Shown here one piece after another: positions 1 to 64,000 of a stretch of 64,000 nt of DNA. The DNA is from Roseospira goensis (GTDB lineage: Bacteria; Pseudomonadota; Alphaproteobacteria; Rhodospirillales; Rhodospirillaceae): positions 1 to 64,000 of the forward strand of contig NZ_JACIGI010000009.1 of assembly GCF_014197795.1 (NCBI RefSeq), read 5' to 3'. The position numbers and the translations under genes were made by a program. The notes beneath the pieces were generated by a model that was not told where the DNA came from, made no database searches, and saw nothing but the letters and a program-made list of their open reading frames with translations. Numbering within the stretch: the first letter of the stretch is position 1; each line of letters begins with the position of its first letter.

Positions 1-456
1 AACGGGGCCTCCCTGGCAGTCTGTGTCGTGTCGCAACTACCAGTGTGTCAGACCGTCCCGTTGTCCGCCCCTCCCCGATTTTCCGTCATGAACCTGTTTT
101 TCGTTGTGGGCCCCACCGTAGTGGGCTTGCTCCTGGGGTACATCTATCAGCGGCAGATCCTGACCCGGCTTGTTCAGCGCATCGGCCTCAATCTCGTCAC
201 CCCGCTTCCCAGCGCCTGGGATGCCGCGTTCGGGCGGATCCAGGACCGTCCCTGGACATGGATCGTCGTCACCACCCACGACGACCGGAAGATCTACGGC
301 CTGTTCGGCGGCGGATCATTGGCCTCGGGCGATCCAGACAACCGCGACATTTACATCGAACACATTGCGGACGAAGCTTTCCGACTGGAGGAACGCGAGC
401 ACGGCATCTGGATCGCAGCCAGCGAGATCAAGTTCGTCGAACTCATTCCGGATTGA
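1..456 (+). CDS. DUF6338-family protein, 5' end probably outside the window
   Basis: The frame is open from base 1 to the TGA at 454-456, so the gene may start before the window; internal candidates are GTG at 28 and ATG at 88. A hydrophobic helix beginning MNLFFVVGPTVVGLLLG is followed by a small cytosolic domain. The tail pattern (W-aa-D-AF, a conserved basic DDRKIYGLFGGGS turn, DRDIYIE-like strand, GIWI and a final acidic strand) resembles the C-terminal domain of DUF6338 membrane proteins, whose function is unknown. If GTG 28 is used the protein is 142 residues, short for that family, which supports 5' truncation. The small downstream gene starts 9 bases after the stop and is likely cotranscribed. 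Confidence 0.7.
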   Translation, partial: NGASLAVCVVSQLPVCQTVPLSAPPRFSVMNLFFVVGPTVVGLLLGYIYQRQILTRLVQRIGLNLVTPLPSAWDAAFGRIQDRPWTWIVVTTHDDRKIYGLFGGGSLASGDPDNRDIYIEHIADEAFRLEEREHGIWIAASEIKFVELIPD

Positions 457-465
457 GGAGGCCCC

Positions 466-660
466 ATGCTGAACGATCGACCGCGCGGCCCATTTCTCCG
501 GCGCACCGGTGTCAAGGCTCTTGGCCTGTTGGAAACCGAGGTGATCGAACGCGGCGGCTACCGTCCCCCCCCGTCGTCCGAGGGGCCGAAGAACCCGCCG
601 ATACAATACACCAACCCGATCAAGCCGCCGCCGAAGCCGGACACGCCTGAGAAGCCGTGA
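466..660 (+). CDS. small hypothetical protein, 64 aa
   Basis: A short frame preceded by AGGAGG seven bases ahead of an ATG, directly following the DUF6338 gene. The protein is proline-rich at its C-terminus (PPPKPDTPEKP) and has no membrane segment or recognised domain. The good ribosome site and tight spacing suggest it is real and cotranscribed with the upstream gene, perhaps as a partner. No function can be assigned from sequence. Confidence 0.6.
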   Translation: MLNDRPRGPFLRRTGVKALGLLETEVIERGGYRPPPSSEGPKNPPIQYTNPIKPPPKPDTPEKP

Positions 661-687
661 CGGCGGCGCACCGCCGCCGCACCGGCC

Positions 688-2136
688 CTACACCACCACC
701 TTGCCGGGGTTGAACAGGCCGTCGGGATCGAGGGCGCGCTTGACCGTGCGCATCATCTCCAGCTCGACCGGCGCCTTCAGGCGCTCCAGTTCGGCCACCT
801 TGATACGGCCGACGCCGTGCTCGGCGGCGATGGAGCCGTCCATCTCGGTGACGATGTCGTGGACGATGCGGTTCATCTCGTCCCAGCGGGCCAGATAGGC
901 CGCCTTGTCCATGCCCGCCGGCTGGGTCAGGTTGTAGTGCACGTTGCCGTCACCGACGTGGCCGAAGGGGCACGGCCGCAGGCCCGGCAGGGCGGCGGTC
1001 ACGGCCGCGTTGGCGCGGGCGATGAAGGCCGGGATGCGCGAGACCGGCAGCGAGACGTCGTGCTTGATCGAGCCGCCCTCGAAGCCCTGGGCCTCGCTCA
1101 TCGACTCGCGCAGGCGCCACAACGCGGCCTGCTGGTCGAGGCTCTCGGCCAGCACCGCGTCCTGGATCAGGTCGGCCTCCAGGGCGGCGCCCAGCAGCGC
1201 CTCCAGGTCGTCGCGCACGCCGCCCTCGGCGCCGGCGCCGGGCCGGGCGCTCGACAGTTCGATCAGCACGTACCAGGGCCACGCCGCCTCCAGCGGATCG
1301 GCGCAGCCCGGCATGTGGCGGCAGGTGATCTCGATCCCGAAGCGGGGCATGAACTCGAACGCGGTGACGGCGTCGCCGGACCAGGCGCGGGCATGGCGCA
1401 GGAGCGCGGTGACCTTGTCCAGGTCGTCCAGCCCGCACAGCGCCGTCGCGGTGGCCACCGGCTTCGGGTACAGCCGCAGGGTGGCCGCGGTCACCAGCCC
1501 CAGCGTGCCTTCCGAGCCCACAAACAGGTGACGCAGGGCATAGCCCGCGTTGTCCTTGCCCAGGCGGCGCAGGCCGTGCCAGACGCGGCCGTCGGGCAGC
1601 ACCACCTCCAGCCCCAGCACCTGGTCGCGGGTGTTGCCGTAGCGCAGTACGCCGGTCCCGCCGGCGTTGGCGGCGATGATGCCGCCCACCTGGCACGAGC
1701 CCTCGGCCGCCAGACTGACCGGGAACAGGCAGTCGGCGTCGGCGGCGGCCCGTTGCAGGTCGGCCAGCACCACCCCGGCCTCGACGGTGGCGGTCAGATT
1801 GACCGGATCGAGATCCCGGACCCGGTTCAGGCGGGCGGTGGAGAGCACCACCTCGCGGCCGTGCTCGAACGGCACGTTGCCGCCCACCAAGCCCGTGTTG
1901 CCGCCCTGCGGCACCATCGGCACGCCGGCGGCGTGACAGGCGGCGACGACGGCGGCGGCCTCCTCGGTAGAGGCCGGTTTCACCACCGCCCGCGCCCGGC
2001 CCTGGAACAGGCCGCGCGGCTCGGTCAGGTGCGGCGCCATGGCCTCTGGCGTGGTCAGCACCGCCGCCGGCCCGACGAGGGCGACGAGGCGGTCAAGGAA
2101 GGCGTCGGCGGTCGGGGCGGGGGTATCCGGGCTCAT
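688..2136 (-). CDS. FAD-binding D-2-hydroxyacid (D-2-hydroxyglutarate type) dehydrogenase
   Basis: A 482-residue flavoprotein of the GlcD/D-lactate/D-2-hydroxyglutarate dehydrogenase family. The N-terminal half holds the PQGGNTG flavin loop (about residues 76-82) and a GSEGTLG motif; the C-terminal half has the HVGDGNVH metal/substrate signature, AEHGVGRIK and the terminal LDPDGLFNPGKV block. Such enzymes oxidise a D-2-hydroxyacid to the 2-oxoacid and pass electrons to a carrier. The start is the ATG whose first bases form ATGA with the stop of serB, so the two are translationally coupled. That partner points to D-2-hydroxyglutarate, a by-product of SerA, as a likely substrate (inference). 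D-lactate or glycolate remain possible. Confidence 0.85.
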   Translation of the reverse strand: MSPDTPAPTADAFLDRLVALVGPAAVLTTPEAMAPHLTEPRGLFQGRARAVVKPASTEEAAAVVAACHAAGVPMVPQGGNTGLVGGNVPFEHGREVVLSTARLNRVRDLDPVNLTATVEAGVVLADLQRAAADADCLFPVSLAAEGSCQVGGIIAANAGGTGVLRYGNTRDQVLGLEVVLPDGRVWHGLRRLGKDNAGYALRHLFVGSEGTLGLVTAATLRLYPKPVATATALCGLDDLDKVTALLRHARAWSGDAVTAFEFMPRFGIEITCRHMPGCADPLEAAWPWYVLIELSSARPGAGAEGGVRDDLEALLGAALEADLIQDAVLAESLDQQAALWRLRESMSEAQGFEGGSIKHDVSLPVSRIPAFIARANAAVTAALPGLRPCPFGHVGDGNVHYNLTQPAGMDKAAYLARWDEMNRIVHDIVTEMDGSIAAEHGVGRIKVAELERLKAPVELEMMRTVKRALDPDGLFNPGKVVV

Positions 2137-3137
2137 GGGGCGGGGTCCTCGGGCTCGACGAAGGCGTCGCGCGCATAGCCCTGCGCGTACAGCAGCGCGG
2201 TCAGGTCGCCGTGGCGCACCGCGGCGCGGACCTCGGCGGCGACGGCGGGGCGCGGGTGAAAGGCCACCCCCAGGCCGGCGGCCTGAAGCATGGGCACATC
2301 GTTGGCGCCGTCGCCCACCGCCAGAGTCCGCGCCAGGGGCAGGCGCAGGCGCCCGGCCTCGGCCACCAGAGTCTCCAGCTTGGCGCGGCGGTCGCGCACC
2401 GGCTCGACCACGGCGCCGGTCAGGCGGCCGTCGGCGATGACCACGTCGTTGGAGACATGGGCGTCGAAACCGCACCGGTCCACCACCCGGCCAGTGAAAT
2501 AGCGGAACCCGCCGGAGACCAGCAGGCAGCGCGCGCCATGCGCCTTCATGGTGGCGACCAGGGCGCGGGCGCCGGGGGTCAGGCGGGTGTCGGCCCAGGT
2601 CTCGGCCAGGGCGGCCTCCGGCAGGCCGGCCAGCCTGCGCACGCGCTCCCGCAGCGCCTCGGCGAAGTCCAGTTCGCCGTTCATGGCCCGCGTGGTGATG
2701 GCGGCGATGGCGTCGCGCAGGCCAGCGTGGGCGGCCAGATCGTCCAGCGTCTCCGACGTGACGATGGTGGAATCCATGTCGGCCACCAACAGCGCCTTGC
2801 GCCGGTCCGGCCCGGCGATTTGGGCCAGCACGTCGACCGGGGCATCCCCCAGGGCGGCGCGGGCGGCGCCCTCCGCCTGCTCCGGCGCCAGCCCAGCGAA
2901 GGCCAGGTCGCAGGCCTCGCCCGGCGCCAGCCAGCGCGGGCGGTCGCCTTCCGCGCCCAGGTGATCGAGGGCGCGACGCACGGCGTCGACCCGCTCTGCC
3001 GTCAGGGCCGCGGATCCGGGGGCGGCGACCAGGGTCAGCACCCGGTCCAGGCCGCGCGCGCCGGGCGAGGGATCATCGTCGCCGGGGGCGCTCAGCGGGC
3101 GGCGGGCGGGGGACGGGGTCTCCAGGGACACGGACAC
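2133..3137 (-). CDS. serB: phosphoserine phosphatase SerB
   Basis: A HAD-superfamily phosphatase performing the last step of serine biosynthesis, O-phosphoserine to serine. The DMDST motif (residues 120-124) holds the aspartyl nucleophile, LLVSGGF (about 205-211) is HAD motif II, and GDGANDVPM (about 275-283) is the Mg-binding motif IV. The N-terminal 110 residues form the ACT-like regulatory region seen in proteobacterial SerB. The annotated start is GTG at 3137, which gives a 30-residue poorly conserved extension, so a later start near residue 30 is possible. The 3' end overlaps the following FAD-dependent dehydrogenase by 4 bases (ATGA). Confidence 0.93.
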   Translation of the reverse strand: MSVSLETPSPARRPLSAPGDDDPSPGARGLDRVLTLVAAPGSAALTAERVDAVRRALDHLGAEGDRPRWLAPGEACDLAFAGLAPEQAEGAARAALGDAPVDVLAQIAGPDRRKALLVADMDSTIVTSETLDDLAAHAGLRDAIAAITTRAMNGELDFAEALRERVRRLAGLPEAALAETWADTRLTPGARALVATMKAHGARCLLVSGGFRYFTGRVVDRCGFDAHVSNDVVIADGRLTGAVVEPVRDRRAKLETLVAEAGRLRLPLARTLAVGDGANDVPMLQAAGLGVAFHPRPAVAAEVRAAVRHGDLTALLYAQGYARDAFVEPEDPAP

Positions 3138-3284
3138 GGGGCGGGGCTCCGTCGGTGGCGGGGCGGCCCGCGGCGCGCCACCCGGGGCGCGGCCGGCTCG
3201 GGCGAGGGACCTTTAGCGCGGATCGGGGCCGCATGGCAACGCGGTGGGTCGCTGGGGCGGACCAGGCGAGACTTCCAGGTGGAC

Positions 3285-3300
3285 TTGATTGCGCGATCAA
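3285..3300. promoter_or_regulatory. 16-bp inverted repeat, possible operator
   Basis: TTGATTGCGCGATCAA has 5-base arms TTGAT/ATCAA around TGCGCG. The 6-base spacer differs from the 4-base spacer of an FNR box, so FNR is not a good candidate. It is followed by TATAG and TTATAT at 3306-3320, so it may sit in a promoter region, but no gene start can be tied to it. Confidence 0.3.
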
Positions 3301-3390
3301 ATGTGTATAGCTTGGTTATATGGCGCAATGAGGAAGGATGATCCAATGGCGTAGACGCTATTGATGTCAGGTTATGGGTGAAAAGCCCGC

Positions 3391-3482
3391 TTCGAACGTG
3401 AATCGGCTTTACATTATTGATTTTACAGCCGATTGCGACAAACCGAAATCGTGCCGCGATGCCGGTTCGTCGCAATCGGCTG
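3391..3482. repeat. palindromic intergenic repeat, copy A
   Basis: A 92-bp element repeated at 23608-23702. It begins TTCGAACGTGAATCGGCT and contains three mutually complementary segments: AATCGGCT (3401-3408), AGCCGATT (3426-3433) and AATCGGCT (3474-3481). The second and third belong to a 19-base inverted repeat, AGCCGATTGCGACAAACCG against CGGTTCGTCGCAATCGGCT, with one mismatch. The alternative pairing of the first two gives a competing 8-bp hairpin. A 29-codon frame from GTG 3398 reads NRLYIIDFTAD..., and the same frame is kept in copy B. The copy lacks the extra upstream palindrome present in copy B. Confidence 0.85.
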
Positions 3483-3575
3483 TATGAAATCAGAATGCAT
3501 CATTACAGATAAAGCATGAGTGAGATCAAGTCATGATAAACCACGCCAACTTGTATTCGTTAAGGAGTTCTCGGA

Positions 3576-4016
3576 ATGCGCATTCTCGCGGTCCCAGCCT
3601 TTGCCCGTTGCCTCAAGTCTTTGGATTTCTCCGCCGCCGACGTCCGCGCAGCCATTGAAGACATGAACAACGGCCTTGTTCACGCCAATCTGGGAAGCGG
3701 CCTCTTCAAGCAACGCGTCGCCCGCCCCGGCACTGGCAAACGCGGCGGGCACAGGATCGTTCTGGCGTTCCGCGCCCACGACCGGGCGATTCTCCTGTAC
3801 GGGTTTCCAAAGGCGAAACGGGCCACACTGTCCAAGGATGAGACGGCCGCCCTGAAGAAACTGGCGGCGAAGCTTCTCGCGTATGACGCATCCCAGATCG
3901 CGCGGGCGCTCCAATCCGGGGCCCTGGTCAAATTGGTTGAACACGATGAGTTTGCAGACAATGACCCAGACCAAACCGAAGGCCCAATCAAGCCCGATCC
4001 TGGAGATGGTCCATGA
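3576..4016 (+). CDS. RelE/HigB-like toxin of a type II toxin-antitoxin pair
   Basis: A 146-residue protein whose first 120 residues look like the RelE/HigB2 family of mRNA interferases: an early strand with F-ARCLKSL, a central block with GKRGG-HRIVLAFR and ILLYGFPKAKRATLS, and a helical KDETAALKKLAAKLL region. In known pairs such toxins cleave mRNA at the ribosome. The ribosome site AAGGAG lies 8 bases before the ATG. The downstream HTH protein starts inside the end of this gene, and toxin-first order is typical of HigBA-type modules. The last 25 residues, past VEHDEF, lie in the overlap and may be dispensable. Confidence 0.8.
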   Translation: MRILAVPAFARCLKSLDFSAADVRAAIEDMNNGLVHANLGSGLFKQRVARPGTGKRGGHRIVLAFRAHDRAILLYGFPKAKRATLSKDETAALKKLAAKLLAYDASQIARALQSGALVKLVEHDEFADNDPDQTEGPIKPDPGDGP

Positions 4017-4290
4017 AACGGCCACGGGCTTGCACGAGGCCGGCCTTCTCGACACCGTCACGATGCGGGAGTTTGACGCCCTCTGCCTGCCGCCGCCCCC
4101 TGTGTTTACACCAGAGCGGATCCGGGCCTTGCGGGCCCGCTGCAACGTCAGTCAACCCGTGTTCGCGGCTTTCCTGAACGTGTCCAAGACGGCGATCGCG
4201 AGTTGGGAGTCGGGCGAAAAGAAGCCCGGCCCCACGGCTCGCAAACTGCTTGATCTCGTCGACCGCAAGGGACTCGACGTGCTGGCGTGA
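3946..4290 (+). CDS. HTH-type antitoxin (HigA/XRE-like)
   Basis: A 114-residue protein with an XRE-type helix-turn-helix in its C-terminal half (about residues 55-110): RIRALRARCNVSQPVFAAFL, SKTAIASWESGEKKP and a closing KLLDLVDRKGL helix. It should bind and neutralise the upstream toxin and autoregulate the pair. The ATG at 3946 overlaps the toxin gene by 71 bases; ATG at 3961 is an alternative, and neither has a strong ribosome site, suggesting coupling. The gene ends 9 bases from the convergent ychF. Confidence 0.8.
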   Translation: MSLQTMTQTKPKAQSSPILEMVHETATGLHEAGLLDTVTMREFDALCLPPPPVFTPERIRALRARCNVSQPVFAAFLNVSKTAIASWESGEKKPGPTARKLLDLVDRKGLDVLA

Positions 4291-4299
4291 GGATGCGCC

Positions 4300-5403
4300 C
4301 TACACGTTGAACAGGAAGTGCAGGACATCGCCGTCCTGCACCACGTAGTCCTTGCCCTCGGACCGCATCTTGCCGGCGTCCTTGGCTCCCTGTTCGCCGC
4401 CGCAGGCGATGAAATCGGCGTAGGCGATGGTTTCGGCGCGGATGAAGCCGCGTTCGAAGTCGGTGTGGATGACCCCGGCGGCCTCGGGCGCCTTGGCACC
4501 GCGCCGCACGGTCCAGGCGCGGGCCTCCTTCGGCCCCACGGTGAAGAAGGTGAGCAGGTCCAGCAGGTCGTAGCCGGCGCGGATCACCCGCGTGAGGCCG
4601 GTCTCCTCCAGGCCCAGCTCGGCCAGGAAGGCCGCCTTCTCCTCGGCCTCGTCGAGCTGCGCCACCTCGGCCTCGATGGCGGCGGAGATGACGACACAGG
4701 CCGCCCCCTCGGCCGCCGCCTTCTCCTGCACCCGGGCCGACAGCGCGTTGCCGCCGGCGGCGCGGCCCTCCTCGACATTGCAGACATAGAGCACCGGCTT
4801 GGACGACAGCAGATTGAGCTGATGGAATTGCTTCAGCGCATCGGGGTCGTCGGGCCGCGCCATGCGCGCCGGCTTGCCCTCACGCAGCAGCGCCAGCACC
4901 GGCTCCATGACCGCGATCTGGGCCTTGGCGAGCGCGTCGCCGCCCTTGGCCTTCTTGCCCAGGGGGACGATGCGCTTCTCCAGGCTCTCCAGGTCGGCCA
5001 GCAGAAGCTCGGTCTCGATGGTCTCGGCGTCGCGGATCGGGTCCACCGTGCCGTCGACGTGGGTGACGTTCTCGTCCTCGAAGCAGCGCAGCACCGAGAC
5101 GATGGCGTCGGTCTCGCGGATGTTGGCGAGGAACTGGTTGCCCAGGCCCTCGCCCTGCGAGGCGCCCCGCACCAGCCCGGCGATGTCGACGAACTCAAGC
5201 TGGGTCGGAATCACCTTGGCCGACTTCGCCAGGGCGGCGAGGTTGTCCAGACGGTCGTCCGGCACCGCGACCCGGCCCACGTTCGGCTCGATGGTGCAGA
5301 ACGGGAAGTTGGCCGCCTGCGCCGCCGCGGTCGAGGTCAGGGCGTTGAACAGGGTGGACTTGCCCACGTTGGGCAGGCCGACGATGCCGCAGTTGAATCC
5401 CAT
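4300..5403 (-). CDS. ychF: redox-regulated ATPase YchF (Obg-like)
   Basis: A 367-residue member of the YchF/OLA1 family of P-loop NTPases, universally conserved ribosome-associated proteins that prefer ATP. The protein opens with [12 protein letters not shown] (G1 loop, residues 6-17), followed by a Switch region with [12 protein letters not shown], the G3-like [10 protein letters not shown], and the C-terminal TGS domain ending in the typical [13 protein letters not shown]. The start ATG at 5403 is the one giving this canonical N-terminus; the frame stays open upstream but that stretch has no family resemblance. It follows the Fo operon on the same strand with a 127-base gap. Confidence 0.97.
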
Positions 5404-5530
5404 CGCACGGTCTTCCGGTTGCCGGGGCGCGGCCCGGGCGGGTGGGTCGGAAAAGCGCCGGCCCGGAACCACCGGTCCCGGGCCGTGTCGCGTCGAAAGG
5501 GGGCGGGCGCGGGGCGCGGCCCGGTCCCGG

Positions 5531-6076
5531 TCAGTGCAGGCGCTGGAGCTGCGTCGGCAGGTCCCGGATGGCGGCGTCGACCAGATCCGCCTGGCGGCGC
5601 TCGTCCATACGCTCGGCGATCAGGCGCTCGGCGGCGGCCACGGCCACGTCGACCATCTGGGCGCGCACCTCGCGCACGGCCTGGGCCTCGGCCTGGGCGA
5701 TGCGCTCCTCGGCCTGGGTCTCGCGTCGCGCGATGGTGGCCTCCAGGTCGGCGGCCGCCTGGGTGCGCAGGCGCTCGGCTTCGACCCGGGCGTGCTCGAC
5801 GATCTCGTCGGCCGTCTTCAGCGCGTCCTTGTGCTTCTGCTCGTACTCGGCCAGCAGCGCCTGGGCCTCTTCGCGCAGCGTACGGGCCTCGTCCAGCTTG
5901 CTGCGGATGCGGTCGGCCCGGCCGTCCAGCGCCCCGGTGACCTTGCCCTGGGTCTTCCACCAGACGAAGCCCACCACGATCAGGAAGGCCGCCAGAACCC
6001 AGGTCTCGGCGTGGCTGAAGAAGCCGCCGGCCACGGCGGCGTGCTCGGCGTTTTCGGCGGCGAATGCCTCGAACAT
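5531..6076 (-). CDS. atpF: ATP synthase Fo subunit b
   Basis: A 181-residue subunit b: a short N-terminus, one membrane helix around residues 24-41 ([17 protein letters not shown]), then a long charged coiled coil rich in Ala, Glu and Arg that forms the peripheral stalk reaching F1. The ATG overlaps the stop of the b' gene by one base (TGATG), so both stalk subunits are translated together. The gene is last in the Fo operon. Confidence 0.95.
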
Positions 6077-6567
6077 CAGCGGGCCTCCCGCATCACGGCG
6101 TCCACGGACGCCCGGGCGGCCGGCAGCGCGGCCGCCTCGCCCATCAGTTTGCCGGTCAGCGCCACGGTCACGTCGGCGGCGACGTCCTTGACCCCGTCCA
6201 GCGCCTCGGCGCGGGCGGCAGCGATCCGGGCCTCGCCCTCGTCAATGCGGCGGGCCAGCACCTCGCCGACCTCGCGGTTGCGCGCCTCGCTCTCGCGGCT
6301 GATCTCCTCGGCGGTCTCGCGCAGGATGGCCTGGGCCTTGCCACGGGCCTCGGCCAGGGCCGCCTCGTAGCTCTCGATGGCGGCGTCGGTGCGCGCCTTG
6401 AGGTCGGCCGCTTTGGCCAGGTCCTCGTCGATGGTGCGCTGACGGCTTTCCATGACGCCGCCCAGGCCGGGCATCACCAGTTTGACCACCAGCCGGTACA
6501 GCAGGAAAAAGAAGATGGCCAGCCAAAACAGCTGGGAGGGAAAGCTTGCGGGGTCGAACTGCGGCAT
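6076..6567 (-). CDS. atpF2: ATP synthase Fo subunit b'
   Basis: A 163-residue second, diverged b-type subunit. The N-terminus MPQFDPASFPSQLFW followed by the helix LAIFFFLLYRLVVKLVMPGL is characteristic of b' from photosynthetic and other alphaproteobacteria, and the rest is a coiled coil. With b it forms a heterodimeric peripheral stalk. ATG 6567 is preferred because the upstream open frame is a low-complexity R/G/P stretch and a purine-rich ribosome site (CCGGGAGTCCTCC) precedes this ATG. Confidence 0.95.
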   Translation of the reverse strand: MPQFDPASFPSQLFWLAIFFFLLYRLVVKLVMPGLGGVMESRQRTIDEDLAKAADLKARTDAAIESYEAALAEARGKAQAILRETAEEISRESEARNREVGEVLARRIDEGEARIAAARAEALDGVKDVAADVTVALTGKLMGEAAALPAARASVDAVMREAR

Positions 6568-6784
6568 CCTGGAGGACTCCCGGTCTTGCTCACGGCGCCT
6601 CCCGCCCCGATGCGATCCGGGGCGCGGCGGCGGCGGCCCGCGTGGCGGCCGCGGCGGGCGGCGGCCGGGCCGGGCCGGCATGGCGCGGGGCACCGCCACG
6701 GGCCGCCGGCCCCCGCGCGGCGGGCACCGGCGGGGCCGGACGGCGGCGGCACTGTGGGCGGGGCGGGCCCGCCCGCACCGCGCC

Positions 6785-7009
6785 TTAGCTGAACAGGACG
6801 ATCAGCGCGACAACCAGGGCGAAGAGCGCGATGGCCTCGGTCACGGCGAAGCCGATCCAGCCGTACAGCTCGACATTCGATTTGGCGGCCGGGTTGCGAC
6901 CGACGGTGGCGATCAGGTTGGCCCAGATGTTGCCCACACCGATACCGGACCCGATCATGCCGATGGCGGCCAGACCGGCACCAATCATCTTCGCGGCTTC
7001 AGCTTCCAT
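6785..7009 (-). CDS. atpE: ATP synthase Fo subunit c
   Basis: A 74-residue proteolipid of two membrane helices joined by the polar loop VGRNPAAKS. The first helix has the Gly-rich GAGLAAIGMIGSGIGVGN pattern, the second carries the proton-binding Glu at residue 58 in GFAVTEAIALF. A ring of these subunits drives rotation by proton flow. It lies between atpB and the b' gene with gaps of 147 and 217 bases, so it may have its own leader for the higher expression that c needs. Confidence 0.97.
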   Translation of the reverse strand: MEAEAAKMIGAGLAAIGMIGSGIGVGNIWANLIATVGRNPAAKSNVELYGWIGFAVTEAIALFALVVALIVLFS

Positions 7010-7156
7010 GTTCCCAGGTTCCCTTGGTTGAGTCGGAGGACGGAGATTCTCTCGGGGTTCTCTCGGGGTCCGGCGTCCCGCCTGTGGGGACCGTGCGCGC
7101 CGGACCGGACGGGCCGATGCCCCGCGCGGGGCGGGCGCGCCGGCCGCCGATGGCGC

Positions 7157-7882
7157 CTAGTGCATGTGGATGGCGTCGTTCAGGTAGATGCAGGTCAGGA
7201 TGACGAACACATAGGCCTGCAAGGCGGCGATGAAGAATTCCAGCACGGTGACGCCGATGACGGCGACGAACGGCACCACGCCGCCGACCACGCCCAGCGC
7301 GACCACGAACCCGGCCAGCACCTTCAGCATGATGTGACCGACCGTCATGTTGGCGAACAGTCGGACGGACAGGCTGAAGGGCCGCGACAGGTAGGAGATG
7401 ATCTCGATGGGGATCAGGATCGGCGCGGTGGCGATGGGGGCGCCGTGCGGGAAGAACATGCGCAGATAGCCGACGCCGTGACGCATGAAGCCAATGACGG
7501 TCACCGCGATGAAGATGACCAAGGCGAGCGCGCCGGTGACGACGATGTGCGAGGTGAAGGTGAAGTTGCCCGGCACCATGCCCAGCAGGTTACCGAAGAA
7601 CACGAACAGGAACAGGGCGAAGATGAAGGGGAAATAGCGCATCCCCTCCTTGCCGACATTGTCCCGCACCATGTTGGCGACGAATTCGTAGAACAGCTCG
7701 GCCAGCGACTGCATGCGCCCGGGCACCAGCGACAGCCGCCGCGTGCCGGCATAGAACAGCGCCGCCGACAGGCCGACGGCAAAGGCCATCGCCAGCGACG
7801 AGTTGGTGAAGGACAGATCGATAGGGCCCACGGCGATGGGCACGATCGGCTCGATCTGGAACTGCTCGACCGGATTCGCCAC
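7157..7882 (-). CDS. atpB: ATP synthase Fo subunit a
   Basis: A 241-residue integral membrane protein forming the proton half-channels against the c ring. The conserved C-terminal part has LSLSVRLFANMTVGHIML, which holds the essential Arg, and ends ILTCIYLNDAIHMH. The start is GTG at 7882, giving the family-typical ANPVEQFQIEP N-terminus, preceded by AAGGA 9 bases upstream. A longer open frame reaches back through a 12-bp tandem repeat and into atpI but has no family resemblance. Confidence 0.95.
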   Translation of the reverse strand: MANPVEQFQIEPIVPIAVGPIDLSFTNSSLAMAFAVGLSAALFYAGTRRLSLVPGRMQSLAELFYEFVANMVRDNVGKEGMRYFPFIFALFLFVFFGNLLGMVPGNFTFTSHIVVTGALALVIFIAVTVIGFMRHGVGYLRMFFPHGAPIATAPILIPIEIISYLSRPFSLSVRLFANMTVGHIMLKVLAGFVVALGVVGGVVPFVAVIGVTVLEFFIAALQAYVFVILTCIYLNDAIHMH

Positions 7883-7908
7883 GCTCTTGGTTCCTTCACG
7901 CTCTGGTT

Positions 7909-7956
7909 GGCCCGTTGGTCGGCCCAGTGGTCGGCCCGTTGGTCGGTCCAGTGCCG
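7909..7956. repeat. 12-bp tandem repeat, four units
   Basis: Four consecutive units of the form GGCCCGTTGGTC / GGCCCAGTGGTC lie between atpI and atpB in the leader of atpB. The last unit is degenerate. One of several short tandem arrays found at gene boundaries in this window. Confidence 0.7.
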
Positions 7957-7997
7957 GTTCGGCGTCGGTCCGGCTTGGGGCCGGGCCGACCGGGGTC

Positions 7998-8444
7998 TCA
8001 GTCCCGCCGCCGGGCCTTGCCGGCTTCGGGGTCGGCGGTGTCGCCGGCTGCGCGACGCGCCGCCTCCTCGCGTTCCTTGGCCTCGATGGCCCGGCCCAGC
8101 CCGACCGCCTCGTCCAGGCCCCGCACGACCCGGTAGACGGTGCTGACACCGGCGGCCGCGCCCAGGAACAGGAACACGACCATCAGGATCGGGGCGGTGC
8201 CCAGCCAGAGGTCCAGCAGGTAGCCGATGCCGGCACCGACCAGGACGGTGACCACCATCTCCAGGCCGATCCGCAGACCCAGCCCCATGCCGGTGCCGCG
8301 GGCCGGCCCATCGTCGGCCGCGTCCTCGTCCGCCGGCGTCGCCGCACTGCGCCCGCGACCGCGGGCGGCGCGGATGCGAGCCTCCAGGGCGTCGAGCGTC
8401 GAACGCGTGTCGCGGTCGTCGGTCACCGAAACCGCCTCATGCAA
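7998..8444 (-). CDS. atpI: AtpI-like Fo assembly protein
   Basis: A 148-residue protein with two membrane helices (GLRIGLEMVVTVLVGAGIGYLL and ILMVVFLFLGAAAGV) and charged ends, matching the AtpI/AtpZ family that heads Fo operons and helps c-ring assembly or Mg uptake. The ATG at 8444 has a weak ribosome site, and GTG at 8426, eight bases after GAGG, is a plausible alternative start. It is first in the operon atpI-B-E-b'-b. Confidence 0.88.
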   Translation of the reverse strand: MHEAVSVTDDRDTRSTLDALEARIRAARGRGRSAATPADEDAADDGPARGTGMGLGLRIGLEMVVTVLVGAGIGYLLDLWLGTAPILMVVFLFLGAAAGVSTVYRVVRGLDEAVGLGRAIEAKEREEAARRAAGDTADPEAGKARRRD

Positions 8445-8810
8445 AAAAAACCAACCCTCTCCGCGCCGGCCCAGGCCACGAGCGGCCGGTCCAGCGGGCG
8501 GTGGGGGCCGGAAGCGCGGGCACCATAGTGAGCGGGCATTTTCCTGTCAAGCGCGCCCTCCCCGGCCGCATCAGCCGGCGCGGGACACCGGCCCGGGGAG
8601 CGCCAGGGCCGCGTGCGCGGTTGCGAAACGCGCGCCGGAAGCGCAGGATGAGCGCGCTTGGGCGCGGATGTCACGGGGTCCGCCGCCGGTCGGGGGCGTC
8701 CGTCCGGGGCCCACAACTTTCTCGCTATCGCCGCGCGGTCTGCTCGTGGCGAGTCCGTGAACCGGGGGCGAGAGCCCGAACAGAAGCCCGAACAGAAGGA
8801 GGCTACGGCC
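8445..8810. other. 366-bp divergent intergenic region atpI / pfp
   Basis: Must carry the divergent promoters of the Fo operon and of the phosphofructokinase gene. No convincing -35/-10 pair or operator was recognised. Just ahead of the pfp ribosome site is a two-unit direct repeat of AGCCCGAACAGA at about 8773-8798. Confidence 0.5.
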
Positions 8811-10067
8811 ATGACCCATGGCAAGGTGCTGGTGGCGCAGGGGGGCGGGCCGACCGCCGTCATCAACCAGTCGCTGGTCGGCGCGGTGCTGGAATCGCGC
8901 AAGTTCCGGAACGTCGAGCGGGTGTACGGCGCCTTCCACGGGGTGCGTGGCATCGTCAACGAGGACTTCCTGGACCTGACGCAGGAGACCACCCACAACC
9001 TGGAAATGGTGGCGGATACGCCGTCCTCGGCGCTCGGCTCCACGCGCGACAAGCCCGACCTGGAGTACTGCAAGGAGATCTTCCGGGTCCTCCAGGCCCA
9101 TGGGGTCGGCTTCTTCTTCTATGTCGGCGGCAACGACTCCTCCGATACGGTGCGCATCGTCTCGGAAGAGGCCCGCAAGGCCGACTACGATCTGAGCTGC
9201 ATCCACATCCCGAAGACCATCGACAACGATCTGGTCATCAACGACCACACGCCGGGCTTTCCGTCGGCGGCGCGTTTCGTGGCGCAGGCCTTCATGGGGG
9301 TCAACCTGGACAACTGGGCGCTGCCCGGGGTGTACATCGGCGTCGTCATGGGGCGGCACGCGGGCTTCCTGACCGCGGCCTCGGCGCTGGGCAAGAAGTT
9401 CAACGAGGACGGCCCGCACCTGATCTACCTGCCGGAGCGGGAATTCAACGTCGACCGCTTCGTGTCCGAGGTCAAGGCGGTGCACGATCGCTACGGCCGC
9501 TGCGTGGTCGCGATCAGCGAGGGCATCCACGACGGCTCGGGCAACCCGATCATCACCCAGCTCGCCAAGCAGGTGGAGCGCGACGCCCACGGCAACGTGC
9601 AGCTCTCCGGCACCGGCGCGCTGGCCGATCTGCTGGTGCAGGTCGTCAAGGACAAGGCCGGCATCAAGCGGGTGCGTGGCGACACCCTGGGCTACCTGCA
9701 ACGCTCGTTCGTCGGCTGCGTCTCGGACGTCGACCAGCGCGAGGCCCGCGAGGTGGGCGAGAAGGCGGTGCAGTACGCCATGTGGGGCGCCAAGAGCGGC
9801 TCGGTGACCATCCACCGCACCGGCTTCTACTCGGTGGACTACCAGCTCTCCGACCTGACCGCGGTCGCCGGCCGCACCCGGGTGATGCCGGACGAATTCA
9901 TCGCCGACAGCAACAACGACGTCACCGACGCCTTCCGGCTGTACCTGCGCCCGCTGCTGGGCCGCGGCATGCCGGACGCCTACCGGCTGCGCTCCAGCAA
10001 CTTCGTCGAACGGGTGCTGCACAAGGACAAACCCTGGACCAACGCGCCCTGGTCGACCGCGCTGTAG
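8811..10067 (+). CDS. pfp: pyrophosphate-dependent 6-phosphofructokinase
   Basis: A 418-residue phosphofructokinase. The N-terminal AQGGGPTAVINQS loop, the nucleotide/PPi motif GGNDS (residues 106-110) and the catalytic PKTIDND (134-140) are in order. In ATP enzymes the first motif is GGDGS; an Asp in place of the Gly with the following Lys in PKTIDND marks PPi users, which act reversibly in glycolysis. Here the pattern is GGND, as in other Rhodospirillales-type PPi enzymes as far as I recall. The ATG is preceded by AAGGAGG; the frame is open upstream but without resemblance. A strong terminator follows. Confidence 0.9.
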   Translation: MTHGKVLVAQGGGPTAVINQSLVGAVLESRKFRNVERVYGAFHGVRGIVNEDFLDLTQETTHNLEMVADTPSSALGSTRDKPDLEYCKEIFRVLQAHGVGFFFYVGGNDSSDTVRIVSEEARKADYDLSCIHIPKTIDNDLVINDHTPGFPSAARFVAQAFMGVNLDNWALPGVYIGVVMGRHAGFLTAASALGKKFNEDGPHLIYLPEREFNVDRFVSEVKAVHDRYGRCVVAISEGIHDGSGNPIITQLAKQVERDAHGNVQLSGTGALADLLVQVVKDKAGIKRVRGDTLGYLQRSFVGCVSDVDQREAREVGEKAVQYAMWGAKSGSVTIHRTGFYSVDYQLSDLTAVAGRTRVMPDEFIADSNNDVTDAFRLYLRPLLGRGMPDAYRLRSSNFVERVLHKDKPWTNAPWSTAL

Positions 10068-10117
10068 AGGCCACGGCGCGGGCCGTCGACCCGAAGCCGG
10101 TCCGCCACCGCAACCGC

Positions 10118-10157
10118 AAAAGCCCCCGCCGGGTCGAACCCGGCGGGGGCTTTGTCT
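10118..10157. terminator. bidirectional intrinsic terminator
   Basis: A 13-base arm AGCCCCCGCCGGG pairs with CCCGGCGGGGGCT around the loop TCGAA, with A-rich sequence on the left and TTTGTCTT on the right. It serves the plus-strand pfp gene and, by symmetry, the minus-strand cco operon that ends at 10209. Confidence 0.9.
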
Positions 10158-10208
10158 TCGGGGCCGATCCGCGGACGGCGCGAGCGGCGCGAGCGGCGCG
10201 GGGCCGTG

Positions 10209-11072
10209 CTACTGCCCGCCGCCCAGGGAGTGGACGTAGACCGCGAGCTGCTTGATCTCCTCGTCGGAGAGGCGGTTCTCCCACGGCGGCATGACGCCGT
10301 GCGTCGGGTTCCGGACCTGGGCGGCGATATCCTCCTTGTCGCCGCCATACAGGAAGATCCGGTTGTTCAGCGGCGGACCGCCCAGCATGGCGTTGCCGCC
10401 GCCGTCGGGCCCGTGGCAACTGACGCACTGCTGCATGAACAGCGCCTGGCCCGGCCCTTCCGCCGGCGCCTCGCCGTGCGACAGGGCGTAGACGTAGCCG
10501 GCGACGGCCTCGATCTGCTCGTCGGTGAACCAGTCGTCGCCGAACGCCGGCATGTAGTTGATGCGCGTGTCCGGGTTGTCCTGGTCGCGGATGCCGTAGC
10601 GGATGGTGGCGAGAATGTCCTCGGGTGCGCCGCCCCAGATCCACTCGTCGTCGGCCAGGGTGGGGTAGCCGAAGGCGCCGGCGCCGCCGGTCTGGTGGCA
10701 CGGCGCGCAGTTCTCCTTGAACAGCACCTCGCCGCCGCGCATGGCATAGCTGCGCAGGGTGTTGTCCTCCAGGATCGCCGGAACGTCCTTGGCGGCGATC
10801 TGGGTCAGCCACTCGGAGCGGGCGTCGCGCGCCTCGGCCAGGTCCTCGGTCAGCGCGGAGCGGGCGTTCCAGCCGGTCAGGCCCCCGAAGTAGCCCGCCA
10901 TGGCCGGCCACGACGGATAGGCGACCGAATAGACGACCGACCAGGCAATGGTGGCATAGAACACCCACACCCACCACTTGGGCAGCGGCGTGTTCAGCTC
11001 CTTGATGCCGTCCCACTCGTGACCCGTGGTGTAGCGGCCGGTGATTTCGTCGCGCTCAGGATGATCGGCCAT
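10209..11072 (-). CDS. ccoP: cbb3 oxidase diheme cytochrome c subunit CcoP
   Basis: A 287-residue subunit with one membrane helix near residues 33-52 and two periplasmic c-type heme domains: CAPCH at 122-126 and CVSCH at 216-220. Downstream Met residues in MPAF and MPPW contexts are likely axial ligands. CcoP carries electrons from soluble cytochromes to CcoO and CcoN. It is last in the operon; its start overlaps the end of ccoQ by 17 bases. Confidence 0.96.
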   Translation of the reverse strand: MADHPERDEITGRYTTGHEWDGIKELNTPLPKWWVWVFYATIAWSVVYSVAYPSWPAMAGYFGGLTGWNARSALTEDLAEARDARSEWLTQIAAKDVPAILEDNTLRSYAMRGGEVLFKENCAPCHQTGGAGAFGYPTLADDEWIWGGAPEDILATIRYGIRDQDNPDTRINYMPAFGDDWFTDEQIEAVAGYVYALSHGEAPAEGPGQALFMQQCVSCHGPDGGGNAMLGGPPLNNRIFLYGGDKEDIAAQVRNPTHGVMPPWENRLSDEEIKQLAVYVHSLGGGQ

Positions 11073-11250
11073 CGTCCTTGGTCTCCTCGCCCGTCTCGTC
11101 GTCCCGGAACGGGATCATGGCGTCGTCCTGGAAGCGGCCCTTGTTGCGCGGCCGGTAGGCCCACCAGACGATGCCGAGAAACAGCAGCATCAGCCACAGG
11201 CCCCAGAACTGCCGGAGGAAGTCCGAGATCTGGTCCAGCGACTCCATCAT
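11056..11250 (-). CDS. ccoQ: cbb3 oxidase small subunit CcoQ
   Basis: A small single-helix protein (LWLMLLFLGIVWWAY) with an Arg-rich then acidic tail, RPRNKGRFQDDA, typical of CcoQ, which stabilises the oxidase. The first ATG of the ATGATG pair lies three bases after GGGAGG; a further in-frame ATG at 11262 would add four residues. Position between ccoO and ccoP confirms the identity. Confidence 0.9.
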   Translation of the reverse strand: MMESLDQISDFLRQFWGLWLMLLFLGIVWWAYRPRNKGRFQDDAMIPFRDDETGEETKDDGRSS

Positions 11251-11301
11251 GGTCCTCCCCATGCCCGCGGCGGCCCCGGAGGGCGCGGCCGGCCCGGATC
11301 C

Positions 11302-12096
11302 TCAGCGGATCCACTCGGCCTTGCGGGTCTCGTCATAGTCGGTGAAGTCGACCATCGTGCCGAGCACCTGAAGGTAGGCGACCAGGGCGTCCATCTCGGT
11401 GATGACGTCCGGATTGCCGTCCAGGTCGCCCAGCGCCATGGTCGTGGTCTCGTCCTCGGCCCGGTCGGGACCGTAGGCGAAGTCGGAATAGCGGGCCACC
11501 AGGGCGTCGGTGTCGGCGCCCGGCGTGGCCTGCGCCTCCAGGTCGGCGATTGCGTTCTCGTAAGCCCCCTCGACCGGCCCGTACATCTCGCCGCGGCCCA
11601 CCACGTCCAGCGTCTTCATGTGCGCGGCGATGGACCCGTACTCCAGCGGCGTCGTGGCGAGGTGCGGGTAGCCGGGCATGATCGACTCCGGCACCACCGA
11701 ACGCGGGTCGATGAGGTGGCGGGTGTGCCACTCGTTCGAGTACTTGCCGCCCACCCGCGCCAGGTCCGGCCCGGTCCGCTTGGAGCCCCACTGGAACGGA
11801 TGGTCGAACTTGCTTTCGGCGGCCAGGGAGTAGTGGCCGTAGCGCTCGATCTCGTCGCGGAACGGCCGCACCATCTGGCTGTGGCAGTTGTAGCAGCCCT
11901 CGCTGATGTAGATGTCGCGCCCGGCCAGCTCCAGCGGGGTGTAGGGGCGGATGCCGCGCACGTTCTCGATCGTCGACTTGATCGAGAACAGCGGCACGAT
12001 CTCCACCAGCCCGCCGACGGCGACCGTGACGAAAATGCCCAGAACCAGCAGGAAGACGTTGGTCTCGAGCAGCTTGTGGTGCTTGATCAGGCTCAC
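11302..12096 (-). CDS. ccoO: cbb3 oxidase monoheme cytochrome c subunit CcoO
   Basis: A 264-residue subunit with an N-terminal membrane helix (residues 13-35) and a periplasmic heme domain bearing CYNCH at 68-72 within the hallmark GCYNCHSQMVRPF block. The conserved FDHPFQWGSKRTGPDLARVG and MPGYP segments are present. It transfers electrons between CcoP and CcoN. A 12-base gap separates it from ccoN. Confidence 0.97.
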   Translation of the reverse strand: MSLIKHHKLLETNVFLLVLGIFVTVAVGGLVEIVPLFSIKSTIENVRGIRPYTPLELAGRDIYISEGCYNCHSQMVRPFRDEIERYGHYSLAAESKFDHPFQWGSKRTGPDLARVGGKYSNEWHTRHLIDPRSVVPESIMPGYPHLATTPLEYGSIAAHMKTLDVVGRGEMYGPVEGAYENAIADLEAQATPGADTDALVARYSDFAYGPDRAEDETTTMALGDLDGNPDVITEMDALVAYLQVLGTMVDFTDYDETRKAEWIR

Positions 12097-12108
12097 CGTC
12101 CCGCTCCC

Positions 12109-13617
12109 TTACTGCCGCACGCCGACGGCGGCCCCGGCCGGGACGCTGTCCTGCGCGCCTTCGGCCACGTCGCCCTTGATGGTGCGATAAAGGTTGTAGG
12201 CCATGATCAGCGCGCCGGCGACGAACAGGACGCCACCGGTGGCGCGGATGATGTAGTACGGATGCATGGCCTCGACCGACTCGATGAACGAGTACTGCAG
12301 AAAGCCCAGCTCGTCATAGGCGCGCCACATCAGGCCCTGCATGATGCCCGACACCCACATCGAGGTGATGTAAAGCACGATGCCCAGGGTGGCGATCCAG
12401 AAGTGCAGCGAGACCAGCCGCAGCGAATACAGGGAACGGCGCTTCCACAGGGCGGGAACCATGAAGTACAGGGCGCCGAAGGAGATGAAGGCGACCCAGC
12501 CGAGCGCGCCGGAGTGCACGTGACCCACCGTCCAGTCCGTGTAGTGCGACAGCGAGTTCACGGCCTTCACCGACATCATCGGCCCCTCGAAGGTCGACAT
12601 GCCATAGAAGCCCACCGAGACCACCAGGAAGCGCAGCACCGGATCCGTGCGCAGCTTGTCCCAGGCCCCCGACAGCGTCATCAGGCCGTTGATCATGCCG
12701 CCCCAGGACGGCATCCACAGCATCACCGAGAACACCATGCCCAGCGTCTGCGCCCAGTCCGGCAGCGCGGTGTAGTGCAGGTGGTGCGGCCCGGCCCAGA
12801 TGTAGAGGAAGATCAGCGCCCAGAAGTGCACGATCGACAGCCGGTAGGAATAGATCGGACGGTTGGCCTGCTTCGGCACGAAGTAGTACATGATGGCGAG
12901 GAAGCCGGCCGTCAGGAAGAAGCCGACCGCGTTGTGCCCATACCACCACTGTGTCATCGCGTCCTGCACGCCCGAGAACAGGCTGTAGGACTTCCACCAC
13001 GTGTCGCCGCCCAGCAGCGCCACCGGCACCGCCATGTTGTTGCCCAGGTGCAGCAGCGCGATGGTGATGATGAACGCCAGGTAGAACCAGTTGGCGACGT
13101 AGATGTGGGGCTCGCGGCGCTTGAGGATGGTGCCGACGAAGGCCGCCAGGTACAGCACCCAGACCACCGTCAGGAACAGGTCGACGTACCATTCCGGCTC
13201 GGCGTACTCGCGGCTCTGGGTCACGCCGAACAGGTAGCCCACCGCCGCCAGGACGATGAAGATCTGATAGCCCCAGAACAGGATGTGCCCCATCACGTCG
13301 CCGCCGTACAGCCGCGCCCGACAGGTGCGCTGCACCACGTAGAGCGAGGTCGCCAGCAGCACGTTGCCGCCGAAGGCGAAGATCACCGCGGACGTGTGCA
13401 GCGGCCGCAGGCGGCCGAAGGTGGTCCACGGCAGATCGAAGTTGAGCGCCGGGAAGGCGAGCTGCCAGGCGATGAAGTCGCCCACCAGGAAGCCCACGAT
13501 GCCCCAGAACACCGAGGCCAGCACGAACAGCCGCACCGGCCCCTCGACGTAGGATGTGCCGTCCGCACGGGCGCCGGAGACTGCGCCTTGTGCCGTGGTC
13601 GCCTGCGTCACTGCCAC
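12109..13617 (-). CDS. ccoN: cbb3 oxidase catalytic subunit CcoN
   Basis: A 502-residue, roughly 12-helix heme-copper oxidase core subunit that reduces O2 at high affinity. Visible ligands include His 74 in PLHTSAV (low-spin heme), His 228 in [11 protein letters not shown] and His 278/279 in GPHHLHY (Cu-B), and His 366 and 368 in TVGHVHSG (hemes). It heads the ccoNOQP operon. The long leader between the FNR-type promoter and the start codon contains an array of hairpin repeats. Assembly genes ccoGHIS are not adjacent. Confidence 0.98.
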
Positions 13618-13640
13618 CTCCCGTCTCGCCCCGCCCGGCG

Positions 13641-13764
13641 GCGCCGGGCCATGGTCGGTGCCCGGCAGCGCCGGGCCATGCTCAACGCCCGGCCAAGCGC
13701 CGGGCCATGCTCAACGCCCGGCAGCGCCGGGCCATGCTCAACGCCCGGCAGCGCCGGGGTATCC
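13641..13764. repeat. tandem array of four 27/28-bp hairpin units
   Basis: Units start at 13641, 13668, 13697 and 13724, with a degenerate fifth at 13751. Each reads GCGCCGGGCC-ATGCTCAAC-GCCCGGC with arms GCCGGGC/GCCCGGC around a 9-10 base loop, so each can fold into its own 7-bp hairpin. Units 2-4 are nearly identical; unit 1 differs in the loop. The array is in the predicted 5' leader of ccoN, ending 24 bases from the start codon. Confidence 0.85.
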
Positions 13765-13948
13765 GCCAGGCCCGGCGCGCTTGGCCGGGTCTGCTTGGCG
13801 TCCGGTCCCGGTCAGGGACCGCGCCGCGCCCGCGGTGGACCACCGTCGACCACCGCCGGGGCGCATGCGGTTCCGGATCCTTGCCGACCAAGGCCCCGGC
13901 GCCGCGAACCGATGCGCGGGCAACCGACCCACCCGTTTGACCAGGGCG

Positions 13949-13990
13949 ACTATCCCGCCGCGACCGGACCCGGCCATTGATCTGAATCAA
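13949..13990 (-). promoter_or_regulatory. FNR/ANR-type promoter of the cco operon
   Basis: TTGATCTGAATCAA at 13977-13990 matches the FNR consensus TTGAT-N4-ATCAA exactly. On the minus strand a -10-like GATAGT lies at 13954-13949, its centre 32 bases from the box centre, the spacing of a class II FNR promoter with the box at -41.5. Anaerobic or microaerobic induction of cbb3 oxidase by an FNR-family regulator is well established, so the site fits its neighbour. The symmetric box could also affect rlmI. Confidence 0.8.
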
Positions 13991-14131
13991 AACTCCGACG
14001 AATTGGAGGACTCTCTGCCCTTTGATTGAACCCTCGCCCTCTGCGGTCGCCTATCGCGAGTGGCGCCGCGGCGCCCTTGCGCCCGCCGCCACCCCGTCTA
14101 TGGTGACGCCCCGCTGCGAAAGGATGCCCCG

Positions 14132-15361
14132 ATGACCGCACCCGAGACTCCGTCCGACCCGGCCGCGCCCACGCCGCCCCATCCGCGCGTGCGCCTTCTG
14201 CCCGGGCGCTCGACCCGGCTGCGCCGGGGCCACCCCTGGGTCTACTCCAACGAGGTCGCCATGACCGCGGAGGCCAAGGCGCTGCCGCCCGGCACGGTGG
14301 TCACGGTGCAGGACGCCGGGGACGAGGCGCTGGCGACCGCGCTGTTCAACCCGCATTCCCTCATCGCGCTCCGGGTCATCGTAGACCGCCCGGACGCCGC
14401 GGTCGATACGGACCTGATCGCGGCGCGCCTGCATCGGGCGCTGACCCTGCGCGCGACCCTGGTGGACGGCCCCTGCTACCGGCTGGTGCATGCCGAGGCC
14501 GACGGCCTGCCGGGCCTGATCGTCGACCGCTTCGGCGACTGGCTGGCGGTGCAGGCCAACAGCGCCGGCATGGAGCGGCTGCTGCCACAGGTGCTGGCGG
14601 CGCTCGACCGGGTGTTGGCGCCGCGCGGCATCGTCGTGCGCGACGACACCACCGGCCGCACCCTGGAGGGACTGCCGGCCGAGGGCTACCGCCTGCACGG
14701 CGCCACGCCCGACGGGCCGGTGCCGGTGATCGAGCGCGGCGTGCGCTACCGCGCCGACCTGCTGGGCGGGCAGAAGACCGGCTGGTACCACGACCAGCGC
14801 GACAACCACGCCCTGGTGGCGGGGTTGGCCCAGGGGCGCACGGTGCTGGACGTGTACAGCCACAGCGGCGGCTTCGGGCTCGCCTGCGCGGTGGCCGGGG
14901 CCAGCCGGGTGCTGTGCGTGGACTCGGCGGCGCCGGCGCTGGCGCTGGCGGCCGCGGCGGCGGCCGACAACGGCGTCGCGGATCGGGTCGAGACCCGCGA
15001 GGCCGAGGCCTTCGGCGCCATGGCCGCGCTGGCCCGGGACGGCGCCCGCTTCGGCGTGGTGGTCTGCGACCCGCCCAGCTTCGTCAAGTCCCGCAAGGAC
15101 CTGGCGACGGGCGCCAAGGGCTACCGCAAGATGGCGCGCCGCGCCGCCGCGCTGGTGGAGCCGGGCGGGTTCCTGTTCGCCGCCTCGTGCTCGCACAACA
15201 TGCCGGCCGACCGCTTCCTGCAGGAGATCACCAAGGGCCTGGCCCAGGGCGGGCGCGGCGGGCGCATCCTGGCGCAGACCGGGGCGGCGCTCGACCATCC
15301 GCTGCACCCCGCCTTGCCCGAATCGGCCTACCTCAAGGGTGTGCTGCTGGCGGTGGACTGA
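14132..15361 (+). CDS. rlmI: class I SAM-dependent 23S rRNA methyltransferase RlmI-type
   Basis: A 409-residue protein with an N-terminal PUA-like RNA-binding domain (about residues 18-90; GHPWVYSNEV) and a C-terminal Rossmann methyltransferase: GGQKTGWYHDQRDN (213-225), the SAM loop VLDVYSHSGGFG (238-249) and the catalytic DPPSF (313-317). The family methylates a cytosine at C5 in 23S rRNA; SCSHNM near the C-terminus matches its second catalytic motif. The ATG has AAGGA nine bases upstream. It is transcribed away from ccoN and converges with the FAH-family gene 9 bases later. Confidence 0.88.
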   Translation: MTAPETPSDPAAPTPPHPRVRLLPGRSTRLRRGHPWVYSNEVAMTAEAKALPPGTVVTVQDAGDEALATALFNPHSLIALRVIVDRPDAAVDTDLIAARLHRALTLRATLVDGPCYRLVHAEADGLPGLIVDRFGDWLAVQANSAGMERLLPQVLAALDRVLAPRGIVVRDDTTGRTLEGLPAEGYRLHGATPDGPVPVIERGVRYRADLLGGQKTGWYHDQRDNHALVAGLAQGRTVLDVYSHSGGFGLACAVAGASRVLCVDSAAPALALAAAAAADNGVADRVETREAEAFGAMAALARDGARFGVVVCDPPSFVKSRKDLATGAKGYRKMARRAAALVEPGGFLFAASCSHNMPADRFLQEITKGLAQGGRGGRILAQTGAALDHPLHPALPESAYLKGVLLAVD

Positions 15362-15370
15362 TCCCCGGGG

Positions 15371-16222
15371 CTACGCGGCGTCGTCCGCCACCACGGTGGT
15401 CTCCTGCACCCCCAGGCCGTCGATGCCCAGGCGCAAATGGTTGCCGGGCTTGAGGTAGACGCGCGGCCGCCGGCCCATGCCGACGCCCGGCGGCGTGCCC
15501 GTGGCGATGACGTCGCCCGGGTGCAGGGTCATGAGCTGACTCAGGTACGACACCAGAAAGGCCACGCCATAGACCATGGTCGTGGTCCGGCCGTCCTGCA
15601 TGCGCTGGCCGTCCAGGTCCAGCCACAGCCGCAGCGCCTGCGGATTGCGCACCGCCTCGCGGGTGACCAGCCAGGGGCCCAGCGGGCAGAAGGTGTCGCA
15701 GCTCTTGCCCTTGGTCCACTGCCCGGCGCGGCGGATCTGGTAGTCGCGTTCGGAGACGTCGTTGACCACGCAGTAGCCGGCGACGTGGTCCAGCGCCGCC
15801 GCCTCGTCGACGTATTTCGCCGGGGCGCCGATGACCACGCCCAGTTCGACCTCCCAGTCGGTGGCCTCCGAGCCGCGCGGCAGCCGGATGGGATCGTTCG
15901 GGCCGCAAATGGCGCTGGTCGCCTTCATGAACAGGACCGGCTCCGGGGGCACCTCGCCGCCGGTCTCGGCGGCATGGTCGGCGTAGTTCAGGCCGATGGC
16001 CATCACCTTGCCGACGCCGCCCACCGGCGGCCCCAGGCGCACGTCGGCCGGCACCTGCGGCAGCCGGCTCCAGTCCAGCGCGCGCAGGCGCGCCAGCCCG
16101 TCCGGCGTCAGCGTGGCCCCGGCGATGTCGTCGACATGGGCCGACAGGTCGCGCGGGCGGCCGTCGGGGTCGATCAGGCCGGGCCGTTCCTGGCCCGGCG
16201 GGCCGAAGCGGATCAGTTTCAT
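15371..16222 (-). CDS. fumarylacetoacetate hydrolase family protein
   Basis: A 283-residue FAH-superfamily enzyme. The catalytic His is likely in GLNYADHAAE (His 83), metal ligands are the acidic residues of DWEVELGVVIG (Glu 124, Glu 126) and Asp 155 in VVNDVSERD, and the GQWTKGKSCDTF loop is typical of isomerase/hydrolase members acting on acylpyruvates or 2-oxo-diacids. Exact substrate unknown. The ATG has AGGAG upstream and overlaps the amidase stop as ATGA, so the two act in one operon, possibly in catabolism of a cyclic or amide-linked acid (inference). Confidence 0.88.
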   Translation of the reverse strand: MKLIRFGPPGQERPGLIDPDGRPRDLSAHVDDIAGATLTPDGLARLRALDWSRLPQVPADVRLGPPVGGVGKVMAIGLNYADHAAETGGEVPPEPVLFMKATSAICGPNDPIRLPRGSEATDWEVELGVVIGAPAKYVDEAAALDHVAGYCVVNDVSERDYQIRRAGQWTKGKSCDTFCPLGPWLVTREAVRNPQALRLWLDLDGQRMQDGRTTTMVYGVAFLVSYLSQLMTLHPGDVIATGTPPGVGMGRRPRVYLKPGNHLRLGIDGLGVQETTVVADDAA

Positions 16223-17622
16223 GGGCTCTCCTCGGGTCCCGCGGGTCCATCCGGTCGGGGCGCCACCACCGCCTCGACCGCCCGGGCGACGGTGAGCAGG
16301 CGGCGGTCCGCCCCCGGGCCGGCGGCCAGCATCAGGCCGACCGGCGCCGCGCCGGCGTCGTGGCAGGGCACGGACACCGCGCAGCCGTCGACGAAATTCA
16401 CCAAAGACGGGTTGCGCAGCATCAGCATGTTGAGGCGGGCATAGTCGGCGTCCCGGCGCAGGTCGTCCAGCGCCGGCGCCACCATCGGCGTGGTGGGCCA
16501 CACCAGGGCATCGAACGGGGCCTGGGCGACCTGCACCCGGGCGGCGATGTCGCGCCGGGCGCGCTGCACGTCGACCAGGTCGGCGGCGCCCAGGGCCGCG
16601 CCGCGCTCGATGCGCACCCGCACCCGCGGATCGTAGGCGTCGCCGGCCTCGGCCAGGCGGGCGCGGTGGATGGCGAAGGACTCCGCCGCCGCCAGCCCGC
16701 CGCCGGCGTTGACCGCCAGCACCTCGGCGAAGGCGGGCAGCGGCAGGTCGACGAGGCGCGCGCCGGCCGCCGACAGCCGCGCCAGCGCCCGCTCGAAGGC
16801 CGCCGCCACGGGCGCATCGAGGTCGTCCAGAACCACCGTCTGCGGCACCGCGAGGCGCAGGCCCGCGGCGTCCACGCGCGGCAGCGGTGGCGCCATGGGA
16901 TGACCCGCCAGCACCGCGTCCAGCCACGCGCAACAGTCCACGGACCGGCCCAGCGGCCCCACCGAATCCAGGCTGTAGGACAGCGGGAACACGCCCTCGG
17001 TGGGCACCCGGCGCGCCGTCGGCTTGAACCCCACCAGCCCGCACAGCGCCGCCGGGATGCGGCACGAGCCGCCGGTGTCGGTGCCGAGCGCGGCATGGGC
17101 CAGGCCATCGCTGAGCGACACCGCCGCCCCCGACGACGACCCGCCGGGGATGCGTCCGGTGGCGCGGTCCCAGGGGTTCAGCGGGGTGCCATGGTGCGGG
17201 TTGAGGCCGACGCCGGAGAAGGCGAACTCGGTCATGTTGGTGCGCCCGAGCACCACCAGCCCGGCGGCGCGCAGCCGGGCCACCGCCGGCGCATCGCGGG
17301 CCGCCGGCGGCGCCGCCGCCAGCACCCGGGCGCCGGCCCGGGTGACATGGCCGGCCTCGTCGAACAGGTCCTTGACCGACACCGGCACGCCGGCCAGCGG
17401 GTGCGGCACCTGCCCGGCGCGGCGCAACGTATCATGGGCATCGGCCGCCTGGCGGGCCACGGCGGCGTGCAGCTTCAGGTAAACCCTCTGCCCCTGCCCG
17501 CCCGGATCGGCGATCCGCTCCAGGCAGGCCTCCACCAGCGCCCGGCTGGTCGTCTCTCCCCGCTCCAGCGCCCGGGCCAGGGCCGGCAACGTCGGCATCC
17601 GCTCCATCACGACCGCATCCAT
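16219..17622 (-). CDS. amidase signature family hydrolase
   Basis: A 467-residue amidase (AtzF/GatA-like). The Ser-cisSer-Lys triad is visible: Lys 84 in VSVKDLF, cis-Ser 162 in the GGSSSG loop, and nucleophile Ser 186 in TDTGGSCRIPA, with the standard 24-residue spacing between the two serines. It hydrolyses a C-N amide bond; substrate not predictable. It is not the tRNA amidotransferase subunit in all likelihood, since gatB/gatC are absent. Overlaps the FAH-family gene by 4 bases. Confidence 0.9.
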   Translation of the reverse strand: MDAVVMERMPTLPALARALERGETTSRALVEACLERIADPGGQGQRVYLKLHAAVARQAADAHDTLRRAGQVPHPLAGVPVSVKDLFDEAGHVTRAGARVLAAAPPAARDAPAVARLRAAGLVVLGRTNMTEFAFSGVGLNPHHGTPLNPWDRATGRIPGGSSSGAAVSLSDGLAHAALGTDTGGSCRIPAALCGLVGFKPTARRVPTEGVFPLSYSLDSVGPLGRSVDCCAWLDAVLAGHPMAPPLPRVDAAGLRLAVPQTVVLDDLDAPVAAAFERALARLSAAGARLVDLPLPAFAEVLAVNAGGGLAAAESFAIHRARLAEAGDAYDPRVRVRIERGAALGAADLVDVQRARRDIAARVQVAQAPFDALVWPTTPMVAPALDDLRRDADYARLNMLMLRNPSLVNFVDGCAVSVPCHDAGAAPVGLMLAAGPGADRRLLTVARAVEAVVAPRPDGPAGPEESP

Positions 17623-17686
17623 CCCCCCGTCCGCGTCCGGCCGCCAAGCCTAACCGGTCGGCCGGACGCTGGGAAGTGGGCCGCGC

Positions 17687-18232
17687 CTATTGGAAGTAGC
17701 GGGCCGGGATGGTGTCCTCCTCGCCCCAGTCGAAGCCGGAGAACTCGCCGGCCTTCTGGCGCTCGGCCTGGGACAGGCCGCACGCCTTCAGCAGGCTGTT
17801 GACCCAGGCCGCGCAGTTCTCGTCGAGCAGGCTGTAGGGGATCGGCGTCTTGGCCTCATTCTTCTTGTAGTGCTCGGCGCGGGTCAGGATCTCCTTGACG
17901 AAGGCGTCGAGCGTCCGCCCGCCGGGCGGCTTGAGCGCGTGCCGCTCCAGGTCGAAGTCGGCCCACTTGGCGGCGGCGCGTTTCGGGTTGAGCACCTCCT
18001 TGACGGCCTCCACGTCGGAGGTCTCGTTGTACTGGACCAGCAGCCGGCTGGTGCCGCCCTTGGTCTTTTTGAAGGCGCCGATGGTGAAGAACTGGCTGCC
18101 GCTGAACGACTGCCACGTCACGTTCATGGTGGAGGTGATCCTGGGCGTGCCCTGCACCACAAGGATGAAATGGTGATTGCCCCAGGGCGACCCGGCAAGA
18201 TCGCGCGCGCACCAGTAGACCTTGGCCGTCAT
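17687..18232 (-). CDS. hypothetical protein with possible NlpC/P60-like His/Cys pair
   Basis: A 181-residue protein not matched to a named family. An N-terminal WGNHHFILVV strand (His 20-21) and a C-terminal DENCAAWVNSLLKACG helix (Asn 139, Cys 140) recall the permuted papain-like fold (NlpC/P60, LRAT and relatives), where a Cys at the start of a helix pairs with a strand His. There is no signal peptide or membrane helix, so it is probably cytosolic unless exported by a specialised route. The ATG is preceded by GGGAGGG. It stands alone between the amidase operon and a 618-bp gene-free region. Confidence 0.6.
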   Translation of the reverse strand: MTAKVYWCARDLAGSPWGNHHFILVVQGTPRITSTMNVTWQSFSGSQFFTIGAFKKTKGGTSRLLVQYNETSDVEAVKEVLNPKRAAAKWADFDLERHALKPPGGRTLDAFVKEILTRAEHYKKNEAKTPIPYSLLDENCAAWVNSLLKACGLSQAERQKAGEFSGFDWGEEDTIPARYFQ

Positions 18233-18445
18233 GACCGTTCCCTCCCGCAGCCCGATGTCCTGGATTGAAAAAATTGACCCTCATGTCGCGCCGGGATTGG
18301 ATATCCAGACTGGATTTCCTGCGATATCCGCACGGGGGCGACACAAGGACTGGGCGGAGCGGACCGATCTCCACGCCAACCCCCGCTCATTACAGTACGG
18401 CAACACTTCGGCTGGCGGAAGTCGGTTGCCGGCCCTGATCGCCCT

Positions 18446-18520
18446 CGGGGGCCTGGATCGGGGGGCTGGATCGGGAGCCTGGATCGGGGGCCTGGATCGG
18501 GGGGCTGGATCGGGGGGCTG
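18446..18520. repeat. 13-bp G-rich tandem repeat, five full units plus a partial
   Basis: Five consecutive units of CGGGGG(C/G)CTGGAT (starts 18446, 18459, 18472, 18485, 18498), followed by a truncated unit. Runs of three to six G separated by 7-8 bases would permit, but do not prove, G-quadruplex formation on the plus strand. Confidence 0.8.
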
Positions 18521-18773
18521 GTGGCGGTCCCGCCGGGGCTGTTCGGCGCCTGCGCCGACGCGCTCGGCCCGGCCCCCTGGAGAGCCGCCGGCGGTCCCCT
18601 TGGCTTGCAGGCAGCGGCGCCCCCGCGCTGGGGTACTTAACTCATAATAAAGAAAGGGCTGCGACCAATATACGGCGCTCTGCTGATACCGACTCGACCG
18701 TCCAGACCATGGCCCGGCTGGTCCGCGCGGCCGTCGGTATCATCCCGGGGATACGGGCGCCTCACCGAAGAGT

Positions 18774-18803
18774 CCGACACCCCCCTGCCACGGAGGTTAT
18801 ACT
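18774..18803 (+). promoter_or_regulatory. candidate sigma-70 promoter of the BLUF/GGDEF/EAL gene
   Basis: CCGACA (18774-18779) and TATACT (18798-18803) are separated by 18 bases and lie 47 bases ahead of the start codon. Match to consensus is 4/6 and 5/6. Confidence 0.4.
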
Positions 18804-18850
18804 CTGTCACACACAGCGCAGGGGAACACCAAACACAGGCCAGCACATCC

Positions 18851-21800
18851 ATGCCCACGTCCGTAAAGACGTCCGTGAAGATCGGACTGATGCCGCCCCT
18901 GAGCGGTCTTGTCGAAATGTACGGCCAGGAGATCACGTGGGCAGCCGAGATCGCCGTTCAACAGATCAACGCGGCGGGCGGGCTGCTCGGGGTCCCCCTG
19001 GACCTGGTGATCGAGGACGACGGCAGCCTGCCGCAGACGGCCGTTCCTGCGGCGCTGCGCCTGGTTCAGGATCACGGCTGCCATGCCATCATCGGCAATC
19101 TGCTGTCGAACTCGCGAATCGACGTCGCCGCCAAAGTGGCCAACCCGCTGAAGGTTCCCTACCTGAATTTTTCTTTCTATGAAGGCAGTATATTTTCCCG
19201 GTATTTCTTTCATTTTGCGGCCCTCCCCAATCAGCAGATCGAAAAAATGATTCCATTCATGGCCGGGCGCTATGGAAAGAAGGTGTTTTTTGCCGGGAAT
19301 AACTATGAATGGCCGCGTGGCTCCATCAGTGCCGGCATGCGGTCGCTGGCGACCCTGGGCGGCGAGGTCGTCGGGGAGGAGTATCTGTCGATTGGCGTCA
19401 GCAAGGACGAACTCATCGGCCTGCTGGAGCGCGTCGCGCGGTCCGGCGCGGATGTGTTCGTGCCGTACTTCGCCGGGCATGACCAGATCGCCCTGTTGAC
19501 CGCCTTCGCGGAGATGGGCCTGAAGGATCACATGGCCGTCGTCATGGGGCACTACGACGAGGTCATTGCGCGGACATTGAGCCCACAGGTCCGTGACGGC
19601 CTGTATTCCGTCAACACCTACTTCATGTCCGTCGATACGCCGGACTCGCGGGCCTACCTGGCGGCCCTTCAGGACCGCTGGGACGTTGACGGCCTGCACC
19701 CGCGGGGGAATGGCGTCCTGACCAACTTCGGCGAAGGCACATACATTTGCGTCAAGGCGTTCGCCGAGGCCGTTCGGGCCTGTGGAAGCGTGGATGCCGA
19801 AGCCGTGGTGGAGGCGCTGCAACACGTCGAGATCGACGCCCCACAGGGCAAGGTCCTGATGGAACCCCGCCTCAACCATGCGCATGTGAACACCTATCTG
19901 ACCCGATGCAGGGCAGACGGAACGTTCGAGATTATCGACAGGTTCGGCCTGCTGGCGCCGAAAATCCCCGAACGATATCGGACCCTGTTCGGTCAAGGCT
20001 GGATGGCGCCGGCCGTGCCCCCCGCCGACATCGCGACGCGATCCGTCGAGGACACCGCCCTCGAACAGCGCACTCTGGGATCCCTGCGAAAGATTCTATC
20101 CCTCACGGACCTGGCCATTATTGCCACCAACACGGATGGCGTCATCACGGACTGCAATGCGGCCGCCAACGCGATGTTTGGATACGAGGGCGACGAACTC
20201 GAGGGAACGTCCGTCCATCTTCTCGTTCCGCCGCACTTGCGTCAGCACCACGAGCACCTGTTCCGACGGTTTCTGCAAGACGACGCCGACGAACGACTCA
20301 TGCGCCAGTGTCGCGGCGATATCACGGGCTATCGCAAGGACGGAACGTTCTTCCCGCTGGAGGCGTCGATCGCCAAGTTCCTCGACGGGAACCACTGGGT
20401 TCTCGTCGCGACGATGCGCGACCTCACGGCGACGAAACAGGCCGAGGAGGATCTGACACGGCGCGCGACGCACGATCCGCTCACCGGGTTGCCCAACCGG
20501 GCGCTGATCCAGTCCCGGGTGGAGAACGCGCTGCTCCGATCCCGCCGACAGTCCGAGAGTGTGGCGGTTCTGTTCGTCGATCTTGATGGCTTCAAGGAGA
20601 TCAATGACACCCACGGGCACTCGGCCGGCGACCAGGTCCTGACGACCACGGCGCAGCGGCTGATCGAGACCGTGCGACCCGGCGATACGGTCAGCCGTAT
20701 CGCCGGCGACGAGTTCGTGGTCCTGTGCGAGCATGTCAACACGCCGATCGCCATTTCCGCCGTTGCCGATCGCATCCTGAGCGCGCTGCGCCGGCCCTTT
20801 CCGATCGACGGCACGAGTGTCTACGTGACCGCGAGCATTGGCATTGCGGTCGGCCACGGCGCGACCCACACGATGGAGGACATCTTCCGGGCCGCCGATA
20901 CGGCCATGTACGCGGTCAAGGCCAAGGGGCGTGACGGCTGGCAGTTCTTCAATGAGAGCCTGCAGGCGGAGGCCTCCCAGCGTCTCGCCATCTCCACCGG
21001 CCTGCGCACCGCCGTTGAGCGCGACGAACTCCGCGTCTTGTTCCAGCCCATCGTCCAGGCCGAAACCGGCTTCGTCATCGGCGCCGAGGTCTTGCTGCGC
21101 TGGCACCCGGCCATCGGCGACGTCAGCCCGTCGGCGTTCATCCCGGTCGCGGAGATGACCGGGTCCATCGTGCCCATCGGACGATGGGTGTTCGAACAGG
21201 CGTGCAGGGCCGAGCGCACCTGGAGGGACCGGTTCGGGGACGCGGCACCGTTCGTCTCGGTCAACGTCTCCGCCCGGCAGCTGTCGGACGCCGGGCTGGT
21301 GGCGGACTTCACAGCCATCATGGACCGCACCGGCGCCGATCCGACCCGCTTGCAGATCGAGGTCACCGAAACCTCGCTGATGGCCGACGTTCAGGCCAAC
21401 CGGGACATGATCAAGCGGCTCTCGGGCCTCGGCATCGCGATCGCGGTCGACGATTTCGGAACGGGGTACTCGTCCCTGGCCCAGTTGATGCGCCTGAACG
21501 CCGATACCTTGAAGATCGACAAGGTGTTCGTTCAAAGCGTCGACCAGACCCAGGAAAGCCGGGTCATCGTCTCGGCCCTGTGCCGGATCGCGAAGTCCCT
21601 TCGGTTGAAACTGGTGGCCGAGGGTGTCGAGACAGCCTCGCAGCGCAATCAGATGCGCCTGCTGGGATGCGACCAGATCCAGGGCTACTTCTTCCACCGA
21701 CCGATGCCCGAGGCCGACTTCCTCGCCGTCTTCAAGGAGTCGATCACGGCGCAGCGGCGCACCACGGACGAGCCGTTCTTCCTGATCTACGTCAGCCGCG

Positions 21801-22186
21801 CAACCGATCCGGTGACACAGGAGTCCCTCAAGGGTCTGGTGGAGCAGGCCAGCCGATTCAACCTTATGAACGGCCTCACCGGCTATCTGTTCTACCTGGA
21901 CCAGACCTTCGTCCAGTACCTGGAAGGCGATGAGGAGGCGGTCCGGAGCCTGTTCGCGGCGATCACACGGGACCCGCGTCACGCGGACGTCGCGTGTGTC
22001 GCCGAGGGGAACCTGGCGCACCGATTGTTCACGGGCTGGAACATGGGCTATCGGTCGCTTGGGGCGCCCTTCACCATCTCGTCCGCGCAGGTCACGGCGC
22101 CCCCCGGGACCGCCTACGACTGGCTGAAGAGCAATCCGGCGATCTGCTGCAGCCTCTTCGAGGCCATCGCGGGCGCTCCGGACTGA
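18851..22186 (+). CDS. cytosolic ligand-binding/PAS/GGDEF/EAL/BLUF cyclic-di-GMP signalling protein
   Basis: An 1111-residue protein with no signal peptide or membrane helix. Residues 8-385 resemble an amide/urea-type ABC substrate-binding domain (GLLGVPLDLVIEDDGS; NFSFYEG). A PAS domain follows (410-525), then GGDEF (535-700: DLDGFKEIND, RPGD inhibitory site at 609-612, AGDEF at 618-622), EAL (710-960: AEVLLRW with Glu 746, SVNVSAR, EVTETS, DDFGTGYSS, KIDKVF, AEGVET), and a C-terminal BLUF domain (977-1070). BLUF flavin-site residues Tyr 980, Asn 1004, Gln 1022 and Trp 1063 are all present. Both c-di-GMP synthesis and breakdown sites look intact. It should tune c-di-GMP to blue light and a small molecule. 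No operon partners. Confidence 0.92.
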   Translation: MPTSVKTSVKIGLMPPLSGLVEMYGQEITWAAEIAVQQINAAGGLLGVPLDLVIEDDGSLPQTAVPAALRLVQDHGCHAIIGNLLSNSRIDVAAKVANPLKVPYLNFSFYEGSIFSRYFFHFAALPNQQIEKMIPFMAGRYGKKVFFAGNNYEWPRGSISAGMRSLATLGGEVVGEEYLSIGVSKDELIGLLERVARSGADVFVPYFAGHDQIALLTAFAEMGLKDHMAVVMGHYDEVIARTLSPQVRDGLYSVNTYFMSVDTPDSRAYLAALQDRWDVDGLHPRGNGVLTNFGEGTYICVKAFAEAVRACGSVDAEAVVEALQHVEIDAPQGKVLMEPRLNHAHVNTYLTRCRADGTFEIIDRFGLLAPKIPERYRTLFGQGWMAPAVPPADIATRSVEDTALEQRTLGSLRKILSLTDLAIIATNTDGVITDCNAAANAMFGYEGDELEGTSVHLLVPPHLRQHHEHLFRRFLQDDADERLMRQCRGDITGYRKDGTFFPLEASIAKFLDGNHWVLVATMRDLTATKQAEEDLTRRATHDPLTGLPNRALIQSRVENALLRSRRQSESVAVLFVDLDGFKEINDTHGHSAGDQVLTTTAQRLIETVRPGDTVSRIAGDEFVVLCEHVNTPIAISAVADRILSALRRPFPIDGTSVYVTASIGIAVGHGATHTMEDIFRAADTAMYAVKAKGRDGWQFFNESLQAEASQRLAISTGLRTAVERDELRVLFQPIVQAETGFVIGAEVLLRWHPAIGDVSPSAFIPVAEMTGSIVPIGRWVFEQACRAERTWRDRFGDAAPFVSVNVSARQLSDAGLVADFTAIMDRTGADPTRLQIEVTETSLMADVQANRDMIKRLSGLGIAIAVDDFGTGYSSLAQLMRLNADTLKIDKVFVQSVDQTQESRVIVSALCRIAKSLRLKLVAEGVETASQRNQMRLLGCDQIQGYFFHRPMPEADFLAVFKESITAQRRTTDEPFFLIYVSRATDPVTQESLKGLVEQASRFNLMNGLTGYLFYLDQTFVQYLEGDEEAVRSLFAAITRDPRHADVACVAEGNLAHRLFTGWNMGYRSLGAPFTISSAQVTAPPGTAYDWLKSNPAICCSLFEAIAGAPD

Positions 22187-22326
22187 CAGCTCGGACGGCT
22201 CGGACGGCGCCCCTCTCACATGGATCAATGCCGGGCACCGGGGATACTCTATAGTGGTGGACCCGGCGCGCCCGACAGGGCGCCGGCTGCGAGCGTGCGA
22301 AGGCCGGACCAGCCGAGAGAGTCGCC

Positions 22327-23568
22327 ATGATCGAATCACCGCAGGAATACGCCCTTCTGCTGCTGCTCCTGGGGACCGTCACCCTGGCCGGCACCCTGCT
22401 GCGCAGCGGCCTGGCGCGCTGGCGGCTGCCGGCCATGGCGGGCTTCATCCTGATCGGGGTGGGACTGTCGGGGCTCGATACCCTGGTGCCGTTCCTCACC
22501 CCGGCCCTTCATCACAACCTGGAGGTCCTGGCCAAGCTGGGCGTGGTGGTGCTGCTGTTCCGGGTCGGGCTGGAAAGCGACCTCGGCCTGCTGGTGCAGC
22601 AGTTGCGCAACGCGGCGGTCATCTGGCTGCCCAACATGGCCGTGGCGGCGGCGCTGGCCTTCCTGGTTGTGTCCCTGTGGCCCGGCTACGGCCTGATCCC
22701 GGCGCTGTTCGTCGCCGTCGCCGCCAGCGCCACCAGCATCGGCGTCTCAACCGCGGTGTGGGAGGAGAGCGGCCACCTCAACACCCCGCGCGGGGCGCTG
22801 CTGCTGGACGTGGCGGAGCTGGACGACGTCTCGGCGGTGATCCTGCTGAGCATGCTGTTCGCGATGGTGCCGATCCTCCAGGCCGCGGACAACGGCCCGC
22901 TGTGGAGCGCCGCCGCCCAGGCGGCGGGCTGGCAGATCGCCAAGCTGGCGCTGTTCTGCCTTGGCTGCTACCTGTTCTCACGCCGCCTGGAGAAGCCTCT
23001 GACGGCCTGGTTCCACCGCCTTGACCCCGGACTCGGGCCGCTGGTGTTCGCCGCCGGGGCGACCTTCCTGATCGCCGCGGTCGCCGACCTGCTCGGGTTC
23101 TCCATGGCCATCGGCGCCCTGTTCGCCGGCCTGGCCTTCAGCCGCGACCCGGCCGAGCGCGAGATCGACCGCTCGTTCGCGGTGCTGTACACCCTGTTCG
23201 CGCCCTTCTTCTTCGTCGTCATCGGCGTGGCGGTGAACGTCACCGCGCTGCATCAGGCGCTCGGGATCGGCCTGGTGCTGCTGGGCGCGGCCGTCCTGGG
23301 CAAGCTGCTGGGCGCCGGCCTGCCGGCCGCCCTGGTGGCCAGCCGGCGCGACGGCCTGCTGATCGGCGTCAGCATGGTGCCGCGCGCCGAGATCTTCCTC
23401 ATCGTCATGCTGCACGGCGTCACCCTGGGAGATTGGGCGGTGCCGGAACGGCTTTACACCGCCGCCGTGCTGGTCAGCCTGGTGACCTGCATCGCCGCGC
23501 CGGTCGTGGTGCAGCGCCTGCTCGCCACCACGCCCCGGCCGCCCACGCCCGCGGACCCGACCCCATGA
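22327..23568 (+). CDS. cation:proton antiporter (KefB/NhaP-like, CPA2 type)
   Basis: A 413-residue membrane protein of about 12 helices in the Na+/H+ exchanger superfamily. Typical features are a polar unwound region GLESDLGLL, the ASATSIGVSTAVWEE block, LLDVAELDDVSAV with the two acidic residues of the ion site, and the PFFFVVIG and VPRAEIFLI segments. There is no C-terminal RCK/TrkA-N domain, so it is shorter than KefB. It would exchange K+ or Na+ for H+ across the inner membrane. The palindromic repeat copy B begins on its stop codon and could end its transcript. Confidence 0.88.
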   Translation: MIESPQEYALLLLLLGTVTLAGTLLRSGLARWRLPAMAGFILIGVGLSGLDTLVPFLTPALHHNLEVLAKLGVVVLLFRVGLESDLGLLVQQLRNAAVIWLPNMAVAAALAFLVVSLWPGYGLIPALFVAVAASATSIGVSTAVWEESGHLNTPRGALLLDVAELDDVSAVILLSMLFAMVPILQAADNGPLWSAAAQAAGWQIAKLALFCLGCYLFSRRLEKPLTAWFHRLDPGLGPLVFAAGATFLIAAVADLLGFSMAIGALFAGLAFSRDPAEREIDRSFAVLYTLFAPFFFVVIGVAVNVTALHQALGIGLVLLGAAVLGKLLGAGLPAALVASRRDGLLIGVSMVPRAEIFLIVMLHGVTLGDWAVPERLYTAAVLVSLVTCIAAPVVVQRLLATTPRPPTPADPTP

Positions 23569-23702
23569 GCCGATTGTTCGAAATCGGAACCGCAGATGCA
23601 GTCCGATTTCGAACGTGAATCGGCTCTACATTATTGATTTTACAGCCGATTATCGCCATAAACCGAAATCGCGCCCCGAGTCCGGTTTGTCGCAATCGGC
23701 TG
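23567..23702. repeat. palindromic intergenic repeat, copy B with extra 5' palindrome
   Basis: The core 23608-23702 matches copy A at 3391-3482, starting TTCGAACGTGAATCGGCT. Differences include a net 3-base insertion in the right stem (TATCGCCAT in place of TGCGAC), which keeps both the plus-strand frame (NRLYIIDFTAD from GTG 23615) and the minus-strand frame open. Copy B adds an upstream arm: GAGCCGATT and GTTCGAAATCGGA from 23567 pair with TCCGATTTCGAAC and AATCGGCTC, giving a long hairpin that starts on the antiporter stop codon. Confidence 0.85.
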
Positions 23703-23802
23703 ATGACGGCCGCCACCCGGCGTTCGCCCTTGCCCTGCCGGCCGGCGTTGGCGCCCTGCCGGCCGGCGGTGGCGGTGGCGGTGGCGGTGGCGGCGGGGCG
23801 GG

Positions 23803-24594
23803 TCAGGCCAGGGCCGGGCGCGCCATCGTCAGGCCGGGTGGCAGGATCTGGGTCCGGAACTGGTCGAGCGACAGGCGGCTGATGCGGCACAGTTCCGCCA
23901 CGTCGCGGATCACGATGGCGTGATCGGGATGACGGATCACGCCGTTGCGGGCCAGCCGGCGCAGGGTGCGGCAGACGTGCACACTGGTCAGGCCGGTCAG
24001 GTCGCCCAGCTCGGTCTGGGTGATGGGCAGCGGAAAGGCCGTCTCGGCGGTCTGGTGCGCCGCCTCCAGCCGCACGAACAGTTCCAGCAGCACGTGGGCG
24101 ACGCGTTCATAGGCCGTGCCCTGGCCCAGGCGCAGCATGCGTTCGGTCTGGCGCGCGGCGGCGGCGGCGGCGAGCCGATCGACCAGCTCGCGCAGCGCCG
24201 CCGTCGCGGCCAGCCGGCGGGCGAAGGCGGGCCACGCACAGGCGGCGATCACGGTCTCGGTCAACGCGGTGATGCGGCACGACGAGGTGGCCCCGTCGGC
24301 GGCGACGGCCTGGATGAGATCGACGGGCAGCACGAGGTCGAGGATCTGGCGGCGGCCGTCGTCCAGGCTTTTGGACAGCGCCACCCACCCGGTCAGCACC
24401 CACAGCACGCTGTCGGCGGGATCGCCCTCGAACCGGAGTTCGGTCCCGGCCGGCACGCGCCGCGGTCGGCCGCCCCAGCGCGCGGCGCCGTCGCCGGGCG
24501 ACAGCGCCCCGGACCGGGACGGACACCGCTCACCGGCGTCCGCGGCCGCCGCCGGCGCGCACAGTGCGTCCGGCGCGGCGCATGACTCGAGCAT
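23803..24594 (-). CDS. Crp/Fnr-family transcriptional regulator
   Basis: A 263-residue regulator: a cNMP-binding-like beta barrel (about residues 40-120; VPAGTELRFEGDPADSVLWVLTG), a dimer helix, and a C-terminal winged HTH (about 188-225) with the recognition region TELGDLTGLTSVHVCRTLRRL. N-terminal Cys residues are present but not in the spacing of oxygen-sensing FNR, so the effector is unknown. GGAGG lies 5 bases before the chosen ATG; ATG at 24627 would add 11 residues. It sits downstream of phaC on the same strand and may control the PHA genes (inference). Confidence 0.88.
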   Translation of the reverse strand: MLESCAAPDALCAPAAAADAGERCPSRSGALSPGDGAARWGGRPRRVPAGTELRFEGDPADSVLWVLTGWVALSKSLDDGRRQILDLVLPVDLIQAVAADGATSSCRITALTETVIAACAWPAFARRLAATAALRELVDRLAAAAAARQTERMLRLGQGTAYERVAHVLLELFVRLEAAHQTAETAFPLPITQTELGDLTGLTSVHVCRTLRRLARNGVIRHPDHAIVIRDVAELCRISRLSLDQFRTQILPPGLTMARPALA

Positions 24595-24706
24595 CGGCGC
24601 CTCCACCCGCGTCGACCGGCACGGCACCGCACCGGGCGCGGACCCGCCCCCTTCCCGTCTGAAGCAAGGGACGAACAGGATACGCCGATATCGCGCAGGA
24701 CGCCAT

Positions 24707-24734
24707 GCCGGCGGCGCTGCCCGACGCCGCCGGC
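24707..24734. terminator. hairpin downstream of phaC, possible terminator
   Basis: A perfect 10-bp inverted repeat, GCCGGCGGCG against CGCCGCCGGC, with an 8-base loop starts 7 bases past the phaC stop. No T-tract follows, so termination would be inefficient or factor-assisted. Confidence 0.5.
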
Positions 24735-24741
24735 AGTCCTC

Positions 24742-26607
24742 TCAGCGCTGCATGACGTAGCTGCCCGGCGCATCCGCTTTGGGTCGATAGGCGCGCACCC
24801 CGCCGCCCATCTGCGGCGGATCCGCCGCGCCCGACGACCGTTCGGTCAGCCACGCGGACCAGGCGGGCCACCAGGATCCCTCGTGCGCCTCGGCCTCGTC
24901 CTGCCAGGCCTCGGGCGACAGATAGTTGTCGTCCACCCGCGTCGTCAGGATCCGGAAGCGGCGCCCGGCGTGGCCGGGCTCGCTGATGATGCCGGCGTTG
25001 TGCCCGCCATTGGTCAGCGTGAAGGTGATGTCGGTGTGGGCCAGCAGGTGCAGCTTGTAGACCGAGCGCCAGGGCGCGACGTGGTCGCTGGTGGTCGAGA
25101 CGCAGAACACCGGCACGTCGATATCGCTCAGGGCCACGGGATGACTGCCCACCTTGTACTGGCCCTGGGCCAATTCGTTGTTCAGGAACAGGTGGCGCAG
25201 GTACTGGGCATGCATCCGGTACGGCATGCGGGTGGCATCGGCGTTCCAGGCCATCAGGTCGAACATGCCCTGGCGGCGGCCCATCAGGTACTCGTGCACG
25301 TACCGCGACCACAGCAGGTCGTTGGAGCGCAGGAGCTGGAACGCGCCGGCCATCTGCTTGGTGTCCAGGTAGCCCTGGTCCCACATCACGTCCTCCAGGA
25401 ACGCGACCTGGCTTTCGCTGATGAACAGCATCAGTTCGCCGGCCTCGCTGAAGTCGGTCTGGGTGGCGAACAGGGTCAGCGTCTTCAGACGGTCGTCGCC
25501 GCTGCGCGCCATCGCCGCCGCCGCGATGGCCATCAGGGTGCCGCCGATGCAGTAGCCGACACTGTGCACCTTCTGGCCCGGCACGATGGCGGTGACCGCG
25601 TCCAGGGCGTCGCTCACCCCCATCTGGAGGTAGTCGGCCATGTCGAAATCGCGGTGCTCGGCGGTGGGGTTGCGCCACGAGATCATGAACACGGTAAACC
25701 CCTGGCCGACCAGATAGCGGACCAGCGAGTTCTCCGGCGACAGGTCGAGGATGTAGTACTTCATGATCCAGGCCGGCACGATCAGCACCGGCTCGGCCTG
25801 CACCCGCTCGGTGGTCGGCGCATACTGGATCAACTCGATCAGGTCATTGCGGTACACCACCTTGCCCGGCGTGATCGCGACCGTGCGGCCGGGCACGAAA
25901 TCCTCGGCCCCCACCGGCGGCTTGCCGGAGATGGCGCGCTCCCAGTCCTCGACGAAGTTCTGGAAGCCCTGGAGCAGGTTCATGCCGCCCTGTTCGAGGG
26001 TGGTCTTGGTCACCTGGGGGTTGGTCCAGACGAAGTTGGCGGGCGAGACGGTGTCCAGGAGCTGGCGGGTGACGAAGGACACCACCTGCTCCTGGTGATG
26101 GGACAGGCCGTCGATGTCGTTGGTCGCGTTGTGCCACCACTGCTGGGTCAGCAGGAAGCTCTGGTAGATCACCGCGTAGGGCCAGTGCCGCCAGCCCGGG
26201 TCGTCGAAGCGGTGATCGTGCGCCAGCGGCTCGATGCACGGCGGGGCGTGGCGGTCGCGGGCCAGGGCGCCCAGATAGACGCCCAGCCGCATCATCTTGC
26301 GGACCGCCTTCTCGGTCAGGAAGGCGTGCTTGCCCGGCGAGCCCATCAGGTGCACCCACCACGACAGCATGGTGGCGGTCAGACCGAAGGGGGTCACGCC
26401 GACCGTGAACCGCGCCAGATGCGCCTTGAACGCGCGGTCGAGGCTCTCGGTGCTGAAGCGGTCGTCGAGTTCGAAGGCCTCCGGCTCGGCGATCTCCGGC
26501 GGGCTCGCCGTCAGGCCCTGGCGCTCTTCGCGGGTCTCCGCGGCCGGCGGGCGCGCCTCGACGCTCGCCGGATGGGCGACGACGTTGCTCGGCTTGGCGG
26601 CGCTCAT
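24742..26607 (-). CDS. phaC: class I poly(3-hydroxyalkanoate) synthase PhaC
   Basis: A 621-residue polymerase that joins 3-hydroxyacyl-CoA units into storage polyester at the granule surface. The lipase-like box GYCIGG holds catalytic Cys 353; Asp 508 in TTSDHVAPW and His 536 in NGGHNAGI complete the triad. Length and the long N-terminal domain with DRRF-like AF-AHLARFT fit class I. phaB follows on the same strand, its start 770 bases upstream with a 39-base gap, so phaB-phaC form an operon. No phaE, phaR or phasin is adjacent. Confidence 0.96.
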   Translation of the reverse strand: MSAAKPSNVVAHPASVEARPPAAETREERQGLTASPPEIAEPEAFELDDRFSTESLDRAFKAHLARFTVGVTPFGLTATMLSWWVHLMGSPGKHAFLTEKAVRKMMRLGVYLGALARDRHAPPCIEPLAHDHRFDDPGWRHWPYAVIYQSFLLTQQWWHNATNDIDGLSHHQEQVVSFVTRQLLDTVSPANFVWTNPQVTKTTLEQGGMNLLQGFQNFVEDWERAISGKPPVGAEDFVPGRTVAITPGKVVYRNDLIELIQYAPTTERVQAEPVLIVPAWIMKYYILDLSPENSLVRYLVGQGFTVFMISWRNPTAEHRDFDMADYLQMGVSDALDAVTAIVPGQKVHSVGYCIGGTLMAIAAAAMARSGDDRLKTLTLFATQTDFSEAGELMLFISESQVAFLEDVMWDQGYLDTKQMAGAFQLLRSNDLLWSRYVHEYLMGRRQGMFDLMAWNADATRMPYRMHAQYLRHLFLNNELAQGQYKVGSHPVALSDIDVPVFCVSTTSDHVAPWRSVYKLHLLAHTDITFTLTNGGHNAGIISEPGHAGRRFRILTTRVDDNYLSPEAWQDEAEAHEGSWWPAWSAWLTERSSGAADPPQMGGGVRAYRPKADAPGSYVMQR

Positions 26608-26646
26608 GGCCTGTCCCTCCGCATGCGGTTTGGCCTGGCGCTGGCG

Positions 26647-27378
26647 TCAGGTCATGTAGAATCCACCGTTGACCGCCAGGGTGGCGCCGGTGATGAAGCC
26701 GGCGTCCTCGGAGGCCAGGAAGGCGACGCAGCGGGCGATCTCCCAGGGTTCGCCCAGGCGCCCCAGGGGCACCTGGGCGAGGATGCGCTGCAGGATGTCG
26801 TCGGGGACGGCCGCCACCATGCGGGTGTCCGAGAACCCGGGGGCGACGGCGTTGACGGTGATGCCCTTGCCCGCGCCCTCGCGCGCCAGCGCCCGGGTGA
26901 AGCCCAGCACCCCGGCCTTGGCGGCGCAGTAGTTGGTCTGCCCGGCCTGGCCGCGCTGGCCATTGACCGAGGAAATGTTCACGATGCGGCCGTAGCCGCG
27001 CTGGCGCATGCCGCCGATGACGTGGCGGCACATGTTGAACATCGAGCCCAGGTCGACGTCGACGACGGCGTCCCAGTCCGCCCGGCTCATCTTGTGCAGC
27101 ATGACGTCGCGGGTGACCCCGGCATTGTTGACCAGCACGTCGACCGGTCCCAGATCGCGCTCGACCGCGGCGATGCCCTCGCCGCAGGCGTCGAAGTCGG
27201 CCACGTCCCAGCCGTAGACCCGGGCGCCGCTCTCGTCGGCGAACGCCTGGGCCTCGTCGCGCACCGTGCGGCAGCCGGCGGCGACGGCGAACCCGCGCGC
27301 CGCCAGCGCCCGCACCGTGGCCGCCCCCAGACCCTGGACGCCCCCGGTGACGAGGGCCACGCGCCCCTGATCGCTCAT
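26647..27378 (-). CDS. phaB: acetoacetyl-CoA reductase PhaB
   Basis: A 243-residue short-chain dehydrogenase making (R)-3-hydroxybutyryl-CoA from acetoacetyl-CoA with NADPH. The TGGVQGLG cofactor loop (11-18), NNAG (84-87), catalytic Ser 137 in NISSVNG, and Tyr 150/Lys 154 in NYCAAKAG are visible, and the C-terminal AVNGGFYMT ending is characteristic of PhaB. It is first of the phaB-phaC pair. A perfect palindrome 106 bases upstream of its start may be a regulatory site. Confidence 0.94.
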   Translation of the reverse strand: MSDQGRVALVTGGVQGLGAATVRALAARGFAVAAGCRTVRDEAQAFADESGARVYGWDVADFDACGEGIAAVERDLGPVDVLVNNAGVTRDVMLHKMSRADWDAVVDVDLGSMFNMCRHVIGGMRQRGYGRIVNISSVNGQRGQAGQTNYCAAKAGVLGFTRALAREGAGKGITVNAVAPGFSDTRMVAAVPDDILQRILAQVPLGRLGEPWEIARCVAFLASEDAGFITGATLAVNGGFYMT

Positions 27379-27483
27379 GGTTCCGCTCCGTGCCGGGCCG
27401 CCCGCCCGTCGCCGGCCGCAGGGCCGGGGGCACGGACGGCGCTTCGCGTTTGTGCGCAGCCTAGCGTGGTACGGTTCCGCCGC

Positions 27484-27507
27484 CGGCGCCTTAACCCACG
27501 TTAAGGC
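27484..27507. promoter_or_regulatory. perfect palindrome with TTAAC-N4-GTTAA core
   Basis: GCGCCTTAAC and GTTAAGGCGC are exact complements around CCAC. The core TTAAC-N4-GTTAA has the geometry of Crp/Fnr-family operators (5-base half sites, 4-base spacer). It lies in the 210-bp divergent region between phaB and the M50 protease gene, 106 bases from the phaB start and 82 from the protease start. Confidence 0.6.
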
Positions 27508-27588
27508 GCTTGCCGGGGCCGGCGTGCGCTACTGGGCGGTATGGGCCATCCGCGGCGCGGCGGGCGCCGCCTTGGGAGCACGCCAGCC

Positions 27589-28719
27589 ATGTTCGGACGC
27601 ACGCTCCGGCTATTCCGCGTCTTCGGCTTCGAGGTGCGGGTCAACGTCAGTTGGGCCTTCCTCGCCATCCTGATCGCCATCTCGCTGGCCCGCGGCTTCT
27701 TTCCCGCGACCTATGCCGGCTGGCCCGCCGCGACCTACTGGTGGATGGCGGCGGCGGGCGTGATCGGGGTGTTCGCCTCCATCGTCATCCACGAGCTGTC
27801 GCATTCCCTGGCCGCGCGCGCCATGGGCATGGAGATGAAGGGCATCACCCTGTTCCTGTTCGGCGGCATGGCGGAGATGGACCAGGAGCCGGCCAGCGCC
27901 AAGGGCGAACTGGTCATGGCGCTGGCCGGCCCCGCCATCAGCCTGGTGCTGGCGGCCCTGCTGCTGGGCCTGGCGGCGTTGGGGCGCGGACCGGAGGGTG
28001 CCGGCCCCGCCGTCGCGGTGATCGACTACCTGGGCTGGCTCAACCTGATCCTGGCGGTCTTCAACCTGATCCCGGCGTTCCCCATGGACGGCGGGCGCGC
28101 CCTGCGGGCCACGCTGTGGGCGATCAGCAAGGACCTGCGCTGGGCGACGCGCTGGGCCTCGCGCATGGGCGCGCTGTTCGGGCTGGCCCTGATCGTCCTG
28201 GGGGTGGTCTCGGCGCTACAGGGCGCCTTCGTCGCCGGGCTGTGGTGGATCCTGATCGGCATGTTCATCCGTGCCGCCGCCTCCGGCAGCTACCAGCAGA
28301 TGGAGATCCGCCGGCTCATGACGGGCGTGCGCGCCGAGGACGTCATGCACCCCCTGACCGAGGCGGTTCCCGCCGACATGACCCTGGCCGCGCTGGTCGA
28401 CCGCTACGTCTACGCCACCCAGCAGCCGGCCTTCCCGGTGGTCGAGGACGGCGGCCTGGTGGGTGTGATCGGGCTGGCGGAGATCCGCACCGTGCCGCGC
28501 GCCGACTGGGAGACGACGCCGGTGCGCGCCGTCATGATCCCGGCCGACCGGGCCGAGATCGTCGCGCCCACCACGGACGCCATGGACGCCGTCGCCAAGC
28601 TCCAGACCCACGCAGTCGACGCCCTGATCGTGGCGGATGGGCACCGGCCGGTGGGGGTGCTGGCGCAAAGCGACGTGCTCAAGCTGCTCAGCCTCAAGAT
28701 GGACCTTGAGGCGCGCTGA
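27589..28719 (+). CDS. M50 site-2 protease-family protein with CBS domain pair
   Basis: A 376-residue multi-pass membrane metalloprotease. The zinc motif HELSH (68-72) and the distal NLIPAFPMDGGR motif with Asp 167 define an active S2P/rhomboid-like intramembrane protease of the SpoIVFB subgroup. Residues from about 245 form two CBS motifs, usually adenosine-nucleotide sensors. The ATG at 27589 is chosen for the FGRTLRLFRVFGFEVRVN start; an upstream in-frame ATG at 27541 adds 16 low-complexity residues. The substrate is unknown. The gene converges with marR and overlaps its 3' end by 26 bases. Confidence 0.88.
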   Translation: MFGRTLRLFRVFGFEVRVNVSWAFLAILIAISLARGFFPATYAGWPAATYWWMAAAGVIGVFASIVIHELSHSLAARAMGMEMKGITLFLFGGMAEMDQEPASAKGELVMALAGPAISLVLAALLLGLAALGRGPEGAGPAVAVIDYLGWLNLILAVFNLIPAFPMDGGRALRATLWAISKDLRWATRWASRMGALFGLALIVLGVVSALQGAFVAGLWWILIGMFIRAAASGSYQQMEIRRLMTGVRAEDVMHPLTEAVPADMTLAALVDRYVYATQQPAFPVVEDGGLVGVIGLAEIRTVPRADWETTPVRAVMIPADRAEIVAPTTDAMDAVAKLQTHAVDALIVADGHRPVGVLAQSDVLKLLSLKMDLEAR

Positions 28720-29248
28720 CGCCCCCCGGTCCGCCCCCTGCCGCGCCGTCCTCCCCCGTCCCCGGGACGCCGGCGCGCGGAACCCTGACGTCCTCTAGGC
28801 GGCGCCCCAACGCCTGCAGCACCTCCAGGGCGTGTTCGAGGTGATCCGGGTCGAGGTCCTGCACCAGCGCGCTGGCCCAGCGCGCGTGCAGCGCCATCGC
28901 CTTGTTGAACGCCGCCGATCCGTACTCGGTCAGGACGTACAGCGGCGACCGCTCGTGGCGGGGGTTGGCCTGCTGGCGGAAATAGCCCTGCTCGACCATC
29001 CGGTTCAGCCGCTTCTGGGCGCCCTGGCGGGTCAGGCCCATGGCTTCCGCGATCATCGGTGTCGTCATCGGCTGTCCGGCCAGGGCCACGGCGCCCAGAA
29101 GCTGCCAGTCGGCGCTGGTCATGCGCAGCGGCCTGACGAGATCATCGCCCTTGTCGAGCAGCTTCCGGCGCAGCCGAAAGATCTCAAGCATGATATCGGT
29201 GAGGAGCAGGTCATTGCTCGTATGGGTATCCGGCACTTTTCTATGCAC
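28694..29248 (-). CDS. MarR-family transcriptional regulator
   Basis: A 184-residue winged-helix regulator. The DNA-binding core (about residues 40-110) reads LRMTSADWQLLGAVALAG, MIAEAMGLTRQGAQKRLNRM, and a wing with RHERSPLYVLT. MarR proteins are usually repressors relieved by phenolics, quinones or other small ligands. It lies 104 bases beyond the end of the polyketide gene set on the same strand, so it is a candidate pathway regulator (inference). The annotated start is GTG with a poor ribosome site; GTG at 29236 or ATG at 29191 are alternatives. The last 25 residues are Gly/Pro-rich and overlap the convergent M50 gene. Confidence 0.88.
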   Translation of the reverse strand: MHRKVPDTHTSNDLLLTDIMLEIFRLRRKLLDKGDDLVRPLRMTSADWQLLGAVALAGQPMTTPMIAEAMGLTRQGAQKRLNRMVEQGYFRQQANPRHERSPLYVLTEYGSAAFNKAMALHARWASALVQDLDPDHLEHALEVLQALGRRLEDVRVPRAGVPGTGEDGAAGGGPGGVSAPQGPS

Positions 29249-29352
29249 TCCATGAGTTTGGCAAGACGCACGGACCTCCCCTTACATCTCCGTTTCCCTC
29301 TCCCCTTACATGGCACGTCACGAACCGTTACCTGACCGGTCTGTCGTAAGCC

Positions 29353-30066
29353 TCAAACGACCAGAGCGTCAATCACGACATAGCTACGCACGGGCTGCGG
29401 ACTCTCCAGGGCGAGGGCGACCGCCCGCTCCCGCCACGGCGCCAGATGGGTGATCCAGCACGGCCCGCCGTCCAGCGGGACCGGCCGGAAGGGGCTCGAC
29501 CCGGCGGGCGGCCCCGGCGCGGTGGACGGGGGGTCGGGCGGCAGCGACAGCGTATCCAGCCCGTGGTTGAGCCCGGTCCCGAGCAGCTTGACCACGGCTT
29601 CCCGGGCGGTCCAGCCGCGCAGGAACGTATCCGGGTCCGGATCCGGCAGCCGCTCCGCCGGCGGCGTGATCCAGGCGTATACAGACCGCCAGCGGGTGGG
29701 ATGGCGCAGGCCCTCGACGTCAAGACCAAGCGGGACCGGCCCCACGGCCAGGGCGAAGACGTGCCGGCTGTGGCTGACGCTGAGATGCACCGGCCGCCCC
29801 CCTGGCCGTCTCGGAACGAAGGGCTTGCCGCGCGGATCCTTGTGGATGCCCAGGCTGGAGTCGCCGGTCACAGCGTGCAGCAGCGTGCGCGCCGTCCGCG
29901 CACTGCGCGGGCGCCAGTCGACGCCCGGGCCGCCGTCGATTACGACCACATGGACGGCGTCGGCGGCCCCGGGCGCGGTGGCCGCGCACGCCAGGGCGGA
30001 CAGCGAGACCGGCTGCCAGGGTGGTGCCGTCCCCGGCGCGGCCGGCCTAGGCCCCCGCCCGGGCAC
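29353..30066 (-). CDS. Sfp-type 4'-phosphopantetheinyl transferase
   Basis: A 237-residue enzyme that loads the phosphopantetheine arm from CoA onto carrier proteins. Family motifs are in order: RGKPF (79-83), HLSVSHS (94-100), the Mg-binding GLDVE (114-118; Asp 116, Glu 118) and WTAREAVVKLLG (152-163; Glu 156, Lys 160). The N-terminal 35 residues are low complexity. Its start lies inside the end of the SDR gene, so it is translated with the polyketide set, where it most likely activates the ACP at 33565-33828. Confidence 0.9.
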   Translation of the reverse strand: MPGRGPRPAAPGTAPPWQPVSLSALACAATAPGAADAVHVVVIDGGPGVDWRPRSARTARTLLHAVTGDSSLGIHKDPRGKPFVPRRPGGRPVHLSVSHSRHVFALAVGPVPLGLDVEGLRHPTRWRSVYAWITPPAERLPDPDPDTFLRGWTAREAVVKLLGTGLNHGLDTLSLPPDPPSTAPGPPAGSSPFRPVPLDGGPCWITHLAPWRERAVALALESPQPVRSYVVIDALVV

Positions 30067-30769
30067 CCTGGGTCGGAGGCCGGCAGCCGATGGCGAGGGT
30101 CTCGACCACCGCTCCCGGCGACAGCCCCATCACGAAGTCCACCGCCCGGCTCAGATCGGCCGGCGCGATCATGTCCTCGGGCGGCATGCCGGAGCCCGCC
30201 CCCATGTCGGTGTCGACCACGTCGGGACACAGCGTGGTCACCCGGATGCCGCGGGGCAGCAACTCGCGCGCCAGCGAGCGCCCGTAGCCGACCAGGGCGT
30301 GCTTGCTGGCGGCATAGCCGCCCACCGGCGCGAACGGCTCCAGGCCGGCGACGGAGGCGATGTTGAAGATGCGGCCGGGCGCGGCCTGCGCCAGCGGCTC
30401 CAGGCAGGCCTGGCACAGGGCATGGATCGCCAGCACGTTGGTGCGCAGGAGGGCCTCCAGGTCGGCGACGGCCAGGGTGCTGGTGCCGAAGTGAAAGATG
30501 CCGGCGGCATTGACCAGCACGTCGAGTCGGCCGCGCCGCGCCACCGCCGCCCGCACCGCGCCGGGGGCGGTGTCGAGGTCGCAGACGTCGACGGGCAGCG
30601 GGTCGGCCGCCCCGCCACCACGCTCGCGCAGATCCGCGGCGGCGGCGGCGAGGCGGGCCTGATCGCGCGCCACCAGGATCAGGTCGAACTGCCGGTCGGC
30701 CAGATGGCGGGCGATTTCCCGCCCGATGCCCCGGCTGGCGCCGGTGACGAGGGCCACGGGTCGCGACAT
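30047..30769 (-). CDS. short-chain dehydrogenase/reductase, likely polyketide tailoring
   Basis: A 240-residue SDR with TGASRGIG cofactor loop (9-16), NAAG (87-90), Ser 139 in NIASVAG, and Tyr 152/Lys 156 in YAASKHA. AAAGGAG precedes the chosen ATG by 7 bases. It differs from the ActIII-like ketoreductase at 36357 and lacks its C-terminal CGGLGNY block, so it is probably a second, later-acting reductase. It lies between the four ABM-fold genes and the phosphopantetheinyl transferase, overlapping the latter by 20 bases. Confidence 0.85.
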   Translation of the reverse strand: MSRPVALVTGASRGIGREIARHLADRQFDLILVARDQARLAAAAADLRERGGGAADPLPVDVCDLDTAPGAVRAAVARRGRLDVLVNAAGIFHFGTSTLAVADLEALLRTNVLAIHALCQACLEPLAQAAPGRIFNIASVAGLEPFAPVGGYAASKHALVGYGRSLARELLPRGIRVTTLCPDVVDTDMGAGSGMPPEDMIAPADLSRAVDFVMGLSPGAVVETLAIGCRPPTQGARAGA

Positions 30770-30802
30770 GGCGCGCTCCTTTCGGGTTTGAGACCAGGTC
30801 AA

Positions 30803-31456
30803 TCAGTCCGCGGCGACGAGGCCGGCGGCGGCCGGGCCTGCCACCCCCGGCGGACCGTCGACGGGGGCCACCACGCGCCGGCACAGCGACGGATGCAGCC
30901 GGTAGGCCAGCGACCGTGCGCGGTGGCGGTCATAGGCGCGGTCGCCCAGGGCGGCCTTGAAGTCGGCGGCGCTGCGCCACTGCGAGACGTTGAGCAGACC
31001 GTAGCGGGCGTGCGGCGAGCGGGCCCGGAACAGGCGCGCGTTCACGAACCCGGCGTGGGCCTCCATGTGGTCCTTGGCCCGGTCCCACATCGCCAGCGCT
31101 CCCGCGATCTCGGCGCCGGCGATCTCGAACGGGTTGACGAGCCAGACGGTGCCGGGGGCCGTCGGCGCCGGCGCGCCAAGCTGGGTGCGCAGCCGCAGCA
31201 CCACCCGCTCCACCGGGCGGCCGGCCACGCTGCCGTCGAGGGCGCCGCCGGCGAGCGCGTCCTCCAGGTCCGGATCCGCCGCCCAGGCGCGCAGCCCCAC
31301 ATAGGCGTAGTGCGCGTCCCGGATGTCCTCGCTGATCTCGAACAGCTCGGCGGCGCAGGGACCGAGCCGGCCGCTCAGGGCTTGGGTCTCCGCCACCCAG
31401 GCGTCGCGCACGGCGGGGTCTGGCGCGCCCAGCACGATGTCGGTCAGGTAGATCAT
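30803..31456 (-). CDS. two-repeat ABM-fold protein 4 of the polyketide cluster
   Basis: A 217-residue protein with two ferredoxin-like ABM (antibiotic biosynthesis monooxygenase) repeats. The second repeat is the clearer: VNPFEIAG, HAGFVNARLFRA, YGLLNVSQWRSAADFKAAL. The first begins IYLTDIVLGAPD. Known cofactor-free ABM oxygenases oxidise aromatic polyketides to quinones; the same fold also hosts cyclases and heme-degrading enzymes. ATGA overlap with the preceding gene. It has no signal peptide. Identity as an oxygenase rests on fold and context. Confidence 0.72.
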   Translation of the reverse strand: MIYLTDIVLGAPDPAVRDAWVAETQALSGRLGPCAAELFEISEDIRDAHYAYVGLRAWAADPDLEDALAGGALDGSVAGRPVERVVLRLRTQLGAPAPTAPGTVWLVNPFEIAGAEIAGALAMWDRAKDHMEAHAGFVNARLFRARSPHARYGLLNVSQWRSAADFKAALGDRAYDRHRARSLAYRLHPSLCRRVVAPVDGPPGVAGPAAAGLVAAD

Positions 31457-32106
31457 GCCGCGTCCCCCATCAGCAGCGACGCCGCGTTGCGGCTCCGGTA
31501 GGCCGTCCGCGTGGTCAGGAACAGGGAGAAATCCTCCTTGAAGGGCGCGACGATCTCGTTGAACCGGTCCGTGTGCACGGCGTCGAAGAACGGGCGCGGC
31601 GAGTCCCACTCGGCGATGTTGACGAACGCGATGGCGTCGTCGGTGTTCCTGTTGCGGAACAGGCTGGCGTTGACGAAACCGGGCTGCGTGCCCATGAAAT
31701 CGGCGGCCTCGTGCCACATGGCGGCGTAGGCGTCGGCCTGGCCGGGTTGGAGGTAGATGACGTCGAGCAACACCAGGTGCGGCGATGCGGTCTGGTAGAC
31801 GTAGGGCCGGCCGTCCACCAGTTCGGTCTTCAGGCTGGTGAAGCGGGTCCCGGACCCGCCGAGCACCGTCGTCACCGCCGGGGTGGCCTTGGCCGCGGCG
31901 CGGGCGGCGTCCCAATCGGCCTCGCTGTCCCACTGGCAGATGCTGGCGAGGGCGTAGTCCGCGCGGGCCTGCACGGTCTGGAAGGTCTCGACGAGCTGGC
32001 CGTCGCGGAAACCGGGCCGCTGCGACAGGAAGCCGCTGACGGCGCACCAGGTCTCCTTGGCCCGCGTGCGGTCCTCGGTCTCCAGGAAATCAATGACCAT
32101 CATCAT
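31453..32106 (-). CDS. two-repeat ABM-fold protein 3 of the polyketide cluster
   Basis: A 217-residue protein with two ABM repeats: the first with VIDFLETEDRTRAKETW and RPGFRDGQLVETF, the second with LLDVIYLQPGQADAYAAMW, QPGFVNASLFRN and AFVNIAEWDSPRPFFDAV. Both repeats show the strand-helix pattern of quinone-forming ABM oxygenases such as ActVA-Orf6, which is a single-repeat homodimer; a two-repeat protein would place both halves in one chain. The start is the first of three consecutive ATG codons, overlapping the preceding stop as ATGA. Confidence 0.75.
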   Translation of the reverse strand: MMMVIDFLETEDRTRAKETWCAVSGFLSQRPGFRDGQLVETFQTVQARADYALASICQWDSEADWDAARAAAKATPAVTTVLGGSGTRFTSLKTELVDGRPYVYQTASPHLVLLDVIYLQPGQADAYAAMWHEAADFMGTQPGFVNASLFRNRNTDDAIAFVNIAEWDSPRPFFDAVHTDRFNEIVAPFKEDFSLFLTTRTAYRSRNAASLLMGDAA

Positions 32107-32798
32107 GACGACACCCCTTCGGTGGCGAGGGAGAGGGAGAGGGACGGCGCGGGCGCGGGTGCGTCGGCGCCCCCGGGGATGGCCGGGGCGGCCGGGTCGG
32201 GAACGTCGTCCGCGACGCGCGAGAAGCAGATCTGGAAGGTGCCCTCGTAGGGGGCGACCAGGGCCTTGTAGTCCTGGCCGGCGAACTGGCGCAGGAAGTC
32301 GGCCTCGGTGCGCCAGCGCGCCCGGCTGACGAAGTAGTAGGCGTCGGCGTCCGGGTGGAAGCTCTGGAACAGCTCGGCGTCCAGGAAGCCCTCGCGCGTC
32401 TGCATCAGCGTCTTGGTGGCGGCCCACATGCGGGCGTTCTCGGCCGCCGCGCCGCGGTCGATGCGGTAGGGGTTGGTGACCACGATCTGCTCGGCCTCGA
32501 CCGGCTGCGCACACGGCGGACTGGCGTCCACGCGGCCGTAAAGATTGACTCCGGGCGGCGTCTCGGGGCCGAAGGGGCGCCGGTGCAGGGCGTCCTCGGC
32601 GCCGTGATAGGCGGCCAGGCTGTCCCACCGGCTGAGGCCGACCAGGGCGTAGCCCGTCCGGTTGAGACGGCGGTAGACCCGCAGCAGGCGGGCGCCGCGG
32701 AAGCCGGGCATGCCGGCCGCCGCCCGCAGGGCGCGCCCCCACAGGCGCGCCGCCGGCCCCGCGTCGGGTGTCTCCAGGATGTCGATACGGGCGATCAT
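32103..32798 (-). CDS. two-repeat ABM-fold protein 2 of the polyketide cluster
   Basis: A 231-residue protein with two ABM repeats: IARIDILETPDAG with MPGFRGARLLRVY, then IVVTNPYRIDRG with REGFLDAELFQSF and YYFVSRARWRTEADF. A low-complexity Ala/Pro/Ser tail of about 30 residues follows. The ATG at 32798 shares a base with the preceding stop (TGATG); GTG at 32801 would add one residue. Function inferred as oxidative tailoring from fold and position. Confidence 0.72.
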   Translation of the reverse strand: MIARIDILETPDAGPAARLWGRALRAAAGMPGFRGARLLRVYRRLNRTGYALVGLSRWDSLAAYHGAEDALHRRPFGPETPPGVNLYGRVDASPPCAQPVEAEQIVVTNPYRIDRGAAAENARMWAATKTLMQTREGFLDAELFQSFHPDADAYYFVSRARWRTEADFLRQFAGQDYKALVAPYEGTFQICFSRVADDVPDPAAPAIPGGADAPAPAPSLSLSLATEGVSS

Positions 32799-33412
32799 CA
32801 CGCAGCCTCCCGATCCTCGACGGCGGGGACACGGGCGACCATGATGCGGCTGCGGGCCTCGAACCCGCCCACCAGGATGCGTTTGAACGCCTCGCTGGAG
32901 AACGCCCGCACGAACGGCCGCAGGCCGGTCCAGGCGGCGACGTTGACAAAGGTCGCCCCCGCCTCCTCCTCGGCGGACTCCGCCCGGTACAGGCGGGTGA
33001 GGCAGAACCCGGGTTGCTCGGCCATGAAGGCGCTGGCGGTGGTGAACTGTGCCAGGAAGGCGTCGGCATCCGGGGCCGCCAGTTCGCTCAGGATCAGCAT
33101 GACCACGCCGGCGGCGGGGGCCTGGGGCGCGGTCCAGGTCCGCCCCTGGGTGCGCATCGCGCGCCGGGTCCGCAGCACCAGGGTGGGGCGGACGCCCTTG
33201 GGGCCGGGCAGCGGGGCGCTGCCGTCGATGCCGGCATCGAGGGTGACGTAGCCGAACCGGCCGCCGCCGTAGCCGCGACGATCGAAGGCGTCGGCGTCGG
33301 CGGGCGACAGTGGCAGCGCGAGGCGTCCGCCGCGCCCGCTGATGCGGCGCAGGATGGGCCAGCCCGGCAGGTCGTCGGGGGCGCGGTCGTAGAACATGAA
33401 GGTGTGCAGCAT
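32798..33412 (-). CDS. ABM-fold protein 1 of the polyketide cluster
   Basis: A 204-residue protein. The C-terminal half is a recognisable ABM repeat (VVMLILSELAAPDADAFL, QPGFCLTRLYRA, TFVNVAAWTGLRPFVRAF). The N-terminal half (MLHTFMFYDRAPDDL...) is diverged and its fold is uncertain, though position suggests a decayed first repeat. GGAGG lies 5 bases before the ATG. It follows the ACP gene by a 152-base gap, the only sizeable gap in the set, so a secondary promoter is possible here. Confidence 0.7.
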   Translation of the reverse strand: MLHTFMFYDRAPDDLPGWPILRRISGRGGRLALPLSPADADAFDRRGYGGGRFGYVTLDAGIDGSAPLPGPKGVRPTLVLRTRRAMRTQGRTWTAPQAPAAGVVMLILSELAAPDADAFLAQFTTASAFMAEQPGFCLTRLYRAESAEEEAGATFVNVAAWTGLRPFVRAFSSEAFKRILVGGFEARSRIMVARVPAVEDREAA

Positions 33413-33564
33413 GAGGACCTCCCTGGTGGTCGCCGCGCGCGCGGGCGCGGCGGGGACCGGACCCGCGTCTCCGGGTCGAGCGCGGGCGGACTGTCCGGAC
33501 CCGGCGCCGCTTCTGCGTCGGCGATCCGGGACCGTCCGTGGGCCGGCGAAGCGGCGCGTGGGGC

Positions 33565-33828
33565 TCAGGCGGGCTCCGCCACCCGCAGCCGGGCGAGGGT
33601 CGCCGCGACCAGATCCGCCGGGGTCTTCAGCCCGGCGTAGTCGACGCCCTTGAGGCTGACCTGCAAGGCGGTCTCGATGTCGACGATGATCCCGATCAGC
33701 TCGGTCGAATCGATGCCCAGGTCGTCCTCGAACGCGGTGTCGGGCTGGATGGTGGCGGGGTCCACGCTGATGGACTCGGCGATGGCCTCAATGACGACGG
33801 CATGAACACGGTCGGTGGTGCTGGTCAT
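33565..33828 (-). CDS. acyl carrier protein of the type II polyketide synthase
   Basis: An 87-residue ACP. The phosphopantetheine site is Ser 41 in DLGIDSTEL, with the acidic helix II recognised by partner enzymes. The sequence departs from the FabG/FabF-linked fatty-acid ACP type (DSLDTVELVM), as expected for a dedicated polyketide carrier. It follows the chain-length-factor gene by 13 bases and has its own GGGAGA ribosome site. Confidence 0.9.
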   Translation of the reverse strand: MTSTTDRVHAVVIEAIAESISVDPATIQPDTAFEDDLGIDSTELIGIIVDIETALQVSLKGVDYAGLKTPADLVAATLARLRVAEPA

Positions 33829-33841
33829 CTCAGGTCTCCCT

Positions 33842-35002
33842 TCAGGTCTCTTTGGTGAGCACGAGGCTGCCCGCGCCGCCGCCCATGGCGCAGGCGTTGA
33901 TCAGGACCCGCTCGATCGTGGCGGGGGTTGCGTCGGGGGCGGCGAACGGGGGGGCGGAATCGTCGGGCGCGGTCCCGGGCAGCGACCGCTGGCGGTGCAG
34001 CATCAGGCTGGCGAAGGCCACGTCGAGCGCCCCTTCGGCCCCGAAGGCGTGGCCGTAGCGGTCCTTGGGGCGCAGCGTCGGCACGCCGGGGCAGACCGCC
34101 GCCAGCGCCGCCTGCTCGCAGGCGTCGACCCGCGCCAGCCCGCTGGCGTCGGGCAGCACGATGTCCGCCTTCATGTTGCCGAGCACCCGGCGCATGGTGC
34201 CTTGCAGGGTGTCGGGGTCGGTGCCGTACTGGTCCGGCCCGCAGGGCGCGTTGCGCATGGCGAACGCCTGCACCCGCGCGTAGACCCTGGCGCCGCGCGC
34301 CCGGGCGTGGGCGGCATCCTCCAGGATTAGGAACACCGCGCCCTCCGACACCGCGAACCCGCTGTCGTGCGGGGCCGGCTCGCCGTTGGCGGCGGCGACG
34401 TGCTCCAGCGCGGCGCGCACGAAGTCGGTGTTGGTGCTCTCGGCGCCACCGGCGATGGCGACGTCGAGTTGGCCCTGGCGGATCTGGCGCGCGGCCGCGG
34501 CCACGCTAACCAGGCTGCTCATGCGGTCGGCCATGTAGGTCTTGCTGAACCCCTTGAGGCCGTGGACGATCGTGATCTGCCCCTGCGGTGCGGCCGGGAA
34601 CCAGCTCGTGGCCTGGAACGGGCTGACGCTGCGCGGCCCCTGGGTGTGCAGGTGGCGCAGTTCGCGCTCGGTGAAGCGCCAGCCGCCGAAGCAGTTGCCG
34701 ACGAAGGCGCCGCAGCGGGTGCGGTCGATGGCGGCCAGGTCCAGGCCGGCGTCCGCGATGGCCGACTGCGTGGCCACCAGGGCGTAGACGGTGAACACGT
34801 CCAGCTTGCGGGCCAGCCGCGGCGGCAGGGCGTTGTCCAGAACGGTCTCGTCGATGCGGCTGCCGTGCAGGCGCGGCGACAGGCGTTCGACGGTCGGGGC
34901 GCGGCCATGGCCCGGGGCGGTGCCGTGAGCCCACAGGTCCTCGACGGTCCGGGTCTTCGGCAGCACAACGCCGATGCCGGTGATGACGACGTCACGGGTC
35001 AT
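33842..35002 (-). CDS. chain-length-factor-like ketosynthase (KS-beta)
   Basis: A 386-residue ketosynthase homologue with the thiolase fold. Aligned to the neighbouring KS, the active-site Cys is replaced by Arg 160 in TYMADRMSSLVSVA, and the first catalytic His motif (NAHG) reads DASG, while the second (YGHAFGAEGA) is kept. Loss of the Cys next to an intact KS is the hallmark of a chain length factor, which pairs with KS-alpha and sets polyketide length. Its Arg substitution is unusual since classical factors carry Gln. ATGA overlap with KS-alpha means equimolar translation. Confidence 0.85.
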   Translation of the reverse strand: MTRDVVITGIGVVLPKTRTVEDLWAHGTAPGHGRAPTVERLSPRLHGSRIDETVLDNALPPRLARKLDVFTVYALVATQSAIADAGLDLAAIDRTRCGAFVGNCFGGWRFTERELRHLHTQGPRSVSPFQATSWFPAAPQGQITIVHGLKGFSKTYMADRMSSLVSVAAAARQIRQGQLDVAIAGGAESTNTDFVRAALEHVAAANGEPAPHDSGFAVSEGAVFLILEDAAHARARGARVYARVQAFAMRNAPCGPDQYGTDPDTLQGTMRRVLGNMKADIVLPDASGLARVDACEQAALAAVCPGVPTLRPKDRYGHAFGAEGALDVAFASLMLHRQRSLPGTAPDDSAPPFAAPDATPATIERVLINACAMGGGAGSLVLTKET

Positions 35003-36309
35003 GCGACGCGAGCCTCCTCGGAATGGGGATGGGAACCGGACGCGGCCGGGTCGTAGCGGGCGACGATCAGGGCGCTGTGGATGCCGGAGAACCCGCTGGC
35101 GTCCTTCAGGGCGACGTCGATGCGGGCCTGGCGCGGCCCGTCCGGCACATAGTCCAGGTCGCAGCGCGGATCGGGGTCGACCAGGTTGCTGGTGGGCGGC
35201 GTTTCCTGGTGCACGATGGATTGCACCAGCGCGACCACCTCGACCGTGTTGGCCGCCGCCAGGGCGTGCCCGACGATGGACTTCAGCGAGCAGATCGGGA
35301 TCTCGTGCGCCCGCGGACCCAGGGTGCGCTTGACCGCGTTGGTCTCGTTGACATCGTTCTGCGGCGTCGAGCTGCCGTGCGCGTTGACATGGTCGATGCG
35401 CTCGGGGGCGATCCCGGCGTCCGTCAGCGCCAGCCGCATGGCCCGGTGCAGGTCCAGGCCCTCGGGCAGCAGGTCGGTCATGTGATAGGCGTTGCAGGTG
35501 GAGCCGAAGCCGGTCAGTTCCACCAGGATGGGGGCACCGCGCCGGCGGGCGTGCTCCAGGTCCTCCAGCACCAGGATGCCGCAGCCCTCGGCCAGCACGA
35601 ACCCGGACCGGGAGGCGTCGTAGGGCCGCGAGGCGGTCTCCGGCGTGTCGTTGCGGTCGCTGGTGATGGCGCCGATGATGTCGAAGGCGCCCATGGCGAT
35701 GGGGGTCAGTGGGGCCTCGGCGGCGCCGGCGATGACCACGTCGGCCTCGCCGGCGCGGATCATCTCCATGGCCTCGCCGAGCGCGTCCAGGCCGGCGGTG
35801 CAGCCTGTCGCCAGGGTGCTGACCGGGCCGCGCGCGCCGTAGGTCCGGGCAATCTCCGACGAGGCGACGTGGAAGCAGGTCCCGGGCAGCAGCGCCGGGT
35901 CCGAGCGGGTGGCGTCGAGCGGCGCCGTGGCCCCGTCGGTCAGGCGCAGGAATGCCTCTTCCATGTACTTGGTGCCGGCGATGGCGGTGGCCACGCTGAC
36001 ACCGAGACGGTCCGGGTCGCAGCCCCCGTCGGCCAGGCCGGCACGGCCCATGGCCTCGGCGGCGGCGGCCAGGGCGAACTGGGCGAAGCGGTCCAGGCCG
36101 CGCGCCTCGGCGTCCTCCAGGCCATGGTCCTCGGGGCGGAAGTCGCGGACCACGCCGGCGACCTGCGACTGGAAGCCGGCGACGTCGAAGGTGTCGATCC
36201 GGAACACGCCGCTCCGGCCCAGGCGGGTGTTCTCCCAGAAGGTGTCCACATCGGTGCCGGTGGGGGCGATGACCCCCAGGCCGGTCACCACGATTCTCCG
36301 CGTGCTCAT
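34999..36309 (-). CDS. type II polyketide ketosynthase (KS-alpha)
   Basis: A 436-residue condensing enzyme. Catalytic Cys 170 in LATGCTAGLDALGEAM, His 311 in VNAHGSSTPQND and His 348 in IVGHALAAAN are all present. It extends the malonyl-derived chain on the ACP as a heterodimer with the chain length factor. The ATG at 36309 is preceded by GGGAG and gives the canonical MSTRRIVVTGLGVIAP start. FabF of fatty acid synthesis is related, but the partner genes (chain length factor, aromatase/cyclase, ActIII-like reductase) argue for polyketide use. Confidence 0.9.
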   Translation of the reverse strand: MSTRRIVVTGLGVIAPTGTDVDTFWENTRLGRSGVFRIDTFDVAGFQSQVAGVVRDFRPEDHGLEDAEARGLDRFAQFALAAAAEAMGRAGLADGGCDPDRLGVSVATAIAGTKYMEEAFLRLTDGATAPLDATRSDPALLPGTCFHVASSEIARTYGARGPVSTLATGCTAGLDALGEAMEMIRAGEADVVIAGAAEAPLTPIAMGAFDIIGAITSDRNDTPETASRPYDASRSGFVLAEGCGILVLEDLEHARRRGAPILVELTGFGSTCNAYHMTDLLPEGLDLHRAMRLALTDAGIAPERIDHVNAHGSSTPQNDVNETNAVKRTLGPRAHEIPICSLKSIVGHALAAANTVEVVALVQSIVHQETPPTSNLVDPDPRCDLDYVPDGPRQARIDVALKDASGFSGIHSALIVARYDPAASGSHPHSEEARVA

Positions 36310-36356
36310 GATGCTGTGCTCCCGAGTGGGTCGCGGGTGTCCTGGCGACGGGGGGA

Positions 36357-37127
36357 TCAGTAGTTGCCCAGGCCGCCGCAGACGTTCATGGCCTGAGCGG
36401 TGACGCCGCGGGCGTGGTCGGAGGCCAGGTAGGACACCATGGCGGCGACCTCGTCCGGCTCGATGTAGCGGCCGATGGGCACCCGGGCCTCGATGCGGCT
36501 CTTCGCCACCTCCGGGGTCACGTCCCAGATCTTGGCGTAGTTGCGCCTTACCTGCTGGGCCATCTCGGTCTCGACGAAGCCGGGGCAGACGGCGTTGACC
36601 GTGATGTCCGAGCCGTCGCGGGCCAGTTCCAGGCCGAGCGCCTTGGTGAACCCGACCACGCCGTGCTTGGAGGCACTGTAGGGTGCGCCGTGCACGACCC
36701 CCTGTTTGCCACCGGTGCTGGCGATGTTGATGACCGCGCCGCCGCTGCCCATGGCCTCGGACTGCAACACCGCCTTGGTGACGTAGAAGACCGCGTTCAG
36801 GTTGGTCTCGATCACGTCGCGCCACAGGTCGTCGGCGATGGTCTTGGTGACGCCGCCGCCGCTGCGGCCGGCGCAATTGACCAGCACGTCGATGGAGCCG
36901 AGAGCCTCGCGCGCCTGCTGCACCAGGGCGGCGACCGCCTCGGGCTGGGTGACGTCGCAGGTCAGGCCGACGACGGTGACGTCCGGGCGCGACAGCGCCG
37001 CGACGGTCTCCTGGAGCCGGTCCGGGTCGCGCGCCACCAGCACGCAGTTGAAGCCGTCGGCGACGAGGCGGGCGGCGATGGACTTGCCGATGCCGCGGCT
37101 GGCGCCGGTGATGAGGGCGTTACGCAT
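36357..37127 (-). CDS. ActIII-like polyketide C9 ketoreductase
   Basis: A 256-residue SDR closely resembling the actinorhodin ketoreductase ActIII from memory: NIASTGGKQGVVH, PYSASKHGVVGFTKALGLEL, ITVNAVCPGFVETEM, RVPIGRYIEPDEVA and the terminal NVCGGLGNY. Catalytic Ser 137, Tyr 150 and Lys 154 are in place. The PGG motif that steers hydride delivery in ActIII reads SGG here (residues 89-91). It should reduce one ketone, usually C9, of the nascent chain with NADPH. Its start overlaps the aromatase/cyclase gene by 8 bases. Confidence 0.92.
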   Translation of the reverse strand: MRNALITGASRGIGKSIAARLVADGFNCVLVARDPDRLQETVAALSRPDVTVVGLTCDVTQPEAVAALVQQAREALGSIDVLVNCAGRSGGGVTKTIADDLWRDVIETNLNAVFYVTKAVLQSEAMGSGGAVINIASTGGKQGVVHGAPYSASKHGVVGFTKALGLELARDGSDITVNAVCPGFVETEMAQQVRRNYAKIWDVTPEVAKSRIEARVPIGRYIEPDEVAAMVSYLASDHARGVTAQAMNVCGGLGNY

Positions 37128-38046
37128 GATCGGGTCCCCCCAGTTTGGCGGCGATGGCCTGCATGGTGCCCAGGCTGTTGCGGTTGATGGCGGTCTCGAC
37201 GGTGTGCTTGGCCTCCTCCGGGTCCTTGCCGGCCCAGAACGCGGGGCTCAACACCACCTCGTGCCAGGAGACGACCTCGGTGCCGGCCTCGGTCTCGGTC
37301 ACGGTCCAGCGACCGCGGTGCTCGGTGAGCGCGGGCGGCGGGGCGGGCTGGAAGTAGTCGATGCGGTCGGCGGAGACGATGCGCACGCTGCGGATACGCT
37401 CCTCGGTCTCGCCGACCTGCACCACCATCACGAACTCCTGGTAGGTGCCGTCGTCGTACAGCACCTCCATGCCGGTGCAGTGCGGCAGCAGCCAGGGCCA
37501 GCACGCGGCGTCGCGCAACAGGCGAAACACCAGCGCGGCCGGCTGCGTGAGGACCAGGGACTCTGCGAAGGCGTGGCGCCAGCGCTCGCGCTCCAGGCGG
37601 GCGGCGACGGCGGCCAGCTCCTTGCGGCTGTTGGTTTCCACCGACCGCATCATGAAGTCGGCGGCTTCTTCGCGGGTGGTCACCCCCTCCACGATCCCGG
37701 CGACGCTGTCGGCGATCTCGAAGTCGTGGGTCAGGGTGATGGTGCAGCCGGCGTCCGAGGGCTCGAAGCGCCAGGTGCCCTTCATGAACTGCACCAGAGG
37801 CGACGGCTTGCTCTGCGCGAAGCTGATGCGGCGGTTGTCGCGGTCGATGGCGCGTTCGGACTCCCAGCTCAGCACGGCGTCGTTGGCGCGCGCGGTCAGC
37901 GCGATCTTCTGCCGGGTGTCGGTTTCCTCCAGGACCCGGGCGGCCAGGCAGGGCGGGAAAATCTCCGGCCAGCGGCTGACGTCCAGCCCGACCCGGAAGG
38001 CCGGGTCCGCGGGGCAGGCGACGTCGATGGAGTGGTCAGTCTTCAT
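37120..38046 (-). CDS. didomain aromatase/cyclase (SRPBCC/START fold)
   Basis: A 308-residue protein with two START-like helix-grip repeats, about residues 1-150 (VSRWPEIFPPCLAARVLEE; WRFEPSDAGCTITLTHDFE) and 155-300 (AACWPWLLPHCTGMEVLYDD; WTVTETEAGTEVVSWHEVV). Didomain aromatase/cyclases act in pathways whose chain is first reduced at C9, dehydrating and aromatising the first ring, which fits the adjacent ActIII-like reductase. First gene of the polyketide operon; upstream is the 556-bp divergent region shared with an efflux operon. Confidence 0.88.
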   Translation of the reverse strand: MKTDHSIDVACPADPAFRVGLDVSRWPEIFPPCLAARVLEETDTRQKIALTARANDAVLSWESERAIDRDNRRISFAQSKPSPLVQFMKGTWRFEPSDAGCTITLTHDFEIADSVAGIVEGVTTREEAADFMMRSVETNSRKELAAVAARLERERWRHAFAESLVLTQPAALVFRLLRDAACWPWLLPHCTGMEVLYDDGTYQEFVMVVQVGETEERIRSVRIVSADRIDYFQPAPPPALTEHRGRWTVTETEAGTEVVSWHEVVLSPAFWAGKDPEEAKHTVETAINRNSLGTMQAIAAKLGGPDHA

Positions 38047-38602
38047 GGCAATGGGGCCTCTGTGACGGGGGATGCGGTCGATGAAACGGGCGCGGCACCG
38101 GGCGGGGGAGCGGGACGCGCTCTGGCGCGGACGAGCCGGGCGGTCGGGGTGGTGTGGGGGTCATGGTTGCCTCCGAGGGGTCGGCCGCGCGCCAGGGGTC
38201 GGGGCCGCGACGCGGCCACCGGTCTCGGTCGCTGTAATTCTCCAGCAGGAAGTAGGGGCTTTGGGTCGCACGCCGACGGTCGGCAGACGACACCTCCCCG
38301 TGCGGACCGGCCGTTCTGGCGCAGGTCCCCGCCGCGATGTCACGCGGGTCCGTGAGGGATGACCGGTGCTTGGCGACGGGCCTCACACCGGATCCGCGGT
38401 CTTGTTTCCGTGACAACCGGTTGCTATTCTGACAACCAGTTGCCATCCAGGAAACGAGTTACCAGATTGGCGCCGTGCGTTCAACCCGAAAAATAAGCGC
38501 GCATGAGTTGTCGCAAACGCGACACACCGGGACCCTGGCCCGCCGCCGCGCCCTTCCGTCGCCGCCGGCGCCGCCGTGCGCCACGAACCCGAGGAGCGTC
38601 CG
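38047..38602. other. 556-bp divergent region between polyketide and efflux operons
   Basis: Holds the paired palindromic operators at 38402-38442. The 350 bases next to the aromatase/cyclase gene are GC-rich with no recognised promoter or gene; the minus-strand operon may start from within the operator region or nearer, which cannot be decided from sequence. Confidence 0.5.
38402..38442 (+). promoter_or_regulatory. promoter with two palindromic operators, upstream of efflux operon
   Basis: CAACCGGTTG (38414-38423, perfect palindrome) and CAACCAGTTG (38433-38442, one central mismatch) are direct copies spaced 19 bases apart, each preceded by TGA. A candidate plus-strand promoter, TTGTTT (38402-38407), 17 bases, TATTCT (38425-38430), has one operator between -35 and -10 and the other just after -10. 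This is a repressor layout; a MarR or TetR protein is the likely binder, with the MarR at 28694 a candidate. Confidence 0.6.
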
Positions 38603-39736
38603 ATGCGACCGTCCCCCGCCGCCCTGCTGCTTGTCCTCTCGCTCGCGACCGCACCGCCGCTGGCCGGATGCCAGACCGAGGCCGCCTCCCAGGCCGCCCG
38701 CCCGTCCGCCCACACGGCGGCGCCGACGGACCGCGACCGGGCCGCGCGGCCCGTGCTGGTGACGCAGGTGCGCTACGAGGCACCGGTCACCGAACGCCGC
38801 TTCGTCGGCACGGTAAGCCCGCGACTCGAAAGCGATCACGGCTTCCGGGTCGCCGGGCGCGTGGCGCGCCGCCCGGTCGACGTCGGCGACAGGGTCACGG
38901 CCGGGGCGCCGCTGGCCACCCTGGACGACACCGACCTGCGTCTGCGACTCGAGCAGGCCGAGGCCGAGGCGCGCGCCGCCCGCAGCGCCCTGAGCCTGGC
39001 CGAATCGGAACGCCGCCGGGCCGAGTCGCTGCACCGGCGCGGCGTCAACGCCGAGTCGGTCCTGGACGCCCGCCGCGCCGCCGCCGACGAGGCCGCGGGC
39101 CGGCTCGCCCGGGCCGAACGCGCCGTCGCCCTGGCCCGCAATGCCCTGGACTACGCCGTGCTGCGCGCCGACGTCGCCGGCGTGGTCACCGCCGTGCTGG
39201 TCGAACCGGGCCAGGTGGTGGCGGTGGGACAACCCGCCATCCGCGTCGCCGGCACGGCGGAGACCGAGGCCCTGGTCGCCCTGCCCGAACGGTTCGTGGC
39301 CCAGGCCCGGGCCGGCGCGGCGCGGGTGTCGCTGTGGGCCGATCCCGACCGCACCTACCAGGCCCGGTTGCGGGAGCTGGCCCCCGCCGCCGACCCCCTG
39401 ACCCGCACCTATGACGCGCGCTTCAGCATTCTGGACCCCGACCCGAACGTGCGACTCGGCATGACGGTGACCGTGACCGTGCGCGCCAACGACGGCGGCC
39501 CAGTCGCCCGTCTGCCGCTGGCCGCGCTGCGCGACGACGGCGACGGGCCGGCGGTGTTCGTGGTCGACCGCGCCGCCGGCACCCTGAGCCGGCAGCCGGT
39601 CGCGGTGGTGGCCTACGAGGGCGAGGCCGCCGTGCTGGGCGGCGGCGTGGCGACGGGCGACTGGGTGGTCGCCCTCGGCACCCAGAAGCTCGACGCCGCA
39701 CAGACCGTGCGCGTCGTCGACACCCTCTCGTTCTAG
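38603..39736 (+). CDS. RND efflux periplasmic adaptor lipoprotein
   Basis: A 377-residue membrane fusion protein. The N-terminus is a lipoprotein signal ending LAGC (Cys 23). Barrel-sandwich hybrid, a long alpha-hairpin (about 105-175, rich in Ala/Glu/Arg) and beta-barrel regions follow; ADVAGVVTAVLVEPGQVV is the second lipoyl half. It links the inner-membrane pump to an outer-membrane channel, whose gene is not adjacent. GAGGAG precedes the ATG. First gene of the operon divergent from the polyketide cluster. Confidence 0.9.
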   Translation: MRPSPAALLLVLSLATAPPLAGCQTEAASQAARPSAHTAAPTDRDRAARPVLVTQVRYEAPVTERRFVGTVSPRLESDHGFRVAGRVARRPVDVGDRVTAGAPLATLDDTDLRLRLEQAEAEARAARSALSLAESERRRAESLHRRGVNAESVLDARRAAADEAAGRLARAERAVALARNALDYAVLRADVAGVVTAVLVEPGQVVAVGQPAIRVAGTAETEALVALPERFVAQARAGAARVSLWADPDRTYQARLRELAPAADPLTRTYDARFSILDPDPNVRLGMTVTVTVRANDGGPVARLPLAALRDDGDGPAVFVVDRAAGTLSRQPVAVVAYEGEAAVLGGGVATGDWVVALGTQKLDAAQTVRVVDTLSF

Positions 39737-39746
39737 GGGACGCGCG

Positions 39747-42700
39747 ATGGACGGGGGCAGCCCTCACCAGCAGGCCACGGGACCCGGCAACCTCTCGGCG
39801 TGGGCGGTGCGCCACCCGGCGCTGATCCTGTTCCTGGTCCTGGTGATCGCGATCGGCGGGACCATCGCCTTCCTGGGCCTGGGCCGGGCCGAGGACCCGG
39901 GCTTCACCATCAAGGTCGCCAACGTCACCGCCCGCTGGCCCGGCGCCACCGCCGCCGAGATGCAGGCCCAGGTGGCGGACCGGATGGAAACCCGCCTGCA
40001 ACAACTCGCCTGGTTCGAGTCGGTGACCACCTACAGTCAGCCCGGGTTCACCGCCCTGCAGGTCGAGTTCCGCGACAGCATGCCGCCGCGCGCCTTGCCG
40101 GAGCTGTTCCACCAGCTCCGCAAGACGCTGCGCGACCTCAAGCCCGACCTGCCGGACGGGGTGATCGGCCCCGCGGTCAACGACGAGTTCGGCGACGTCG
40201 ATTCGATCCTGTACGCCATCACCGGCGCGGGCACCGACTACGCCGCCCTGAAGGACGTCGCCAAGAGCCTGCGCCAGGCCCTCCTCGGGCTGCCCGACGT
40301 GCGCAAGGTCACCCTGTACGGCAATCAGGACGAGCGCATCTTTGTCGAGTTCAGCCACGCCCGGCTCGCCACGCTGGGCCTGTCGGCCGCCGACCTGTTC
40401 GGGTCGCTGGCGGATCAGAACGCCGTCGCCCCCGCCGGTATCGTCGAGACCACGGCCCAGCGCGTGCCGCTGCGCGTCTCCGGCGCCTTCGACGGCGCCC
40501 GCGCCGTGGCCGAGACGCCGGTCGCCGCCGGCGGCCGCGTCTTCCGCATCGGCGACGTCGCCACCGTCACGCGCGGCTTCGAGGACCCGCCGCGCCACCT
40601 GGTGCGGGTCGGCGGGGCGCCGGCCCTGCTGCTCGGCGTCGTGATGGAGTCGGGCGGCAACATCCTAGCCCTGGGGGAGGCGGCGGACGCCCTGATGGCC
40701 GAGATGGCGGCCGCGATTCCCGTCGGCATCGACGTGACCAAGATCGCCGACCAGCCCCGGGTGGTCGACCACGCGCTGGGCGAGTTCTTCAAGGTCTTCG
40801 CGGAGGCGCTGGCGATCGTGCTGGCGGTCAGTTTCCTGACCCTGGGGGTGCGCACCGGCGTCGTGGTGGCGCTGTCGGTGCCGGTGGTGCTGGCGCTCAC
40901 CTTCATCGGCATGGCGATGCTGGGTCTGGACCTGCACCGCATCACCCTGGGGGCGCTCATCATCGCCCTCGGCCTGCTGGTCGACGACGCCATCATCGCG
41001 GTCGAGATGATGGTGGTGAAGATGGAGGAGGGCTGGAGCCGCGTCGCCGCCGCCGGCTACGCCTGGACCTCGACCGCGTTTCCCATGCTGACCGGGACCC
41101 TGGTCACCGCCATCGGCTTCCTGCCGATCGGGTTCGCGAACTCGGCGGTGGGCGAGTACGCCGGCGGCATCTTCTGGGTGGTCGGCCTCGCCCTGATGGC
41201 GAGCTGGCTGGTGGCCGTCGTGGTCACCCCGTACCTGGGGGTCAGGCTGCTGCCCAGCTTCGCCGGCCGCCAGCAGCGGCACGGCGGCGATCCCTACGCC
41301 ACCCGGCCCTATCGCCTGCTGGCCGCCGTGGTGGCCTGGTGTGTGCGCCGCCGCCTGGTGGTGGTGATCGTCACGGTCGCCCTGTTCGCCGCGGCGCTGG
41401 TCGGCTTCGGGCAGGTCTCGCGCCAGTTCTTCCCGCTGTCGGAACGCCCGGAGCTGTTCGTGGACCTGCGCCTCCCGGAGGGCACGGCCATCGACGTCAC
41501 CGCCGCCGTCGCGCGCGAGGCCGAGTCGCTGCTGGCCGGCGACCCGGACATCGCCACCGCCACCACCACGATCGGCGCCGGGCCGCCCCGCTTCTGGCTC
41601 GGGCTCAACCCGGAGCTGCCGAACCCCGCCTTTGCGCAGATCATTATCGTGGCCAAGGGCGTGGCCGCGCGCGAACGCGTCAAGGCCCGCCTGGAGGCGG
41701 CCCTGGCGGACGGCGCCCTGACCCGCGCCCGGGTGCGGGTGCACCGCTTCAAGTACGGGCCGCCGGTGGGCTTCCCGGTCGAGTTCCGCGTCATGGGGCC
41801 GGATGCCATGGCGGCCCGCCGCATCGCCCGTGCGGTGCAGGACGTGATGCGCGCCGACCCACGGCTGGTGGACCCGCACCTGGACTGGAGCGAACGCCTG
41901 CCCGTGGTGGTGCTGGACGTGGACCAGGCGCGCGCCCGCGCGCTCGGGCTGAACACCGCCGACGTCGCCCGCACCCTCAACACCCTGGTCTCGGGGGTCG
42001 CGGTCACCACGGTGCGCGACGGCACCGAGCCGGTGGCGGTGGTCGCACGCGCGGTGCCGAACGAACGCGTCGACCTGGCGCACCTGGGCGACCTGACCAT
42101 CCCGACCCGGGCAGGGCCGGTGCCCCTGACCCAGGTGGCCCGCCTGGACTACGAGGCCGAAGAGGCGATCCTGCGCCGGCGCAACCAGGACATCACCATC
42201 ACCGTCCGCGCTGACGTGGTCGACGGCGTCCAGCCCCCCGACGTGACGATGGACCTGTGGCCGCGTCTGGCGGGCATCCGCGCCGCCCTGCCGCCCGGCT
42301 TCCACATCGAGAAAGGCGGCGCGATCGAGGAATCGGCCAAGGGCAACGCCTCCATCGTGGCCCTGTTCCCGGCGATGATCCTCGGCATGCTCACCGTTCT
42401 GATGGTCCAGGTGCAGAGCTTTGCACGCCTGCTGCTGGTGGTGCTGACGGCCCCGCTGGGGATCATAGGGGCGGTGCTGGCGCTGCTGCTGGCGGACCGG
42501 CCGTTCGGATTCGTGGCCCTGCTGGGGCTGATCGCGCTGGCCGGCATGATCATGCGCAACGCCGTCATCCTGGTGGACTGGATCGAGGCCGACGTGCGCC
42601 AGACCGGCCAACCGCTGGCCCACGCCATCGTGCACGCGACGGTGCGGCGCGCCCGACCGGTGGTCCTGACCGCGCTGGCCGCCATCCTGGCCATGATCCC

Positions 42701-42911
42701 GCTCAGCACCTCCGCGTTCTGGGGACCGATGGCGACCACCATCATGGGCGGGCTGTTTGGCGCGACCTTCCTGACGCTTCTGTTCGTGCCCGCCCTGTAT
42801 GCGCTGGTCTTCAGCCGCCGCATCCGGCGCGAGCGGACCGCGACCAGCCGGGCCCGGCGCGGCGGCGCGCACGGGGTCGCGGCGCCGCAGCCGGCCGGAG
42901 GGCCGCCATGA
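39747..42911 (+). CDS. RND-type multidrug efflux pump permease (HAE1 family)
   Basis: A 1054-residue, 12-helix proton-driven exporter. The proton-relay acidic pair Asp 413/Asp 414 lies in GLLVDDAIIAVEM of helix 4, and the two large periplasmic porter loops follow helices 1 and 7 in the usual order. The sequence fits the AcrB-related group with short cytosolic C-terminus. It follows its adaptor by 10 bases. Because it is divergent from the polyketide genes it may export that product (inference). Confidence 0.95.
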   Translation: MDGGSPHQQATGPGNLSAWAVRHPALILFLVLVIAIGGTIAFLGLGRAEDPGFTIKVANVTARWPGATAAEMQAQVADRMETRLQQLAWFESVTTYSQPGFTALQVEFRDSMPPRALPELFHQLRKTLRDLKPDLPDGVIGPAVNDEFGDVDSILYAITGAGTDYAALKDVAKSLRQALLGLPDVRKVTLYGNQDERIFVEFSHARLATLGLSAADLFGSLADQNAVAPAGIVETTAQRVPLRVSGAFDGARAVAETPVAAGGRVFRIGDVATVTRGFEDPPRHLVRVGGAPALLLGVVMESGGNILALGEAADALMAEMAAAIPVGIDVTKIADQPRVVDHALGEFFKVFAEALAIVLAVSFLTLGVRTGVVVALSVPVVLALTFIGMAMLGLDLHRITLGALIIALGLLVDDAIIAVEMMVVKMEEGWSRVAAAGYAWTSTAFPMLTGTLVTAIGFLPIGFANSAVGEYAGGIFWVVGLALMASWLVAVVVTPYLGVRLLPSFAGRQQRHGGDPYATRPYRLLAAVVAWCVRRRLVVVIVTVALFAAALVGFGQVSRQFFPLSERPELFVDLRLPEGTAIDVTAAVAREAESLLAGDPDIATATTTIGAGPPRFWLGLNPELPNPAFAQIIIVAKGVAARERVKARLEAALADGALTRARVRVHRFKYGPPVGFPVEFRVMGPDAMAARRIARAVQDVMRADPRLVDPHLDWSERLPVVVLDVDQARARALGLNTADVARTLNTLVSGVAVTTVRDGTEPVAVVARAVPNERVDLAHLGDLTIPTRAGPVPLTQVARLDYEAEEAILRRRNQDITITVRADVVDGVQPPDVTMDLWPRLAGIRAALPPGFHIEKGGAIEESAKGNASIVALFPAMILGMLTVLMVQVQSFARLLLVVLTAPLGIIGAVLALLLADRPFGFVALLGLIALAGMIMRNAVILVDWIEADVRQTGQPLAHAIVHATVRRARPVVLTALAAILAMIPLSTSAFWGPMATTIMGGLFGATFLTLLFVPALYALVFSRRIRRERTATSRARRGGAHGVAAPQPAGGPP

Positions 42912-42931
42912 TGACCCCGTCGCCATCTTGA

Positions 42932-42966
42932 ATAGCGTGCTATGTTTATGGTATATAGCCGGCTAT
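42932..42966. promoter_or_regulatory. twin perfect palindromes ATAGC-NN-GCTAT
   Basis: ATAGCGTGCTAT (42932-42943) and ATAGCCGGCTAT (42955-42966) share 5-base arms and are 23 bases centre to centre, about two helix turns. The AT-rich TATGGTATATA between them could be a -10 region. Located between the RND permease and the small membrane-protein gene that starts at 42995. Looks like a tandem repressor site; the binding protein is not identifiable here. Confidence 0.6.
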
Positions 42967-42994
42967 GTTCAACCCGTTGAGAGGAGAGCCGTCC

Positions 42995-43441
42995 ATGCCC
43001 AAGGCCCTTCATCCCGTCGCCGGCGCCGTCGCCCTGGCGACCATCCTCACCTTCTGGATCGCGACCGTCGTCTCGGAGGCGTTCGGTCCCGTCTCCGCCA
43101 TCATCGCCGTCAAGACCTGGATCCCCTGGGGGTTCATCGTGCTGATCCCGGCCCTGATGGCGGCCGGCGGCAGCGGCTTCCGGCTGTCGAAGGGGCAGCG
43201 CGGCGGCCTGGTCGACCCCAAGCGCAAGCGCATGCCGTTCATCGCCGCCAACGGCCTGCTGGTCCTGATCCCGGCCGCGCTGTTTCTCGCCGCCAAGGCC
43301 CACGCCGGCGAGCTGGATGCCGCGTTCTATGCCGTGCAGGTCGTCGAACTGGTGGCCGGCGCGGTCAACATCACCCTGCTGGGGCTGAACATGCGCGACG
43401 GCCTGCGCATGACCGGCCGCCTGCCGCAAGGCGCCGCCTGA
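42995..43441 (+). CDS. small four-helix membrane protein, unknown function
   Basis: A 148-residue protein with about four hydrophobic helices (AGAVALATILTFWIATVVS, WGFIVLIPALMAA, FIAANGLLVLIPAALFLAA, VVELVAGAVNITLLGLNM) and a basic RGGLVDPKRKRMPF loop. No named family recognised. GAGAGGAG precedes the ATG. Its promoter region carries twin palindromes, so it may be regulated separately from the pump upstream. Cotranscription with the following lipoprotein is likely (35-base gap). Confidence 0.8.
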   Translation: MPKALHPVAGAVALATILTFWIATVVSEAFGPVSAIIAVKTWIPWGFIVLIPALMAAGGSGFRLSKGQRGGLVDPKRKRMPFIAANGLLVLIPAALFLAAKAHAGELDAAFYAVQVVELVAGAVNITLLGLNMRDGLRMTGRLPQGAA

Positions 43442-43476
43442 CGGCGGCGGCCCCCGCGCCAACCACGGAGAGCCCC

Positions 43477-43923
43477 ATGACGGTTACGCCCCCACGCCTC
43501 GCCCTCCTCGGCCTCGCCGCCGCCGCACCGCTGTTGCTCGGCGCCTGCGGGGCGCCCCACCTGAAGACCGTCCGCGCGGCCCAGGAGGCCCTGGTCGGCC
43601 AGGACGTCGCCCTACTGGCCCGCTGCATCGGCGAACCCCTGGCCGTACAGCAGAGCGCGGACGGCACCCCGACCGCCTACGTGTACTCCTCGGCCCAGCC
43701 GCGCGGGCCGGACGGCCGGCTGCGGGCCGACCCCGCCCCGGACCTGAACGCGGACCCGGACCGCCACGCCCGCGCCTGCGTGTTCGACGTCGCGGTGCAG
43801 GACGGCCGCATTCTGGCCGTGCGCAGCGACAACCGCGCCGGCTGGGGCTTCGGCAGCATCACGAAGTGCTCGGCGGTGGTAAAACGCTGCACGACCGCGC
43901 AGGCCCTTCGCCCCGGGGAATGA
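43477..43923 (+). CDS. small putative lipoprotein
   Basis: A 148-residue protein with a lipoprotein signal ending LGAC (Cys 24) and a mature part of about 125 residues carrying four further Cys and a motif LVGQDVALLARCIGEP. It looks periplasmic. No function recognised; its place at the end of the efflux region suggests an envelope role. A strong terminator follows 30 bases later. Confidence 0.8.
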   Translation: MTVTPPRLALLGLAAAAPLLLGACGAPHLKTVRAAQEALVGQDVALLARCIGEPLAVQQSADGTPTAYVYSSAQPRGPDGRLRADPAPDLNADPDRHARACVFDVAVQDGRILAVRSDNRAGWGFGSITKCSAVVKRCTTAQALRPGE

Positions 43924-43952
43924 CCCCCGGAGAGTCCCACCCCCGCAACAGC

Positions 43953-43984
43953 GAACGGGCGCCCCGCTGGGGGCGCCCGTTTTG
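43953..43984. terminator. bidirectional intrinsic terminator
   Basis: ACGGGCGCCCC pairs with GGGGCGCCCGT around GCTG, followed by TTTTGC. It ends the plus-strand lipoprotein transcript and lies 33 bases beyond the minus-strand atpC stop, so it may serve both. Confidence 0.9.
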
Positions 43985-44016
43985 CAGTCGTCCACCGCTG
44001 GACCGGGCGGCGTCGC

Positions 44017-44421
44017 TCAGCCGCTCGCCGCCGCCACCAGCGCCTCGGCCACGGACACCGCCTTGGTGGCGCGGGCGCGCGACGGATTATCCTCGGCCTC
44101 GGCCAGATCGTCGCGCGCGGACTGGAGCCGCTCGCGCGCCGTCTCGGCGGTCACCTCGTCGAGCCGCAGGGCTTCCTCGGCCAGGATGGTGCAGCGGTCC
44201 TCGGTGACCTCGGCAAAACCGCCGGCCACGAACAGGCGGGTCTTCACCTGGCCGCCCTCGTGGATGTCGATGACCCCCGGGCGCACCGTCGACAGCATGG
44301 GGGCATGGCGGGGGAGCACGCCGAAGTCGCCCTCGACCCCGGGAACGACCACCATCTCCACCGGCTCCGAGATCAGCAGCCGGTCGGGGGAGACCAGTTC
44401 GAATTCCGTCGTGTCCGCCAT
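44017..44421 (-). CDS. atpC: ATP synthase F1 epsilon subunit
   Basis: A 134-residue subunit: an N-terminal beta sandwich (FELVSPDRLLISEPVEMVVVPG, GDFGVLPRHAPMLST) and a short C-terminal helical hairpin (EAEDNPSRARATKA). It couples rotation to F1 and can inhibit ATP hydrolysis. Last gene of the F1 operon atpHAGDC. Confidence 0.96.
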   Translation of the reverse strand: MADTTEFELVSPDRLLISEPVEMVVVPGVEGDFGVLPRHAPMLSTVRPGVIDIHEGGQVKTRLFVAGGFAEVTEDRCTILAEEALRLDEVTAETARERLQSARDDLAEAEDNPSRARATKAVSVAEALVAAASG

Positions 44422-44542
44422 GCTCTGTCCGTTCCTTGCCGTCGACCCGCGGGCGGGCCGACCGATGGGAAAGCGCCGTGATTCGGGGCGTGATCGGGGG
44501 CGTGATCGGGGGGCCGCGGGCGCGGCCCCGCGCCGGCGACCG

Positions 44543-46114
<1,572 letters not shown>

Positions 46115-47011
46115 TCAGAGCGCGTCGGCGCCGGAGATGATCTCGATCAGTTCCTTGGTGATCATGGCCTGGCGGGTGCGGTTGTACTGCAGTGTCAGGT
46201 CGTCGATCATCTCGCCGGCGTTGCGCGAGGCGTTGTCCATAGCCGTCATGCGCGCGCCCTGTTCGGAGGCGTAGTTTTCCGTCATGGCGCGGAAGATCTG
46301 CGTCTTCACGTTGAGCGGCAGCAGGTCGGCCAGGATGTCCTCCTCGGACGGCTCGAACTCGTAGATCGCCCGCGGTCCGTCGTCGGCCGCCGCCTCGTTG
46401 TCGTTGGCGCTTTCCGGGACCGGGAACGGAATCAACTGCTGCCGCGTCACCACCTGACTGATGGCCGAGCGGAAGCGGTTGTAGATCAGCGTGCAGACGT
46501 CGAACGCGTCGGCGTCGAACATGTCCAGCACGCGCTCGGCCACCGCCTCGGCCTCGGCGTAGGTGACGGTGCGCCGGCCGAAGTCCTCGATGGTGTCGAT
46601 GATCAAATTCTGATGGTCACGCTTGAGCTGGTCGCGCCCCTTGCGGCCGACGCAGAGGACCTTGACCTCCTTGCCGTCGGCCTGCAACTCGCGGATCAGC
46701 GCCCGCGCATTGCGCGCCGTGTTCGAGTTCAGCGCCCCGCACAGGCCCCGATTGGACGTCACCACGACGATGAGGTGACGCCGGTCCGATCCGGTACCGG
46801 CCAGCAGCGGGGGCGCGCCGGGCAGGCCGACGACACTGCCGGCCAAGGTGCCCAGCATGCGGTTCATCCGCTCGGCGAACGGACGGCTCGATTCGGCCGC
46901 CTCCTGCGCCTTTCGCAGACGCGAGGCGGCCACCATCTTCATGGCCGAGGTGATCTTCTTGGTCGATTTGACCGACGAGATCCGGTTACGCAGGTCCTTC
47001 AGGCTCGGCAT
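46115..47011 (-). CDS. atpG: ATP synthase F1 gamma subunit
   Basis: A 298-residue central stalk subunit: the N-terminal helix [20 protein letters not shown] and C-terminal helix ending [16 protein letters not shown] form the coiled coil inside the alpha3beta3 ring, with a Rossmann-like middle ([11 protein letters not shown]). Length normal for alphaproteobacteria. Confidence 0.97.
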
Positions 47012-47051
47012 GGGGCGCGGCGCCTTTGCTCCTGGGGGCGAGGTCGGTCGA

Positions 47052-48584
47052 TCAGGCGAAGGTACGGGCGAAGCCGTCCAGGAACGCCACCAGCTTCTCT
47101 TCGGTCTCCTGGGACAGGACCTTCTCGGTCCGGATGGCCTCCAGGATCTCCGGCGACTTGGCCCGCATCTCGCTCAGCATGTCGCGCTCGAACCGGCCCA
47201 CCTCGTCGACCTTGATGCCGTCCAGGTAGCCCTTGGTGCCGGCGTAGATGGAGACCACCTGCGCCTCGACCGGGAACGGCGAGTACTGGCCCTGCTTGAG
47301 CAGCTCGGTCAGGCGCGCGCCGCGGTTCAGCAGCTTCTGGGTCGCCGGATCCAGGTCGGAGGCGAACTGCGCGAAGGCCGCCATCTCGCGGTATTGCGCC
47401 AGCTCCAGCTTGATGGTGCCGGCCACCTTCTTCATCGCCTTGACCTGCGCCGACGAGCCGACGCGCGACACCGACAGGCCGACGTTCACCGCCGGGCGGA
47501 TGCCCTTGAAGAACAGGTCGGTCTCCAGGAAGATCTGGCCGTCGGTGATGGAGATGACGTTGGTCGGGATGTAGGCCGAGACGTCGTTCGCCTGGGTCTC
47601 GATCACCGGGAGCGCGGTCAGCGAACCGGACCCGTGATCCTCGTTCAGCTTCGCCGCGCGCTCCAGCAGGCGCGAGTGCAGATAGAACACGTCGCCCGGA
47701 AACGCCTCGCGGCCCGGCGGGCGGCGCAGCAGCAGCGACATCTGGCGGTAGGCCACGGCCTGCTTGGACAGATCGTCATAGAAGATGACGCAGTGCTTGC
47801 CGTTGTCGCGGAACCACTCGCCCATGGCACAGCCGGTGTAGGGCGCCAGATACTGGAGCGGGGCCGGCTCGGAGGCGGTGGCGGCGACCACGATGGTGTA
47901 GTCGAGCGCGCCACGGTCGGCCAGGGTCTTCACCACCTGAGCCACGGTCGAACGCTTCTGGCCGACGGCAACGTAGATGCAGTACAGCTTCTCGCTGTCG
48001 TCCTTGGCCTTGGCGTTCACATCCTTCTGATTGAGGATGGTGTCCAGGATGATGGCGGTCTTGCCGGTCTGGCGGTCCCCGATGACCAGCTCGCGCTGGC
48101 CGCGGCCGATCGGGATCAGGGCGTCGATGGCCTTGATGCCGGTCTGCACCGGCTCGTGCACCGAGCGGCGCGGCACGATGCCCGGCGCCTTGACGTCGGC
48201 GCGCTTGCGCTGGACGTCGCCCACCGGACCGAGGCCGTCGATGGGGTTGCCGAGCGCATCCACGACCCGGCCCAGCAGGCCGGCGCCCACCGGCACGTCG
48301 ACGATGGCTTCGGTGCGCTTGACGGTGTCGCCCTCGCGGATGCCGGTATCCTCGCCGAAGATCACCGCGCCGACGTTGTCTTCTTCCAGGTTCAGCGCCA
48401 TGCCCCGGACGCCGCCCGGGAACTCGACCATCTCGCCGGCCTGGATGTTGTCGAGGCCATGGATGCGGGCGATCCCGTCACCGACCGACAGCACCGTGCC
48501 GACCTCGGCCGCCTCGGCCTCGGCCCCGAAGCTGGCGATCTGGTCCTTCAGGATCGCGGAGATTTCCGCCGCGCGGATTTCCAT
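47052..48584 (-). CDS. atpA: ATP synthase F1 alpha subunit
   Basis: A 510-residue nucleotide-binding, non-catalytic subunit with Walker A GDRQTGKT, and the [16 protein letters not shown] block with the arginine finger. The ATG used here gives the usual [13 protein letters not shown] start and shares one base with the atpH stop; an ATG three bases earlier is also possible. Confidence 0.98.
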
Positions 48585-49144
48585 CATCCAACCCCTTTCA
48601 TGGAGAGACTCAAGCGTTGCAGTTGGGCGCGCAGGGAGCTGTCGACCATGCGCGATCCCAGCCGGACCACCATGCCGCCCAGAAGGGCCGGGTCCACGCG
48701 CGCGTCAATGGCGACCTCGTTGCCGACCACCTGCTTCAGGCGGGCGGCGAGGCTGGCGCTCTGCGCGTCGTCCAGGGGCCGCGCGGTGACCACCTGGGCC
48801 GTCAGTTCGCCGCGCCGTTTGGCGAGTTCGCGCTGGAACGCCAGGATCATCCCGGGCAGCGCGGCCAAGCGGCCCTTGCGCGCCACCAGACCCAGGAAGT
48901 TGCGGGTCGTGGCGCACACGCCGACGCGATCGGCCAGCGCGAGAATCCCCGTCTCGTGGTCGGCCCGCGCGATCACCGGACTGGCGATGAACCGGCGCAG
49001 GTCGTCGCTTTCGCCGAGCATGTCCTGAAGCACCTTCAGGTCGCGGGCCACCTCGTCGGTGACCCTGGTCTCCTCGGCCAGTTCGTGGAGCGCCGCCGCA
49101 TAGCGGACGGCCAGCCCGGATACCCGTGTCGATTCCGATGCCAC
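48584..49144 (-). CDS. atpH: ATP synthase F1 delta subunit
   Basis: A 186-residue subunit joining the peripheral stalk to the top of F1. The [13 protein letters not shown] start and the C-terminal [22 protein letters not shown] block are typical. First gene of the F1 operon; start codon preceded by purine-rich sequence. Divergent from the cytochrome c gene across a 557-bp region. Confidence 0.95.
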
Positions 49145-49455
49145 TTTCGCGCTGTCCCGATATCGTGCTGATCAACACCGCCGGCAGGGCGCCGACAGGG
49201 CATTGAAATTCAACAATAAAACTCGGCCTCGGAGGGGGCGCCGCCGAAGACGGGGGTTCCTTACCACACTCCTTTCGCGGTTTGCAAGTGGCCGCCCGCG
49301 CCGTCCCGCGGCTTTGCCGCCGCCGCGCCCGGCGCCGTGCGCATCTGCCCGCACCAGGCCGCGATACCACCGCGAGGCCGCCGCCCGGGGGTCACAAACC
49401 GGCCACAAAGGCGGGGCAGCATCCAGGGTATGGGCCGGTTGGCGCCGGCTCAGCG

Positions 49456-49497
49456 CCGTCCATGGCTCCGTCAATGGCTCCGTCAACGGCTCCGTTC
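49456..49497. repeat. 12-bp tandem repeat, three units plus a partial
   Basis: CCGTCCATGGCT, CCGTCAATGGCT, CCGTCAACGGCT and a partial CCGTTC follow one another without gaps, upstream of the cytochrome c promoter. Confidence 0.7.
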
Positions 49498-49526
49498 GGG
49501 GCCGGCACGTTTGCCCCAGGGTCAAC

Positions 49527-49555
49527 TTGAGCCGGGGATGCGGATCCAGTATAAG
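49527..49555 (+). promoter_or_regulatory. sigma-70 promoter of the cytochrome c gene
   Basis: TTGAGC (49527-49532) and TATAAG (49550-49555) are separated by exactly 17 bases. The leader to the start codon would be about 140 bases. Confidence 0.6.
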
Positions 49556-49701
49556 TCTGCGTCCAGTTCGGCCCCACGCCTGGGTCCGCCGCGGGTTGAC
49601 CCTCGGTGCCTCGGTTCAGGGCCGGGTTCGACTGAGGGAAACCTTGCCATCGGTTGAGCCCTTTCAGTCGGTTTCGCGGAAGAACACGAGAGGAGACACC
49701 A

Positions 49702-50112
49702 ATGCTGAGGACCTTGATCGCGGCGACCGGGATCGCCCTGACCATGGGCGTGACCACCAACGTGGCGCTGGCCCAGGACGCCGATCCGGCGGTGGGCGAG
49801 AAGTGGGCCAACCGCGTCTGCAAGGCCTGCCATACCTTCGAGGAAGGCGGCAAGCACATGGTCGGCCCCAACCTGTGGGGCATCTACGGTCAGGCGCCGG
49901 CGCAGGTCGAGGGCTTCGACCGCTACCAGGCCGCTCCGCTGTTCGCCGAGAACGGCATCGAGGAGTGGAACATGGAGAACCTGACGGAATACGTCGCCGA
50001 TCCGGATGGCTTCCGCAACAAGTATGCCGGCGGGGCCGACAGCGCCATGGTGGTCAGCCTGCCGCCGCAGTTCGCGGACGACGTGGCGGCCTACCTGAAG
50101 ACCCTGCAGTAG
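49702..50112 (+). CDS. periplasmic class I cytochrome c (c2-like)
   Basis: A 136-residue precursor with a signal peptide cut near VALA-QDA (residue 24-25). The heme motif CKACH is at 40-44 and Met 116 in SAMVVSLPP is the likely axial ligand. Such soluble cytochromes shuttle electrons in the periplasm, for instance to cbb3 oxidase. Good promoter upstream, and a strong terminator downstream, so it is monocistronic. Confidence 0.9.
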   Translation: MLRTLIAATGIALTMGVTTNVALAQDADPAVGEKWANRVCKACHTFEEGGKHMVGPNLWGIYGQAPAQVEGFDRYQAAPLFAENGIEEWNMENLTEYVADPDGFRNKYAGGADSAMVVSLPPQFADDVAAYLKTLQ

Positions 50113-50160
50113 GGCGACCCCACCTGATCCGGTCGGCCGCCCGCGGCCGTCCGGCTCCCC

Positions 50161-50197
50161 AAGACCGCCGCCCCGCGCCCGGGGCGGCGGTTTTGCG
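50161..50197. terminator. intrinsic terminator after the cytochrome c gene
   Basis: AAGACCGCCGCCCCG pairs with CGGGGCGGCGGTTTT around CGCC, ending in a T-run. Lies 48 bases past the cytochrome c stop and 41 bases past the minus-strand phosphoesterase stop. Confidence 0.9.
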
Positions 50198-50238
50198 TTC
50201 GGGGTTGGCCGCGCCGGCCCGCGGGACCGGGTCCCGCA

Positions 50239-51105
50239 TCACCGTGACGCCAAGGCGTCGACGGACTCGCCGGGCGCCGCCGACCAGTGCCCATCCTGGC
50301 GGTCGAAGACCTGCACGCCGCGGGTCTCGAATCCCGCGCCGTCCCAGCCGCGGGTCTCGACCCACAGGCGCGGCGGCCGTGCCTGCAACCGCACCACGGT
50401 GTAGCCGTTGGCCTCGTCGCGCAGCCGGGTCGAGGTCGCGCTGCCGGCCCCGGCCAGGATCATCGGCCAGGCCGGCGCGCCCGTGCCCCCGATCGCCGGC
50501 GCCGTCACCAGGGTGGCGTGGCTGCGGTGCAGATGGCCGCTCAGCATCAGGTCGACCCGGCTGTCCGCGAACGCCGCCAGCGCGCGCTCGGCATGGAACA
50601 GCAGCGGGCCGTGACGGTGCTCCGTCGGGGGCACCGCCGGATGGTGGGTGACGATGACCCGGATGCGGCCCGCCCCGTGCGTGGCCAGCTCACGGGCGGC
50701 GCGGTCGAGCTGGCGGACGTTCAGGCTGCCCAGCGCCCAGTTCCAGTGCCCCAGGGCCCGGCGCGCGGTGTTGAGCCCCAGCACCGCCATCTCCGCGTCC
50801 GCCACCAGCGGGAACAGGTCAGCGGCGATGTGGCGGGTGAAGCGGCGGTAGGGCCACAGGAACCGGCTCACCAGGTTGTAGGCCGGCACGTCGTGGTTCC
50901 CCGGCACCACCAGCAGCGGGCGCTCCAGCCGGTCCAGGAAGGCGCGCGCCTCCAGGAACTCGTGATGGCGGCCGCGCTGGGTCAGGTCGCCGCTGACCAC
51001 CACCAGGTCGGGGGCCTGCGCCGCCAGGTCGGCCTCCAGCGCCGCCACCACCGCGGGGTCGAGGCGGCCGAAGTGCAGGTCTGAGACATGGGCCAGGGTG
51101 CGCAC
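50239..51105 (-). CDS. calcineurin-like metallophosphoesterase
   Basis: A 288-residue dinuclear-metal phosphohydrolase of the CpdA/3',5'-cNMP phosphodiesterase-like group. Ligand motifs are HVSDLHFG (Asp 9, His 11), SGDLTQRG (Asp 40), PGNHD (Asn 70, His 71), VTHHP and SGHLHR. No signal peptide. Substrate unknown; cyclic nucleotides or phospholipid headgroups are options. Third gene behind the LysR regulator and the lipid kinase, 42 bases after the latter. Confidence 0.88.
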   Translation of the reverse strand: MRTLAHVSDLHFGRLDPAVVAALEADLAAQAPDLVVVSGDLTQRGRHHEFLEARAFLDRLERPLLVVPGNHDVPAYNLVSRFLWPYRRFTRHIAADLFPLVADAEMAVLGLNTARRALGHWNWALGSLNVRQLDRAARELATHGAGRIRVIVTHHPAVPPTEHRHGPLLFHAERALAAFADSRVDLMLSGHLHRSHATLVTAPAIGGTGAPAWPMILAGAGSATSTRLRDEANGYTVVRLQARPPRLWVETRGWDGAGFETRGVQVFDRQDGHWSAAPGESVDALASR

Positions 51106-51147
51106 GCGACCTCACGACACCGAACCGCCCTCGGCGGTCACCCGAGA

Positions 51148-52161
51148 TCATGTGGTCCCGTCGCCCGCCGCCGCCAAGAGCGCGCGCGCCGGCCCGTCCA
51201 CCCGGGCCAGCACGGGCGCGGCCTCGGCCGGCACCCACACCGGCAGCGCCGCCGGGTCGAGGCGGAAGCTGACCCGGCGCGGCAGCAGCACCACCTCGCC
51301 GTCGACGGCGGCGCGCAGGACCCGACGGCGGACCGCCACCGTCAGGCGGCGGGCGTCCTCGGTCAGCAGGTCGGCGTCGCGGCGCCACTGCCCCAGCATC
51401 ATCAGCCCCATGCCCAGCCGCAGCAGCCGCCACGGCGTGCGGTGGCGCATGACGTAGATGGCGAGGGCGCCGTGCCCCAGGCTGTCGCGCCGCACCAGCA
51501 GGCCCGGCCGCTCGGCGTAGGCGTTGTCGGCCACCACCATGGCATGGGTCTTGACGCGGTGGACCCCGTTCTCGGTCGCCAGCACGGCACGCAGGCGCGG
51601 ATAGCGCCGCATCGCCAGCACCAGCCGCCACAGCAGCCGGACCCACAGGAGCGGCGTCATGGCACCGCGGAAGCGTTCGCGCTGGCGCGCCACGTTGGCG
51701 AACAGGCCCAGGATCACGCTGTTCAGGAACACCCGGCCGTTGACCCGGCCGACGTCGATGCGGCCCACCACCCCGTCGGCCAGCGCCGCCGCCGCCGCCT
51801 CGGGGTCGTCCGGCATGCGCAGGTCGCGGGCCAGCAGGTTGGCGGTGCCCAGCGGCACCGCCGCCATCGGCACTTGGGCCGGCGCCTTCGGGTCGCACAG
51901 CGCGGTGGCGACCGCCGCCAGCGTGCCGTCGCCCCCGGCCACGACCAGGGCGGCGGCGCCGTCGGCCACCACCTGGCGCGCCACCCCGGCCATCGCCTCG
52001 CCGTCGGCCAGCCGTGCCGTGGCCCGCAGCCCCTGCGCGATCAGGCCCACCACCAGGCGGTCGGCCAGCGCGCGCGGCGCCTGGGCGTCGCCGACAAAGG
52101 CCCCGGCGGCGCTGTTCACCAGCACCACCACGCGGCCGCGTGCCGCGGCGTCATCGCGCAT
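51148..52161 (-). CDS. diacylglycerol/lipid kinase family protein (DagK/YegS-like)
   Basis: A 337-residue protein with the catalytic-domain GGDGT motif at 76-80 and the following PLGTANLLARDL block, characteristic of the DAGK family that phosphorylates diacylglycerol, sphingosine-like lipids or other glycerolipids. Cytosolic face of the membrane is expected. Its start overlaps the LysR gene end by 11 bases. Confidence 0.9.
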   Translation of the reverse strand: MRDDAAARGRVVVLVNSAAGAFVGDAQAPRALADRLVVGLIAQGLRATARLADGEAMAGVARQVVADGAAALVVAGGDGTLAAVATALCDPKAPAQVPMAAVPLGTANLLARDLRMPDDPEAAAAALADGVVGRIDVGRVNGRVFLNSVILGLFANVARQRERFRGAMTPLLWVRLLWRLVLAMRRYPRLRAVLATENGVHRVKTHAMVVADNAYAERPGLLVRRDSLGHGALAIYVMRHRTPWRLLRLGMGLMMLGQWRRDADLLTEDARRLTVAVRRRVLRAAVDGEVVLLPRRVSFRLDPAALPVWVPAEAAPVLARVDGPARALLAAAGDGTT

Positions 52162-53131
52162 CGGGCGTGTCCTCCGTCGCGGCCGCCGCCGGCACCCCGC
52201 ACAATGCCGGGTCCTGGCGCGCCTCGAACGCCGTGGTCTCCTCGTGCAGCCAGTCCACGAAGGCCGTCACCATCGGGTTGGCGAGATGGGCCTCCGGCAT
52301 GACCGCGAAGTAGCTGAAGTCGGCCGGCCGGGACAGCGGGAACGGCCGCACCAGCCGACCCGCCGCGAGGTCATCGAACACCAGTGCCGAGCGCCCCAGC
52401 ATCACCCCCAGGCCGGCCGCCGCCGCCGCGATCTCCACGTGGGCGTCGCTGAAGCGGGGGCCGCGCGCCGGGTCCACATCGGTCACCCCCATCCACTGCA
52501 ACCACGGCCGCCAGGTGATCCACGGTTCGGTCTCCAGCACACGATTGTTGTGCATCAGCACATGGTGGCGCAGATCACGGGGCTCCCGCAAGGGGCGCGG
52601 GCCGGTAATCAAGGCGGGCGCGCACACCGGGAACACGCTCTCCCCCATCAGCCGCCGCACGTGCAGGCCGGGATAGTGCCCGGTGCCGTAGCGCACGCCG
52701 ATGTCCACGCCGTCGCGGCCATCGAAGCGCACCGATTCGCTCGACAGGTCCAGATCCACGTCGACCTCGGGATACTGGCGCTGGAACGCCGGCAGTCGCC
52801 GCGCCAGCCACATGGTCGCCAGCGACGGCAGCACCGAGATCCGCAGCACACCGGCCAGCCGCTGACCCGACAGCCGCCCCACGGCCCGCGCCATGTGGTC
52901 CAGGCCGCGCGTCAGATCCGGCACCAGCCGCTGGCCGGCATCGGTCAGGCGCAGGCCGCGCGGCCGCCGCTCGAACAGCGCCACGCCCAGCAGGTCCTCC
53001 AGTTGCCGCACCTGGTGGCTGACCGCCGTCGGCGTCACCGCCAGTTCCTCCGCCGCCTGGGCGAACGAGCCGTGGCGGGCGGCGGCCTCGAAGGTGCGCA
53101 GCGCGGTGAGCGGGGGCAGGCGACGGACCAT
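52151..53131 (-). CDS. LysR-family transcriptional regulator (GcvA-like)
   Basis: A 326-residue LTTR: N-terminal HTH (about 18-40; HGSFAQAAEELAVTPTAVSHQV), linker helix with RQLEDLLGVALFER, and a two-lobe effector domain (LRISVLPSLATMWLARRL). The PPLTALRTFEAAARHGS start is typical of the GcvA subgroup that controls amino-acid metabolism. ATG 53131 is chosen over the longer open frame. Divergent from an amino-acid ABC transporter, the likely target. Confidence 0.9.
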   Translation of the reverse strand: MVRRLPPLTALRTFEAAARHGSFAQAAEELAVTPTAVSHQVRQLEDLLGVALFERRPRGLRLTDAGQRLVPDLTRGLDHMARAVGRLSGQRLAGVLRISVLPSLATMWLARRLPAFQRQYPEVDVDLDLSSESVRFDGRDGVDIGVRYGTGHYPGLHVRRLMGESVFPVCAPALITGPRPLREPRDLRHHVLMHNNRVLETEPWITWRPWLQWMGVTDVDPARGPRFSDAHVEIAAAAAGLGVMLGRSALVFDDLAAGRLVRPFPLSRPADFSYFAVMPEAHLANPMVTAFVDWLHEETTAFEARQDPALCGVPAAAATEDTPDAR

Positions 53132-53563
53132 GGCGGGGCGCCTCCAGGCGGAGCGGGGTTGCGATCGCCGCCCGGGCCGCGCCCGCGCCCCCCGACCGAC
53201 CCGATGCCGCGACCATGCCGCCCCCCGCGCGCGCCGGCAAGGGCCGGGATGGCGCCGACGGCCGGCGGCCCCATCGCCGTCCGGCCCGGCAGAGGATTTT
53301 CCCCGAAACAACGGTGGAAAGCGGAAGAAATTCTACCCGCGTGCCTTGATCTTCCCGCGCCCGGCGCCTACGCTTTGCGTCAATAAAATTCTAAAACAAA
53401 GCGGAGCCGGACGAGGCCAAACCGCCACCAACAAAGACGCGCACCGGGCAAGGGGCGCGATCGCCGGATCCACTCGGGCAGAGAAGCGAGACACCGCTCT
53501 CGTTTCGCACTGCTTTTTCTGCCCATGCACTGCATAATTCTCTCACCGGAACAGGGGGTTCTC
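53132..53563 (+). promoter_or_regulatory. 432-bp divergent region LysR / ABC transporter with candidate promoter
   Basis: A possible plus-strand promoter is TTGATC (53346-53351), 17 bases, TACGCT (53369-53374), followed by an AT-rich CAATAAAATTCTAAAAC stretch. LysR binding sites (T-N11-A) are too common to call by eye. Otherwise no feature. Confidence 0.4.
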
Positions 53564-54397
53564 ATGCTCAAGCACCTTTCGGCCGCAGGCGTCGTTTCCG
53601 TTGTTTCCATGGCCGTCGCAACGCCGGCGCTGGCGCAGGACGGCGACCCGCTGGTGGCCGGCGTCGAGGCCGCCTTTCCGCCCTGGGCCTACGTGGAAGA
53701 CGGCGCCTACAAGGGCATCGCCATCGACGCCATGCGCGCCATCGCCGAGGACCAGGGCCTGACGGTGGAGTTCAAGGACCTGCCGTGGCCGTCGCTGATC
53801 CCGGCGCTCGCCAAGGGCCGCATCGACCTGTTGGTGACCGGCCTGAACGTGACCGAGGCGCGGGCCAAGGTCCTCGACTTCAGCATTCCGTGGTGGGAGA
53901 ACGACGACGAGGTGCTGGTCGCGGCCGACTCCGACCACAACGTGGTCACCGCGCTGTGCTGCGGCGCCACCGTCGGCGCCCAGGGCGGCGCCACCCAGTA
54001 CGAATGGCTCCAGGCCAACCTGGTCGACCGCGACGTCGACGTGACGCTGCGGGCCTACGAGGACTACATCACCGCGGTCGAGGACCTGGGCACCGGCCGC
54101 CTCGACGCCGTGGTCACCAGCACCGACACCGCCGAGGAGCTGATCGACAAGGGCCGCCCGATCCGGATCGTCGGCACCATCCAGCAGAACCAGCCGCAGG
54201 CGCTGGCGGTGCAGGAGGGCGATCCCAAGGGGCTGCTGGCGCAGCTCAACGCCGGCATCGTCAACATCTCCGAGTCCGGGCAGTGGGCGGAGATCGTCAA
54301 GACCTACAGCCCGCAGGCCAGCATCCGGCCGATTCCCACCACCATGCCGGACTACGTCGACTCCTATCAGACCCCCATCCCGGGCTACACCCCTTAG
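53564..54397 (+). CDS. polar amino-acid ABC transporter substrate-binding protein
   Basis: A 277-residue periplasmic binding protein (PAAT family). Signal peptide with cleavage near PALA-QDG (24-25). The mature protein shows VAGVEAAFPPWAYVEDGAYKGIAIDAM, LPWPSLIPALAKGRIDLLVTGL and FSIPWW, the classical pattern for amino-acid or opine binders. ATG 53564 follows GGGGG six bases upstream. Encoded first, 222 bases ahead of the first permease, as is common since binding proteins are needed in excess. Confidence 0.93.
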   Translation: MLKHLSAAGVVSVVSMAVATPALAQDGDPLVAGVEAAFPPWAYVEDGAYKGIAIDAMRAIAEDQGLTVEFKDLPWPSLIPALAKGRIDLLVTGLNVTEARAKVLDFSIPWWENDDEVLVAADSDHNVVTALCCGATVGAQGGATQYEWLQANLVDRDVDVTLRAYEDYITAVEDLGTGRLDAVVTSTDTAEELIDKGRPIRIVGTIQQNQPQALAVQEGDPKGLLAQLNAGIVNISESGQWAEIVKTYSPQASIRPIPTTMPDYVDSYQTPIPGYTP

Positions 54398-54460
54398 CGC
54401 GGATCGTGCCTCTTCGTGATCTCGTCCATGATCACGAACGGGTGCGCGACTCCGGGCTAT

Positions 54461-54475
54461 CTGGTGAATCACCAG
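54461..54475. other. hairpin between binding-protein and permease genes
   Basis: CTGGTGAATCACCAG is a 6-bp stem with an AAT loop in the 222-bp gap. It is the type of structure that protects or attenuates the upstream message, giving more binding protein than permease. No T-run follows. Confidence 0.45.
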
Positions 54476-54619
54476 CCGAATCACGTCCGACGTCGGATCA
54501 CGGCGTGAGTCCGACTGCGGGCGATCGGCTGTCGTCCCGGCGGCACCCGGCCCCGCCGTACCCGGGGCCGGGCCGCGCGCGGCGCGCCCCGGCGCCCTCC
54601 TCCGCCGATCGAGGTGCCG

Positions 54620-55288
54620 ATGATCTGGCAAACCCTCTACGACAATCTGCCGTTCCTGATGCACGGCACCTGGGTGGCCCTGCAACTCCTGGCCGCGCTG
54701 CTGGCCCTGGGGCTGGTGCTGGGCCTGACCCTGGCCCTCGGCCAGGTGTACGGCCCGTGGCCGGCACGGCTGGGCGGCTGGGCCTTCGAGCGGGTGTTCC
54801 GCGGCGTGCCGGCGGTCGTCCTACTGCTGCTGTTCTACTACGGTGTGACGGACTTCGTGGCGCTGTCGTCGTTCCTGGCCGCCGTGCTGGCGCTCGGCCT
54901 GCGCTCCGCCGCCTATCAATCGCAGATCTTCCGCGGCGCCATCCAGTCCGTGCCCGCCGGGCAGATGCAGGCGGCGCGCGCCATCGGCATGGGACGCTGG
55001 CAGGCCATCCGCACCATCGTGCTGCCGCAGGCGGCGCGCCATGCCATCGGGCCATGGACCAACGAGTTCTCCTCCGAACTGAAGGCGACGTCGCTGGCCT
55101 ATGTCATCGGCGTGGTCGAGCTGACGCGCCAGGCCAAGTACATCGTCTCCAACACGCAAGGGAACATCCTGATCGTGTTCGGCGTGGTCGCGCTCATTTA
55201 CTTCATCGTCAACCGGCTGGGCAACGCCGTGCTGTACCGGGTCGAGGCCCGGCTGGCGGTGCCCGGATTCGAGCGGAGGTCGCCGTGA
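54620..55288 (+). CDS. amino-acid ABC transporter permease (first)
   Basis: A 222-residue inner-membrane permease of the HisM/GlnP group, about five helices. The coupling EAA loop reads GAIQSVPAGQMQAARAIGMG, recognised by the ATPase. ATG 54620 has GAGG five bases before it; GTG 54614 is an alternative. Its stop overlaps the GTG start of the ATPase gene. Confidence 0.93.
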   Translation: MIWQTLYDNLPFLMHGTWVALQLLAALLALGLVLGLTLALGQVYGPWPARLGGWAFERVFRGVPAVVLLLLFYYGVTDFVALSSFLAAVLALGLRSAAYQSQIFRGAIQSVPAGQMQAARAIGMGRWQAIRTIVLPQAARHAIGPWTNEFSSELKATSLAYVIGVVELTRQAKYIVSNTQGNILIVFGVVALIYFIVNRLGNAVLYRVEARLAVPGFERRSP

Positions 55289-56037
55289 CCAAGAGCGACG
55301 AGGAGGTCCTGCGCGTCGAGGACCTGCACAAGCGATACGGCGATCACGCGGTGCTGCGCGGGGTCTCGCTGACCCTGACCCGGGGCGAGGCCAAGGTGGT
55401 CATGGGCTCGTCGGGCACCGGCAAGTCCACCCTGCTGCGCTGCATCAACCATCTGTCGCCGCCGGACGCCGGCCGGGTGCTGCTGGAAGGCCAGCCCCTC
55501 ACCCCCGCCACCCTGAACGCCATGCGCCGGCACATCGCGTTCGTGTTCCAGGACTTCAACCTGTTCACCCACCTGAAGGTGATCGACAACGTCCGCCTGG
55601 GGCAGCGCCGCATCCTCAAGCGCAGCAAGGCGGCGGCCACCGAGCGCGCCATGCAGGAGCTGGAGCGGGTCGGGCTGGCCGACCGCGCGCACTACTACCC
55701 GGCGCAGCTCTCCGGCGGTCAGCAGCAGCGCGCCTCGATCGCCCGCGCGCTGGCGATGGACCCGAAGGTGATCCTGTTCGACGAGCCCACCTCGGCGCTC
55801 GATCCCGAACTGACCGGCGAAGTGGTCACGGTCATGAAGCAGCTCGCCAGCGAGGGCATGACCATGCTGGTGGTCAGCCACGAGGTCGGATTCGCCCGCA
55901 CCGCCGCCGACGAGATCGTGTTCATGGACGGCGGCACCATCGTCGAGCAGGGGCCGCCGTCGACCCTGTTCGCCAACCCGGCGCACGAGCGCACGCGGGC
56001 CTTCCTGAAGGTCATCACGCATCAGGAGTCGGCGTGA
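55285..56037 (+). CDS. amino-acid ABC transporter ATP-binding protein
   Basis: A 250-residue ATPase: Walker A GSSGTGKST (41-49), Q-loop Gln 89, signature LSGGQQQR (142-149), Walker B VILFDE (162-167), switch His in VVSHEVGF. Starts with GTG overlapping the permease stop (GTGA) after a GGAGG site. Energises uptake through the two flanking permeases. Confidence 0.95.
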   Translation: MTKSDEEVLRVEDLHKRYGDHAVLRGVSLTLTRGEAKVVMGSSGTGKSTLLRCINHLSPPDAGRVLLEGQPLTPATLNAMRRHIAFVFQDFNLFTHLKVIDNVRLGQRRILKRSKAAATERAMQELERVGLADRAHYYPAQLSGGQQQRASIARALAMDPKVILFDEPTSALDPELTGEVVTVMKQLASEGMTMLVVSHEVGFARTAADEIVFMDGGTIVEQGPPSTLFANPAHERTRAFLKVITHQESA

Positions 56038-56717
56038 TGGAGTTCCTGGATTTCGCCGGCGAACACCTGCCCTTCATCCTGGAGGGGGTGCCGGTCACGC
56101 TCGGGCTGTGGATCCTGGCCATCAGCTTCGGGTTCGTCTTCGGGCTGGTGCTGGCCTGGTGCCGGATCTACGCGCCGACGCCGCTGTACCTGCTGGCGAC
56201 CGGCTACATCGAGATCTTCCGCGGCACGCCCATGCTGGTGCAGATGTTCTTCATCTACCTGGGCCTGCCCGAAGTGGGCATCGTGCTGGACCCGTTCACC
56301 TCCGCGGTGGTCGCCATCGGCCTCAACACATCGGCCTATCAGGCGGAGTACTTCCGCGCCGCCCTGCTGTCGGTGCCGCAGGGCCAGATGCAGGCGGCGC
56401 GGGCCATGGGCATGGGCCAGACGCAGGCGCTGATCCACGTGATCCTGCCCCAGGCGCTGCGCCGGGTGCTGCCGCAGTGGTCCAACGAGGCGATCCTGGA
56501 GTTGAAGTTCACCTCCATCGCCTTTGCCATCGGCGTGAGCGAGATCACCGCCCGCGCCGAGCAGGTCGGCTACCGCACGTTCGAATTCTTCGACGTCTTC
56601 CTGCTGGTGGCGCTGGTCTACCTGGTGCTGACCGGGGTGGTGGCCGAGGTCCTGCAGTGGGTCGAGCGCCGCGTGCACGTGCCCGGCGTGACCACCACCG
56701 GCGCGGCGGCGGGCTGA
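56037..56717 (+). CDS. amino-acid ABC transporter permease (second)
   Basis: A 226-residue permease paralogous to the first, with EAA loop ALLSVPQGQMQAARAMGMG and about five helices. The ATG shares a base with the ATPase stop (TGATG); GTG 56034 is an alternative. The last codons run into a 13-bp tandem repeat that starts at the stop codon. Confidence 0.93.
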   Translation: MEFLDFAGEHLPFILEGVPVTLGLWILAISFGFVFGLVLAWCRIYAPTPLYLLATGYIEIFRGTPMLVQMFFIYLGLPEVGIVLDPFTSAVVAIGLNTSAYQAEYFRAALLSVPQGQMQAARAMGMGQTQALIHVILPQALRRVLPQWSNEAILELKFTSIAFAIGVSEITARAEQVGYRTFEFFDVFLLVALVYLVLTGVVAEVLQWVERRVHVPGVTTTGAAAG

Positions 56718-56764
56718 CCCCGGTCGCTGACCCCCGTCGCTGCCCCCCGTCGCTGACCCCGTCG
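56714..56764. repeat. 13-bp tandem repeat, four units
   Basis: Units of CTGACCCCCGTCG with small variants begin on the permease stop codon. A GC hairpin (GCCCCGG/CCGGGGC, loop TCCC, about 56764-56781) follows directly and may terminate transcription between the convergent genes. Confidence 0.75.
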
Positions 56765-56788
56765 CCCCGGTCCCCCGGGGCGCCAGCC

Positions 56789-57832
56789 TCAGCCGGCGCC
56801 GGTCGGCGCCGGCGCCCGACGGATCGCCGCCGCGACCGCCGCCCCGAACTCGGCCGTCGTCGCCGTGCCCCCGATGTCGGGTGTGCCGGTCCCGGCGGCC
56901 AGGGTGGCGGTGATGGCGTCGCGCAGGCGCCGCGCCGCGTCGGGCCGCCCGGCGTGGTCGAGCATCAGGCCGGCCGCCAGCAGGAGCGCCACCGGGTTGG
57001 CCTTGCCCTGGCCGGCGATGTCGGGGGCGGAGCCGTGCACGGCCTCGAACACCGCGGCATCGGGGCCGATGTTGGCGCCCGGGGCGAAGCCCAGCCCACC
57101 GACCAGCCCGGCCACCAGATCCGACAGGATGTCGCCGAACAGGTTGGTGGTCACGAGGACGTCGAAGCGCGCCGGGTCGAGCACGAGCTGCATGGCGCAG
57201 GCGTCGATGATGCGTTCGTCGAACGCCACCCGGCCCGCGTAGTCCTTGGCGACGGCCCGGGCCTCCTCCAGGAACAGACCGCTCAACACCTTCAGGATGT
57301 TGGCCTTGTGCACCACGGTCACGGTCTTGCGGCCGTGCGTCACGGCGTAGTCGAAGGCATAGGTGACGATGCGCCGGCACGCTTCGCGGGTGTTAAAGCC
57401 GGTCGCGACACCCACCGCATGGGGGTCGCCGGCCACCGGAATCCAGTGCTCCTGGCCGACGTACAGGCCGCCCAGGTTCTCGCGCACCACCACCAGGTCG
57501 ACGTCCGAAAAGCGCCCCGGCACGATGGTCCGACAGGGCCGCAGGTTGGCGTAGAGCCCGAAGGCCTCGCGCAGGCGGACGTTGACCGAGCGGAATCCGG
57601 ACCCCACCGGCGTGGTCAGCGGCCCCTTCAGCGCCAGGCGGGTGCGGCGGATGCTGGCGAGCGTCTCCTCCGGCAGCGGGTCGCCGCCGTGGCGCTCCAT
57701 GGCGTTCAGGCCGGCCGGTCGCTCCTCGAAGGCGAACGGCGCGCCGAGCGCGTCCAGGGCTGCGAGCACCGCGTCCATGATCTCGGGGCCGATTCCGTCG
57801 CCCCGGATCAACGTTGCCGGAATGGGGGTCAT
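56789..57832 (-). CDS. NAD-type isocitrate/isopropylmalate dehydrogenase family protein
   Basis: A 347-residue decarboxylating dehydrogenase. GFRSVNVRLREAFGLYANLRP with Ser and Asn is the isocitrate-type substrate loop (isopropylmalate enzymes differ), VVHKANILK holds the catalytic Lys, TTNLFGDILSD the metal Asp residues, and HGSAPDIAGQGKANP with Asp suggests NAD use. The usual RENTEGLY reads RENLGGLY here, so the substrate may not be isocitrate; a tartrate- or homoisocitrate-type activity is possible. ATG 57832 gives the TLIRGDGIGPEI start. Confidence 0.85.
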   Translation of the reverse strand: MTPIPATLIRGDGIGPEIMDAVLAALDALGAPFAFEERPAGLNAMERHGGDPLPEETLASIRRTRLALKGPLTTPVGSGFRSVNVRLREAFGLYANLRPCRTIVPGRFSDVDLVVVRENLGGLYVGQEHWIPVAGDPHAVGVATGFNTREACRRIVTYAFDYAVTHGRKTVTVVHKANILKVLSGLFLEEARAVAKDYAGRVAFDERIIDACAMQLVLDPARFDVLVTTNLFGDILSDLVAGLVGGLGFAPGANIGPDAAVFEAVHGSAPDIAGQGKANPVALLLAAGLMLDHAGRPDAARRLRDAITATLAAGTGTPDIGGTATTAEFGAAVAAAIRRAPAPTGAG

Positions 57833-57967
57833 CTGCGCTCTCCCGTCGTCTGTGGCGGACCCGCGGCTGTGGCGGGGCCGCGGTCCGCCGGCGACGATAC
57901 GCGACCGGCATGGCGCGGGGGAAGCCGGCATGGGGCCGGGACCCGTCGCGACGGCCACGGCCCGGGG

Positions 57968-60900
57968 TCACTCCGCCGGGTAGGCCACCCGCGCCGCGTG
58001 CGGCACGCCCTTGCGACCCTCGGAGGCCCCCGGCCGGGTGCCGTCGCGCCCCCCGCGCCGGTCGTCGCCGGCCTGCCCGGCCCCGGGCGGACCCGCGCCC
58101 GGCCCGTCGGGTTCCGGGCCGCCGTCGCCGGTGAGCCCGTCCCCGGCCGGTCCGGCGTCGCCGTCGCCGGTGGCCGCATCGCCCGCCGCCGACCCCGCCG
58201 CCCCCTCCGGCGCCGGCATGGTCGCCCGCAGGGCGCGGCGGGCGCGCCGGCGTTCCATCCAGCCATGTGCGCGCGCCTGCAACATCAGCGCCGACGGCGT
58301 GACCACCAGCGTCAGCACGGTGGCGAACAGCAGACCCACGACCACCGCGGTGGCGAGCTGGGTCCACCATTGCATCGACGGCGCCCCGTAGCTGACCGCC
58401 CGGTTGATGAAGTCGATGTTGACCATGAACATCATCGGCAGCAGACCAAGCATGGTGGTCACCGAGGTCAGCAGCACCGGCCGCAGGCGCTGCACCCCGG
58501 TGCGCATGATGGCCTCGCGCGGGTCGGCGATCTCGCGTTTCAGACGCTCGTGGGTGTCCAGCAGCACGATGTTGTTGTTGACCACGATGCCGGCCAGGGC
58601 GATGACCCCGACCCCGGTCATGATGATGCCGAAGGCCTGACCGGTGACCAGCAGGCCGAGCATGACGCCGACCGTGGACATGACCACCGCGGACAGGATC
58701 AGGAAGGCGGAATAGAAGCTGTTGAACTGGGTGACCAGGATCAGCGCCATGATGAACAGGGCGACCGCGAACGCCTTGGACAGGAACGCCTGGCTCTCCT
58801 TCTGCTCCTCGTCCTCGCCCTTGAACTCGATGTCCAGCCCGGGCGGGAACCGCCCCCGGTTCTCCGCCAACCAGGCCCGGATCTCCCGCATCTTGTCGTC
58901 GGGCAGGATGCCGGGTGCGACGTTGGCCTTGACGGTCATGACGCGGCGGCCGTCGACGCGCTCGATCTGGCTGATCTTGGGCATTGCCGTGCGCTCGACG
59001 AAGGCCGACACCGGCACCAGCCCCTCGGCCGTATTCAGGCGCAGGCGATCGAGCTGCGCCATGGAGCGATCCTCCTCCGGGTAGCGCACCACGATGTCGA
59101 CCTCGTCCTTGGCCGAGTCGGGCCGGAACGACGACACCTTGAGGCCGCTGGTGACGAGCTGGACGATGCTGCCGACGCTCTGCACGTCCCCGCCCAGCTT
59201 GGCGGCCTGGCCCATGTCCACGTCCAGTTCCCACTGGATGCCGGGAATCGGGCGGCTGTCCTCGACGTCCATGAAGCCGCCGATCTCGTCCAGGGCCGAG
59301 AGCACCAGGTCCACCGCCTCGGGCAGCACGGCGGCGTCGCGCGCCGTCATCTGGACCTGGATCGCCTTGCCGACCGGCGGTCCCTCGTCCGGCTCGTCGG
59401 GTTCCACCCGCACGCCGGCCAGATCGCTGGTGCGCGCCCGGATCAGCGCCAGCACGTCGTCGGAGGGCCGGCGGTGCTGCCAGTCCTTGTAGGTCAGGCC
59501 GATGATGCCGATGACGTCCTCGGCGGCATCCTGGGGCGAGCGGTTGAAGGTGCGGGCGTAGACCGCCTTGAAGTCGGGCAGCGCCAGCACGCGCTGTTCC
59601 ACCTCGCGCACCAGGGCGTCCTTCTCGTGAATCGAAAGGTTGCCGCGGGCATGGACCAGGAGTTGCGCCTGCTGCGGCTCCACGTCGGGGAAGAACTCGA
59701 CCCCGCGGCCGTAGGTGCCGTAGGCCCACCAGCTCGCCGCCAGCCCGACCACCGCCAGCGTGACCACCACGGCCGGCCGGCGCAGCGCCACGGCGAGCAG
59801 GCGGGCATAGCCGCCGGTCAGCCCCCCCAGCCGGGTCAGGTCGGTGTCGCCGTCGCCGGCCAGGGCGCGCGCGGTGACGCGCTCGCTGGCGCCGGCCTTG
59901 CCACCCTGCGGCCGCCCGATGTGCGAGCCCAGCGTGGGCACGAACACCAGCGCCATCAGCAGCGAGGCCGTCAGAGTGGCCACCAGGGTGATGGGCATGA
60001 ACTTCATGAACTCGCCCACCACCCCGGTCCAGAACAGCAGCGGCATGAACGCCGCCAGCGTGGTCGCGGTGGAGGCGATCACCGGCCAGGCCATGCGCTT
60101 GGCGGCCAGTCCATAGGCGGCGCGGCGCGGCAGGCCCTCGGTCATCTTGCGGTCGGCGTACTCGGTCACCACGATGGCGCCGTCGACCAGCATCCCCACC
60201 GCCAGGATGAGCGAGAACAGCACCACCATGTTGACGGTCAGGCCCATGGCCGCCAGCAGCAGGATGGCGGTGAGGAACGACCCCGGGATGGCGATCCCGA
60301 CCAGCAGCCCGGACCGCAGCCCTAGCGCCGCCACCACCACCACCATGACCAGCAGGATGGCGGCGATGACGTTGTTCTGAAGGTCGAACAGCATCGTCTG
60401 GATGTCGTCCGACTGGTCCTGGATGAAGTTCACCGACAGGCCGTCCGGCCACCGTGCGCGCTCCGCCGCCACCACGGCGCGCACCGCATCCACGGTGTCG
60501 ATGATGTTCTCGCCGACCCGCTTCTTGACCTCCAGGGTCACCGCGCGCTGGCCGTTGACGCGGGCGAAGCCCTCCGGGTCCTTGTAGGTGGCGCGCACGG
60601 TGGCGAAGTCGCGCAGCCGCACCACCGCGTCGTCGGTGAACTTGACCGGCTGGTCCAGAATATCGGTGACGTCCTCGTACAGGCCGGGGACCTTGACGGC
60701 GAAGCGGCCCTCGCCGGTGTCCATGGTGCCGGCGGCCACCAGCCGGTTGAAGCGGGCGATGACCGCCGCCACGTCGGCATTGGCGAGGCCGTAGCTTTGC
60801 AGGCGGACCGGATCGACGATGATTTCCACCTGCTGCTCGCGGTCGCCGCCGATATCCACCTCCAGCACGGCGGGGATCTTCTCGATCTCGTCGGCCAGGG

Positions 60901-61375
60901 TGTCCGCGATGGTCAGCAGGGCGCGTTCCTGGATGTCGCCGGCCAGGGTGACGACGACGATCGGGAACAGGCTGATGTTGATCTCGTTGACCGTGGGTTC
61001 GTCGGTCTCGTCGGGCAACTCGGTCTTGGCGATGTCGACCTGTTCCTGAACGTCGCGCTTGGCCTGCTCGTTGTCGAAGCCGGCCTCAAACTCCAGCACC
61101 ACGTTGGCGCCGCCCTCGAAGGCGGTCGAGCGCATCTCCTTGACGCCCTCGATGCCCTTCAACTCCTGCTCCATGGGGCGGATCAGCAGCCGTTCGGCGT
61201 CCTCGGGCGAGATGCCGCGGTGCGACAGGGCGACGTAGATGATGGGGATCGGGATGTCCGGCGCGCTCTCCTTGGGGATCTCGATGAAGGCCACCGTCCC
61301 GGCGACCAGCACCAAGAGCAGCGACGCCAGCACCGCGCGCGAGCGGTCCAGGGCGAAGTCGATCACCGGCTTCAT
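57968..61375 (-). CDS. RND efflux permease of the PadR-regulated operon
   Basis: A 1135-residue HAE-type RND pump. It opens PVIDFALDRSRAVLASLLLVLVAGTVAF (first helix) with KESAPDIPIP, and helix 4 carries a single acidic residue in GMLVDGAIVVTEYADRKM, unlike the Asp pair of the pump at 39747. The final 85 or so residues are a Gly/Ala/Pro/Asp-rich low-complexity tail not seen in typical members. Start ATG overlaps the adaptor stop as ATGA. No outer-membrane partner gene nearby. Confidence 0.93.
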   Translation of the reverse strand: MKPVIDFALDRSRAVLASLLLVLVAGTVAFIEIPKESAPDIPIPIIYVALSHRGISPEDAERLLIRPMEQELKGIEGVKEMRSTAFEGGANVVLEFEAGFDNEQAKRDVQEQVDIAKTELPDETDEPTVNEINISLFPIVVVTLAGDIQERALLTIADTLADEIEKIPAVLEVDIGGDREQQVEIIVDPVRLQSYGLANADVAAVIARFNRLVAAGTMDTGEGRFAVKVPGLYEDVTDILDQPVKFTDDAVVRLRDFATVRATYKDPEGFARVNGQRAVTLEVKKRVGENIIDTVDAVRAVVAAERARWPDGLSVNFIQDQSDDIQTMLFDLQNNVIAAILLVMVVVVAALGLRSGLLVGIAIPGSFLTAILLLAAMGLTVNMVVLFSLILAVGMLVDGAIVVTEYADRKMTEGLPRRAAYGLAAKRMAWPVIASTATTLAAFMPLLFWTGVVGEFMKFMPITLVATLTASLLMALVFVPTLGSHIGRPQGGKAGASERVTARALAGDGDTDLTRLGGLTGGYARLLAVALRRPAVVVTLAVVGLAASWWAYGTYGRGVEFFPDVEPQQAQLLVHARGNLSIHEKDALVREVEQRVLALPDFKAVYARTFNRSPQDAAEDVIGIIGLTYKDWQHRRPSDDVLALIRARTSDLAGVRVEPDEPDEGPPVGKAIQVQMTARDAAVLPEAVDLVLSALDEIGGFMDVEDSRPIPGIQWELDVDMGQAAKLGGDVQSVGSIVQLVTSGLKVSSFRPDSAKDEVDIVVRYPEEDRSMAQLDRLRLNTAEGLVPVSAFVERTAMPKISQIERVDGRRVMTVKANVAPGILPDDKMREIRAWLAENRGRFPPGLDIEFKGEDEEQKESQAFLSKAFAVALFIMALILVTQFNSFYSAFLILSAVVMSTVGVMLGLLVTGQAFGIIMTGVGVIALAGIVVNNNIVLLDTHERLKREIADPREAIMRTGVQRLRPVLLTSVTTMLGLLPMMFMVNIDFINRAVSYGAPSMQWWTQLATAVVVGLLFATVLTLVVTPSALMLQARAHGWMERRRARRALRATMPAPEGAAGSAAGDAATGDGDAGPAGDGLTGDGGPEPDGPGAGPPGAGQAGDDRRGGRDGTRPGASEGRKGVPHAARVAYPAE

Positions 61376-62565
61376 GGCTGCGCGCCTTCCGGCGCCGTCA
61401 CGCCGTCGACGGTGGCGTCGGGCGCACGTCCGGCCTGAAGGGCGGCGCGGTCGGCCTCGGCAAGAGCCGCGCTGTTGGCGGCGATGGTCTCGACGTCGAC
61501 CGGCTCGACCCGCTGGCCGGCGCGCACGAATTCCTGGCCCACCACGATCAGGGTGGCCGGATCGGGCAGGCCCTCGACCCACAGGCCGTCGCGGCTGTCG
61601 CCGGCCACCTGCACCGGATGGAACACCACGCGGTTGTCGGCATCGACCAGCTTGACGCCGATGCGGCCCTCGTCGTCCAGCGCCAGCAGCGCCGGCGACA
61701 GCCGGTGCGCCCGCACCTGCTCCAGCGGCAGCCGCACCTCCGCCGTCATGCCCTCGGGCACGGTGGCGTCCGGATTGGGCACCTCCAGCTCGACCGCGAA
61801 CGTCCGCGTGACGCCATCGGCGACCGGCGCGATGTAGGACACGCGCCCCTCCAGCCTGCGCCCCGTCACCAGGGTGGCGCGGCCGGGCTGGCCCACCTGA
61901 AGGCGGCCGATGTCGGCCTCGGCGACCTTGGCGACCACCTTGAGGGGATCGAGATCGACCACCCGGGCCACCGGATCGCCGATGCCCACGTAGTCGCCAA
62001 CCTCGGCGAGCCGGGTCTCCAGCACGCCGGCGAACGGCGCCCGGATGGTGGTGCGGTCGATGTCCAGGCGCATCGCCGCCAGGGCGGCGCGGGCCTCCTC
62101 CAGCGCGGCCTTCGACTCGAGCACCCGCTGGCGGCTGGTGAAGTCGCGATTGGCGAGGCGCTGGTCGGCGGCGTAGCGGTCCTCCCAGCGCGCCACGGCG
62201 GCCTCGGCGCGGCGCACCCGCTCCTGGCGGTCGTCCAGGGCGAGGCGCACCAGCAGCGTGTCGGCATCGACCGTCGCCCCGTCCTCGGCGCCGGTCTCGA
62301 CCACCCGGCCGCCGGTCTCGGCCTTGACCTCCACGAGGCGCGAGGCCCGCGTCTCGCCCAGCACCCGCAGGTCGGTGAGCCGCGTCTCGGCGGCGGCCCG
62401 GCGCACCCGCACCTGCGGCACCGGCGCCTCGCGCTGGATGGCGGCGGGCGGCCGCAGCGTCTCCTCCGCCGCCTGCGGATCCTCCTCGGCGCCGATCATG
62501 CCGGAGGCGACCCAGCCGACGGTCACCAGGGTGATGAGCACCGCGATGGCATAGGACGATTTCAT
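61372..62565 (-). CDS. RND efflux periplasmic adaptor (membrane fusion protein)
   Basis: A 397-residue adaptor anchored by an N-terminal helix (SSYAIAVLITLVTVGWVASGM). Lipoyl halves are near VEVKAETGGRVVETGAEDG and IRAPFAGVLETRLAEVGDYV, separated by an Ala/Arg-rich alpha-hairpin. ATG 62565 gives the compact membrane anchor; an ATG at 62598 would add 11 residues. Operon with the PadR gene 80 bases upstream. Confidence 0.93.
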   Translation of the reverse strand: MKSSYAIAVLITLVTVGWVASGMIGAEEDPQAAEETLRPPAAIQREAPVPQVRVRRAAAETRLTDLRVLGETRASRLVEVKAETGGRVVETGAEDGATVDADTLLVRLALDDRQERVRRAEAAVARWEDRYAADQRLANRDFTSRQRVLESKAALEEARAALAAMRLDIDRTTIRAPFAGVLETRLAEVGDYVGIGDPVARVVDLDPLKVVAKVAEADIGRLQVGQPGRATLVTGRRLEGRVSYIAPVADGVTRTFAVELEVPNPDATVPEGMTAEVRLPLEQVRAHRLSPALLALDDEGRIGVKLVDADNRVVFHPVQVAGDSRDGLWVEGLPDPATLIVVGQEFVRAGQRVEPVDVETIAANSAALAEADRAALQAGRAPDATVDGVTAPEGAQP

Positions 62566-62645
62566 CAGCGCTCTTCGTCGTTGTGGGGCCGCCTCCACCC
62601 CCGCCGCCCGGACGGACGCGCGGCGGCCGAAGCGGACGGGGCGGC

Positions 62646-63209
62646 TCAGTCGCCGGTGCCGGCACCAGCCGCGACCGCAGGGTCGCGCGCCGTCAGATCG
62701 GCTTCAAGCGCCGCCCGGTGTTTCTCGACACAGCGCGCCCAGGTGAGACAGCCCTCCTGCCCCAGCCGGACCAGGAAGCGCCGCCCGGGGGGCGGGTCGG
62801 CGTCGGTGCAGGCCAGGTCCTCGGCCAGCTCGCGATAGCCGCGGGCGTAGTCGTCGAGCAGCCGCGAGACCTGCCCCGGGCTCATCAGATGGGCGAACGC
62901 CAGGGCAAACATGAACTCGGAGCGCAGCCGGTCGAAACCCAGCGGCTGCAACAGGGCGGCCCGCAGGGCGGTCCGGCCGGCCTCGGTGATGGCATAGACC
63001 TTCTTGTCCGGACGCCCGTCTTGGGCCTGCTCGGTGCAGGTCACCAGACCGTCGGCCAGCAGGGCGTTGAGCGCCGGATAGATCGAGCCGTAGCTGAGGC
63101 TCTGATAGAGCTGGAACGGGCCGTCCTCGAACGCCTTGCGGATGTCGTAGCCGGTGTTGTACCCGGCGTCGAGCGCACCCAGGCAGAGGGTCTTCGAATC
63201 CAGGGGCAT
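62646..63209 (-). CDS. PadR-family transcriptional regulator
   Basis: A 187-residue regulator: N-terminal winged HTH (about 5-80; TLCLGALDAGYNTGYDIRKAF, SLSYGSIYPALNALLADGLV, with a DGRPDKKVYAITEAG wing) and a C-terminal helical dimer domain. PadR proteins usually repress adjacent efflux or detoxification genes and respond to phenolic or drug ligands, fitting the downstream pump. The promoter upstream overlaps a palindrome, suggesting autorepression. Confidence 0.9.
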   Translation of the reverse strand: MPLDSKTLCLGALDAGYNTGYDIRKAFEDGPFQLYQSLSYGSIYPALNALLADGLVTCTEQAQDGRPDKKVYAITEAGRTALRAALLQPLGFDRLRSEFMFALAFAHLMSPGQVSRLLDDYARGYRELAEDLACTDADPPPGRRFLVRLGQEGCLTWARCVEKHRAALEADLTARDPAVAAGAGTGD

Positions 63210-63306
63210 GGCGGACTCCCGGACGGGCGACGGGTCGCCGGGGAACGGTGCCGACGCCGCCGGGCCGCAGCGAACGGGATCGCGACGGCCAGCGCGACAC
63301 GCGCCG

Positions 63307-63335
63307 GGTATATGTGACACCGCGATATATATCAA
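63307..63335 (-). promoter_or_regulatory. promoter of padR-efflux operon with palindromic operator
   Basis: On the minus strand TTGATA (63335-63330), 17 bases, TATACC (63312-63307). The palindrome GATATATATC (63324-63333) overlaps the -35 box and spacer, as expected for a repressor site. The remaining parts of the 314-bp region between padR and the alpha/beta hydrolase gene show nothing recognised. Confidence 0.6.
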
Positions 63336-63523
63336 GCCAATATAGGGGCTCGGACAGCGCCCCGTGATCCCCCCGTGCCATGGGGGGACCGTGCGCCGGC
63401 CGCCCGAGTGCCCGGCCCTGATCCCAAGGTGCGATGTGGAATGGGGCCGGGCGTGGTATGGTCGACGTGTCACCGCAGCGTCACGGCTGCGTCACGCGCC
63501 TGTCGCTTCATCCCGGATTCCGC

Positions 63524-64000
63524 ATGACCGTCATCACCCCGACCCGCCCGCGCCTTGAGATCTCGATTTCGCCCCCGGCCGTGGCGGCCGGCCCCACCTC
63601 GGTGGGGGCCGCCGCCGCCCGCGAGCGCCCGGCCCTGGTGTTCGTGCACGGCGCCTTCGCCGGCGCCTGGTGCTGGCAGGAGTATTTCGTGCCCTACTTC
63701 AACAACAAGGGCTACATGACGGCCACCTTCAGCCTGCGTGGGCACGGCAGCAGCGAGGGCCGCGAGCGCCTGGACCTGGCCAGCCTGTCCGATTACGCCG
63801 ACGACCTGGGCCATGTCATGGGGCTGGTCGACCGGCCGGTGGTTCTGATCGGCCATTCCATGGGCGGCATGGTGGTGCAGAAGGTGATCGAGCGCGACCG
63901 GCCTGCCGCCATGGTGCTGATGGCGTCGGTCGGCCCCTGGGGGCTGCTGGAAAGCTCCTGGCACATGATGCTGGCCAGCCCTGGACTGGTGCAGGGCATC
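63524..64000 (+). CDS. alpha/beta hydrolase, 3' end outside the window
   Basis: The first 159 codons are present and the frame is open at the window end. The oxyanion-hole motif HGAFAG lies at 42-47 (LVFVHGAFAGAWCWQEYF), and the nucleophile elbow GHSMGG has Ser 112. Short-chain esterase/lipase or haloperoxidase-like; substrate unknown. The start ATG was chosen for position; a weak ribosome site precedes it. Confidence 0.85.
   Translation, partial: MTVITPTRPRLEISISPPAVAAGPTSVGAAAARERPALVFVHGAFAGAWCWQEYFVPYFNNKGYMTATFSLRGHGSSEGRERLDLASLSDYADDLGHVMGLVDRPVVLIGHSMGGMVVQKVIERDRPAAMVLMASVGPWGLLESSWHMMLASPGLVQGI

Follow-up and report, generated by a model that had tools for sequence, protein, structure and literature searches.

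The 64,000-nucleotide stretch of Roseospira goensis DNA analysed here (the window) carries a polyketide synthase (PKS) cluster of eleven genes, all encoded on the minus strand between positions 29353 and 38046. From high to low coordinates, they encode a didomain aromatase/cyclase (ARO/CYC), a ketoreductase (KR), KS-alpha, a chain length factor (CLF, or KS-beta), an acyl carrier protein (ACP), four ABM-type proteins (ABM1 to ABM4), a second SDR oxidoreductase and a phosphopantetheinyl transferase (PPTase). A preliminary description of the locus had named these genes in this order and on this strand, and Pfam, PDB matches and alignments recovered all eleven. Its statement that nearly all of them overlap was too strong: six of the ten junctions do so (in the order given, -8, +47, -4, +13, +152, -4, -4, -4, +33 and -20 nucleotides, a minus sign marking overlap). 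All of the genes are open, with dN/dS below 1 relative to Roseospira, and the DNA composition shows no clear break at the cluster. As judged from sequence, the gene set is complete, conserved and intact, with its predicted catalytic residues in place.

KS-alpha (34999..36309, 436 residues) and the CLF (33842..35002, 386 residues) both contain the N- and C-terminal ketoacyl-synt domains of Pfam, and their best phmmer matches in the PDB are chains B and C of 6smo, respectively, which we take to be AntD and AntE of Photorhabdus. The Cys-His-His triad claimed for KS-alpha corresponds to Cys170, His311 and His348, invariant in 7/7 aligned KSs, while the second homologue, described as lacking the cysteine, has Arg160 at that position in 7/7 aligned CLFs. 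A firm grouping with FabF or aryl-polyene enzymes had been set beforehand as one of two outcomes that would refute the type II PKS reading. In a tree of 43 rows that included such enzymes, KS-alpha instead grouped with type II PKS KS-alpha proteins (100/98) and the CLF with type II PKS CLFs (100/99), both away from the FabF and aryl-polyene KSs; KS-alpha and AntD share one clade (97/91). The two Ape KSs of CFT073, on long branches, joined neither the KS nor the CLF group and fell on the same side of the tree as FabF. These placements, with a discrete PF00550 ACP adjoining, bear out the assignment.

This ACP (33565..33828, 87 residues; 41.1 bits) carries its serine in a DSTE motif that is kept in 7/7 sequences, from the window, four other eleven-gene loci, a gammaproteobacterial MAG and Pyxidicoccus. 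The KR (36357..37127, 256 residues; Pfam adh_short) has ActIII as its best PDB match (1x7g, E = 1.1e-86), with which it has the C-terminus CGGLGNY in common. Two Polyketide_cyc stretches were found by Pfam in the ARO/CYC (37120..38046, 308 residues), of which residues 3-295 match BexL (4xrw, E = 1.5e-31), its closest counterpart. Because an ActIII-type KR, predicted to act at C9, accompanies a didomain ARO/CYC closest to BexL, the original assignment to the C9-reduced aromatic type is supported. The PPTase (29353..30066, 237 residues), of the Sfp/ACPS superfamily, matches PF01648 at 27.8 bits (cut-off 25), and its motifs GxDxE and WTx[KR]EAxxK are kept in 5/5 eleven-gene loci; the second SDR (30047..30769, 240 residues) matches PF00106 (adh_short). 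No acyltransferase lies within the cluster, in line with the earlier remark that a malonyl transferase is missing: the genome, 98.6% complete, contains a single PF00698 match, which lies at C10:10431-11258 and not in the window. Taken together, these features are best explained by a functional reducing type II PKS, a reading to which we assign a probability of roughly 0.8. The cluster is real and a new variant of an established type II PKS class, and it is probably functional.

Comparison with known systems places this variant more precisely. The ant anthraquinone cluster of Photorhabdus luminescens (AntA-I) resembles it in having a Gram-negative host, in comprising a KR, an ARO/CYC, an ACP and its own PPTase, and in providing the best PDB matches of both KS and CLF; the AntD-clade KS and the PF01648 PPTase are ant-type characters. 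It differs in that Pfam detected neither an AMP-binding ligase of the AntG kind nor a hydrolase of the AntI kind among the eleven proteins, and in that the four ABM proteins and additional SDR of the present cluster have no mention in the available extracts on ant. With the actinorhodin PKS (ActI-ORF1/2, ActIII, ActVA-Orf6) the cluster shares a KR closest to ActIII, the Cys-His-His of KS-alpha and an ABM-type partner. Unlike that system, however, its CLF has Arg (7/7) where the act CLF has Gln and is to that extent not of the Act type, its ACP has DST in place of a DSL-type motif (DSL or ESL in 3/3 actinomycete ACPs examined), its four ABM-type proteins span 204-232 residues, with none of single-domain length, and no known later-ring cyclase family is represented among its genes. 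At what we presume to be the CLF gatekeeper positions, comparison by eye gave Trp/Thr/Leu here against Phe/Thr/Phe in the act CLF, a difference too weak for a chain-length call. Type II PKSs accompanied by more than a single ABM protein are also found in the pentangular and fasamycin/formicamycin clusters (PdmH/PdmI, FkmO1/O2, ForS/ForU; PMC4383371, PMC6689052). The relevant extracts of those papers describe two ABM proteins with further cyclases, which in the for cluster are of TcmN, TcmI and cupin type (PMC6689052), whereas four ABM proteins stand here with only the ARO/CYC.

This combination of four ABM-type proteins with no canonical later-ring cyclase among the eleven genes is the unusual trait of the cluster. 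ABM2 (32103..32801, 232 residues) and ABM3 (31453..32106, 217 residues, with a two-domain ABM fold) match the Pfam ABM family (PF03992) above cut-off. ABM1 (32798..33412, 204 residues; poorly modelled) falls slightly under it (20.8 against 23.1 bits) and was assigned by alignment and a weak SnoaB match; the divergent ABM4 (30803..31456, 217 residues) has no Pfam match in its window copy but aligns with ABM2 and ABM3, and its Enterobacterales orthologue matches PF03992 at 24.7 bits. The four ABM-fold proteins of the preliminary description are retained. One of the four was modelled confidently, as a two-domain anthrone-oxidase-like fold, and the ferredoxin-like fold of ABM anthrone oxygenases is present. 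The C-terminal domains align with SnoaB at an Asn-x3-Trp motif, the Asn and Trp of which are presumably active-site residues in SnoaB. The motif is kept in the C-terminal ABM domain of ABM1 (Asn157, Trp161), in ABM3 (Asn163, Trp167) and in ABM4, in 5/5 loci each, while ABM2 has Ser instead of Asn in 5/5.

We propose a pathway in which the cluster PPTase would arm the ACP, FabD would deliver malonyl units and the KS/CLF pair would extend a malonyl/acetate-primed poly-beta-ketone, for which an octaketide-like length is a guess. The KR would then reduce C9 and the ARO/CYC would close and aromatise the first ring, leaving the remaining steps to the ABM-type proteins, probably paralogues arisen by tandem duplication, which are proposed to divide the later cyclisations and the oxidation of the anthrone among themselves. 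ABM2, the Ser variant, may guide later-ring closure or serve as a chaperone, perhaps joined in this by others; one or more of ABM1, ABM3 and ABM4, with their Asn-x3-Trp, may oxidise an anthrone to a quinone, the product class that we infer, and the second SDR would tailor the product. It is tempting to go further and to consider the four as a duplicated, specialised set that stands in for all canonical later-ring cyclases. Each would be a pseudo-dimer of fused ABM domains, with ABM2 a cyclase that has lost the oxygenase Asn and the others oxygenases or cyclases, and a single family would take over once the first ring is made, closing the other rings and forming the quinone. We advance this only tentatively, at somewhat less than even odds; if true, it would constitute an alternative solution within a proteobacterial lineage of type II PKSs that has spread horizontally.

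ABM proteins can have oxygenase activity or, on the model put forward for ForS (extract of PMC6689052), serve as non-catalytic fidelity proteins. Were all four such chaperone-like factors, the product would be a reduced aromatic other than a quinone, for example mutactin- or DMAC-like. The ForS precedent, the missing Asn of ABM2 and the presence of only two SDRs as other redox enzymes in the set make this the strongest of the alternatives, but the invariant Asn-x3-Trp of the three remaining proteins and their alignment with SnoaB at this motif render it unlikely.

Flanking genes may provide for the closing steps of the preferred, quinone-forming pathway. A MarR-family regulator (28694..29248, minus strand; PF12802) has 72 and 77% identical cluster neighbours in Roseospira and Rhodospira, and the two MarR genes near the Azospirillum brasilense cluster are 51 and 44% identical to it. 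On the plus strand, an HlyD/RND periplasmic adaptor (38576..39736; PF16576) and an RND efflux permease (39747..42911; PF00873) are 48 and 63% identical, respectively, to those of the A. brasilense cluster, while the 12 other RND loci listed in the genus are at 34-35%. MarR and RND genes lie beside all four alphaproteobacterial cluster copies. The PKS and RND units diverge, and the region separating them holds a candidate operator (38411..38443, minus strand) in which GCAACYGGTTGTCA occurs twice with a spacing of 19 bp. Three related copies precede a MarR gene in the vicinity of the cluster in A. brasilense; before the Roseospira ARO/CYC gene, the candidate scored no better than shuffles. MarR may sense the product and derepress cluster and pump, with the RND pump as the putative exporter. 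In the Enterobacterales MAG, two ORFs past the PPTase gave no Pfam match, and no export gene is claimed there. A small membrane-like protein (42965..43441, plus strand; no Pfam match) is linked to the cluster in 5/5 eleven-gene loci; as it also occurs in 7/7 genus genomes, including cluster-less members, we rejected it as cluster-specific and retain linkage only. No match to it was found beside the core-only Pyxidicoccus locus.

Three further complete loci, in Roseospira visakhapatnamensis, A. brasilense Sp7 (plasmid p3) and the Enterobacterales MAG, carry these eleven genes with their order unchanged, so that the gene set is more than chance and the synteny previously suggested as a check is indeed found. 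The second outcome named in advance as refuting, the lack of a conserved gene set in relatives, is contradicted by these loci. A contig-cut locus in a Rhodospira MAG is consistent with this order. Distribution is patchy, at 3/7 genus and 3/74 family genomes; the contig scan for further members used two peptide patterns and has therefore probably missed some. Such patchiness within the genus could reflect a silent or decaying cluster, retained but rarely or never expressed. We regard this as improbable given that the genes are all open, with the dN/dS values reported above, and that the same genes are open in the Enterobacterales MAG at 28-39% G+C.

Type II PKS-like systems with non-aromatic, polyene- or cispentacin-like products are known (extract of PMC10698177), and KS-alpha does match the AmcF model weakly (169.9 bits, cut-off 325); the KS tree was built without ishigamide or cispentacin KSs. 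A product of this kind is nonetheless very improbable here, as, SDR folds apart, none of the eleven proteins matched a dehydratase or enoyl reductase family in Pfam, and the KR and ARO/CYC are of aromatic type. Least credible of all is a fatty-acid or aryl-polyene system with two FabF- or Ape-like KSs: the best NCBIfam models of the KS are FabF (TIGR03150, 433.7 bits, under its curated cut-off of 493.75; the broad PRK07314 subfamily, 427.8 bits, over its cut-off of 387), but the tree separates KS and CLF from such enzymes, and an ARO/CYC and ActIII-type KR are present without a dehydratase.

To our knowledge, the product is known for few aromatic type II PKSs of Gram-negative bacteria. The cluster looks like a working assembly line whose product would be aromatic, resembling a pigment or antibiotic and belonging to a type mostly known from soil actinomycetes, and it offers a natural experiment on the split of the ABM fold between oxygenase and cyclase/chaperone roles. 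A. brasilense Sp7 is a plant-root bacterium in laboratory use, cultivable and genetically tractable. Since the cluster is compact, complete, present in this strain and related in its KS/CLF to a Photorhabdus system made functional in E. coli (extract of PMC6638757), its product and the roles of the ABM proteins are directly testable.

That such clusters are known mainly from actinomycetes, as had been stated, agrees with a 2023 catalogue of 6322 CLFs in total and, with environmental and patent sequences set aside, 565 non-actinobacterial ones (PMC10132072). The same catalogue qualifies the statement, however, by already listing non-actinobacterial type II PKSs in bulk, alphaproteobacteria among them; its non-actinobacterial CLF clade belongs to the same broad class as the cluster, and its main text contains no occurrence of Azospirillum or Roseospira. 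A term search of a 2025 review (PMC12664062) found no mention of Azospirillum, ABM or gram-negative, and no paper on Roseospira and polyketides was found among open-licence PMC papers. As far as their extracts go, PMC8674757 is unrelated to the cluster and PMC10100984 concerns an unrelated, actinobacterial-type cluster.

Several candidate homologues were set aside. The KS/CLF of an Apilactobacillus plasmid is distant, with long branches, and a Crinalium plasmid ARO/CYC was dropped, KS/CLF not being seen in that stretch. Across the order, 124/199 genomes had CLF matches at E <= 1e-20, the best of which, besides the CLF of the source genome itself, reached 100.5 bits at 32% identity and was taken as FabF; six of 19 fetched loci were placed in the tree, all six on the FabF side. 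Class-wide, 2/385 genomes passed 1e-32, namely the source genome and one FabF-side KS in the tree; phylum-wide, 4/398 passed 1e-75, comprising the source genome and three KSs (256-257 bits) on the FabF side of the tree. Within the genus, 6/7 genomes passed 1e-60, yet only three exceeded 660 bits; the remaining matches scored 207-220 bits, and the one placed in the tree fell on the FabF side.

The eleven minus-strand genes of the cluster (29353-38046) are transcribed from 38046 towards 29353 and encode, in order, a didomain aromatase/cyclase (ARO/CYC), an ActIII-type ketoreductase (KR), a KS-alpha (KS), a KS homologue lacking the cysteine (CLF), an ACP, four ABM-type proteins (ABM1-4), an SDR and a phosphopantetheinyl transferase (PPTase); this is the gene set and order of the preliminary description. 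Its statement that nearly all genes are coupled by overlaps of 1-20 bases went too far: overlaps exist at six of the ten junctions (in order -8, +47, -4, +13, +152, -4, -4, -4, +33 and -20 bases). A MarR gene (28694-29248) follows the PPTase end, and a divergent RND adaptor/permease pair (38576-42911) lies upstream; beyond it come two genes (42965-43923), one for a small membrane-like protein, the other lipoprotein-like. The flanks hold phaC/phaB-like genes on one side and atp genes on the other (most named by eye). Adjoining the cluster is a peptidase M50/CBS-domain gene (27541-28719), for which a search of the six remaining genomes of the genus at E 1e-60 gave no match.

Type II PKSs from outside the actinobacteria, alphaproteobacterial CLFs included, have already been catalogued (PMC10132072). 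An earlier description of this cluster was not found in the open-access literature, covered mostly as titles and abstracts.

The best solved relative of the KS is 6smo chain B and that of the CLF, by phmmer, is 6smo chain C, which we take to be Photorhabdus AntD and AntE, respectively. A two-CLF profile scored some FabFs level with 6smo chain C, so assignment was left to a tree of 43 rows, in which 14 KS-alpha (support 100/98), 13 CLF (100/99) and 16 FabF-like and aryl-polyene rows (96/96) form three groups, both CFT073 aryl-polyene KSs being long branches. Far from grouping firmly with FabF or aryl-polyene enzymes, the window KS and CLF fall within the type II PKS groups. As a point of likeness to the Photorhabdus anthraquinone (ant) cluster, AntD shares with the window KS a clade of eight proteobacterial and myxobacterial KSs (97/91); actinomycete KSs form a separate clade, and the Apilactobacillus KS lies outside both. 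AntE, a partial row, has no firm position among the CLFs. The Cys-His-His set of the KS and the missing cysteine of the CLF, both reported at the outset, are borne out: Cys170, His311 and His348 are invariant in seven of seven aligned KSs, and all seven aligned CLFs carry Arg at the cysteine position, whereas the act CLF has Gln. Outside the window and separate from the cluster, a further KS-like gene (G000:C9:73917-75164; locus L053, 9917-11164) stands beside a small ACP-like gene (by eye); its placement next to an aryl-polyene KS in the tree is loose (96/79, with long branches).

The early enzymes likewise agree with their first assignment, residues 4-256 of the KR aligning with ActIII, C-terminal CGGLGNY included, and residues 3-295 of the ARO/CYC matching didomain BexL. 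The cluster contains no acyltransferase, in keeping with the reported absence of a malonyl transferase; the genome has one PF00698 match (C10:10431-11258), approximately 1.7 kb from its FabF-like KS. The ACP motif reads DSTE in seven of seven ACPs from the proteobacterial loci (window included) and the Pyxidicoccus locus; three ACPs from actinomycetes have DSL or ESL instead, and the Apilactobacillus one has DSA. Thr following the ACP Ser is linked with Sfp incompatibility (PMC11744666), and AntF required AntB of its own cluster (PMC6638757). These points would explain why a PPTase accompanies the cluster.

On plasmid ABSP7_p3 of A. brasilense Sp7 the eleven genes recur in unchanged order (34-76% identity across the eleven proteins), with an RND pair after them and MarR genes upstream; another plasmid record of this species contains CLF and ARO/CYC at least. 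One scan of the genome contigs collection gave five loci. All eleven genes are present in Roseospira visakhapatnamensis (51-85% identity to the window), in a Rhodospira MAG (ARO/CYC cut by the contig end) and, in order, in an Enterobacterales MAG (~22-66%; ABM1 placed by position and alignment, not homology search). The remaining two loci have the core alone: in Pyxidicoccus fallax it runs from ARO/CYC to ACP, in a gammaproteobacterial MAG from the end of KR to ACP. Relatives thus share a conserved gene set, as the preliminary description had expected. G+C is 28-39% in the Enterobacterales cluster genes but 61-73% in those of Roseospira and A. brasilense, so the cassette seems to have passed from one class to another and to have adapted in composition afterwards.

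CLF matches over 660 bits place the cluster in three of seven genus genomes, and the identical three are the carriers among 74 family genomes; beyond the own genome, no carrier was recognised among 199 genomes sampled from the order, 385 from the class and 398 from the phylum. Rough dN/dS estimates against Roseospira, with GC-saturated third positions, were 0.205-0.583 for all 12 genes compared (the eleven and MarR). Two side observations concern related genes: near its type II PKS core, P. fallax encodes a polyketide-cyclase domain fused to an AMP-binding ligase (locus L036, 2556-4664), and Crinalium epipsammum plasmid pCRI9333.01 (L030; typed mobilizable) carries two ARO/CYC-type genes, a ligase, methyltransferases and FAD oxidoreductases, with no KS in the stretch read.

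Within the divergent PKS/RND region stand two copies of the repeat GCAACYGGTTGTCA (38411-38443), 19 bp apart. A matrix built from them found its best match in the A. brasilense locus before a MarR gene, scoring 15.8 where 20 shuffles reached 13.5 at most, and searching in reverse put the sites of the window at the top (17.2 and 16.7 vs 15.1); Roseospira gave weak sites only, within the shuffled range. The RND permease of the window shares 63% identity with that of A. brasilense and 34-35% with those at 12 other RND places among the matches listed in the genus; the RND pair close to the Roseospira and Rhodospira clusters is a different one. An RND pump thus recurs next to the alphaproteobacterial clusters, an association seen as linkage only.

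In R. visakhapatnamensis, atpC lies on a different contig from the cluster, and the flank genes of the window cluster were not found beside atpC there or in four cluster-less relatives (one contig ends soon after atpC). The order in Roseospira and Rhodospira is PPTase, MarR, small membrane-like protein and lipoprotein-like gene. The small protein also occurs near the A. brasilense (51% identity) and Enterobacterales (43%) clusters, with no match beside the Pyxidicoccus locus. As it is present in all seven genus genomes, including the cluster-less four (alone in two, with the lipoprotein-like gene in two), it may mark an old cluster site or merely be a common gene. In one cluster-less relative it stands beside an RND permease gene with a listed inner stop (G130:C61:4566-7625).

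Follow-up and report, generated by a model that had tools for sequence, protein, structure and literature searches.

Positions 29353-38046 of the window, the whole 64,000-nucleotide stretch of Roseospira goensis DNA analysed here, carry a complete-looking and probably functional operon for a reducing type II (aromatic) polyketide synthase (PKS), including proposed oxidation steps by ABM proteins. Judged by sequence, the ketosynthase alpha (KS), chain-length factor (CLF) and acyl carrier protein (ACP) of a type II PKS core are present. An ActIII-type ketoreductase (KR) and a didomain aromatase/cyclase (ARO/CYC) support assignment to the C9-reducing subclass, with the C9 regiochemistry being predicted. 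We know of no product of this eleven-gene cassette. Products of type II PKSs include important antibiotics and anticancer agents, and the pathways studied are mostly actinobacterial.

The eleven genes lie on the minus strand and span about 8.7 kb, with all frames open and intact (Table 1). Every gene named in an earlier note on this DNA was located by Pfam and sequence in its expected place. The same note described nearly all genes as coupled by overlaps of 1-20 bases, which was overstated: six of the ten junctions overlap (by 8, 4, 1, 4, 4 and 20 bases), whereas four are gapped (47, 13, 152 and 33 bases). The cluster is not a chance assembly, since its gene order and its proteins recur across three classes of proteobacteria.

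Table 1. Genes of the cluster and its neighbours in the window.
Feature	Position	Strand	Evidence
ARO/CYC, didomain, 308 aa	37120..38046	-	two Polyketide_cyc stretches; BexL best PDB match
KR, ActIII-type, 256 aa	36357..37127	-	adh_short; actinorhodin KR best PDB match
KS alpha, 436 aa	34999..36309	-	ketoacyl-synt; Cys-His-His; 6smo_B; tree
CLF, 386 aa	33842..35002	-	ketoacyl-synt; Arg replaces Cys; tree
ACP, 87 aa	33565..33828	-	PP-binding 2.2e-10; Ser in GIDSTE
ABM1, 204 aa, two-domain size	32798..33412	-	profile nearest SnoaB
ABM2, 231 aa (232 with upstream GTG), two-domain size	32103..32798	-	Pfam ABM; Ser for Asn in N-x3-W
ABM3, 217 aa, didomain ABM	31453..32106	-	Pfam ABM; AlphaFold model
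ABM4, 217 aa, didomain ABM	30803..31456	-	AlphaFold model; Pfam score under cut-off
Second SDR reductase, 240 aa	30047..30769	-	adh_short 9.7e-48; kept in cassette
Sfp-type phosphopantetheinyl transferase (PPTase), start uncertain	29353..30066	-	ACPS 27.8 bits
MarR-family regulator, next gene downstream	28694..29248	-	MarR_2 1.8e-11
RND membrane-fusion protein, divergent neighbour, outside conserved set	38576..39736	+	
RND pump, divergent neighbour	39747..42911	+	ACR_tran
Small membrane protein, 148 aa	42995..43441	+	no Pfam; recurs near cassette, not specific to it

Core and first-ring enzymes

The catalytic Cys, His and His attributed to the KS in the earlier note all occupy their active-site columns, in TGCTAG, NAHGSS and VGHAL. 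A longer open frame reaching to 36876 was rejected as the gene. In the adjacent KS homologue, described earlier as lacking the Cys, this column holds Arg (R160), which is invariant in 40 aligned CLFs (40 of 206 hits). The best PDB match of the KS is 6smo_B (9.7e-114), and 6smo, presumably Photorhabdus AntD/AntE, is also the entry nearest to the CLF, its chains B and C forming the nearest KS/CLF pair. The presumed pocket residues F109, T112, F116 and F133 of the act CLF correspond to W, T, L and T in the window CLF, and Arg stands where act has Gln. These residues give no clear answer on chain length, which counts against our preferred explanation. The ACP is a discrete protein with the phosphopantetheine Ser. 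The PPTase barely exceeds the ACPS cut-off of 25 bits, a further point against, and is 51-53% identical to its counterparts in the kin loci L017 and L016.

The KR has the actinorhodin KR, ActIII (1e-86), and another 'keto reductase' (1.6e-76) as best PDB matches; the first match not labelled as a polyketide KR appears at 4e-46, and FabG-like entries from 6e-43. The ARO/CYC matches BexL best (1.5e-31, residues 3-295), followed by matches to StfQ and TcmN; BexL presumably belongs to an angucycline-type pathway. The ActIII and BexL matches support C9 reduction, as the earlier note proposed from this enzyme pair. The single acyltransferase match in the genome is FabD, near FabF on contig 10, and none lies in the cluster, which fits the earlier proposal of a shared FabD. 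In a Pfam search of 10 cluster proteins, cupin, zinc-cyclase and TcmI-type (PF04673) domains all went unmatched at E<=0.001. No recognised second-ring cyclase, starter ligase (as AntG) or thioesterase/hydrolase (as AntI) occurs among the eleven genes, which we likewise count against the preferred explanation.

ABM proteins and proposed pathway

Pfam, orthologue profiles and two AlphaFold models bear out the four ABM-fold proteins recognised earlier. ABM3 (37.9 bits) and ABM2 (33.6) pass the Pfam ABM cut-off of 23.1, whereas ABM1 (20.8) and ABM4 (18.6) fall below it; at E<=1, PF03992 is matched by 23 of 24 proteins. The orthologue profiles of ABM1 and ABM4 match SnoaB and other ABM oxygenases; that of ABM2 matches 2ril (2e-9), and its lysozyme matches at E 0.09-0.4 were taken as noise. 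In a tree built without L023 and L024, each ABM family is set apart by a branch that has 98-100% bootstrap support. ABM1-4 are four orthologous families common to alpha-, beta- and gammaproteobacteria, a finding that is new here.

The AlphaFold models of ABM3 and ABM4 are two-domain ABM folds of the AlpJ/PenE-like type, likewise a new finding; for ABM1 and ABM2, length and homology suggest the same two-domain organisation. In the fold search with these models, the best full-length matches were 5f9p, an 'anthrone oxidase-like' protein that we take to be AlpJ or kin, and PenE, with SnoaB matching one domain. Identity to the AlpJ/PenE-like and SnoaB structures is 12-22% over the aligned parts. 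Sulfur oxygenase reductases match almost as well as polyketide oxygenases do, which weighs against our explanation. The Asn-x3-Trp motif, whose Asn and Trp are presumably catalytic in anthrone oxygenases, is kept in all aligned rows of ABM1 (6/6), ABM3 (7/7) and ABM4 (6/6; ABM1 and ABM4 of L023 are outside the alignment), and ABM2 has Ser in place of the Asn. By eye, the Asn motif is missing from the N-terminal ABM halves, another point against. A SnoaB N63A mutant is listed among the fold-search structures, and N-x3-W is visible in the ABM alignments.

The most likely product is a putative C9-reduced aromatic polyketide that would subsequently be oxidised by the ABM enzymes; because ABM proteins are present, a quinone is plausible. 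The PPTase would arm the ACP and FabD would load malonyl groups, from which KS/CLF would make a poly-beta-ketone. The KR would then reduce C9, and the ARO/CYC would close and aromatise the first ring (C7-C12). Later rings may close spontaneously or with aid from one ABM protein. ABM1, ABM3 and ABM4, which have the Asn-x3-Trp motif in common with anthrone-oxygenase-type ABMs, may introduce O2-derived oxygen, yielding a quinone or a further oxidised ring. ABM2, without the Asn, would take another step, and the SDR may carry out a late ketone reduction. The four paralogous ABM enzymes offer a natural comparison, in which the division of labour can be read gene by gene.

Alternatively, the didomain ABMs could act like AlpJ/JadG in oxidative ring cleavage and rearrangement, yielding a ring-opened or contracted skeleton. 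The didomain architecture and PenE/5f9p-like fold are in line with such a role, as is the proximity of the ARO/CYC to BexL. AlpJ-family enzymes are described as cleaving C-C bonds (PMC11181247), and the ABM proteins LugOIII/LugOV as involved in epoxidation and in cleavage of ring C (PMC10728087). However, resemblance to 5f9p in sequence is negligible (E 0.38), and a common fold shows no function; we consider this outcome unlikely. We give a somewhat smaller chance to ABM proteins serving mainly as later-ring cyclases (TcmI-/FasU-like), with a reduced aromatic formed without enzymatic quinone formation. The retained Asn-x3-Trp motif and the anthrone oxidase-like and PenE fold matches speak against that assignment, although both roles may coexist.

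Distribution, phylogeny and neighbourhood

Absence of a conserved gene set in relatives had been named in advance as grounds for abandoning the type II PKS assignment. Instead, the eleven-gene set recurs in five further lineages: Roseospira visakhapatnamensis, a Rhodospira MAG, Paraburkholderia caffeinitolerans, an Enterobacterales MAG and Pseudoalteromonas luteoviolacea. Within the genus, CLF and ABM3 are present or absent together, with both carried by three of seven genomes; among 385 sampled alphaproteobacteria, the CLF was found only in the window's own genome. A scan with two peptide patterns gave at least 55 CLF loci, a lower bound that misses CLFs without these patterns, probably including act-like ones. 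A CLF search of 195 genomes from the phylum of Pyxidicoccus fallax matched 95 at E<=1e-70, four of them with 58-60% identity to the Polyangium CLF and the remainder (33-42%) taken, unsorted, as FabF-like. The host is a relative of purple bacteria.

The patchy occurrence in the genus would suit a silent or decaying relic. This is very improbable: all eleven frames are intact with active-site residues retained, the same gene set is maintained in distant hosts, and third-position G+C is 0.87-0.96, like that of neighbouring genes, in the eight of eleven genes for which frames were computed singly (KS, ABM3 and ABM4 not included). More tentatively, the operon could represent a mobile Gram-negative pathway family, transferred as one unit between alpha-, beta- and gammaproteobacteria and partly myxobacteria, in which ancient didomain ABM1-4 form a serial O2-using cascade including C-C cleavage and leading to a skeleton class not yet isolated; we hold this with low confidence.

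Judged on similarity only, FabF is almost as close to the CLF as known CLFs are, which counts against the PKS explanation: the highest-scoring NCBIfam model for the CLF is that of FabF (159 bits, against a cut-off of 493.75), and FabFs rank above the act CLF in a profile search of the PDB. In a KS/CLF tree of 72 rows (leaving aside 31 of the 55 scanned loci and 193 of the 206 hits), the window CLF is placed inside the CLF clade (99/100), and the window KS groups with Gram-negative type II KSs, both in a set of 12 supported at 93/95, slightly under the tool's star, and in a set of 8 (99/98). Six FabF rows form a separate set (100/100) with the window KS and CLF outside, and the FabF grouping that the earlier note had named as a refuter failed to appear. 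Three aryl-polyene rows have very long branches and their own placement is unsure; the window proteins do not join them. The KSs as a whole did not come out as one group (2 changes; a single group in 42% of bootstraps). On this tree, together with a set of eleven genes that has a didomain ARO/CYC and an ActIII-like KR but, by Pfam, neither a dehydratase nor an acyltransferase, we reject a FabF or aryl-polyene origin of KS and CLF and see a negligible chance that they belong to fatty-acid or aryl-polyene synthesis.

The MarR gene is 77% (L016) and 72% (L017) identical to genes in the same position at both loci. It is probably the regulator of the cluster, and such a repressor adjoining the operon would be a likely product sensor. 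A search of 28600-38700 gave no sigma-70-type promoter (0.4 expected), which counts against our explanation. A palindrome pair at 38413 and 38432 was rejected as a shared MarR operator: a scan of 10 further loci yielded a single occurrence, in the KS region of L023, and when up to two mismatches are allowed the window shows no excess of the motif (10 copies against 6.85 expected). The RND pump was discarded as a conserved exporter, with only 28-35% identity to the pumps beside L016/L017, which are not close kin; its best relatives, in other genera, reach 53%. The small membrane protein lies about 5 kb from the cassette in the window, past the RND genes, and also near it in L016-L020, L023 and L024. 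It was rejected as a twelfth pathway gene, since all four genomes of the genus that lack the cluster have it too, and overall it is present in 12 of 61 relatives.

Comparison with known systems

The earlier note held type II PKSs to be known mainly from actinomycetes, with few Gram-negative cases. The "few" is outdated, as a 2023 catalogue reports CLFs from 14 phyla, alphaproteobacteria included (PMC10132072). Because non-actinobacterial type II PKSs, alphaproteobacterial ones among them, are already catalogued, the window cluster is only a new variant.

The Photorhabdus ant system resembles the window in its KS/CLF, the nearest in the PDB, and its ActIII-like KR, and the two KSs fall in one Gram-negative set (93/95); the CLFs, however, are only 28-30% identical. 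It is described as having its own PPTase, AntB, as the window does, and as losing activity 13-fold without the ligase AntG (PMC6638757), which is absent among the window's eleven genes. ABM1-4 had no match at 10 Photorhabdus loci, and the one Photorhabdus genome searched held a single 133-aa ABM-like frame (28%), away from the cluster.

The PluA/B locus of P. luteoviolacea (L020) has the full set of eleven genes, split into two divergent blocks on either side of a MarR gene; unlike in the window, ABM1-4 and the SDR are on the opposite strand. Its KS is 60-61% and its CLF 41-42% identical to those of the window. This system is called characterised in a later paper (PMC10132072). Its KS/CLF are reported as soluble in E. 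coli (PMC6638757), and the 8.7-kb window operon is small enough for whole cloning.

The myxobacterial aggregicyclin (acy) and pyxidicycline (pcy) clusters are likewise compact Gram-negative sets of KS, CLF, ACP, KR, cyclase and monooxygenase genes; acy is set apart by its description, with several separate cyclases and three monooxygenases (PMC13213394). The Pyxidicoccus fallax locus L025 is 45% (ARO), 58% (KR), 55% (KS) and 41% (CLF) identical to the window. Unlike the window, this genome gave no ABM3 match, nor did the other 95 of the 96 family genomes searched, the four with the nearest CLFs included, in a search without a positive control. A Corallococcus relative of ABM3 exists in the protein set (P0124).

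AlpJ is described as a monomeric oxygenase resembling the dimeric ActVA-Orf6 (PMC11181247). The AlpJ/PenE-like ABMs have the didomain fold of window ABM3 and ABM4, whereas SnoaB is single-domain; Asn-x3-Trp is found in three of the four window ABMs. With the actinomycete reducing type II PKSs of the actinorhodin type, the window cluster shares the KR, the KS/CLF logic and the didomain ARO/CYC, and it differs from them in having four ABM proteins of two-domain size within a set of only eleven genes.

Gene layout and identity of the KS and CLF

Contig 9, whose first 64 kb are covered by the window, comprises 138,309 bases of a 4.18 Mb draft genome. The cassette has overlaps at six of its ten gene junctions and gaps of 13–152 bases at the other four, and its base composition resembles that of the remainder of the window. 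PDB matches identify the ketoreductase (KR) as ActIII-like and the didomain aromatase/cyclase (ARO/CYC) as BexL-like. Beyond the window, about 38 kb from the cluster, another ketoacyl-synthase gene is observed (contig 9:74421-75131; loci L003 and L074; 142.5 bits).

Genes of the cassette, with their position in transcription order
Gene	Coordinates	Strand	Order
ARO/CYC	37120-38046	minus	1st
KR	36357-37127	minus	2nd
KS	34999-36309	minus	3rd
CLF	33842-35002	minus	4th
ACP	33565-33828	minus	5th
ABM1	32798-33412	minus	6th
ABM2	32103-32798	minus	7th
ABM3	31453-32106	minus	8th
ABM4	30803-31456	minus	9th
SDR	30047-30769	minus	10th
PPTase	29353-30066	minus	last

The KS has the active-site residues Cys-His-His, and its top PDB match is 6smo_B (9.7e-114), from the Photorhabdus AntD/AntE complex; FabF 1j3n and the actinorhodin KS rank lower. 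For the chain-length factor (CLF), the top match is 6smo_C (2.6e-39), with numerous FabFs only slightly behind. Furthermore, a profile built from 40 CLFs scores FabFs above the act CLF in the PDB, so similarity ranking alone cannot settle the identity of this subunit. The CLF carries an Arg in the Cys column, a residue that is invariant across the 40 aligned CLFs. CLF-like proteins from Nitrospirae/Nitrospiria MAGs (loci L026-L032 and L034) have Ile, Val or Ser in this column; the proteobacterial set has Arg.

A KS/CLF tree was calculated from 72 rows, comprising the window pair, 24 KSs and 24 CLFs from 24 of 55 loci, 13 further proteins, six FabFs and three aryl-polyene rows. The 25 labelled CLFs, including that of the window, form one side of a branch (supports 99/100; 98% of 200 bootstraps). 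The window KS is located among 12 type II KSs from Gram-negatives, Photorhabdus and Pyxidicoccus included (93/95), and also inside a narrower set of eight with Zooshikella (99/98). The FabF rows split off separately (100/100). The KSs overall require two changes and form a single group in 42% of bootstraps. The aryl-polyene rows have very long branches.

Recurrence of the cassette

Relatives of all 11 proteins are encoded, with the order kept, in Roseospira visakhapatnamensis, an alphaproteobacterium of the same genus as the window genome, in a Rhodospira MAG that also falls in this genus, where ARO/CYC is cut at a contig end and continued on another contig, and in Paraburkholderia caffeinitolerans. 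For an Enterobacterales MAG (L019), tblastn gave no ABM1 match, but the locus has an open frame (11364-11930) that aligns and groups with ABM1. In Pseudoalteromonas luteoviolacea (L020), the core and the PPTase occupy one strand and ABM1-ABM2-ABM3-ABM4-SDR the other, with a MarR gene in between, and tblastn reveals the same layout in two further loci of this species (L023, L024). No match for ABM3 is found in the genomes of Zooshikella, Pyxidicoccus or a gamma MAG, though they have core genes in common with the cassette; an AMP-binding ligase and a hydrolase are present in Zooshikella. The Paraburkholderia locus also contains a second KS-type gene (L018:17134-18477), on the opposite strand and about 2 kb past the cassette.

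CLF and ABM3 are present in three of the seven genus genomes and both missing from the other four. ARO/CYC is found at 74–100% in the same three; two others give partial matches only (25–29%). CLF matches of 29–32% in genus genomes lacking the cluster are FabF-like. Across a class-wide sample of 385 genomes, one, the window's own, has a CLF at E<=1e-45. The patchy occurrence and distant recurrence of the cassette suggest a history of horizontal transfer.

An ABM3 relative from Corallococcus sp. BB11-1 (P0124; 54–57% identity) groups with the Roseospira ABM3 (100/99) and not with that of Paraburkholderia or Pseudoalteromonas, a sequence grouping that hints at transfer to or from myxobacteria. 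An ABM4-like protein (P0137; 46%, 208 aa) is observed in Azospirillum, an alphaproteobacterium.

At 38413-38443, the divergent promoter that separates the cyclase operon from an RND pump contains two palindromes that are almost perfect, GCAACCGGTTGT and GCAACTGGTTGT (both given for the minus strand), spaced 19 bases apart. The pair is operator-like, and the kin loci scanned do not show it in their promoters. A 148-aa membrane protein (42995-43441) matches phrog_32130 (3e-40; unknown function) and no Pfam or NCBIfam entry; it lies near the cassette in six lineages, but also occurs in all seven genus genomes.

Proposed pathway and comparison with known systems

Beyond the observed gene complement, active-site residues, phylogeny and conservation of the cassette, we infer a pathway. 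PF00698 has one match in the genome, on contig 10 near FabF, and this single match suggests that FabD would be shared. The polyketide would be reduced at C9, its first ring probably closed by the didomain ARO/CYC, and oxidation would be carried out by ABM1, ABM3 and ABM4, with the cassette putatively under MarR control. Since fold matches place the polyketide cyclase FasU in the ABM fold too, the ABM proteins may between them carry out both oxidation and ring closure.

Type II PKSs outside actinobacteria have been catalogued in 14 phyla, including alphaproteobacteria (PMC10132072). The P. luteoviolacea KS/CLF is soluble when made in E. coli (PMC6638757), and the aggregicyclins exemplify the chemistry possible in Gram-negatives (PMC13213394). 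Searches of the open PMC literature, with subscription papers outside their scope, found nothing on Roseospira and polyketide, on type II PKS in Paraburkholderia and Pseudoalteromonas, or on type II polyketides and anthraquinones in Corallococcus; three papers came up for type II PKS and aromatic polyketides in alphaproteobacteria. Among the 20 of 22 matches listed for ABM proteins, tandem arrangement, CLF and type II polyketides in the open PMC literature, no title or abstract opening describes the present cassette. The core of the cassette is a type II PKS, an already known kind; what seems novel is that four ABM genes are conserved as a set, together with the spread of that set.
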